From Acidobacteriales bacterium 13_2_20CM_55_8 (GTDB lineage: Bacteria; Acidobacteriota; Terriglobia; Terriglobales; Acidobacteriaceae), in contig MNDG01000156.1 in assembly GCA_001914815.1 (NCBI GenBank), positions 1 through 33,708 on the forward strand: a stretch of DNA of 33,708 bases, written 5' to 3'. The translations under genes and the position numbers were made by a program. Positions 1 to 33,708 of the stretch are shown in pieces. The notes under the pieces are model-generated. The model ran no database searches and was not told the origin of the DNA. It worked only from the letters and a program-made list of their open reading frames with translations. Position 1 is the stretch's first letter; every line of letters begins with the position of its first letter.

Positions 1-49
1 GGAGGTCGAGACGCAGGTCACGGTGAACTTCGTGCTTTCGGGCGGCTAA
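1..49 (+). CDS. C-terminal end of a protein, probably TonB-family (partial)
   Basis: An open frame enters from the left edge and stops with TAA at 47-49, giving the last 15 residues EVETQVTVNFVLSGG. The alternating hydrophobic strand followed by the stop resembles the final beta strand of a TonB C-terminal domain, but 15 residues cannot prove it. The gap to alr is about 90 bp. Confidence 0.4.
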   Translation, partial: EVETQVTVNFVLSGG

Positions 50-125
50 ATGAACAGCACTTTCAGCAGGTCGGAGGCGTATGGGCGTAGCACAGGGGTA
101 ACGTGGGTGTCGCAGGACTCCTCGC

Positions 126-131
126 TATAAT
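126..131 (+). promoter_or_regulatory. Candidate -10 box of alr
   Basis: A perfect TATAAT lies 8 bp before the GTG start of alr. No good -35 hexamer is visible at the usual 17-bp spacing. If this box is used, transcription would begin at or next to the start codon, giving a leaderless mRNA. That agrees with the lack of a Shine-Dalgarno sequence. Confidence 0.4.
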
Positions 132-139
132 CGGCTACA

Positions 140-1312
140 GTGGCTACCGTGGAAATTTTGAAGCGGACTGCAACTCGACCCACATGGGCAGAGATTTCGC
201 TGGCAAATCTGCGCCATAATCTTCACGTAATCGAGCAGCACGTAGGCCCTCACGTTACCGTGTGTGCTGTGGTGAAAGCGGATGCTTATGGACACGGAGC
301 CTTGGAGTGCGCGCAAACCCTTGAGGAAGAGGGAACACGGTGGCTGGGAGTGACATCGCTCGATGAGGCGATTCCTCTGCGCGATGCCGGGATCCGGACG
401 CGCATTTTGTTAATGACCGGATTCTGGCGCGGCGAAGAAGAGGAAATCGTTCGTTTAGGACTCACGCCGACCATCTGGGAAGCTTCACAAATTGAATTGT
501 TGGAGAAGGCTTCCGCCCGGCTTGGCGTTTCCAAACACCCCGTTCACTTGAAGGTGGACACTGGGATGGGACGCTTGGGTGTGACACCGGAAGAGTTGCC
601 CGACATCTGTTCGCCGCTGAAATCCTCGTCCCACTTACTGCTTGAGGGGCTGTCGACTCATCTCGCCTCGTCTGAAGTGCTGGATGCGCCTTCGGTAGAC
701 GAACAGTTGAAGCGTTTTGAAAATGTTCAACGATTGTTACGAGACCGTGGCCTGCGGCCTGCACTGCTTCACGCTGCCAACACCGGTGCGGTAATCTCGC
801 GTCCGCAGTCCTGGCACAATATGGTGCGGCCAGGCATCGCCTTGTACGGTTACTATCTGCCCTTTGAGCGGGCAGGCAGAGAAGTCAGCGGCAGCAAGTT
901 GCGCTTGCCTGTGAAGCCGGTCCTGACATGGAAAACACGAATTCTGTCGCTACGCGAAGTTCCCGCCAGACAGGCGCTGGGCTATGGCGGAACATATGTG
1001 ACCAAGGCCCCTGCCCGCATCGCCGTACTGCCGGTGGGATACGCCGACGGATTGAACCGGGGACTCTTCTCCGGCGGTCGGGTGATCGTACGCGAGCACT
1101 ACGCCCCGATTGTCGGGCGAATTTCGATGGACCTGACCCTGGTGGATGTCACGGGTCTTCCCGGAATCTCAGTGGGTGACGAAGTAGTGTTACTAGGATC
1201 CTGCGATGGACTTACCGTAGACGCACGCGAGCACGCAGCACTGGCCAATACCGTTCCTTATGAGATTCTCTGTGGGATTTCAAAGCGGGTTCCGAGGAAG
1301 TACAGCGCCTAG
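140..1312 (+). CDS. alr: Alanine racemase
   Basis: PLP-dependent enzyme that interconverts L- and D-alanine in the cytoplasm and supplies D-Ala for peptidoglycan. The 390-residue length is normal for the family. The PLP lysine is K46 in AVVKADAYGHG. The second catalytic residue is Y282 in GYGGTY. The barrel motif KVDTGMGRLG lies at 138-147, and the C-terminal domain carries GRISMD and ends near YEILCGISKRVPR. The family alignment begins around residue 13, so the GTG at 140 is the likely start. There is no Shine-Dalgarno sequence, and a TATAAT lies just upstream. The gene stands alone, with about 110 bp before the next gene. Confidence 0.96.
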   Translation: MATVEILKRTATRPTWAEISLANLRHNLHVIEQHVGPHVTVCAVVKADAYGHGALECAQTLEEEGTRWLGVTSLDEAIPLRDAGIRTRILLMTGFWRGEEEEIVRLGLTPTIWEASQIELLEKASARLGVSKHPVHLKVDTGMGRLGVTPEELPDICSPLKSSSHLLLEGLSTHLASSEVLDAPSVDEQLKRFENVQRLLRDRGLRPALLHAANTGAVISRPQSWHNMVRPGIALYGYYLPFERAGREVSGSKLRLPVKPVLTWKTRILSLREVPARQALGYGGTYVTKAPARIAVLPVGYADGLNRGLFSGGRVIVREHYAPIVGRISMDLTLVDVTGLPGISVGDEVVLLGSCDGLTVDAREHAALANTVPYEILCGISKRVPRKYSA

Positions 1313-1420
1313 CCTAGCTCCATTCAGCGGCCGGATGTTCAATCTGAATCCTGTCCATGACCATTCAATTGCTTTCACGTCAGTTGTCCCAAGACGTTTT
1401 GCTAATATTTTGCGATAACC

Positions 1421-2539
1421 ATGTCCTCACGCTACATGCAGTGGATGTATGACTGGGAAACCGGGCTTACATCCGTAGACAACAATCGAGTGGTGCGTCC
1501 GCTGGATTGGGGAGTGAAATGGGCGCGGGACTGGCCCTGCCGCAATGGCTTTCCGCCCGGGCACATGCCCCAGGACTGCGAGCAGTTCCTTCGGGATTTC
1601 AGTCGGCGGATTGTAGCCAACAGCGACGAATTCTATTCCTACGCTACGCCCAGTGATTTTCGGCTGGAAAATCGGGAAATTAAGGTTTTCAGCACTCGTG
1701 AAGTGCCGGATCCGAAACTGGAAAGAAAAGTTCGTGGAACTTATGCTGAGTTCTTGCGGTTCACTTCCCCTGTGCGCACGCCGTATCCCGAGAACAACCT
1801 GGTGAATGCACGGTGGTTTCCGGCACGTGGCAGGCGCGCTGTCGTCCTACTGCCGCATTGGAACGCAGACGCAGTGGCCTATACTGGATTGTGCCGCACA
1901 TTGAATCTGCTGGGCGTTGCGGTTCTGCGTTTGAGCCTCCCGTACCACGACATCCGAAAACCGCCTGAGATTGATCGCGCAGATTACGCTGTCTCCGCCA
2001 ACATCGGGCGCACACTCGACGCTTGTCGCCAGGGCGTTACTGATGTCCGTTGCTGCTTAGATTGGCTGGAACGTCAGGGGTACAACCGGTTGGGAATCCT
2101 GGGCACAAGCTTGGGCTCTTGCTATGCCTTTCTGGCTAGTGCCCATGATCCGCGCATCCGGGTTGCAGCGTTCAATCACGCTTCCACCTACTTCGCAGAC
2201 GTGGTTTGGCACGGCCAATCCACACGGCACATTCGTCAAGGCTTGGAAACCAATATCGATCTCGAGCGCCTGCGCGTGCTATGGAGCGCAATTAGTCCCG
2301 TGTCCTACTTCCCACAATTTGCGCGCTGGCAGAAGAAATCGCTCGTCGTATACGCGAAGTACGACCTGACCTTCCTGCCTGAATTTTCCCGCCAGGTGGT
2401 AGAACAATTTGGGAAGCATGCGCTCGATCACAAAGTAGTGGTCCTTCCCTGCGGCCACTACACCACAGGCGAGGCGCCTTACAAGTACATGGATGGCTGG
2501 CACATAGCATCTTTTTTCCGTACAGCATTTGAAGGCTAG
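1421..2539 (+). CDS. Alpha/beta hydrolase (Abhydrolase_18-like)
   Basis: A 372-residue cytoplasmic protein with no signal peptide. The N-terminal 130 residues have no motif I recognise. The hydrolase fold follows: strand VVLLPHW near 141-147, then the nucleophile elbow GTSLGS with S230, a candidate acid D315 in YAKYDLTF, and H347 in CGHYT, which together complete a Ser-Asp-His triad. The segment RCCLDWLERQG before the elbow is typical of the Abhydrolase_18 group. The substrate cannot be told from sequence. There is no clear Shine-Dalgarno sequence before the ATG, and the gene is separated from glyA by a 167-bp spacer rich in short repeats. An esterase or peptidase role is equally possible. 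Confidence 0.85.
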   Translation: MSSRYMQWMYDWETGLTSVDNNRVVRPLDWGVKWARDWPCRNGFPPGHMPQDCEQFLRDFSRRIVANSDEFYSYATPSDFRLENREIKVFSTREVPDPKLERKVRGTYAEFLRFTSPVRTPYPENNLVNARWFPARGRRAVVLLPHWNADAVAYTGLCRTLNLLGVAVLRLSLPYHDIRKPPEIDRADYAVSANIGRTLDACRQGVTDVRCCLDWLERQGYNRLGILGTSLGSCYAFLASAHDPRIRVAAFNHASTYFADVVWHGQSTRHIRQGLETNIDLERLRVLWSAISPVSYFPQFARWQKKSLVVYAKYDLTFLPEFSRQVVEQFGKHALDHKVVVLPCGHYTTGEAPYKYMDGWHIASFFRTAFEG

Positions 2540-2554
2540 CCTTTAGCGCTTTGC

Positions 2555-2692
2555 ATTAGCACCTGTTTGCGTCGAATGCGGAAGTGCTAATTCCTCGACG
2601 CTTAGCTAGAATGATTGGGATTTAGCACCGAGCCAAAGCTCGAGCACAGACCTTTATGGCTAAATGCTAATTGCTGAATGCCGAGTGCTAAT
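2555..2692. repeat. Cluster of ATTAGCAC / GTGCTAAT octamers upstream of glyA
   Basis: Within 140 bp, ATTAGCAC (2555-2562) and its exact reverse complement GTGCTAAT (2584-2591) form an inverted pair. TTAGCAC recurs at 2622-2628, TGCTAAT at 2665-2671 and GTGCTAAT at 2685-2692. The last copy ends 14 bp before the glyA start. The cluster could be a multi-site operator or a degenerate intergenic repeat; its function is unknown. Confidence 0.55.
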
Positions 2693-2706
2693 CCGAGAGC
2701 TTAATC

Positions 2707-3990
2707 ATGAAGAACATCTCCCAACCGCTGTACGAAGTGGATCCCCAGATCGCCGCAGCCATCGATGACGAAGTACGCCGGCAGCATGATGGGTTAGAGC
2801 TGATTGCGTCAGAAAACTTCGTCAGCGAAGCGGTTCTGGAAGCCATGGGCTCCGTCTTCACCAACAAGTATGCCGAGGGTTATCCTGGCAAGCGCTACTA
2901 CGGAGGTTGTGAATTTGCCGATGTGGTGGAAGATTTGGCGCGCGAAAGAGCCAAGAAACTCTTTGGAGCGGAACACGCAAACGTGCAGCCCCACGCCGGA
3001 TCGCAGGCGAATATGGAAGCATATGCGGCCGTATTGCAGCCCGGCGATACCATCCTTGGACTGAATTTGGCCCACGGCGGACACCTTACCCACGGACACC
3101 ATCTGAATTTTTCCGGCAAAACTTATCGAATCGTCCCTTACGGCGTCACCAAAGAGAGCGAGACCATTGATTATGACGATCTCGAAAAGCTGGCGGAAAA
3201 GGAAAAACCGAAGTTGATCATCGGAGGAGGCAGCGCATATCCGCGGATTATTGATTTTGCCCGTATGCGCCAGATCGCCGACAAGGTTGGCGCCCTCTAT
3301 CTGGTTGACATGGCACACTTCGCCGGGCTGGTTGCTGGGGGCGTACATCCGTCACCGGTGCCACATGCGCATATTGTGACTTCGACCACCCACAAGACGC
3401 TGCGCGGACCGCGTGCCGGCATGATTCTTTGCAGGCAAGAGTTTGCTGGCGCCATCGATAAGGTTGTTTTCCCGGGTATGCAGGGTGGGCCACTGGTTCA
3501 CATCATTGCCGCGAAAGCAGTCTGCTTTCATGAAGCAATGCAGCCCGATTTCCGAGATTATGCGCGACAGATCGTGCTCAATGCCAAAGTGCTGGCCGAC
3601 GCTTTGGCGGCCGAAGGCTTTCGAGTTATTTCGGGCGGGACTGACACGCACCTCATGCTGATCGATGTTTTTTCCCAGGGAATGCTGGGAAGCGAGGCTG
3701 AGAAGGCATTGGGCGAAGCGGGCATTACGGTCAATAAGAATGCTATTCCATTCGACACGAATCCCCCCATGAAACCCAGCGGTATCCGGATCGGCACGCC
3801 GGCTCTCACCACACGCGGTATGAAGGAACCTGAGATGCGTCAGATCGGTAGCTGGATCTCTGAGGCGTTGCATCACCGCAGCGACGGGGCGCTCCTGCGG
3901 AAGATTCGTGACCGGGTGCTGGAGATGGCGGAAGCTTTTCCCCTGTATCCCGAGCGAAGGGCCAAGGCCCAGGCGGAAGTCCGTGTCTAA
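2707..3990 (+). CDS. glyA: Serine hydroxymethyltransferase
   Basis: PLP enzyme converting serine and tetrahydrofolate to glycine and 5,10-methylene-THF, the main source of one-carbon units. Its 427 residues are full length. Visible family signatures are LIASENFVS (32-40), the [15 protein letters not shown] substrate and cofactor loop (53-67), and the PLP lysine K230 in [12 protein letters not shown]. The C-terminal domain has [16 protein letters not shown]. The ATG start has only a weak GAGAG upstream. A cluster of GTGCTAAT repeats fills the upstream spacer and may be regulatory. The next gene starts 35 bp downstream. Confidence 0.98.
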
Positions 3991-4025
3991 AACCGACTGA
4001 CATTCGCAGCGCTTAAAATCTTTCC

Positions 4026-5219
4026 GTGAAAGTCGCCATCGATATCCGCAGGATGACCGAGTTTGGAGTGGGCACCTACACGCGCAACGTGGTGCGCGCC
4101 TTGGGCCGGCTGGATCGCCATAATCAGTACTTTCTTATGGGTTTACCACAAAAGATCGCAGAGATCGGGCCGTTGCCGTCCAATTTTCAGTCTGTCCCGC
4201 TGCTGGACGGCGACACTACGGTGAAGGGGTCGTTGGCATTCCGCAACATTCTCAGACATCTGAGCTGTGATCTGGTTCACATCCCCCATCTGTTCTGGTT
4301 GCCGAGAGCTCTGCCTTGCCCCTACGTGATGACCGTACACGATGTGCTCGAACATATGTATCGCGCGCACGATCGCTCGGGGCTCAGACGCTTTTTACAT
4401 TTTCAACTTACACGCAGGATGCTCAGAGGAGCGGCGCGGATCTTCGCTGTTTCTAAATTTACCAAGAGTGAAATCGAGAAGCTGTTTGGCATTCCAGCGT
4501 CGCGGATTGAAGTTGTCTACAACGCCATTGACGAACGCTTCTTGCGTGGACACACGAACGACAGCGATCGCCAATTTCTCGCCGAACGCTACCTGGTGAC
4601 CTATCCTTTCATCCTGTATGCCGGGCGAATCAGTCCGCACAAGAATGTGGTGCGAATCATCGAAGCCTTCTCAGCTCTGAAGGCTGAACTGGACAAAGAA
4701 GGCAAATATCCCGATCTCAAGTTGATCATCATTGGGGATGAGCTCTCGAAACACCCTGACCTGCGTCGTACCGTTATCCGCGGTGGTGTTCAGAATGACG
4801 TACGCTTCATGGGATTCGTCCCTATCGAGGTGCTCCGCATTTTCTATGACTCGGCGAAGACTTTCGTCTTCCCGTCGTTGTATGAGGGATTTGGGCTGCC
4901 TCCGCTGGAAGCCATGGCGCATGGCACTCCGGTACTGACGTCAAACACCTCGTCTCTTCCTGAGGTTGTGGGCAACGCGGCGGTATTGGTCAATCCGGAA
5001 AATGTTTTCGAAATCATGCGCGCACTGCACCGCGTATTGCTCGACCAGACATTGCGCGAGAGGATGAAGCAGCGAGGTTACGATCAGGCCAAGAAATTCT
5101 CCTGGGATGCTTCCGCGCGGGAAATTCTTAACGTATACGAGAACGTGACAGGGCAGCGATGCCAGAGGGTGCGATCACACAATGATGAGGAATCGCTGCC
5201 GAAAGTCGCCAACACCTAA
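4026..5219 (+). CDS. Glycosyltransferase family 4 (mannosyltransferase-like)
   Basis: A 397-residue GT-B fold retaining glycosyltransferase, probably acting at the cytoplasmic membrane face in glycan or lipid synthesis. The N-terminal half starts with [20 protein letters not shown], where the glycine-rich loop binds the acceptor side. The C-terminal half has [11 protein letters not shown], in which R and K are the usual nucleotide-sugar phosphate contacts. The EX7E motif is E287 and E295 in [18 protein letters not shown]. The start is a GTG; a TAAAAT sits only 7 bp upstream at 4014-4019 and no Shine-Dalgarno sequence is seen. Donor and acceptor cannot be deduced. The last 25 residues are hydrophilic and probably disordered. 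Confidence 0.9.
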
Positions 5220-5293
5220 CCCTAAGTCAATCGCCGTGCAGCCCGGGCGCCCTTGCCCGCGGCATTTGACTAGCCCCAATTCCTTCGGCCGCT

Positions 5294-5473
5294 TTAGTCT
5301 TTCTTCAGTAGCGGCTGCCCAGGAGAATTGACAGCCATGCGCTGCAGCTTCCCGGCGATGCGGGTGCGCTCTGCTTCAGTCGACGCAGCGGCGTGACGCT
5401 TTCTAAGCTTAACAATTTTTTCGTTGCGCGTGCGACGGCGGCGAATTTCGGGACGACGGCTTGGTGCTGACAT
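5294..5473 (-). CDS. Short Arg/Lys-rich conserved protein (59 aa)
   Basis: On the minus strand, GAGGAG precedes an ATG at 5473 by 6 bp. The frame runs 59 codons to TAA. The product begins MSAPSRRPEIRRRRTRNEK, continues with KLRKRHAAASTEAERTRIAG, and ends PLLKKD. The pattern RRPEIRRRRxRxEKxxKLR followed by a helical Ala/Glu stretch resembles a small unknown family that I believe is DUF6800, found in Acidobacteria and Planctomycetes. The charge suggests nucleic-acid or ribosome association, but nothing proves it. It converges with the GT4 gene. A longer frame overlapping the same strand (to 5511) lacks this conserved pattern and is not the gene. Confidence 0.7.
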   Translation of the reverse strand: MSAPSRRPEIRRRRTRNEKIVKLRKRHAAASTEAERTRIAGKLQRMAVNSPGQPLLKKD

Positions 5474-5511
5474 GCATCACTCCTCATTTTTTGTTTGGAT
5501 GTGGCAGCCAA

Positions 5512-5851
5512 ATACTAGAGCGGAAGCGCAAACTGCCTAGCCAAAGATTATAGTCTACCCGCTGTCAGTTACCGTTAAAGCGCCGCAGCTGCACAAGTCC
5601 CAAATACGGCTCTAAACGCTCACTGTAAACGCACGCGAAGTGTGTCGATTCCTCGTCCGCCGCGCGTGCCCATAAATGCGGCTTATCTTCTCGATAAATT
5701 TAAGTTTTCAAAATATTTGTGATGCACGTGAGAAGAATTATGTATTGGACTCTCACAGAGCGCGACCTGTAGTGTGCGCTCACTGGTCACGAGGTCATGA
5801 AGTCGTAGATGGAAATGACCTGCGTCCTAGGGGAGAAAGCGAGCCGTCAAG
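5512..5851. other. 340-bp intergenic region upstream of the porin
   Basis: No convincing gene. The centre (5690-5750) is AT-rich. An inverted repeat GTGAGA (5728-5733) / TCTCAC (5751-5756) is followed by GAGCGC (5758-5763) / GCGCTC (5776-5781). A possible sigma-70 pair is TTGGAC (5746-5751) and TGTAGT (5768-5773), spaced 16 bp. I looked for a sigma-54 -24/-12 element, expected for nitrogen genes, and found none with correct spacing. Confidence 0.4.
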
Positions 5852-7204
5852 ATGAATCGTGGTTCCTGGGTGATCGTGACCGTGTTGGGGTTCTGCGTTG
5901 CATTTGTGCCCGCCCCGCTATGCAGAGCTCAGAATCAGCCGGCGGCAGAACCGGCTCCATCGGAGATTTCGGAACGAATGCAAGAACTCGAAAAGCAAGT
6001 TAGGGATCTTCGCAGCGAGCTTGCAGCGCTGAAGCAAGACGGCAGCGTGGCGTCGAGCACCGCAACTCCGCCACAAACTGCGCAGGCGAATCTCGTAAAT
6101 ACAACGCCGGCAGTTTCTTCGCCTCCGCCGGCCATCTCGATTGCGAGCCTCCTGGGCCCCACTTCGGTGAGCGGCTTCGTAGACACTTATTACAACTACA
6201 ACTCCAACCAACCTTCCTCTCGGACAAACGGATTCCGCAGCTTCGATGTTGCCTCGAATCAATTCGCACTAAATCTTGTTGAGCTAGTGGTCGACAAAAC
6301 TCCGGATGCGGCGAACAGCCGGACCGGATATCACATTGCACTCGGGTTTGGGCAAGCGATCAACGCGGTCAATGGAAATGATCCCGGCGGTTTGGGTTTT
6401 GATCAGTATCTGAAGGAAGCCTATTTCTCATATCTCGCCCCTGTGGGCAAGGGCTTGCAGATTGACGCCGGCAAATTTGTCACTCCGCACGGCGCCGAAG
6501 TGATCGAGACCAAGGATGACTGGAACTACTCACGCGGTCTGCTTTTTTCTTATGCCATTCCGTATTTCCATTACGGATTGCGTGCCAAGTATTCATTTAG
6601 CGACAAGTATTCAGTCACCGGTTTCGTCGTCAATGGCTGGAACAACATCGTGGAGAACAACACAGGGAAGACTTACGGAGCAAGTTTTGGATGGAATCCC
6701 ACCAAGAAGGTCAGCTTCATTCAAAACTATATGGCTGGTCCGGAGCAGGCTAACGACAACTCCAATTGGCGGCAGCTTTGGGACACCGTGATCACCTATT
6801 CGCCGACGAGCAAGCTCTCCTTTACCGTCAACGGCGATTATGGCCGGGGCGATCATCCGATCCTCGCTACGTCTCCGACGCTAACGTTCGGCCCGAAACC
6901 TGTTTTCTGGACCGGAGTTGCTGGTTACGTCAAGTACGCTCTCAACGACAAATACGTGGTTTCGAGCCGGTACGAGTATTACGACGATCATGACGGATTT
7001 ACCACCGGGACGCCGCAGCATTTCAACGGCATCACCGGTACCTTTCAGCGCATGATCGCAAGCCACATTATGAGCCGCCTCGAATTCCGGCATGATATGT
7101 CAAACCTGCCAACATTCGTGAAAGGGAATGGGCTGCCTGTCACCGCTCAAAACACTATGACCGCCGGACTTGTGTTCATGTTCGACAGTCGCGAGGCCAG
7201 GTAA
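5852..7204 (+). CDS. Outer-membrane beta-barrel porin (BBP2-like)
   Basis: A 450-residue exported protein. Residues 1-27 form a signal peptide ending near CRAQ. A coiled coil follows (about 38-62, ISERMQELEKQVRDLRSELA), then a Pro/Ala/Ser linker and, from about 105, a barrel of alternating amphipathic strands (SGFVDTYYNYNSNQP, YGLRAKYSFSDKYSVTGFVV and so on). The layout of coiled coil, linker and barrel with the entry strand SGFVDTYY is typical of the OmpL/BBP2 porins of Acidobacteria and their relatives. It lies directly upstream of amtB, so it probably admits ammonium or another nitrogen compound. That role is inference from context only. Confidence 0.85.
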   Translation: MNRGSWVIVTVLGFCVAFVPAPLCRAQNQPAAEPAPSEISERMQELEKQVRDLRSELAALKQDGSVASSTATPPQTAQANLVNTTPAVSSPPPAISIASLLGPTSVSGFVDTYYNYNSNQPSSRTNGFRSFDVASNQFALNLVELVVDKTPDAANSRTGYHIALGFGQAINAVNGNDPGGLGFDQYLKEAYFSYLAPVGKGLQIDAGKFVTPHGAEVIETKDDWNYSRGLLFSYAIPYFHYGLRAKYSFSDKYSVTGFVVNGWNNIVENNTGKTYGASFGWNPTKKVSFIQNYMAGPEQANDNSNWRQLWDTVITYSPTSKLSFTVNGDYGRGDHPILATSPTLTFGPKPVFWTGVAGYVKYALNDKYVVSSRYEYYDDHDGFTTGTPQHFNGITGTFQRMIASHIMSRLEFRHDMSNLPTFVKGNGLPVTAQNTMTAGLVFMFDSREAR

Positions 7205-7493
7205 TTGGCGGGAAGGTTAGCTATGAGTCTACATACTGAAGCGGTTGCCGCAATGGGGGATGCTGAACAATTGCGAAACCGACACGAGATGCGAGCAGCG
7301 AAATTTGTGCTGCTCTCATGGGGCGATCGGCTTGGGTTCAAAACCAAATTACCCCTGGGACCAGCACCCAAGCCGCGCCCGCACCGCAATTTTGGGTCCG
7401 TTACGAAAGACAACAGCTGTTTGCAGGAAGCGAAAGTGCGAGGCGAAGTACTTCGTTTGACGAAAACAATTAACTCTGATTAAGGAGCGATCT
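7205..7493. other. 289-bp spacer between porin and first amtB
   Basis: An open frame from an ATG at 7223 to the TAA at 7481-7483 (86 residues) sits here behind GGGAAGG and ends 10 bp before amtB. The product resembles nothing I know, has no obvious domain, and may be chance. AAGGAG at 7482-7487 is the Shine-Dalgarno site for amtB. No terminator or sigma-54 site was recognised. Confidence 0.3.
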
Positions 7494-9131
7494 ATGTTTG
7501 CCAGGCTGCAAGAAGGTAAGAAGCTACCGCTGGCGGAGAAGTTCACTCGCCTGAAAACTCGTTTGGGTGATCCTGAATGGCGCCGGTACGGAAGGCTTCT
7601 GTTTGCCGGCAAAGCTATGGGCGTGGGGTTGGTACTGCTCATCATTACTGTAATTTCAAGTCTGTTCTTTGGCCGTGTCTACGCCGCGGATGTAGAGATT
7701 AAAGGCGCGGACATCGTCAATCCGATCAACACCGTCTGGACGTTGGTGGCTGCGTTCCTGGTGTTTGGAATGCAGGTGGGCTTTACCATGCTGGAGGCGG
7801 GCTTCTGCCGCTCCCGCGAGACCGTAAATGTCCTGATGGAATGCATCGTGGACACCTGCCTTTGCGGTTTACTCTTCTTCGCCTTCGGCTTTGCTTTCAT
7901 GTTCAGCCACGGCAATGGCTTCATCGGGTATCACTGGTTTTTCCTGAAAGATGTGCCCGCGACTTATGAAACGACCGGAGTAGCATTTCTCGCATTTTGG
8001 CTATTCCAATTTGCCTTTGCTGACACCTGCTCGACCATCACTTCGGGTGCGATGATCGGCCGCACCAGCTTTGTCGGCGATCTGTTGTACAGCGTCGCAG
8101 TGTCGGGTTTCATCTACCCGATCGTAGGTCACTGGGCTTGGGGGCCGGATGGCTTTCTGGCTGCGATGGGCAGCAATGGCCATTTCTTCTCTTCACTCGG
8201 AATGGGCTTCCATGATTTCGCGGGTTCAACCGTCGTGCATACCATCGGAGGTTTCATTGCTTTGGCCGGCGCGATCGTTCTAGGTCCGCGCCTGGGACGA
8301 AAGTTCAAGCGCGATGGTGGGGGTCCGATGATGCCCCACGATCTAACGATTGCAGCCAGCGGCGGCCTCCTTCTCTGGTTTGGCTGGTACGGTTTCAATC
8401 CTGGCAGCACGCTTTCCGCGATGGACTTCGAAGGCATTGGAAGGGTCGCCACCAATACCACGCTAGCTGCATGCGCAGCCGGCTTAACCGCAATGATCTA
8501 CGCTTACATCCCGAACAAGAAATGGGATGTGAGCTTCACGGTAAACGGATTCTTGGCAGGATTAGTAGCGATCACTTGTCCTTGCTACTGGGTGAGCCCG
8601 ACTGGAGCCATTTTGCTTGGCGGTGTTGCCGGGGTGATCGTGGTTGCGGGCGTCGAATTGCTGGAATGGCTGCGTATTGACGATCCCATCGGTGCAGTAC
8701 CTGTGCACGGCATATGCGGCATCTGGGGCACATTGTCGCTGGGCTTGTTTGCTTGCGGTAAATACGGAGCGACTGGACCGGTTTCACCGGACAACTCCGC
8801 TCCGCTGACTGGACTCTTTTACGGTGGTGGCACGCAAGTGTTGATCGCCCAGGCGATCGGCAGTTTGATTGTTACGTCCGCTACGTTTTCGGTTGCCTTG
8901 GCCGTGATGTATTTGGTCAATTTGACCGGAACGCTACGCGTCTCCGCCGAGGGCGAGCTCTACGGATTGGATCTGCACGAGCATGGCATTTCGGCGTATC
9001 CAGAATATGTCATCTCAGCTCTCAGCGCGCCCGCAGGCATGAGTGCACAAGCTCGTGCTGCGGAGCCATCACCGAGCCTGGCAGGGGCGAAGGCGCTGCA
9101 GCGGATCGCCATGGACCAAATGAGCTCTTGA
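7494..9131 (+). CDS. amtB: Ammonium channel/transporter AmtB (first copy)
   Basis: Trimeric inner-membrane NH3/NH4+ channel. Its 545 residues exceed the usual 400-450 because the N-terminus is extended: about 40 basic residues precede a hydrophobic segment (41-60) ending near VYAADVEIKGA, which reads as an unusually long signal peptide. Eleven membrane helices follow from about residue 77. The pore twin histidines are H249 (DFAGSTVVHTIGG) and H405 (VPVHGICGIWGT), and the family signature region is WFGWYGFNPGS. The C-terminal tail, which normally binds PII, has GLDLHEHGISAYPEY plus about 45 extra residues. AAGGAG lies 6 bp before the ATG. A glnB gene follows, as expected for an Amt-PII pair. 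Confidence 0.96.
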   Translation: MFARLQEGKKLPLAEKFTRLKTRLGDPEWRRYGRLLFAGKAMGVGLVLLIITVISSLFFGRVYAADVEIKGADIVNPINTVWTLVAAFLVFGMQVGFTMLEAGFCRSRETVNVLMECIVDTCLCGLLFFAFGFAFMFSHGNGFIGYHWFFLKDVPATYETTGVAFLAFWLFQFAFADTCSTITSGAMIGRTSFVGDLLYSVAVSGFIYPIVGHWAWGPDGFLAAMGSNGHFFSSLGMGFHDFAGSTVVHTIGGFIALAGAIVLGPRLGRKFKRDGGGPMMPHDLTIAASGGLLLWFGWYGFNPGSTLSAMDFEGIGRVATNTTLAACAAGLTAMIYAYIPNKKWDVSFTVNGFLAGLVAITCPCYWVSPTGAILLGGVAGVIVVAGVELLEWLRIDDPIGAVPVHGICGIWGTLSLGLFACGKYGATGPVSPDNSAPLTGLFYGGGTQVLIAQAIGSLIVTSATFSVALAVMYLVNLTGTLRVSAEGELYGLDLHEHGISAYPEYVISALSAPAGMSAQARAAEPSPSLAGAKALQRIAMDQMSS

Positions 9132-9202
9132 ATCCGGCTCAGTTTTCCCGGCCCAGTAGTGGTCCTGCGAAGAACTTACGTAACTTCGAGGCAAAGGGAC
9201 AG

Positions 9203-9541
9203 ATGACCAAACTTGAAGCGATTATTCAGCCATCGAGATTTGAAACCGTAAAGGAAGTGCTTAGCGAACTCGGCGTGGAAGGCATGACCATATCCGATGT
9301 GCGCGGACATGGACGCCAGAAAGGTCACACTGAGACGTATCGAGGCCGCGAATACAGTGTTGACTTGTTGCCGAAAATCAAACTGGAGATGGTCCTACCC
9401 GATAACCTGGTGGACGCCGTGGTAGACGCCATTGTGCAGACAGCTGGTAGTGGAAAAATTGGCGATGGCAAGATCTTTCTCTACCGGGTGGAGGAAGCGA
9501 TCCGGATCCGGAATCAAGAACGCGGAGTAGCGGCTTTGTAG
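9203..9541 (+). CDS. glnB: Nitrogen regulatory protein PII (first copy)
   Basis: A 112-residue trimeric signal protein that binds ATP/ADP and 2-oxoglutarate and controls AmtB and nitrogen enzymes. The frame is open further upstream, to 9128, but the ATG at 9203 gives exactly the standard GlnB length and follows GAGGcaaAGGGA. The T-loop GHGRQKGHTETYRGREYSVD contains Y51, the residue uridylylated by GlnD. The C-terminal signature is SGKIGDGKIFLYRVEEAIRIR. It sits 71 bp after amtB and probably shares its transcript. It is closely similar to the second PII at 11273, which suggests a duplicated amtB-glnB unit. Confidence 0.96.
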   Translation: MTKLEAIIQPSRFETVKEVLSELGVEGMTISDVRGHGRQKGHTETYRGREYSVDLLPKIKLEMVLPDNLVDAVVDAIVQTAGSGKIGDGKIFLYRVEEAIRIRNQERGVAAL

Positions 9542-9784
9542 TTAATCGCTCTCAGTCGAGGGACGCGTCTCTTAAAAGTCGCGAGCTAATGCGTGATCGC
9601 CGCGCAGAAGGTGTATTGTGCCCATAACCTTTCCTGATAGGCGTCATAAATAGTTTCAATTTCCCGAACTCTGAGTGGCTAGTTAAAGTAACGGTCTTGC
9701 AGCGCCTTTTCCGTTTGAGTAGTGCAGCCAACGGTTCGGCGCGCGGGTTCTACTCGACCTCCTGAAGCCAAGGAGCAAGACAAA
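9542..9784. other. Spacer between first glnB and second amtB
   Basis: About 240 bp with no gene. The frame of amtB is open back to a GTG at 9722, but AGGAG at 9771-9775 points to the TTG at 9785. No clear promoter or terminator was identified. Confidence 0.35.
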
Positions 9785-11221
9785 TTGTTCGCAGACAAAC
9801 GAGGGGTCAAGGTACTCCTAACGTTGCTGTTCCTTTGGATTGCGGCTTATTCTGCGTTTCCACAGACATCCTCAAGCCTCACTTCCGCCGGCTCTGAGAG
9901 CCAAACGGAACGCATCACCCGACTTGAGCAAGCTGTCACCGAGGCCAAGAATTCCGCAGATAACTCATGGATGCTAGTGAGTTCCGCGCTCGTACTATTG
10001 ATGACTGGCCCCGGCCTGGCTCTTTTCTATGGCGGGCTGGTACGTAAGAAGAATGTGCTGGCCACCATGATGCAGAGCTTTGCCTTGATGGCCATAGTCA
10101 CAATTCTTTGGGCGCTCGTCGGTTATAGTCTCTCGTTTGGAACAGGAAACAGCTTCATTGGAGCTTTCGATCACATCTTCTTGCGAGGAGTAGGCCTGCT
10201 ACCGGATGCAGACTATTCCGCCACCATCCCGCAACAGACCTTCATGGTATACCAGCTAATGTTTGCCATCATCACCCCTGCGCTGATCACCGGAGCATTC
10301 GCGGAGCGGATGAAGTTCAGCGCCATGGTTCTGTTCATGATCCTGTGGTCGATCGTTGTGTACGACCCGATGGCCCACATGGTCTGGGGAAAAGGAGGCC
10401 TGCTGAACGCGGCTTTAGGCGGACGCTTTCCCACGCTCGATTTTGCCGGCGGAACTGTGGTCCATGTGACGTCTGGAGTCTCCGCGCTGGTGTGTGCTCT
10501 TTATCTGGGAAAACGTGTCGGTTATCCGCGAGAGCCCATGCCGCCCCATAGTGTGGTGCTAAGTTTCATAGGAGCCTGCTTGCTTTGGGTGGGGTGGTTC
10601 GGATTCAACGCCGGAAGCGCATTGGCCGCGGGCCCGTTGGCCACGAGTGCTTTTGTCGCCACCCATTTCGGAGCGGCTGCTGCGGTTGTGGGCTGGGCAG
10701 GAGCTGAATGGATACGAAATGGCAAGCCCAGCACTCTCGGTGCTGTCTCTGGCGCCGTAGCTGGACTCGTAGCCATCACACCTGCGGCGGGATTTGTCAG
10801 CCCGATGTCTGCTCTCGCGATTGGCTTGATCGCCGGAGTGGTTTGTTACCTGATGGTCGCACAAGTGAAGGCTCGATTAGGCTACGACGATTCCCTGGAT
10901 GCTTTCGGCGTACATGGTACGGGCGGTACGATTGGCGCTCTGCTCACAGGTGTATTCGCCTCGCGCGCAATTAATCCTATTTTCAAGGATGCGCAGGGGA
11001 ACATCACGGGGCTGGGCGTCGTTGATGGAAATGCCGGCCAGTTATTAAATCAGTTTGTTGGGGTGGTAATTGGCTGGGTTCTGGCTGCGGTTGGAACGCT
11101 GGTCATCCTGAAGGTTGTCGACTTAACGATCGGATTGCGGGTTCCGGAAGGTCATGAGATCCAGGGTCTGGATCTGTCGCAGCACGGAGAAGAAGGCTAC
11201 AACTTCGAAGTGTCAGCTTGA
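9785..11221 (+). CDS. amtB: Ammonium channel/transporter AmtB (second copy)
   Basis: A second Amt channel, 478 residues from the TTG at 9785. I chose this start because AGGAG lies 9 bp upstream and the protein then begins with a normal signal peptide (MFADKRGVKVLLTLLFLWIAAYSAFPQ). A further 21 codons are open to a GTG at 9722. A short helical stretch (SQTERITRLEQAVTEAKNS) precedes 11 membrane helices starting near WMLVSSALVLLMTGPGLALF. The twin pore histidines are H227 (FAGGTVVHVTSG) and H377 (AFGVHGTGGTIGAL). The C-terminal GHEIQGLDLSQHGEEGYNFE is the canonical PII-binding tail. It belongs to the classic bacterial AmtB type, unlike the more divergent first copy. Confidence 0.96.
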   Translation: MFADKRGVKVLLTLLFLWIAAYSAFPQTSSSLTSAGSESQTERITRLEQAVTEAKNSADNSWMLVSSALVLLMTGPGLALFYGGLVRKKNVLATMMQSFALMAIVTILWALVGYSLSFGTGNSFIGAFDHIFLRGVGLLPDADYSATIPQQTFMVYQLMFAIITPALITGAFAERMKFSAMVLFMILWSIVVYDPMAHMVWGKGGLLNAALGGRFPTLDFAGGTVVHVTSGVSALVCALYLGKRVGYPREPMPPHSVVLSFIGACLLWVGWFGFNAGSALAAGPLATSAFVATHFGAAAAVVGWAGAEWIRNGKPSTLGAVSGAVAGLVAITPAAGFVSPMSALAIGLIAGVVCYLMVAQVKARLGYDDSLDAFGVHGTGGTIGALLTGVFASRAINPIFKDAQGNITGLGVVDGNAGQLLNQFVGVVIGWVLAAVGTLVILKVVDLTIGLRVPEGHEIQGLDLSQHGEEGYNFEVSA

Positions 11222-11272
11222 GGACGAAAGACGGGCAGCCGCGAGTGAGCTCAGTTCTTGAGACGGAGTACG

Positions 11273-11611
11273 ATGACAAAAATTGAAGCTGTGATTCAGA
11301 CGTCGAAATTGGAAGCGGTCAAAACCGCACTTCACGATATCGGTGTAGAAGGAATGACCGTGCTCGAGGCGCGAGGACACGGAAGGCAGAAAGGACATAC
11401 TGAGTTTTATCGTGGACGAGAGTACACCGTGGATCTGATTCCAAAAATCAAGCTGGAAATGGTATTGGCTGATGACATGGTGGAAAGAGCAGTAGACGCG
11501 ATCGTGAATGCCGCACGCAGCGGACAGATTGGCGACGGCAAGATTTTCTTGTCCAAGGTCGACGAGGCGATCCGCATTCGAAATCAAGAGCGAGGGAACG
11601 CCGCGCTCTAG
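11273..11611 (+). CDS. glnB: Nitrogen regulatory protein PII (second copy, GlnK-like by position)
   Basis: A 112-residue PII protein. The ATG at 11273 follows ACGGAG by 4 bp and gives the exact family length; an in-frame start 15 bp upstream is less likely. The T-loop GHGRQKGHTEFYRGREYTVD has Y51, and the C-terminal signature SGQIGDGKIFLSKVDEAIRIR is intact. It lies 51 bp after the second amtB. By position it would be the GlnK partner that plugs that channel when nitrogen is abundant, but sequence alone does not separate GlnB from GlnK here. Confidence 0.96.
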   Translation: MTKIEAVIQTSKLEAVKTALHDIGVEGMTVLEARGHGRQKGHTEFYRGREYTVDLIPKIKLEMVLADDMVERAVDAIVNAARSGQIGDGKIFLSKVDEAIRIRNQERGNAAL

Positions 11612-11693
11612 ATACTAAGTTCTTTCTCGCCGCGATTCACTGATGCTCAGCTTATCCGTTTTATTTCATATGGTGCAAAAAGACTGAAATCGT

Positions 11694-14288
11694 ATGTCAC
11701 TAACGGCTGTCACTTTTACAACTCAGGACTATTTCAAGAAAGAGTCCGAGAAGGTCCGGGCCAGATTTGAAGATTCGCACAACGGCAAAGCCGCCGTCCG
11801 CGAGCGTTCGGATCTGGTCGACAAGGTCACAACGCAGTTGTGGAACTCCGCCACAGAGAGCGCGGAGCGGTTGGAAAAAGTCTGTGTCGTGGCCCTGGGA
11901 GGTTACGGGCGCCAAACGTTATTTCCGTGCTCCGATGTTGACCTCTTGTTTTTGTCTGCATCATCGCCGAGCGAGCAGGCGCAGAAGCAGATCCGGAAGC
12001 TTTGCCAGGATCTCTGGGATTTGCACCTTCGCGTCAGCCCGACTGCGCGAACCTTAGCTGATTGCAGCAAACTTCATCGCGATAACCTGGAATTCAATAT
12101 TTCGCTTCTCGATTGCCGATACCTCAGCGGTGATGAGCACCTTTTTGAGCAATTGAGAGAACAGATCATCCCGAAAATGGTTGCCCGCGACGCTATCGAG
12201 TTAATGCAGAGACTCGTCGACCTGACTCGGGCGAGGCACAAAAAATACGGGCACACGATTTTTCACCTGGAACCAAACATAAAAGATTGCCCAGGTGGCA
12301 TGCGCGACTATCAAGTCGCGTCCTGGCTCACGTTGGTATCAGAACTCGAGAAAACTGGCACGTGGCCGACAGAGAACGTCTTACCAATGACACTCCGCAA
12401 AGATTGCGGCGCGGCTCTGGATTTTCTTTCGACCGTGCGATGTTTCCTGCATTACCGGCAAGGCCGCGACCTCAACGGGCTTACGTACGAACTCCAATCG
12501 GAGGCCGCCGCGGCTGGAATTGGTTCTGCGGGAGGATCCCCAATCACGCCGAGCGACTGGATGCGAGGTTATTTTCGGCACGCTCGGTCGATTTACCGGC
12601 TTACAGTTCTTCTCGACGAAGTGCCTCAGACACGCTCGGGTCTCTACAGGTTCTTCGAAAGCCGCAAGTCGCGTCTCTCCAATGCTGATTTTTCGGTGGT
12701 GGATGGGCGGGTTTTCTTAAGACAGCTCTCCTCGGTGGAAGACCCGTCCGTACTCTTCAGTCTTTTTGAATTTGTGGCCCGGCACGGCCTCAAGCTGGGT
12801 GCGGAAACTGAGCGATGCGCTGAAGCGGAGCTGCGCGGCACCCAGCAGCGGGCGAGTCAGTATCCGGAGCTCTGGTCACATTTCCGTCGAATCTTGACAC
12901 TGCCTCACGCCGGTGCAGCGCTTCGTGCAATGCATCAGGCGGGTTTGCTGGTTCTTCTTTTTTCAGAGTTCCGAGCAATCGATTCGCTCGTGATTCGGGA
13001 TTACTACCACAGGTACACCGTGGATGAGCATTCAATCGTCGCGATCGAAAACCTACATGCGCTCCGTAACCCTGACGAGGAATTGGATCGGCGTTTCCGC
13101 GACGTCCTTGATGGAATCGAAAAACCCGAGCTCCTGTTTTTGGCGCTTCTTTTGCACGATGTCGGCAAAGGCCTCCTGACAGACAACCACGTTGAAGGAA
13201 GTCTCCAAGCCGCCGAGAAAATATTGGACCGGCTACACCTCGAAACCGACGATCAAAACACAGTGCGCTTTCTGATTGGCAGTCATCTGCGAATGTCGGC
13301 AATGGTTAGAGGGCGCGACATTTTCGATCCTCAGGTGGTGCAGGAATTTTGCGACTCCGTGAGTACGACGGAACGACTGAAGATGCTCACTTTGTTAACC
13401 TATGCGGATATCAAGGCTGTCAATCCAGAGGCTCTCACTCCGTGGAAAGCGGAAATAATCTGGCAGCTCTACGCCGCCTCTTCCAACTATCTGAGCCGAA
13501 CCATAGACGACCAACGGGTGGACGCGCATACCTCGAACGAAGAGCATATTAAGCGGATTGTTTCGACCGCGTCGCCAGACGTCGACTCCGGGAAACTGAT
13601 CTCCTTCCTGGAAGGGTTCCCCAAGCGGTATCTGCTGACGCATGCTCCGGACGAAATCGTCTCCCACTACCGAATGCACCAGCGCTGGGACGGAGTCGAG
13701 CCTCAGATTGATCTTCTGAAACGCAATGGCTACTACGAGGTTGTTTTGCTGACCCTTGATCGTCCTTCGCTCTTTGCCCGGGTAGCTGGCACGCTTTCGT
13801 CCTGGGGTATGAATATCCTGAAGGCGGAAGCATTTTCAAACAAAACCGGAACCGTGCTGGATACGTTTCGCTTTGTCGACCTCTTCCGCACCTTGGATAT
13901 GAATCCGACCGAAAAGGCGCGACTGAAGCGGAGTCTCTCCGATAGCATCTCCGGGGAGATCGACGTCATGGAAATGATGGAGACGAAATTCAAGCCGGCG
14001 ACCAAAGTCCCCAAAGTGAAAATCCAACCTAGCATTCGCATCGATGACGAGAGTTCCTCCCACAGCACGCTTATCGAAATTACGGCGCAGGATCGTCCCG
14101 GGCTGCTGTACGACATCAGTTCCAATCTCACTGAACTGGGCTGCAACATCGAGGTAGCGATCATCGATACTCAAGGTCAATCGGCGATTGACGTGTTTTA
14201 TGTTACGCAGGGCGGAGGGAAGCTAAATCCGATCTTGCGGGGTAGAATGCGTGACGCTCTGCTGCAACAGCTCGGGAGAAAATATTGA
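11694..14288 (+). CDS. glnD: PII uridylyltransferase / uridylyl-removing enzyme
   Basis: An 864-residue bifunctional nitrogen sensor that uridylylates PII when glutamine is low and removes UMP when it is high. Domains in order: nucleotidyltransferase with LGGYGR (69-73) and metal-binding D81 and D83 in PCSDVDLLFL; the GlnD-specific segment IKDCPGGMRD (197-205); an HD hydrolase with HD at 488-489 in LLLHDVGKG; and two ACT domains that bind glutamine, starting near VVLLTLDRPSLFARVAG (about 683) and IEITAQDRPGLLYDIS (about 794). The length is close to E. coli GlnD (890). It sits 80 bp after the second glnB, so substrate and modifying enzyme are adjacent. It converges with the minus-strand gene ending at 14325. 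Confidence 0.97.
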   Translation: MSLTAVTFTTQDYFKKESEKVRARFEDSHNGKAAVRERSDLVDKVTTQLWNSATESAERLEKVCVVALGGYGRQTLFPCSDVDLLFLSASSPSEQAQKQIRKLCQDLWDLHLRVSPTARTLADCSKLHRDNLEFNISLLDCRYLSGDEHLFEQLREQIIPKMVARDAIELMQRLVDLTRARHKKYGHTIFHLEPNIKDCPGGMRDYQVASWLTLVSELEKTGTWPTENVLPMTLRKDCGAALDFLSTVRCFLHYRQGRDLNGLTYELQSEAAAAGIGSAGGSPITPSDWMRGYFRHARSIYRLTVLLDEVPQTRSGLYRFFESRKSRLSNADFSVVDGRVFLRQLSSVEDPSVLFSLFEFVARHGLKLGAETERCAEAELRGTQQRASQYPELWSHFRRILTLPHAGAALRAMHQAGLLVLLFSEFRAIDSLVIRDYYHRYTVDEHSIVAIENLHALRNPDEELDRRFRDVLDGIEKPELLFLALLLHDVGKGLLTDNHVEGSLQAAEKILDRLHLETDDQNTVRFLIGSHLRMSAMVRGRDIFDPQVVQEFCDSVSTTERLKMLTLLTYADIKAVNPEALTPWKAEIIWQLYAASSNYLSRTIDDQRVDAHTSNEEHIKRIVSTASPDVDSGKLISFLEGFPKRYLLTHAPDEIVSHYRMHQRWDGVEPQIDLLKRNGYYEVVLLTLDRPSLFARVAGTLSSWGMNILKAEAFSNKTGTVLDTFRFVDLFRTLDMNPTEKARLKRSLSDSISGEIDVMEMMETKFKPATKVPKVKIQPSIRIDDESSSHSTLIEITAQDRPGLLYDISSNLTELGCNIEVAIIDTQGQSAIDVFYVTQGGGKLNPILRGRMRDALLQQLGRKY

Positions 14289-14324
14289 GGTGGGAAGATC
14301 AGATTTTGACCGAAACGGTCGGCA

Positions 14325-15389
14325 CTACTCCGCGAGAAGAGCGTTCAGCGCCCGCGCCAACTCTGCCTTTTCCTGCATGCCAGAGCTTTCATCATGTGTA
14401 CCCTCGGTAAGAATTGCGAGTTGTTGCGCGAACAGCCGCACCGCATCATCACGAGATAGGTAGACCGCCGCACTGGGCAACCGCACCTGCCACGTGGTAC
14501 GGTCACGCTGATCAATGATCCATCGGCGCCGGTCGTGCTGCTTTTTCTGGTCAATCCGGCCGTCGGATATCGATAGCGGCCCATCGATCCGGAGGTCGAC
14601 CGATCCTTTTTTGCCCTTAACTTTCATCTTCTCCACTTTGACTTGGTCGAAGACGACCACAGGTACACGCTGGTTCAATAAATCCCGCGCGCGGAGCGAG
14701 TTGCCATAGTCCTTGGATAGTTTCAGAAATGCGTCACGAATCTTTTCCGGATCGAGGCGAACCGACTCCACCACTAGAGCATCCATGATCGCTATCTGTG
14801 CAGGTTCAAAAACGATCGTGGATTCGGTTTCTTCTTCCGAACCTTTCGCCTGACTCGATGGCACGTCTGCTGTTATCGTTCGTTTAACGTAGCGGTAGAA
14901 TCGCGGATTTCCCCGTCCTCTCCAATAGGACGAATCGTAAAAATCGACTCCCACTCCCGAGCGCAATGAACTGTAGAAAGAGTGCTGGACTGGGCTAACT
15001 ATGATTCCCATGTGTCCTGGCCAGACAATCAGGTCGGCCACCTGCGGAGTCGTTACCCGTCGAAACTCATTGATTCCGGAATAAAGGTCGGAGGAGCTGG
15101 CGTAAGAGTAGGGGAATCCTGCCCGGCTATAAATTTCGTGCACCAGATGCGAGCAGTCTGGTTTGGAACGAGAGCCTTGGCGACCAAGGGCGGCGCTTAT
15201 CACTAACAGCCTGTCGTACGAGCTCATTAGTTCCGAAGTTGCCCCGTGTCGGTCGTCCAGTTCAGCGCGGGCTCGAGAAGCCAATATCCCGGAATTCTCA
15301 CGCCTTTCAGATGATTGCTGGGCATGCACGCTGCCAGCAGCAAACAATACGATCAAGAACAGAATTCGCGCCTTGATGTGGAGGGTCAT
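14325..15389 (-). CDS. Secreted NlpC/P60-like protein
   Basis: A 354-residue exported protein with a signal peptide at 1-23 (LFLIVLFAAGSVHAQ). Residues about 55-170 look like an NlpC/P60 cysteine-peptidase core. KPDCSHLVHEIYSRAG supplies the nucleophile C79, and ADLIVWPGHMGIIVSP supplies the likely catalytic H126. The family normally cleaves cell-wall peptides. The C-terminal half (about 190-354) has no domain I know; it is charged (KVEKMKVKGKKGSVDL) and contains two WxxxxRDRTTW-like strands that could form a beta fold. The gene is monocistronic and convergent with glnD, with a 36-bp gap. Confidence 0.75.
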   Translation of the reverse strand: MTLHIKARILFLIVLFAAGSVHAQQSSERRENSGILASRARAELDDRHGATSELMSSYDRLLVISAALGRQGSRSKPDCSHLVHEIYSRAGFPYSYASSSDLYSGINEFRRVTTPQVADLIVWPGHMGIIVSPVQHSFYSSLRSGVGVDFYDSSYWRGRGNPRFYRYVKRTITADVPSSQAKGSEEETESTIVFEPAQIAIMDALVVESVRLDPEKIRDAFLKLSKDYGNSLRARDLLNQRVPVVVFDQVKVEKMKVKGKKGSVDLRIDGPLSISDGRIDQKKQHDRRRWIIDQRDRTTWQVRLPSAAVYLSRDDAVRLFAQQLAILTEGTHDESSGMQEKAELARALNALLAE

Positions 15390-15531
15390 GGGTACAGTTA
15401 TTGTGATGCTACCAGGACAATTACTGCGGCTTACGAGAGTTCCAGAATGATTATGTCCATTGGGACAATGACAGTTTCGAGCAATATTTTCAACAGTTTA
15501 AAGGGACCTCAAGCGACGGGGACGCAAGATG

Positions 15532-15564
15532 AAAAAACAGCCGGTCCGAACTTGGACCAGCTGT
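15532..15564 (-). terminator. Intrinsic terminator of the SnoaL-like gene
   Basis: Read on the minus strand, 11 bp after the stop codon, ACAGCTGGTCC and GGACCGGCTGT form an 11-bp stem with one mismatch around a 6-nt loop. Six T residues follow. This is a textbook rho-independent terminator. Confidence 0.9.
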
Positions 15565-15575
15565 CTATTAAGCGA

Positions 15576-16013
15576 CTATGCTGCCCGGCCTTGAGATTCG
15601 GCTGGCAGAACTCCCAGTTGCTGCATCAACCCGAGAGCATCCCAATTTCCCCAGCTCTCGATGAATTTTCCATCTCGGACACGTGCGATGGTCATTCCTG
15701 TTACTGAAAACTGTCGCCCCGTTCTTGGAATGCCGGGCAGATCTCCTTGGTGGGTGCCGGTAGCGGTCCAGCGAATCACGACAGTATTTCCATCAGCAAA
15801 CTGGTCTTCGATGGTGTAGTGAAGATCAGGAAATGCATTGAGGTAGTGGCTAACAAATTCTTTGTGGCCCTCGATCCCGCTAGGGACCTCTGGGGACTGG
15901 GCGTCATGGTGAACGTAGTCGGCTGCCATCAGCTCATCAATAACGTTGAGCTTCTTGCTATTCCATATCTCTTCGAAGACACGCCGAGAGATTTCCTTAT
16001 TGTCCGCCGCCAT
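15576..16013 (-). CDS. SnoaL-like / ester cyclase family protein
   Basis: A 145-residue small alpha+beta barrel protein of the NTF2/SnoaL superfamily. Visible features are the N-terminal helix NKEISRRVFEEIWNSKKLNVIDELMA, YVHHDAQSPEVPSG, the strand VVIRWTATGTHQGDLPGIP, and the typical FSVTGMTIARVRDGKFIESWGNWDALGLMQQLG. Members act as polyketide cyclases or small hydrolases, or have no known substrate; this one is probably a generic ester cyclase. The ATG at 16013 is preceded by a strong AGGAGG 5 bp away. An upstream in-frame ATG would place that site inside the gene. It is followed by a clear terminator, so it is a single-gene unit. Confidence 0.85.
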   Translation of the reverse strand: MAADNKEISRRVFEEIWNSKKLNVIDELMAADYVHHDAQSPEVPSGIEGHKEFVSHYLNAFPDLHYTIEDQFADGNTVVIRWTATGTHQGDLPGIPRTGRQFSVTGMTIARVRDGKFIESWGNWDALGLMQQLGVLPAESQGRAA

Positions 16014-16145
16014 GGTGACCTCCTGATCCGGGATCATTTGGGACCCGGAGCAGTGTGGATTCTACACCCGCCGACACCGCGCAGATTTATTCTCAGGGAA
16101 ACGCCGGAAGCAAGGATCAGAGCACATTTGGGACGAACGAAAATT

Positions 16146-16171
16146 TTGTGACAGCCGGACCTGGAAGCCGG
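16146..16171. repeat. rnpB 3'-end repeat, copy B (putative attachment-site remnant)
   Basis: tttgtgacagccggacctg (16146-16164) is identical to copy A at 17674, and the match continues as AAGCCG after one mismatch. It corresponds to the last 20 or so bases of rnpB seen in reverse complement (25811 onward). The orientation is the same as in the other two copies. Confidence 0.7.
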
Positions 16172-16216
16172 TATACAGCGGACCTACTCCAGCCTTCTAT
16201 GCCAGCGCCAACCCCG

Positions 16217-17212
16217 TCACGGAACGATTGCCGCTGCTCCATCGATTGAGTCAGTTTTCATCGCGATCAAGGCTTCATTTGCTTGGTCGAGTGAGAATGG
16301 CGTTACCTTCGGTCGAAGGCCAATCTCACTCGCGATTTCAAGGAAATCCCGAGCATCAGCACGAGTCATATTTGTAACGCTGCGAAGCTGTCGTTCGCCC
16401 CAGAGCAGGTGATCGTAGTCGAATTCTGGGATCCGATCCAAGTGAATGGCATTGATGGCAACCACTCCCCCCTTTTTCAGACTGGCGAGAGCGGCGACAA
16501 CTACGTCACCGCTAGGTGCAAACGTCACAGCGCGGTCGAGCGCGACAGGCGGTCTGTCTTTCTCGTTCCCGACCCAAGTGGCTCCTAGGGAGGCGGCCAA
16601 CTTGCGATGGGAGGCACCTCGTGTCGAGACATATACTTCGCATTTCCAGGCCTTAAGCACAGCAATCGCCAGATGCGCTGACGCACCGAACCCAAACAAT
16701 CCGACCCGGTCGCCAGGTTCAACGCCCGCGACACGAAGACTGCGAAAACCGATGATGCCGGCGCACAAAAGGGGAGCGGCATGCAGATCATCGAGGGTTG
16801 TGGGAAGTGGAAATGAGAAATCAATGCGAGCCAGTGCATACTCTGCATACCCACCATCGACCGTATATCCAGTGAAGGTCGGCGAATCACAAAGATTTTC
16901 GAGACCCCGTTGGCAATACCAACACTTCCCATCCGTGCCGCCGATCCAGGAAATGCCCACACGCGTGCCCACAGGAAGCTCACGCGTAGCTCCGTCCACG
17001 ACTTCGCCGACAACTTGATGACCAGGAATTAGTTTTTCTCGAAGTGAAGGGAGTTCGCCTTCGACAATATGAAGGTCGGTTCGGCAAACGCCACAGGCCA
17101 GCACGCGCAGCAGAACATGGCCCGGCTTGAGTTCGGGTTTCGAAACTTCGACAATTCGAAGAGGCCGCTTGGAAACGTCTTGCGGTGAGGTCAGGAGAGC
17201 AGCTTTCATCAA
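16217..17212 (-). CDS. Zinc-dependent alcohol dehydrogenase (MDR superfamily)
   Basis: A 331-residue NAD(P)-dependent medium-chain dehydrogenase. The catalytic-zinc region has ACGVCRTDLHIVEGELP and GHQVVGEVV. The Rossmann motif is LFGFGASAHLAI (about 174-185). The structural-zinc lobe reads GTDGKCWYCQRGLENLC: the usual four-cysteine pattern C-x2-C-x2-C-x7-C has Asp in place of the first Cys, while the other three are present. Relatives with GYTVDGGYAEY belong to the COG1064 zinc alcohol dehydrogenases. The substrate is unknown. The gene lies between two copies of the rnpB-end repeat, suggesting arrival or duplication with that element. It is not obviously in an operon. Confidence 0.9.
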   Translation of the reverse strand: MMKAALLTSPQDVSKRPLRIVEVSKPELKPGHVLLRVLACGVCRTDLHIVEGELPSLREKLIPGHQVVGEVVDGATRELPVGTRVGISWIGGTDGKCWYCQRGLENLCDSPTFTGYTVDGGYAEYALARIDFSFPLPTTLDDLHAAPLLCAGIIGFRSLRVAGVEPGDRVGLFGFGASAHLAIAVLKAWKCEVYVSTRGASHRKLAASLGATWVGNEKDRPPVALDRAVTFAPSGDVVVAALASLKKGGVVAINAIHLDRIPEFDYDHLLWGERQLRSVTNMTRADARDFLEIASEIGLRPKVTPFSLDQANEALIAMKTDSIDGAAAIVP

Positions 17213-17272
17213 TCTCCCTGCACGCGGCTCCGGAGTGCCACTTAAGCACGGCGGCTTTTAATCAGCGGCCTG

Positions 17273-17644
17273 CTATGAGTAGTCCACCTGCCGAAGTAGT
17301 TCTTGCGCTCCCGCAACTAGGTCGGCAACTTTGTTGCGGTCGTAGTGGGCATAGTACCCGCCCATTTCCAAAGCAACTCGCTGCAAAACGTCCAGTGCGT
17401 GCGCGACGACCTTTGGCATTCCGGTTACTTCGATTGACCACAAAGTTGGACGGTAGTGCAGAAACTGGTTCCGGAAATCATCATGAATGAGGCTCAACGC
17501 CATTCTCTCGTCGTGGGTCAACTGGAGGACACTGGTAAATCCAGAAGAGTTCATCCATTGCGACTGCTGGCAACGCTTGAGGGCTTCAGGTCGGGGGCAA
17601 AAGCGCAGCCGGGCCTTAACGCGAGTGGCACAAAAACGGCACAC
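17273..17644 (-). pseudogene. C-terminal fragment of an unknown conserved protein
   Basis: The frame encodes 123 residues. Residues about 41-123 (from LQLTHDERMALSLIHDDFRN, including FLHYRPTLWSIEVTGMP) look like a genuine, conserved protein end. Residues 1-40 (MCRFCATRVKARLRFCPRPE and so on) look like translated non-coding DNA. No plausible start or Shine-Dalgarno site is visible, and the 5' side runs into the repeat at 17674. I read it as the 3' remnant of a gene cut by island integration or recombination. Its function is not recognised; the HDDxRNQFxHY helix pair is somewhat HEPN-like, but this is a guess. Confidence 0.5.
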
Positions 17645-17673
17645 TCAGTGGCAAAGCACCTGTAAGTCTAATG

Positions 17674-17704
17674 TTTGTGACAGCCGGACCTGTAAGCCGA
17701 ATTC
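17674..17704. repeat. rnpB 3'-end repeat, copy A (putative attachment site)
   Basis: Contains CAGCCGGACCTGTAAGCCGA then ATTC, which matches CAGCCGGGCCTATAAGCCGA ATTC at the 3' end of rnpB (25813-25836) with two differences over 24 bases. Further 5' (tttgtga) it matches copy B exactly. After GAATTC the similarity to rnpB ends. Confidence 0.75.
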
Positions 17705-17793
17705 GCCGGGCTGCATTGCAAACAGACAACTTATTTGAAATCAGTCGCCGCGAAGTGTCAATGATGTCAACTTTGGCAGTGATGGCAGGTTTT

Positions 17794-17814
17794 GCGTCAC
17801 ACCGGCGTCACAAT
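17794..17814. repeat. 21-bp GCGTCACAC repeat, left copy
   Basis: GCGTCACACCGGCGTCACAA (then T) contains two GCGTCACA units. A copy with one mismatch lies at 25747-25767. Both lie inside the 8.1-kb interval, close to its two ends. Confidence 0.5.
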
Positions 17815-17865
17815 TTGGCAGTCCGAGACGATTGGGGTAGAGGCTCGCAACTGCGCCCGGGTTTA

Positions 17866-17982
17866 TTAAGCTTGCTCCTCCAGGGCGCTCAAGACCCGGA
17901 CCCCCGCTCGCGTGATCCGCTCTGCCGTAAAGGATTGTGGCAGCGGAACCGCCAGCATTGGCTGATTCGTCTGCGGGTGCCG
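17866..17982 (-). other. In-frame continuation of the SNF2 helicase beyond an amber codon
   Basis: After the TAG at 17983-17985 the same frame stays open for 38 sense codons and ends with TAA at 17866-17868. It reads RHPQTNQPMLAVPLPQSFTA, then ERITRAGVRVLSALEEQA. The hydrophobic strand (MLAVPLP) and amphipathic helix resemble the normal C-terminal end of related helicases, so this is probably the lost or readthrough-encoded tail. Confidence 0.5.
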
Positions 17983-20211
17983 CTAGAACAGGCTAGAAAC
18001 GGCTGCGTGCGATTGCTGGCCGGGCGCGGTCGCGCAGTTCTTAAATTCCGAGGCAACGGACTGGAGGAATGCCAACCCGGCCTTGGCCAAGCCAACCGCG
18101 GCTCGTTCAACGGCGCCAACTCCATCCTTGCTGCTGGCTGGGACGCTGGAACTGGAGGGCTCCACGGTACTCTGTGCCGCTGGTGCCGAGGTTGTTGTCT
18201 CGCCAACCCGGATTGCTTGCGGCGGGGGCACCTGCTGTAGGACGCTCTTGCGCCCGAGCTTTGCGAAGCTGACTTCGGAAACCGGCGAGTCAAACACGCC
18301 GGCAAACAGCGATTTTTTCAGGTGCAGTGTTTCCCACACTCGTTCTTCGATCGTCTTTTCGGTAAGAAAATGGATGACCTGAACGGGATTGGCCTGTCCC
18401 AGGCGATGAACGCGCCCAATGCGCTGCTCCAGACGCGCCGGATTCCAAGGCGGCTCGAAGATGATGACAGCGGAGGCCGCCTGCAGGTTGAGTCCTACTC
18501 CGCCCGCATCGGTAGAGAGGAATACCCGGCAGTTAGGCTGGCTCTGAAATGTTTCGATGAGTGCACCGCGCTTCCGAGAGGGAACGCCCCCATGTAACGA
18601 AACGAATCCGATTCCCATTTTCCGCAGTTCTTCTCCAGCCAAGAATGTCATGCGTTCGTATTCGCTGAAGACCACAACCTTGCGGTTTTCCTCGACGGTC
18701 AGTTCGCGAATGATTTCGCGGAACTCTTCCAGCTTGGGCGAGTGGTGGGTGCGCTTGTCGAACAGGAACGTAGAGTTGCAGAGCATGCGCATGTTCTGGA
18801 GGCAGCACAGGACGCGGCGTAGGTCGATTTCCGAAAGCCACTTTTGGCGTTGCCACTTGTGCATGAGCTGACCCAGAATCTCGCTCTGTTCCCAGTACGG
18901 TTCTGCCTGCTCTGGGGTCAGCGGTACATGAAACACCTGGTCGGTTCGAGGGGGAAGGTCTTTTAATACTTCCCCGCGAGTGCGGCGAAGAAGGATGGGT
19001 TCCAATTGGCGGTGAATTTGGTCAAGGCCTCGATAGCCCAGCAATTTCCCTTCCGCGTCTTCCATCCGGTGTTCCTGAAGGAAGCGGAAGGCGGGTCCCA
19101 GCCGTCGCCCATCGACGAATTCGACCACAGAAAAAAGCTCTTCCAATTTGTTCTCCAACGGGGTACCGGTCAGCACGAAGGTATAGCGACTTTTCAACTG
19201 CTTGATGGTCCGTGCCGTGGCCGTTGTCCAGTTCCGGATGCGCTGCGCTTCGTCCAGGATGATAAGGTCCGATTGGAGGTCGTGCAGGTACTTGATATCC
19301 TTCAGAACCAGCTCGTAGCTGGTGAGATTGAAAAACTTTGGGGAAGCGTACTGCTTGTGCCGTTGAGGCGACAGTCCCTCGATGACCTGCGCGTCCAGGC
19401 CGGTGAACTTTTCGATTTCCTTCTTCCACTGGTACTTAACCGACGCCGGCGCCACAATCAACACTCGTTGTATCCCGCGGCTGCGACGCAGGAATTCCGT
19501 GGCTGCGAGCGCTTGCACCGTCTTACCCAACCCCATGTCGTCGGCTAGGATTACACGGCCGCGGCATGCCGCAAAGATGGTCCCTCGCACCTGATAGGAG
19601 AGCAGAGAAGTCTTGAGCAAGCCAGCAAGCGGATCCCGGCCGCGCCCGTGTTTCGCCAGCAGCTTCTTCTCTGTCTCCCGCCCTTCAGCAATTTCGTTTT
19701 CTCTGTCGACGTAGTTCAGAACGTCACTGTAAATAACGGCTTGATCGTCAGCTTTACGGAGCTCATCCATGAGCTTTCCGAAATCCCGCAAGCGGGAGGA
19801 TTTCAGTAGGCCCCGATCGTTAAAGTATGCTCGAGCCAGCGCCTGCAGCGCCGCCGAGGGAGAGAGGGGGAGCCGAAGCCGCACATTCAGAGTGTCACCG
19901 TAATGAAGCGAAAGCGAAGCCCTGGCGCGATTGAATACCTCGCAGTCAAGTGCCTTGCCGCGGCGCTTACGCAACCGAGCGAGCAGAGCCTCGATGTGCT
20001 TGCATGTTCCCAAGGTGTTGACCGCAAAGTCGGGACAGGAACAGTAGTTATCGAACAGGCCCGGCCCTCGCATCGCTACCCGGTAAGTTTTGTTGCTGGC
20101 CGAGCGTACGGAATAATCTCCGTACAAGTTCCCATCCGGCCGGGTCAGAATGCGCACGATGCTTCCGTGAGCCCTTTCGCGACGCGCAGAAATTGAAGGG
20201 TGAACGCACAT
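17983..20211 (-). CDS. SWIM-domain SNF2/Rad54-family DEAD/DEAH helicase
   Basis: A 742-residue double-stranded-DNA translocase. An N-terminal SWIM zinc finger (C57, C59, C70, H72 in CSCPDFAVNTLGTCKH) precedes the SNF2 motor: Walker A DDMGLGKT with K230, DEAQ box 320-323, TGTPLENKLEELFS near 348, then the second RecA lobe with STDAGGVGLNLQAAS and the arginine-finger motif QRIGRVHRLGQ. A Ser/Ala/Pro linker (about 665-700) leads to the C-terminus. The protein stops at an amber codon, but the frame continues for 38 plausible codons. Such helicases often pair with a separate SWIM protein (as B. subtilis ywqA-ywqB); here that partner is at 23134 and broken. The exact role is unknown: DNA repair, remodelling or defence. 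The ATG start has no clear Shine-Dalgarno sequence. Confidence 0.93.
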   Translation of the reverse strand: MCVHPSISARRERAHGSIVRILTRPDGNLYGDYSVRSASNKTYRVAMRGPGLFDNYCSCPDFAVNTLGTCKHIEALLARLRKRRGKALDCEVFNRARASLSLHYGDTLNVRLRLPLSPSAALQALARAYFNDRGLLKSSRLRDFGKLMDELRKADDQAVIYSDVLNYVDRENEIAEGRETEKKLLAKHGRGRDPLAGLLKTSLLSYQVRGTIFAACRGRVILADDMGLGKTVQALAATEFLRRSRGIQRVLIVAPASVKYQWKKEIEKFTGLDAQVIEGLSPQRHKQYASPKFFNLTSYELVLKDIKYLHDLQSDLIILDEAQRIRNWTTATARTIKQLKSRYTFVLTGTPLENKLEELFSVVEFVDGRRLGPAFRFLQEHRMEDAEGKLLGYRGLDQIHRQLEPILLRRTRGEVLKDLPPRTDQVFHVPLTPEQAEPYWEQSEILGQLMHKWQRQKWLSEIDLRRVLCCLQNMRMLCNSTFLFDKRTHHSPKLEEFREIIRELTVEENRKVVVFSEYERMTFLAGEELRKMGIGFVSLHGGVPSRKRGALIETFQSQPNCRVFLSTDAGGVGLNLQAASAVIIFEPPWNPARLEQRIGRVHRLGQANPVQVIHFLTEKTIEERVWETLHLKKSLFAGVFDSPVSEVSFAKLGRKSVLQQVPPPQAIRVGETTTSAPAAQSTVEPSSSSVPASSKDGVGAVERAAVGLAKAGLAFLQSVASEFKNCATAPGQQSHAAVSSLF

Positions 20212-20384
20212 CAGCGCAATCGGAATGTTAGATCAATGATGATCGTGTTTGCCGGGCCCACTCGATTGGATTCTCCCCATTTTGATTCTTGCAAACACCG
20301 TCGGACTTGGCAGAAACTAGAGAGCAGAGCTTACCTCGCTCGACCGTTTCATGAGTTGATTTTACCCGAGGAATACGATAGCGT

Positions 20385-20711
20385 ATGGCGAAGAAAATCA
20401 AAACAAATCAGCAAATGCAAGAATGGATCGATGCGCGAAGACGCCGCCATTTGTCTCACAGCCAGGTACAGATGGCCCGGGAGCTTGGGTTGAACCCGGC
20501 GAAACTGGGCAAGATCGACAACCACAAGCAGGAGCCGTGGAAACTGCCACTGCCCCAGTTCATCGAGCAACTCTATTTCGAGCGTTTCGGCAAAACTACT
20601 CCCGACAACGTCGTGTCTATCGAGGAGCGATGTCGAGTCGAAGGGCGCAAAGAGAAGCGAGAAGTGCCGCCAGGCAGCAGCGTGCGAGGTACAGCACCTG
20701 AAGCACGGTGA
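20385..20711 (+). CDS. Small conserved hypothetical protein (108 aa)
   Basis: A basic 108-residue protein transcribed divergently from the helicase across a 173-bp spacer. Residues 11-70 (EWIDARRRRHLSHSQVQMAR, ELGLNPAKLGKIDNHKQEPW, KLPLPQFIEQLYFERFGK) have the regular helical pattern of a conserved family that I recognise as recurring but unnamed. The QMARELGLNPAKLGKI helix pair resembles a helix-turn-helix. The remaining 38 residues are polar. It could be a DNA-binding accessory or regulator of the neighbouring genes. The start is ATG at 20385, and no strong ribosome site is visible. Confidence 0.7.
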   Translation: MAKKIKTNQQMQEWIDARRRRHLSHSQVQMARELGLNPAKLGKIDNHKQEPWKLPLPQFIEQLYFERFGKTTPDNVVSIEERCRVEGRKEKREVPPGSSVRGTAPEAR

Positions 20712-20851
20712 GCGACGTCCGCGATACTGCGGCGCTGCGGTCCGAGGTGCTGACAGTGCAACCCACATGGGGCGGTGACGTGAGGCGAAGTTGTCGTATT
20801 GACGTCCGGTGGGTGGAACAGGAACTGCCGCCCCGAACCGGTGGCGCCTAA
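20708..20851 (+). CDS. Possible 47-aa ORF translationally coupled to the 108-aa protein
   Basis: A GTG at 20708 overlaps the TGA of the preceding gene in a GTGA junction, which is typical of translational coupling. The frame runs 47 codons to TAA and begins MSDVRDTAALRSEVLTVQ, then PTWGGDVRRSCRIDVRWVEQ. I recognise no family. The good junction is the only support, so it may be chance. Confidence 0.3.
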   Translation: MSDVRDTAALRSEVLTVQPTWGGDVRRSCRIDVRWVEQELPPRTGGA

Positions 20852-20912
20852 GTCAGAGTAGGCTCTGGGCGGGGCTAAGCCTCTATCCAGTCGAAAGGTG
20901 CGTTACCACTCT

Positions 20913-22748
20913 TCAGGCAGGTTTCAATTTCTCCTCGACATAGAGTGAGAGCTCAATCATGCGCTCCATCAATTGTTCGGCTGGCAGTCCCCTAAAGTTT
21001 TTGAGCACCAACTCCTTGACGTAGAGCCGCACAAGATACCGCAACTGGAGGGTGCGGCTGCGCGTGGCGAAGACAAAATCGCGATGCCCGTTATTCACGA
21101 CGATCAGGTTCCGCTCGGCATCGAATCGCGAGCGCCACAGTTCCCCAGCGGCTCGTTCGAACGTGTAGCCCGGTAAGCCACGCGCATTGAAGAGAGAAGG
21201 GCCCACAGCCGCATCAAGGCTATCAGTGACCGTGATCAGTGCCTCCCCACTGCAGCACACATCGCGCTGTGAGACGGTGACGGACAAACGCACGAGACCG
21301 GGCGACGACGGCGCTTGAAAGCTAACTTCTTGATCGGAGGCGGAAGAGAGCATGCCACTTCCTTCGCCGATCTCCCAGCTAAATAGCAAATCCTGCTCGA
21401 CTCGCCGATGCGAGCGATCCCGGGGCAGTGCGCGAAAGCGCCGACTTTGGTTCACGGTCAATGTGCTCGCCGCTGGCGAAATCACGACAGTGCGCAAAGG
21501 CCCAGCATACTCGAAGAATTGACGCTGGGCGGATTCGCTTCCGCTCGGTTCCGGAACACCCGGCACGGGCCCCTCCTTCTCCGCAGATGCCTCCACGCGT
21601 CGCTCCAGCAGCTCGCCGCCACCGAGCGCTTGCGGCGAGCGTGACTGGATGTCAAACCAATCGTATTCCTCGGGCGGCAAGACCAGCATGGCCTCGCGAA
21701 ACGCACGCTGGATGGCACGCAAGGACTCCCGGTTCGCCTGTTCTTCCTCGGCGCGCCGCTGCGCGTCGATGAGGCCATTGAGGTGAGCCTCAAGTGGTAC
21801 GAGAGCTTCCGCAAATGCCCCATAGCGTTCATCGTGGATGACCCCGGAACGGGTGCTGGGTGTCAGATTCAGGTAAGGCACGTCGATCAGACCCTGCAAG
21901 TAACGAGAAGTCCAGGGCCCGCGCTCCAGACCGGGCACCGTACCGATATCCTCGATCACCCGCGTGCCACCTCGGGTAAGGGAGACCCGGCCGTTCTCGG
22001 CGGGTTCCGTGAGATACAGTTCGGCATACGCCTCGCCGAATGGGGAGCGAACTGCCGGCAGTTGGTGGAGCAAGCGCCCTTCGAACTGCCGCGGCTCGAC
22101 CTGGTACTGCTTGCGTGCAAGCTTGTCGACCACCGTTATACGAACCTGGGTAGCACGGATCCGGTCGCGCAGCTCCGAGGCCAGATACCACTGGATCTTC
22201 TCGCCGCTCAAGCTACGGATGCCGTTGAGCAGGGGGCTGATCTTGAGCTCGGTGCCGGGGTCGGCAAAGAGCACGCGTCGTGGGTTCACGGTGTAGCGCG
22301 GATCCCCTTTGTTCATAGCCATCTGATAGAGGCGTTGATCGGCACCGCCAGAAGTCATCGTGAGCCTCTCGCCCACGGTCCAAAAGCTCAACAGTCCGAT
22401 GCCAAATTCCCCTTGCAAGCCGCCTCCAGAGCCGTCTGCCTTCATGCGTCGCTTGATCGAGTCGCAGATATGAGTCGCGACGTACTTGAAGTCGGGCAGC
22501 CCGTGCGGATCGCGGGGGACGCCGTCGCCATCGTCTTTCACCATCAGATAGTGCTCTCCGTGCTCGCGGCCACGTGTGATGGCAATGGTCTTGGCGTGCG
22601 CATCGATGCAGTTCTCGACGAACTCTGCGATGGCCTTGAGCGGATTGCTTTGCGAAAGAGCGATGATACGGATCGCATTCCAATCATCGCCGATCCGCAA
22701 TTTGCCACTTTCTGATTCCTTCGACTTAATTGTGCTTATCTTCGCCAT
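20913..22748 (-). CDS. GHKL-family ATPase with internal Ig-like domain
   Basis: A 611-residue cytosolic protein. Residues 20-190 form a GHKL (HSP90/MutL/MORC-type) ATP pocket: N-box EFVENCIDA with N46, G1 box KDDGDGVP (71-78) and G2 box GEFGIGLLSF (113-122). A second alpha/beta region follows to about 345, then a polar linker (about 375-410). Residues about 418-509 form an Ig-like beta sandwich (VVISPAASTLTV, LLFSWEIGEGSGML, VSFQAPSSPGLVRLSVTV), a domain normally seen in surface proteins. The C-terminal 100 residues (GLPGYTFERAAGELW to VEEKLKPA) are a distinct helical domain. It lacks the phospho-acceptor domains of a histidine kinase. MORC-like DNA clamping is plausible, but the function is unknown. 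Confidence 0.8.
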   Translation of the reverse strand: MAKISTIKSKESESGKLRIGDDWNAIRIIALSQSNPLKAIAEFVENCIDAHAKTIAITRGREHGEHYLMVKDDGDGVPRDPHGLPDFKYVATHICDSIKRRMKADGSGGGLQGEFGIGLLSFWTVGERLTMTSGGADQRLYQMAMNKGDPRYTVNPRRVLFADPGTELKISPLLNGIRSLSGEKIQWYLASELRDRIRATQVRITVVDKLARKQYQVEPRQFEGRLLHQLPAVRSPFGEAYAELYLTEPAENGRVSLTRGGTRVIEDIGTVPGLERGPWTSRYLQGLIDVPYLNLTPSTRSGVIHDERYGAFAEALVPLEAHLNGLIDAQRRAEEEQANRESLRAIQRAFREAMLVLPPEEYDWFDIQSRSPQALGGGELLERRVEASAEKEGPVPGVPEPSGSESAQRQFFEYAGPLRTVVISPAASTLTVNQSRRFRALPRDRSHRRVEQDLLFSWEIGEGSGMLSSASDQEVSFQAPSSPGLVRLSVTVSQRDVCCSGEALITVTDSLDAAVGPSLFNARGLPGYTFERAAGELWRSRFDAERNLIVVNNGHRDFVFATRSRTLQLRYLVRLYVKELVLKNFRGLPAEQLMERMIELSLYVEEKLKPA

Positions 22749-23133
22749 GGTGACAAGGAATTCGACGCGTTGAGTGCGACAGAGGGACGACCGGTCTCAG
22801 CCTCCACCAGGCACTCACTATACCGACGGCCTTACTGCCGGGCAAGGCGCAGCCCTCACCCCCAGCGATTTCGGAACTTTTGATGTGGAGAATGTGCGGG
22901 CGTGGCCCAAAACGGTGGAGATAAGGGTCAGAGTGGACTTCGAAATGGCAGAGCTATCGGCGGGGAATAGTTTTCCGTCCCCGGCCCGGGGTGAGTGAAG
23001 CGAAGATGGGCGAGCGGTCTGCGAAGCGGAAGGCAACCCGACGAACCCGGCGGTTTCAACTGGAGTTGGGAGCCAGTGGACGCGAGAGACTGAGCCAGGA
23101 CAAGCGGCACAGCTGCTCGGCCGAGCGCACGAG
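22749..23133. other. 385-bp region upstream of GHKL and SWIM genes
   Basis: It separates the divergent GHKL ATPase and SWIM remnant. A 74-codon frame (22774-22998) exists but shows no family resemblance. The expected N-terminal part of a SWIM protein is not recognisable in any frame, which suggests deletion of that part. Confidence 0.4.
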
Positions 23134-23803
23134 ATGATTGCCACGATGCAGGTACCGAAGGCGATAGAGGCCTGGTGCGAGAACCTGGAACGTTACAGTG
23201 ATTTTCAAAACCGACTGCCGCGCGGGCGCACCTACCTGCGCAACGGTTCGGTCATCGATCTTCAGATTGCCTCGGGCGAAGTAAAAGCGCTGGTTTGCGG
23301 CTCGTCAGTCTACCAAGTCGCGGTGAAAATCATGCCGGTGAGCAAAGCGCGCTGGAAATCCATCTGCAAAGACTGCGCGGGCGCAATTGATTCTCTAGTG
23401 GAATTGCTGCAAGGGCGTTTGTCCAGAGCAGTCATGGAGCGGATTTGCAGAGAAAAGACCGGATTGTTCCCCTCGCCGAAGGAGATTCAACTTTCGTGCA
23501 GTTGTCCAGACTGGGCTTTCATGTGCAAGCACATCGCCGCCGTACTCTACGGCATTGGTGCGCGCCTCGACAAGGCCCGAACTCCTCTTCCGGCTTCACC
23601 AACTGGATGAAAACGAACTCATCACCAAGGCTCGTGCGGGCCTTCCTCTAGCAAGAAAAGGAGCAGCTCCTGGGAATGTCCTCCGCAGCGATGACCTCGC
23701 TGAGCTGTTCGGATTGGATCTCGCTCAAAGCCGCCTGCCCACAGCCAAGTTGTCTCCAAGTACCGCAGGCAAGAGCAAGCGCGCAAAGAAAAAGAAGATG
23801 TGA
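23134..23803 (+). pseudogene. SWIM zinc-finger protein, N-truncated and frameshifted
   Basis: The first frame (23134-23610) reads AWCENLERYSDFQNRLPRGR and continues to the SWIM motif SCSCPDWAFMCKHIAAVLYG (CxC...CxH). After GARLD the expected continuation PELLFRLHQLDENELI appears in the +1 frame and runs to the stop at 23801-23803, ending KSKRAKKKKM. One extra base near 23574-23575 (aaggccc) explains the shift. The normal N-terminal 60-70 residues preceding AWCENLE are absent. The family partners SNF2 helicases, as in B. subtilis YwqB with YwqA, so this was probably the partner of the helicase at 17983. It is likely non-functional unless the shift is a sequencing error. Confidence 0.8.
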
Positions 23804-24226
23804 AGGGCGAGCAGCCTGTCGGGTCAGGTGGGGAGTCTTGTGGGCTTGATTTTGTGAGTTTCCAGTATGCGAGTGAAGATCGTGGCGGCCCGACACGCAT
23901 CACGGTCGCTCCTTGTAAACTCTCAACGAGCAGAAGCTGGCCTTTGCTACAGCTTCGAACGTGCTCCTTTCAGATCATCCCTGTGTCCCATCACCGAAGA
24001 TGGCCGCATCGCTTCTTGCTCTGCTGCCCGGAACATACTCTTGCGATTAACTTCCAGATCTCCGACTGTGATAGGAATCCTCTAATCGCGATCAAAGAAG
24101 GGAATGAATAGCGAGCAGCCACAGGCCACAGGAGCACCCTGTCAGTTCCGGCATGGAACCAAATTGACAGGATCCCCCGCCCGGTGTCTTTTCGCTCCGT
24201 AGTTCTCGTTAGTACCTCGTGCTTAC
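23804..24226. other. 420-bp region without a convincing gene
   Basis: It lies between the SWIM remnant and the AAA ATPase. Short frames exist on the plus strand (for example 23867-24085), but none has a recognisable domain or ribosome site. No repeat or hairpin of note was seen. Confidence 0.4.
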
Positions 24227-25426
24227 TCAGAGGAGTTGGCTCAGGAGAGTCCTTGCCGGAACTACAACCGGCCGATGGACGCGAAAACAGTCGGCGGGTT
24301 GATACCCGAGGTTTACGACCAATTGAAAGGCGTGGGCTGCCTTTGTCTGCGCCTGAAAGTGGGCGAGGGACGGGGATAGGCTTGTTTCACTCAGCTTGAC
24401 CTCCACGAGGAACCATGGCTTGTGGTCTTTGACCACCAGAAAGTCCACTTCGCGTTTCTGCTTGTCGCGCAGGTAGCGCAGCTCGAAGTCGCCAAACCCA
24501 AGGTCCGTCCAGCCTTCGACTGCCTTGAGCAAATGGCAAGCGACCAAGGTTTCCGCGCGCGCCCCGTCGTCCGCCAAGCCGCTCCAGTCCCGCTGGAACC
24601 ACTTCGGTTCTTTGCGCAGAGCCTTGGCCACGTTCCTAAACCACGGGCGAACCATGAAGCCGTAGTGCAGACGGGCCAGCAGATCAACCCAGCGCTTCAC
24701 CGTGTCAACAGAGACTTGGATTTCCCGGGCAAGATTGGAGTAGATCAGTTGCTGCGCGCTTTGTTCGGCAAGAAGTTGCATCAGTGTTTCTATGGTTCCC
24801 AGGTCGCCGACCTGTGCGACTTCACGCAGGTCCTCCCGTGAAAGTTGCTCTTGCCGCAAGGAACGCCACCGGCGCGTGAAACGACTGTCGCGGCGGAGAA
24901 AGGGCTCGGGGAATCCTCCGTGCTCCCACAGCGCATCCCACTCGGCGGATGTGAGCTCAGCCGGTGGCTGAATCTCTCGCGGAGGCAAGTCTGTCCGCAG
25001 GCTTTCGCCCACGCTCCATGGATGCATGCGGTAGAGCAGATAGCGTCCCATCAGACTGTCACTGCCCCGGCGAAATACGTCCAGTCGCGAGCTTCCGGTT
25101 ACGATCAGATGGACTCGATCACCGTAGGTGTCGAAAAAGCCCTTCAGCAGAGATTTCCATTTGCTGTATTTGTGCAATTCGTCGAGTACGGCGACGGGAG
25201 GTTTCGCCACAAGGCGATCCAACTGTAGGGTTTCCGCCAGCGCGGCTGGACCGCGCAAGAGGCGTCGCCGGTCGTCGGCATTGTCCCAGTTGAGATACTG
25301 GTCGCTGAGCGACCTGCAGGCGGTGGTCTTTCCGACTTGGCGCGGTCCTGAAACCAAGGCCATCTGACGATGTTTCTCCAGGTGGTCCGTCAAGACGGCG
25401 GTATAGAAACGCGGGCGCTCCTTCAT
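24227..25426 (-). CDS. AAA-family ATPase with DUF4143 C-terminus (COG1373-like)
   Basis: A 399-residue protein. The N-terminal P-loop ATPase has Walker A SGPRQVGKTT (26-35, K33), Walker B PVAVLDELH (77-85) and the sensor strand HLIVTGSSRLDVFRR. A winged-helix-like middle follows (LAREIQVSVDTVKRWVDLL). The DUF4143 end carries a PD-(D/E)XK-like core: D328 in REVDFLVV and E342-V-K344 in FLVEVKLSE. These proteins are widespread, often horizontally transferred and of uncertain role; toxin-antitoxin or defence functions have been suggested. A 30-bp palindrome sits 21 bp upstream of the ATG and probably regulates it. The gene is the last of the island before rnpB. Confidence 0.9.
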   Translation of the reverse strand: MKERPRFYTAVLTDHLEKHRQMALVSGPRQVGKTTACRSLSDQYLNWDNADDRRRLLRGPAALAETLQLDRLVAKPPVAVLDELHKYSKWKSLLKGFFDTYGDRVHLIVTGSSRLDVFRRGSDSLMGRYLLYRMHPWSVGESLRTDLPPREIQPPAELTSAEWDALWEHGGFPEPFLRRDSRFTRRWRSLRQEQLSREDLREVAQVGDLGTIETLMQLLAEQSAQQLIYSNLAREIQVSVDTVKRWVDLLARLHYGFMVRPWFRNVAKALRKEPKWFQRDWSGLADDGARAETLVACHLLKAVEGWTDLGFGDFELRYLRDKQKREVDFLVVKDHKPWFLVEVKLSETSLSPSLAHFQAQTKAAHAFQLVVNLGYQPADCFRVHRPVVVPARTLLSQLL

Positions 25427-25446
25427 GGAAGACCATTATCGCGCAT

Positions 25447-25476
25447 ATCGTAAAATAGTCCAGTCCATTTTACGAT
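25447..25476. promoter_or_regulatory. 30-bp palindrome upstream of the AAA ATPase gene
   Basis: ATCGTAAAAT (25447-25456) and its exact reverse complement ATTTTACGAT (25467-25476) flank a 10-bp spacer. With 10-bp perfect arms centred 35 bp before the start codon, it is well placed as an operator for a dimeric regulator, possibly the ATPase's own winged-helix part. Confidence 0.6.
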
Positions 25477-25810
25477 GGTCGCGAAAACGGTCCGGAGCTA
25501 AGGCTTCGTTTCAAGGGATTTAGCCGATTGTGCAGCTACAACCCCGGCACTGACTTTCGGCCAGTCAGGTGGCTGAGCTGATAGCCCAATACCAGCGATG
25601 GGAGAGTTGCGAGATTCTTGAGAGGCAAGAGTTCTTTGAAGGCCGTTGCATTTTAGACGACAAAATCTTGGTTCGTTGAAAAAACTCTCCAAGGCAATTC
25701 CTAAATTTCCCTGCTGATCGCGTCTCGGATGCAACGCGACCCGAGCGCGTCACACAGGCGTCACAATGACATTTGGAACTCTTGCAAGTAGTTGGTACTA
25801 ACAAGTGTAT
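25477..25810. other. Region between ATPase promoter and rnpB
   Basis: There is no clear gene. A minus-strand frame (25498-25734, 78 codons) has no recognised domain. The 21-bp GCGTCACAC repeat copy lies at 25747-25767. No intrinsic terminator for rnpB is evident just beyond its 3' end. Confidence 0.35.
25747..25767. repeat. 21-bp GCGTCACAC repeat, right copy
   Basis: It matches 17794-17814 with one mismatch and lies 43 bp from the 3' end of rnpB. Each copy holds two tandem GCGTCACA units, as expected of arm-type recombinase binding sites, though that function is only a guess. Confidence 0.5.
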
Positions 25811-26213
25811 GGCAGCCGGGCCTATAAGCCGAATTCTGTCCGCGGGATTGCTCCCACAGGACGGTCATTCCTCTGGGCCACGCATCGCTGCGAAGCTCAA
25901 GCGACCTACCCGGAGGTGAAACGCGCCGAGCCGGCACGCGCTCAAGCGAACTTGAGGCTCCCTCCCTATTTGGTCTTGCTCCGTGTGGGGTTTGCCTTGC
26001 CTGTCGTATTACTGCGGCAGCGGTGCGCTCTTACCGCACCTTTTCACCCTTACCCTGATGTTGCCACCAAGGCGGTATGTTTTCTGTGGCACTTTCCGTC
26101 AACCGGGCTTGAACCCGGCTTCCCGGACGTTATCCGGCACACTGCTCTGCGGAGTTCGGACTTTCCTCTCCCACCACTTGACGCGGCGAGAGCGACCGTC
26201 CGGTCCGGCTGCC
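25811..26213 (-). ncRNA. rnpB: RNase P RNA (bacterial type A)
   Basis: The catalytic RNA that trims the 5' leaders of tRNA precursors. On the minus strand the conserved 5' block GAGGAAAGTCCGAACTCC is at about 26151-26171. The middle contains GGTGAAAAGGTGCGGTAAGA, followed by the GCAAGGCAAACCCCAC and GGAGCAAGACCAAATAGGG blocks. The 3' block is AGAGGAATGACCGTCC...GACAGAATTCGGCTTAT. Helix P1 pairs 5' GGCAGCCGGACC with 3' GGCCCGGCTGCC; one position is an A-C mismatch. The length is about 400 nt, typical of type A. A perfect TATAAT lies just upstream. The 3' end is the source of the direct repeats at 16146 and 17674. Ends are placed from P1 and may be off by a few bases. Confidence 0.95.
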
Positions 26214-26222
26214 AACTAGTTC

Positions 26223-26228
26223 ATTATA
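26223..26228 (-). promoter_or_regulatory. -10 box of rnpB
   Basis: On the minus strand a perfect TATAAT lies about 9 bp before the base of helix P1, so the transcript would begin close to the 5' end of the RNA. No strong -35 hexamer is visible upstream. Confidence 0.65.
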
Positions 26229-26364
26229 TGCGAATGCGGGCTCTACCCTGAGGACTCCCCTCCATCCCGACAATTGCACGCCTCCTGTTAGACTCTAAAT
26301 CGTGCCTCATCACGGCAGAAAACTAAGGTCTGGTGCCTCGAACTGCGGTTTTGAACTCTGATTT

Positions 26365-27519
26365 ATGAATATCGCAGAAGCCATCCGCATCGCCCTGCAA
26401 TCGCTATGGGCAAATAAATTGAGGTCCGTGCTGACGCTGCTCGGCGTGGTCATCGGCGTAGCCGCGGTAATCGCCGTGGTCACGTTCGTCAACGGCATCA
26501 ATGGATACGTGGCAGAGAAGATCTTCAATCTGGGCGCCGATGTTTTCATCATCAGTAAAGTGACGCCGGTCATTACCAACATCGACCAACTTCTCGAAGG
26601 CCAAAAACGAAAAGATCTGACGATGGACGATTACCAGGCGGTGCTCGCGGAGTGCCGGCATTGCGTAATGCTAGGTGCCTCTACCTTCAATCCCAACGGT
26701 CATGTCAAATATGGAGAGCAGTCTGTCAGCGACTCCTGGATACGAGGAATGACGCCGGCTATGGCGTCAATTCTCGATCTGGATCTGACTTCCGGCCGCA
26801 TGCTTAACGACAACGATCAGAACAACCGTTCCAACGTGGCCGTGATTGGGACTGACGTTGTGGACAATCTTTTTCCTGGCACCGATCCCCAGGATAAAGA
26901 GATTCGTGTCGAGGGGCAAATCTACCGCGTGGTTGGCATTGGCAAGAAGCAGGGTACAACTCTGGGGCAGAGCCGTGATAACTATGTTGCCATCCCCATC
27001 ACTGCTTATCTGAAACAGTTCGGTTCGCATACCAGCATCCGAATCTCAGGCAAGGCTAACGGCGTGGGTGCACAGTTGAACTCTGCCATTGACGAAGCTC
27101 GTGCTATCTTGCGAGCCCGCCGCCACGATCTTCCGGGCCGGCCCGACAGCTTCGCCGCCGAAACCAACGCAAGTTTTCTGAGCCTCTGGTCGAACCTGAG
27201 CGGTACGTTCTTTATTGCCATGATCGCAATCGCAGCCATTTCGCTGATCGTAGGCGGAATCGGCCGTCACGACGTGCTAATGCAGTTCCTCATCGAATCG
27301 GGGACGATGGCATTAGTCGGGGGACTGCTGGGCGTGCTGTTTGGAATCAGCTTTGCCAAAGGAATCACCGCGATTATTGGAATGCCTTCAGCAATCAAAC
27401 TGTGGGCAGTAGCAGCCGGCCTGCTGGTTTCCGCCAGCGTGGGTCTGTTTTTTGGCGTGTATCCGGCGCGTCGTGCAGCTCGGCTGGATCCCATCGCTGC
27501 CTTACGCTTTGAGATGTAG
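26365..27519 (+). CDS. MacB/FtsX-type ABC transporter permease with an internal deletion
   Basis: A 384-residue inner-membrane protein. TM1 is at about 19-42 (RSVLTLLGVVIGVAAVIAVV). A periplasmic MacB_PCD domain spans about 45-270, and the FtsX domain holds the last three TM helices (about 278-300, 315-335, 347-368). At residues 295-301 the family's cytoplasmic loop is missing. The sequence jumps from IVGGIG to RHDVLMQF, whereas the neighbour at 27550 has 25 residues between the same points, including [17 protein letters not shown]. That loop contacts the ATPase in MacB-like transporters. The frame is otherwise intact. No ATPase or adaptor gene is adjacent. It is followed after 30 bp by the second permease. 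Confidence 0.9.
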   Translation: MNIAEAIRIALQSLWANKLRSVLTLLGVVIGVAAVIAVVTFVNGINGYVAEKIFNLGADVFIISKVTPVITNIDQLLEGQKRKDLTMDDYQAVLAECRHCVMLGASTFNPNGHVKYGEQSVSDSWIRGMTPAMASILDLDLTSGRMLNDNDQNNRSNVAVIGTDVVDNLFPGTDPQDKEIRVEGQIYRVVGIGKKQGTTLGQSRDNYVAIPITAYLKQFGSHTSIRISGKANGVGAQLNSAIDEARAILRARRHDLPGRPDSFAAETNASFLSLWSNLSGTFFIAMIAIAAISLIVGGIGRHDVLMQFLIESGTMALVGGLLGVLFGISFAKGITAIIGMPSAIKLWAVAAGLLVSASVGLFFGVYPARRAARLDPIAALRFEM

Positions 27520-27549
27520 TGGAACTGCACAAGCCTAGAAAGCCGAGTC

Positions 27550-28809
27550 ATGATAAAAAAACGCGATTACGGCGAGATCGTCCGGATGGCGTTGGACACC
27601 ATTCGCACCAACAAAATGCGCTCGGCGCTTACGGTGCTCGGTATCGTCATCGGTGTCGCTGTGGTCATCGGCATTTCTTCCGTCGTGCGCGGACTTAACG
27701 ACAATGTTAGCCAGGTCATCAGCAGTCTAGGCTCGAACATAATTTTCGCTTATCACCAGCCCCTGACTTTCGGCAGACCCACAGAAGAGATTCGTACTCG
27801 CAAAGAGCTGACTTTCGAAGATTTTGAAGCGGTGAAGGACCTGCCGCACGTAAAAACGGCGACCACGGGTCTGCGTTACTTTCGTCAGGAATTCGGCACT
27901 GGCACTTACGAAGTCAAATACGGCAACCGCAAAGTGAAGAACACCATCCTCGAGGGGGACACAGGTACCTGGAAGGACGTCTTTGATTTGGACATCACAT
28001 CCGGGCGCTGGATGAATGAGACTGATGAAGAACATCATTCGCCCGTGATTGTCCTGGGCTCAGATACCGCGGAAGAACTGTTCCCCAACCAAGGAGCATT
28101 AGGCAAAGAAATCAATATTGACGGCCAATTGTTCTCGGTGATTGGCGTCGCCGCCAAACGCAAGAGTGTCTTTGCCGGTGGCAAAAATCCAGATGACAAT
28201 ATCGTGTACTTCCCTCTGGCCACATTCCGTAAATTACATCCGGAATTGAAACAGTACTGGATCAGCGTCAAGGCCACCTCGCACGACGACATGCCCAAGG
28301 CCATTGACGAGATCCGTGAGCTATTGCGCCGACGCCGCAAAGTACCGCCGAGTAAAGCCGACAACTTCGCCGTATTTACTCAGGACTCACTTTCCGATGT
28401 GTGGAACCAGGTTACGGGCGCCGTCTTTGTCTTCATGTTCGCCGTGTCCAGTGTTGGCCTGATCGTGGGCGGGGTTGGAGTAATGAACATCATGCTGGTT
28501 TCAGTCACGGAGCGAACCCGTGAGATCGGCGTACGCAAGGCCATCGGGGCGCGCAAACGCGACATCCTGCTGCAGTTCACTTTAGAAGCGATTACCCTGA
28601 CTGCCATGGGCGGAATCCTCGGGGTGCTGCTGGGCGCGATTATCACTTGGACGATTCCTGCCATTTGGAGTTCACTGCCAGCGCGGATGTCGTTGTTCTG
28701 GGCCAGCTTCGGTTTCGGGGCCGCCGCCGTGGAGGGTTTGCTGTTCGGAATTTATCCGGCCTGGAAAGCCGCGAACCTGGATCCCATCGAGTCTTTGCGT
28801 TACGAATAG
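27550..28809 (+). CDS. MacB/FtsX-type ABC transporter permease
   Basis: A 419-residue inner-membrane permease of the MacB family, which uses ATP to drive periplasmic efflux or release of lipoproteins and drugs. TM1 is at about 22-45 ([19 protein letters not shown]), the MacB_PCD periplasmic domain spans about 47-285, and the C-terminal FtsX domain spans about 290-415. The conserved loop [20 protein letters not shown] (311-330) is intact, and the protein ends with the usual [13 protein letters not shown]. It forms a tandem pair with the preceding permease; the two could make a heterodimer. The partner ATPase (normally upstream) is not in this window, where rnpB lies instead. Confidence 0.93.
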
Positions 28810-28823
28810 AATCTTCGTACCTG

Positions 28824-29996
28824 ATGCTTCAGCACACTGCCAAATTCATCCAAACCATCGCAGTTCTGGGCACGTTCTCGAGCATTGGTTATTACCTGAT
28901 GTGCATGCTCTCCGCCGCAAAATTTCTGCGGGAGCGCAAGACCTCGACTGCGGGCGGCTCTGGTGAAACTACCCCTCCGGTTTCCATCCTCAAGCCTCTC
29001 AAGGGGACCGACCGGGAAATGTACGAATGCCTTCGCAGCCATTGTCTGCAGGAGTATCCAGAGTACGAAATCTTGTTCGGCGTCAAAGATCCAAATGATC
29101 CCGCAGCAGAAATGGTGAATCGCTTAAAGGCGGAGTTTCCGGAACGTACTATCCGGCTGGTGGTATGCCCAGAAGTTCTCGGCGCAAATACGAAGGTCAG
29201 CAACCTTGCCCAAATGTTGCCCGGCGCGCGATGTGAATTCCTCATCGTGAATGACAGTGATATCCGCGTCGAACCGGACTATTTGCGGCGGGTGATAGCG
29301 CCGCTGACCGATCCTAAGGTAGGAATGGTTACGTGCCTTTACCGTGGTGTGCCCGCTCGCACTTTGGGATCGAGGCTGGAGTCGCTGGGGATCAGCACAG
29401 ATTTCTCGGCCGGAGTGCTGGTGGCGCGCCAAGTTGAGCGAGGCATCCGTTTCGGATTAGGTTCCACACTCGCTTTTCGCCGGCACGATTTAGAAACGAT
29501 CGGCGGTTTCCCAGCCTTCGTGGACTACCTGGCTGATGACTATGAGATCGGACGCCGCATCGCTGCGCAGGGCCTGGAGGTAAAGTTGTCCGAAACGGTG
29601 GTGGAAACATTCGTGCCTGCGTATTCGGTGCGCGAATTTTTGCTCCACCAGTTGCGGTGGGCACGTAGCGTGCGCGACTCACGCCCTTGGGGGTACGTGG
29701 GGCTAGGCCTGACTTTCGGACTGGCTTGGGGATTGCTCACTCTGGCTTCTGCTCACGCCGCCCCTTGGGCATGGACATTGCTGGACGCCACCCTGGCTAC
29801 GCGTATCTTAGTAGCGATTGTGGTTGGTGAGCTGGTGTTGAGTGATCATCACCTACTCCGCTTACTGTGGCTCATCCCTTTCCGAGACTTGATTGCGGCG
29901 CTCCTCTGGATCGCCAGCTTTACAGGCCACACGGTCGCGTGGCGGGGAGTTGCTTTTAGGCTGAAGGACGGCAAATTGGCCCGGATTAGCCCGTAA
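28824..29996 (+). CDS. HpnI/ceramide-glucosyltransferase-like membrane glycosyltransferase (GT2/GT21)
   Basis: A 390-residue membrane enzyme. The frame is open further upstream into the permease gene, but the ATG at 28824 starts just ahead of the first TM helix (about 9-31). The catalytic domain has PPVSILKPLKGTDREMYECL, the metal-binding VNDSDIRVEPDYLRR, LADDYEIGRRI with the catalytic acid, and HQLRWARSVR, the (Q/R)XXRW-like motif. Three C-terminal hydrophobic segments follow. This architecture matches HpnI, which adds GlcNAc to bacteriohopanetetrol, and ceramide glucosyltransferases. No other hopanoid gene is present, so the acceptor is uncertain. It starts 14 bp after the permease stop and may be cotranscribed. 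Confidence 0.85.
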   Translation: MLQHTAKFIQTIAVLGTFSSIGYYLMCMLSAAKFLRERKTSTAGGSGETTPPVSILKPLKGTDREMYECLRSHCLQEYPEYEILFGVKDPNDPAAEMVNRLKAEFPERTIRLVVCPEVLGANTKVSNLAQMLPGARCEFLIVNDSDIRVEPDYLRRVIAPLTDPKVGMVTCLYRGVPARTLGSRLESLGISTDFSAGVLVARQVERGIRFGLGSTLAFRRHDLETIGGFPAFVDYLADDYEIGRRIAAQGLEVKLSETVVETFVPAYSVREFLLHQLRWARSVRDSRPWGYVGLGLTFGLAWGLLTLASAHAAPWAWTLLDATLATRILVAIVVGELVLSDHHLLRLLWLIPFRDLIAALLWIASFTGHTVAWRGVAFRLKDGKLARISP

Positions 29997-30061
29997 TTCA
30001 CCTTTCCATTTACAATAAAAGGAGTTAGTACGACACCATCCCCAGGCAGTGTAGAAAGGCC

Positions 30062-31105
30062 ATGCGAATGAGGAAAGTTCTGGTTACCGGTGGCGCCGGC
30101 TTCATCGGCAGCCATTTATGTGAGGCTCTGCTTCAACGCGGAGATGAAGTATTCGTTCTCGACGATTTGTCCACCGGCCAGATTGAAAATATCGCACACC
30201 TCAGGAATCGCAAGGCCTTCCATTTCACGCTCGGCTCCATTCTCGATTTTCCGCTACTCGAGTCGCTCATAAAGAAAACGGACTTGATCTTTCATTTGGC
30301 GGCTGTCGTCGGGGTGCAGAAAATCATTGAAGTGCCGGTCGATACAATCGAAATCAATGTTTTGGGCAGCCACAATGTCCTGAACCTGGCCGCACGCTAT
30401 CGTAAGCCGTGCCTGCTGGCGTCGACTTCCGAGATCTACGGAAAAAGTACCAAACATCCCTTCACCGAAGATGATGACGCAGTTTATGGTCCCACCACCA
30501 AAAGTCGTTGGAGTTATGCCTGCTCCAAAGCGATCGATGAGTTCCTCGCGCTTGCTTACCATAATGCCCAGGACCTGCAGGTAATCATCGCCCGCCTGTT
30601 CAACACTACGGGCCCGCGTCAGACAGGACGCTATGGAATGGTGCTGCCGCGTTTCGTTGACCAGGCACTTCGTGGCGAGCCAATTACGGTATTCGGGAAT
30701 GGCCACCAGACGCGCTGCTTCGCCGACGTGAGCGACGTAGTCCGGGCCTTACTTTTACTGGTGGATCGTCCGGCAGCGATTGGACAAGTCTTCAACGTGG
30801 GCAACCCTGAAGAAGTTTCGATCCTTGAACTGGCAAGACTGGTAAAGAAGCTGACCGGAAGCGACTCAGAAATTCGCCTCATTCCTTACGACCAGGCTTA
30901 TCAGCCCGGTTTCGAAGATATGGATCGGCGCGTGCCCAACATCGGGAAAATTTCCGAACTGGTAGGATTTAAACCGAGCTTAAGATTGCGCGAGATTGTC
31001 GCTCGCATAATTGAGAGCAGGCGAGAGCAAGTCGAAGAGTCAGTCGGTTTGCCGGTTACAGCCGAGGCGCAACCGCATTCTCTGCGCGCCGGTGCTGGGG
31101 AATGA
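30062..31105 (+). CDS. NAD-dependent sugar epimerase/dehydratase (extended SDR)
   Basis: A 347-residue enzyme acting on nucleotide sugars in the cytoplasm. The N-terminal Rossmann motif is GGAGFIG (10-16), and D34/D35 (VLDDLSTG) follow the second strand as in NAD-preferring members. The catalytic set is S/T121-123 (STSEIYG), Y152 and K156 (SYACSK). The substrate domain has RLFNTTGPRQTGRYGMVLPR and FADVSDVVRAL. It resembles UDP-glucose 4-epimerase and UDP-glucuronate decarboxylase; the exact product cannot be set from sequence. AAAGG precedes the ATG; a second ATG two codons on is possible. The last 50 bp overlap, on the opposite strand, the end of the next gene. Its neighbours suggest glycolipid or surface-sugar synthesis. 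Confidence 0.92.
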   Translation: MRMRKVLVTGGAGFIGSHLCEALLQRGDEVFVLDDLSTGQIENIAHLRNRKAFHFTLGSILDFPLLESLIKKTDLIFHLAAVVGVQKIIEVPVDTIEINVLGSHNVLNLAARYRKPCLLASTSEIYGKSTKHPFTEDDDAVYGPTTKSRWSYACSKAIDEFLALAYHNAQDLQVIIARLFNTTGPRQTGRYGMVLPRFVDQALRGEPITVFGNGHQTRCFADVSDVVRALLLLVDRPAAIGQVFNVGNPEEVSILELARLVKKLTGSDSEIRLIPYDQAYQPGFEDMDRRVPNIGKISELVGFKPSLRLREIVARIIESRREQVEESVGLPVTAEAQPHSLRAGAGE

Positions 31106-32303
31106 TCCTGCCACCCTCGCTGAAACGATAGATTTCCCCCCTCCAGAAGAAATTTCGGCTGGTAAAGCTGCCCACCCATGTAAGGAAACCTTGGAAATCG
31201 CGCAAAGGGTAAAGCCAGCACAAGCTCAGAGCGCGGGGGTCCCGAATCACTCCCCATCCCACTGCGACGCATTGGATGACGCGATTGAAGAAGGCCAAGA
31301 CGAGCAAAGCTATCCCCAGTCGCAAATGACCGAGAGCCGCCGCCGATGCAAGTCCGAGAACGCCAAACGGCATGGCAAAAGTGAGAACTGAACCGACATG
31401 CCCTTTGGGGCGCGAATAGCGAGTGCTCTTCATCCAACGCAATTGATCGCCAAAGGTCTGCTGGAAAGATCGCGAGACCAGCACGTGACCCACTACGTGA
31501 TGCGACAAGACCACCTTGTATCCCGCTCCCCAGACTTCATTGCCCAACACAAAGTCGTCTGAATAAAAGTCCGCCGTGGCGGCGATCCCACCAATTTTTG
31601 TCAGCGCGTCCCGCCTGGTAGCCATGACCGCGCCCATGGCGAAGCGCATGCCTTCCATCATGTCAGCGACCATTACGCCTGAAGGCATTTCCACTGACAT
31701 GCCCAGCGCCTCGAGCGAGGACCAAAAGTCCGCAGCGGGAACTCCTCGATAAGGACAAGTCACCAGGCCCACCCTGTGGTCAAGCAGAGGTGGGATCACA
31801 TTTCGCAGAAAATCCGATGCTACCACAACATCGCTGTCGCTGATTACGAAGTAATCATTGGCTGAGGATGCGATCATCCGGTCCAAGGAGAAAACCTTGG
31901 CATTGGGCCAGGTGGGAGGACCGGAAATAACAACTCGGCATTTCACCTGAGGGTGGCGCTGGCGTACCTCTTCAGCTGCCAGGAGAGCGGCATTGTCCGC
32001 CTCCCGGGCCCCCAAGATGATTTCATAATCCGGGTAGTCTTGCAGAAAGAAACTCGCAAGATTCTCTCTCAGGCGAGGTTCCATTCCATGCACTGGTTTC
32101 AGAATGGTTACAGCTGGCAGCGACGATGGAGCGACTGATGCAGCCCGTTCGCGGGCGGTTCGCGCCAGGCGGACATAGCGTCGCGAAGCAACCAGCACCA
32201 TGATAAGGAAAATTGTTGAACTTAGGCTGCCGAGCAGGGCCATGCCCAAAAGGACCCGCCAGATTACGGCAGTCGCTAGCAGACTGGGCGTGATCATGCT
32301 CAT
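31056..32303 (-). CDS. Second HpnI-like membrane glycosyltransferase
   Basis: A 415-residue paralogue of the gene at 28824. The frame is open to 32381, but the ATG at 32303 follows the upstream stop and leads into TM1 (about 10-37, WRVLLGMALLGSLSSTIFLIMVLV). Motifs are VTILKPVHGMEPRLRENLAS, the metal site FVISDSDVVVASDFLRN, DFYSDDFVLGNEVW and GDQLRWMKSTRYSRPKGH. C-terminal membrane segments lie at about 310-390, ending TWVGSFTSRNFFWRGEIYR. It lies 31 bp after the GT83-like gene and is probably in its operon. Its 3' end overlaps the epimerase gene by 50 bp on the other strand. The acceptor is likely a lipid; whether hopanoid or other is unknown. Confidence 0.87.
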   Translation of the reverse strand: MSMITPSLLATAVIWRVLLGMALLGSLSSTIFLIMVLVASRRYVRLARTARERAASVAPSSLPAVTILKPVHGMEPRLRENLASFFLQDYPDYEIILGAREADNAALLAAEEVRQRHPQVKCRVVISGPPTWPNAKVFSLDRMIASSANDYFVISDSDVVVASDFLRNVIPPLLDHRVGLVTCPYRGVPAADFWSSLEALGMSVEMPSGVMVADMMEGMRFAMGAVMATRRDALTKIGGIAATADFYSDDFVLGNEVWGAGYKVVLSHHVVGHVLVSRSFQQTFGDQLRWMKSTRYSRPKGHVGSVLTFAMPFGVLGLASAAALGHLRLGIALLVLAFFNRVIQCVAVGWGVIRDPRALSLCWLYPLRDFQGFLTWVGSFTSRNFFWRGEIYRFSEGGRIIPQHRRAENAVAPRL

Positions 32304-32334
32304 AAGAGCTGGAGAAATTATAGGACAGCGCTGG

Positions 32335-33708
32335 CTACCGATTGGTGAGAATCGATTTGCCCCCGCTACGGGCCAGCACAAGACGAGGCAATCCCGATAA
32401 TTCCTTGGGATCTTCCTGCTCGGTCCAAAGGAATACCCTGCCCGACCCAGACCACAATCTCAGAAACGAGTCCCGAGTCTCGAATACCCGGGGAGCGTCA
32501 GGGAATTGTGACCCGTACCACAGATTTCCGCTAGGCTCATGCAGAATGCGTAACGGAATGCCAGTGTAGAAATTCAGGGTTGACCCATCCTCGTATTCTC
32601 CAGCGACCACAATCGTATCCCCTGGGCGATAGTCCTTCTTGATAGCCAGAGCAAGTTGCTGGGAAGAAATAATAGGTGAAAACGTCACAAAGGCTGAGTG
32701 AACACAGGCGAGCATCACCACCATCATGCCGGCAAGAGCGAGGTTGCCTCGGCCCGGACGACTATTCCGCCGGAAGATCCAATTCAAGCCTGTTCCCAAC
32801 AGAAAAGCGAGAATGAATAACAGCTGCGGGCCGCGGAATGCTCCCAGCGCCTGCGGAGTCAGATCGAAAAAGTGTCCGAATGAAAGCGCGTAGGCATCAG
32901 GGTTCTTCTTCAACAATTCCGCTAAATCCACTCCTGGTGCGGGAGTCTTTGCAACGCGAAGAAGTAAAATGCCGATAACGAATTCCGCCACTCCAGCTAC
33001 AAGCAGACCAATAGAGGAGATTTTCCCCGCCCGCCGCTCAGGGCTCCTCATCTCAGAATCTGACTCTTGCGCCAGCCAACTTCCGACCAGCAGCGCCAAT
33101 GCTGGAAGAGCAGGAATGGTGTAGTACTCCTGCCGGGTGGAAAAACTAAAAAACAGCAGGATCACGATCGCCCAAAGCAGAAAAAGCAAGCAAGCTTGCT
33201 TCCGGGCATTCAGGCCAGAGCGCAGTTCGCGCCAGCGAACTGGCACTTTTTTCAAGGCTTGTGGCAAAAACACAATCCACGGAAGAAGCCATAACAACAG
33301 CAGCCCCCAGAAAATCATCAGTGGGACGGTATCGTAATCGCGTGGCATGCGCTTGTTCAGATAACGCAAGAAATGTTCATTGACGAAATAGAACCAGAGG
33401 AATCCGTGCACTGCTCCTTGATCCGGGTTACGCAGAGTGGCCAGAATATGCCACGGGGCAGCAACCGCAAAAAAAATAAGGGTGCTGGAGAAAAGCCGCA
33501 TGCGCAATAGGTGACGCAGGTTCCCAGCAAGAATTAGATACAGTCCGATCACGGCGACGGGAAAAACCAGCCCAATCAGGCCTTTGGTGAGTACGTTCAA
33601 TGCGCATGCTACAGCCAGTCCCCAGCAGGACAACCGTGAAGGCGGAAATTCCTTCAATGTCCGCAGAAAAAAATAAAAACTCAGCGCCAGCCAAAGTCCG
33701 ACGAGGAT
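32335..33708 (-). CDS. ArnT/GT83-like membrane glycosyltransferase (5' end beyond window)
   Basis: The frame stays open to the right edge, giving the C-terminal 457 residues of a polytopic protein. At least eight hydrophobic segments are visible (for example GLAVACALNVLTKGLIGLVF, LLLLWLLPWIVFLPQ, ACLLFLLWAIVILLFFSFST). ALNVLTKGLIGLVFPVAVIG and STRQEYYTIPALPALALLVG are typical of the ArnT/PMT superfamily, which moves sugars from polyprenyl-phosphate carriers to lipid A or proteins at the periplasmic face. The soluble periplasmic domain begins around the QQLALAIKKDYRPGDTIVVAGE segment. The N-terminal catalytic Asp region lies outside the window. It is probably cotranscribed with the following HpnI-like gene. 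Confidence 0.85.
   Translation of the reverse strand: MLVGLWLALSFYFFLRTLKEFPPSRLSCWGLAVACALNVLTKGLIGLVFPVAVIGLYLILAGNLRHLLRMRLFSSTLIFFAVAAPWHILATLRNPDQGAVHGFLWFYFVNEHFLRYLNKRMPRDYDTVPLMIFWGLLLLWLLPWIVFLPQALKKVPVRWRELRSGLNARKQACLLFLLWAIVILLFFSFSTRQEYYTIPALPALALLVGSWLAQESDSEMRSPERRAGKISSIGLLVAGVAEFVIGILLLRVAKTPAPGVDLAELLKKNPDAYALSFGHFFDLTPQALGAFRGPQLLFILAFLLGTGLNWIFRRNSRPGRGNLALAGMMVVMLACVHSAFVTFSPIISSQQLALAIKKDYRPGDTIVVAGEYEDGSTLNFYTGIPLRILHEPSGNLWYGSQFPDAPRVFETRDSFLRLWSGSGRVFLWTEQEDPKELSGLPRLVLARSGGKSILTNR

Follow-up and report, generated by a model that had tools for sequence, protein, structure and literature searches.

The rnpB locus and the repeats of its 3′ end

The window analyzed here, a stretch of 33,708 nucleotides from contig MNDG01000156.1 of Acidobacteriales bacterium 13_2_20CM_55_8, carries on its minus strand the gene for RNase P RNA (rnpB), which covers the RF00010 model over its full length (1–367) and is thus whole. 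Downstream of this gene, toward lower coordinates, lie further copies of its 3′ end, paired short repeats and a series of accessory genes. These features are listed below by position; the terms att, arm-type and element denote putative assignments that are argued for in the following sections.

2707..3990, plus strand (block 2707..5219): serine hydroxymethyltransferase gene (glyA), conserved downstream neighbor of rnpB in the family
4026..5219, plus strand (same block): glycosyltransferase gene, likewise a conserved downstream neighbor of rnpB in the family
15538..15547, minus strand: possible third, eroded core trace, GGACCGGCTG (weak)
15576..16037, minus strand: SnoaL-like gene, also accessory, missing at the junction in the sister species G001
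16149..16170, minus strand: att core 3, putative distal end of element 2, CGGCTTCCAGGTCCGGCTGTCA
16171..17677, minus strand: element 2, putative remnant of 1.5 kb, absent from G001
16217..17212, minus strand: zinc-type alcohol dehydrogenase gene within element 2
17621..17668, minus strand: putative left end of element 2 with paired repeat GTGTGCCGTTTTTGTGCC, matching the rnpB-integrated prophage contig IMGVR_UViG_3300050821_021596 at its left end
17678..17704, minus strand: att core 2, putative attR of element 1, GAATTCGGCTTACAGGTCCGGCTGTCA, resembling the family consensus more closely than the current end of rnpB does
17705..25808, minus strand: element 1, putative integrase-less remnant of 8.1 kb, bounded by att cores and arm-type sites
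17794..17814, minus strand: candidate right arm-type site of element 1, TTGTGACGCCGGTGTGACGC, starting 111 nt before the distal core
17983..20211, minus strand: SNF2 helicase with SWIM zinc finger, 742 aa, element 1 cargo
20913..22748, minus strand: HATPase_c_3 protein, 611 aa, element 1 cargo
23134..23610, plus strand: small SWIM zinc-finger protein, element 1 cargo
24227..25426, minus strand: ATPase with AAA_14 and DUF4143, element 1 cargo, PADLOC candidate PDC-S01
25747..25767, minus strand: candidate left arm-type site of element 1, TTGTGACGCCTGTGTGACGC, an 11-nt direct repeat about 43 nt after the rnpB 3′ end, a position shared with other rnpB loci
25809..26211, minus strand: rnpB, RNase P RNA class A (Rfam RF00010, 293.8 bits, E 2.4e-95), its 3′ end the putative attachment site
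25810..25836, minus strand: putative attL core, the terminal 27 nt of rnpB, GAATTCGGCTTATAGGCCCGGCTGCCA

A search of the window with the pattern CAGCCGGACCTGTAAGCCG, allowing up to three mismatches, returned three matches, all on the plus strand: at 16152 (one mismatch), at 17681 (none) and at 25813 within rnpB (two). Shuffled sequence, which served as the chance control, gave an expectation of none. A repeat finder placed the three copies in register, spaced by 1529 and 8132 nt, and returned an additional 21-nt repeat pair (95%) at 25747–25767 and 17794–17814 that the initial annotation had overlooked. The claim of that annotation that the end of rnpB recurs twice in the same orientation is borne out by the copies at 17678–17704 and 16149–16170; its “apparently twice” is better put as at least twice, the third trace at 15538–15547 being weak. 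This trace is short and part of a hairpin, aligns with the att core of G001 and sits at the att-core junction of that genome.

As had been proposed, accessory or broken genes occupy the space between the repeats, namely those for the alcohol dehydrogenase, the SNF2/SWIM helicase, the HATPase and the AAA_14/DUF4143 protein. The cargo of element 1 resembles parts of defense systems; a complete known system was not matched. The helicase, HATPase_c_3, SWIM and AAA_14/DUF4143 genes adjoin each other in 17983–25426 and form a candidate defense cluster. Pfam searches of the main ORFs revealed no structural or packaging phage genes among the cargo. Neither these searches nor tblastn with the rnpB-adjacent integrases of relatives detected an integrase in the window, in line with the initial annotation, and for this reason mobility has to be deduced here from cousins of the two elements. 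Between the att-bounded region and the glycosyltransferase–glyA block, the window contains genes for a porin, two ammonium transporter–PII pairs and GlnD (5852–15389); they are collinear in the sister species and would represent an older insertion or rearrangement at the level of the genus.

The present 3′ end of rnpB contributes one strand of helix P1. In the window this helix still pairs with a single A·C mismatch located in the attL core, which is absent from the family consensus, and its pairing energy is −23.4 kcal/mol compared with −28.5 kcal/mol for that consensus; many family members end their rnpB in GAATTCGGCTTACAGGTCCGGCTGCCA. When the two distal copies are combined with the 5′ strand of the window gene, P1 pairs better (−25.8 and −26.4 kcal/mol), and the copies resemble the family consensus. 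This would fit a displacement of the original rnpB end by an end of foreign origin. Between core 2 and the present rnpB end, 3 of 27 positions differ, which suggests that the event that brought in element 1 is old. Another alteration is seen at locus L126 of G049, where rnpB breaks off after GAATTCG and the sequence continues into a paired repeat of a third type (see below), so that the P1 3′ strand appears lost. This is the sole rnpB match in a 95%-complete metagenome-assembled genome, and either an assembly error or a damaged ribozyme gene may underlie it.

Recurrence of the rnpB end and of paired repeats in the family

We compared the window with 100 further rnpB loci of the same family, most of them from metagenome-assembled genomes, which were oriented on rnpB and amount to 1.39 Mb in total. 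Each of the 101 loci was searched with its own 24-nt rnpB 3′ word, allowing up to five mismatches, and 505 words from inside rnpB served as controls. The 3′ words recur seven times downstream in direct orientation (in the window, G050, G006, G135, G029, G060 and G114), never inverted and never upstream, while all control words together gave one downstream direct, one inverted and one upstream match. Counting distal repeats, integrases or arm-type sites, at least 16 of the 101 loci bear element traces.

The second kind of repeat was followed in the same loci: With up to two mismatches, the motif TTGTGACGNNNGTGTGAC has 14 matches in the 1.39 Mb, all of them oriented like rnpB. Eight of these matches lie at +34 to +47 after rnpB; three of the other six, in the window, G029 and G060, start 104–111 nt before a distal core, and one further match, in G050, shares its element with a more distant core. 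A 30-nt extension of the motif has 22 matches in 16 of 398 family genomes and none when the pattern is reversed. The core follows at exactly 111 nt beyond this pattern in 9 of the 22 cases and at 93–123 nt in 12. A different paired repeat, TAGTGTCCA..TAGTGTCCA, occupies the corresponding place at +42/43 in G069 and G010, where it goes with a second type of integrase, and a third kind, GTGTGCCGTTTTTGTGCC, is present in element 2 of the window and in G049. Different integrase types thus go with different paired repeats near +43. Judged from sequence and position, the conserved paired repeats near the element ends are probably arm sites of the integrases; their role and the pairing of each integrase with its core remain candidate assignments of the same kind.

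These data bear on the view that the motif is a dispersed repeat, of the REP or terminator-like sort, that resembles the rnpB end by chance. The motif is short and rich in G+C, and on some contigs att cores occur away from rnpB, as such a view would have it. Against it, the distal copies carry the rnpB variant of their own genome (GGTCCAG in G092, GGCCGCC in G114 and GATCCGG in G029), which argues that they are not a dispersed repeat; moreover, in a collection of viral contigs the core pattern matches just once, at a junction between rnpB and a prophage (IMGVR_UViG_3300050821_021596). In view also of the shuffling, the control words and the lack of matches to the reversed element-end pattern, we reject this view as the least probable of all explanations. 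What had been named as evidence against integration, namely relatives that keep the gene order without repeats or a motif that is common and unrelated to rnpB, was likewise not encountered.

Integrases, a prophage and empty sites in relatives

The initial annotation had suggested looking for tyrosine recombinases beside rnpB in relatives and for islands with the rnpB-end motif at their far boundary, and both were found. Over the 1.39 Mb of rnpB loci an integrase profile matched three ORFs only, in G069, G060 and G092, each at most 1.4 kb away from the rnpB 3′ end. The integrases of G092 and G069 are tyrosine recombinases (PF00589, 7.6e-20 and 1.4e-29) that share 25% identity and represent two types. 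Decayed integrases adjoin rnpB in G010, G043, G060, G145 and G178; the pieces in G145, G010 and G043 were located by tblastn, and the piece in G178 is interrupted by a stop.

Two elements look complete. The one in G092 spans 21 kb between perfect 28-bp repeats of the rnpB end at 0 and 21,020 nt, with the integrase at +115..1398 from rnpB, and its order is rnpB end, arm repeat, integrase, Mrr, HsdR/HsdS/HsdM (type I restriction–modification), GmrSD, right arm repeat and 28-bp repeat. At the same locus (L137), two more att-like copies follow beyond the distal core, at 21123 and 21225 nt after rnpB; their spacing of about 102 bp resembles a small tandem array of att ends. The element in G069 measures 30.5 kb, ends in a perfect 30-bp repeat of the rnpB end at 30,531 nt, carries an integrase of the second type at +57..1190 and is followed by a tandem series of more cores and arm sites. 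When 84,980 species (GTDB) were scanned with the G092 integrase, four loci emerged, all beside rnpB or att cores: G092 itself, JOPF041 directly adjoining rnpB, fen_338 beside an att core and, in a metagenome-assembled genome of Edaphobacter, a fragment among att cores. Relatives of the G069 integrase with 31–39% identity were not found beside rnpB in the loci fetched, and targeting of rnpB in that lineage therefore seems to be a property of a narrow subgroup.

The anatomy of these elements also allows one to weigh a local segmental duplication, in which slippage or illegitimate recombination copied the tail of rnpB downstream in the absence of any site-specific element. Pieces of rnpB can indeed be duplicated otherwise: G006 (L058) carries a perfect 54-bp copy of the rnpB tail 1.4 kb downstream of the gene, and in G017 (L119) the 5′ part of rnpB is repeated upstream of the gene (2417–2551). 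These partial duplications are of another kind. In the other loci the copies end at about 27–30 nt of the rnpB 3′ terminus, always lie downstream in direct orientation and are in several cases joined to a conserved right-end sequence at the fixed spacing of 111 nt, with integrases at the other end. A segmental duplication as the general cause is hence very improbable, and integration of elements at the rnpB end remains the explanation that we pursue.

A prophage, too, lies at this site. The viral contig IMGVR_UViG_3300050821_021596 starts inside rnpB, shows the third type of paired repeat after the core, encodes an integrase that is 59% identical to that of G092 and carries farther on a terminase large subunit, a prohead protease and a primase/helicase-like protein. 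Searches of the viral collection with the G092 and G069 integrases and with the arm motif gave no match. The window sequence that directly follows the core at 17678–17704 aligns with the left end of this prophage at a score of 66, compared with a maximum of 33 for shuffled sequence. On the strength of this alignment, the second insert of the window, 1.5 kb in length, is probably the deleted remnant of a similar prophage.

Comparison of flanking DNA was of limited use for recognizing empty sites, as it produced many matches of conserved genes, and the clear result came from protein comparison: Homologues of the window glycosyltransferase and/or glyA lie downstream of rnpB in 31 other genomes, with the same order and orientation in nearly all of them. 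Between this block and rnpB lie 12–340 bp in six genomes, which represent empty sites; in others the distance reaches up to 18.6 kb, and in the window it is 20.6 kb. An insert-free neighbor of rnpB thus exists as anticipated, but it is the glycosyltransferase–glyA block and not the SnoaL-like gene at 15576 that had been proposed for this part. The latter gene is missing from G001; in G028, a homologue (62%) is located downstream of rnpB at a distance of 1.9 kb. Upstream of rnpB, many relatives have MacB-type homologues.

One contig of the sister species G001 begins with the right end of element 1 including the core (200 nt, 97.5%) and, 30 nt farther on, continues with the window flank from 15500 to 1 (84.6%), so that the window segment of about 15.5–17.68 kb is missing. 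The window genome may have gained this segment by a further insertion, or G001 may have lost it; the internal core at 16149–16170 favors the insertion. An exact empty site of element 1 was not found in close relatives, the genus being represented here by two incomplete genomes and rnpB of G001 not having been recovered.

Proposed integration at rnpB and its relation to known systems

Taken together, we consider it highly probable (about 0.94) that the rnpB 3′ end is the attB of tyrosine-integrase elements in this acidobacterial family and that the window holds two tandem, integrase-less remnants. The integration and rebuilding of the gene that the initial annotation had envisaged is supported by the integrases, islands and empty sites of the relatives. 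In the proposed mechanism, temperate phages and genomic islands would use the rnpB 3′ end as their chromosomal attB. The attP of the element would copy the last ~27 bases of rnpB, that is, the P1 3′ strand and the bases before it, and recombination would take place there. The element would supply a new 3′ end that keeps rnpB whole, and the previous end would come to lie beyond the element as a direct repeat. As the renewed end would again serve as an attB, elements could stack in tandem. In the window, an 8.1-kb element with ATPase and helicase genes would reach from rnpB to 17.7 kb, followed by the 1.5-kb prophage-related remnant and possibly an older trace beyond. For the recombination itself, the order of events and the loss of the integrases we infer this course from the arrangement of the sequences.

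Instead of being dead remnants, the window inserts might still be mobile in trans through the integrase of another element, like integrase-less mobilizable islands. Element 1 retains both arm-type sites and both cores, and a similar-looking unit of 4.7 kb exists in G215 (L202, 6642–11385), away from rnpB; it has a core and an arm site at each end, lacks an integrase and is possibly such a mobilizable unit. The divergence between the two cores of element 1 speaks against continued mobility, as does the 67%-complete assembly of the window genome, in which no integrase related to the rnpB-adjacent ones was found. We rate mobility in trans as rather unlikely; since they contain no integrase, we class the window elements as remnants or as units whose movement would depend on an integrase in trans.

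Prophages and islands with tyrosine integrases that enter tRNA and tmRNA genes rebuild the 3′ end of the RNA gene, carry the integrase near attL and have arm-type sites inside. The rnpB elements resemble them in the first two traits, and their paired repeats are candidates for the third. The closest described case is that of the tandem islands at ssrA (tmRNA) in Dehalococcoides, several of which lie downstream of the gene with a 20-bp repeat of its 3′ end at the far boundary, with integration genes next to attL and with some units devoid of integration genes (PMC3146451). Both systems have a single-copy RNA gene as target, a direct repeat of its 3′ end at the far boundary and islands in tandem; they differ in that tmRNA is used there by a serine recombinase, whereas the integrases at rnpB are PF00589 tyrosine recombinases and RNase P RNA is the target. 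In the dusA-integrating islands and prophages (PMC4482086), an integrase lineage is likewise specialized on a single conserved housekeeping gene, but dusA is a protein gene used at its 5′ end. The accessible portions of the TIGER/Islander resource (PMC12424338) and of a survey of tyrosine recombinases (PMC8138268) name tRNA, tmRNA, coding and intergenic sites and make no mention of rnpB. The temperate Myxococcus phage Mx9, which has two chromosomal attB sites, was considered as a known rnpB phage and dismissed: 50 kb of its 53.5-kb genome contain no rnpB 3′-end motif. Our search, which covered openly accessible literature, turned up no account of integration into rnpB; apparent mentions proved to be references, promoters or gene counts. 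While the mechanism of integration is known from tRNA and tmRNA genes, the rnpB target, the tandem stacking there and the att anatomy appear to be new.

A broader proposal would add rnpB to tRNA and tmRNA genes as another class of attachment site in RNA genes. Two or more distant integrase lineages, which share 25% identity and have separate arm repeats, would use it; one element after another would replace the P1 strand of this essential ribozyme by a foreign one, and the resulting P1 mismatches would alter RNase P or favor retention of the element. As a whole we regard this extension as doubtful.

With the main reading, the gene of an essential single-copy ribozyme would join the small set of RNA-gene integration hotspots, with a target, an att core, candidate arm sites and integrases that are defined by sequence. 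Island finders limited to tRNA and tmRNA sites would call the rnpB elements intergenic. The integrases are potential site-specific tools with a conserved target in the poorly tractable Acidobacteriota. For this group of soil bacteria, phages and genomic islands would repeatedly enter the end of rnpB and supply its replacement, bringing along restriction–modification and other likely defense genes, and the rebuilt rnpB ends would make P1 pairing a record of earlier insertions.
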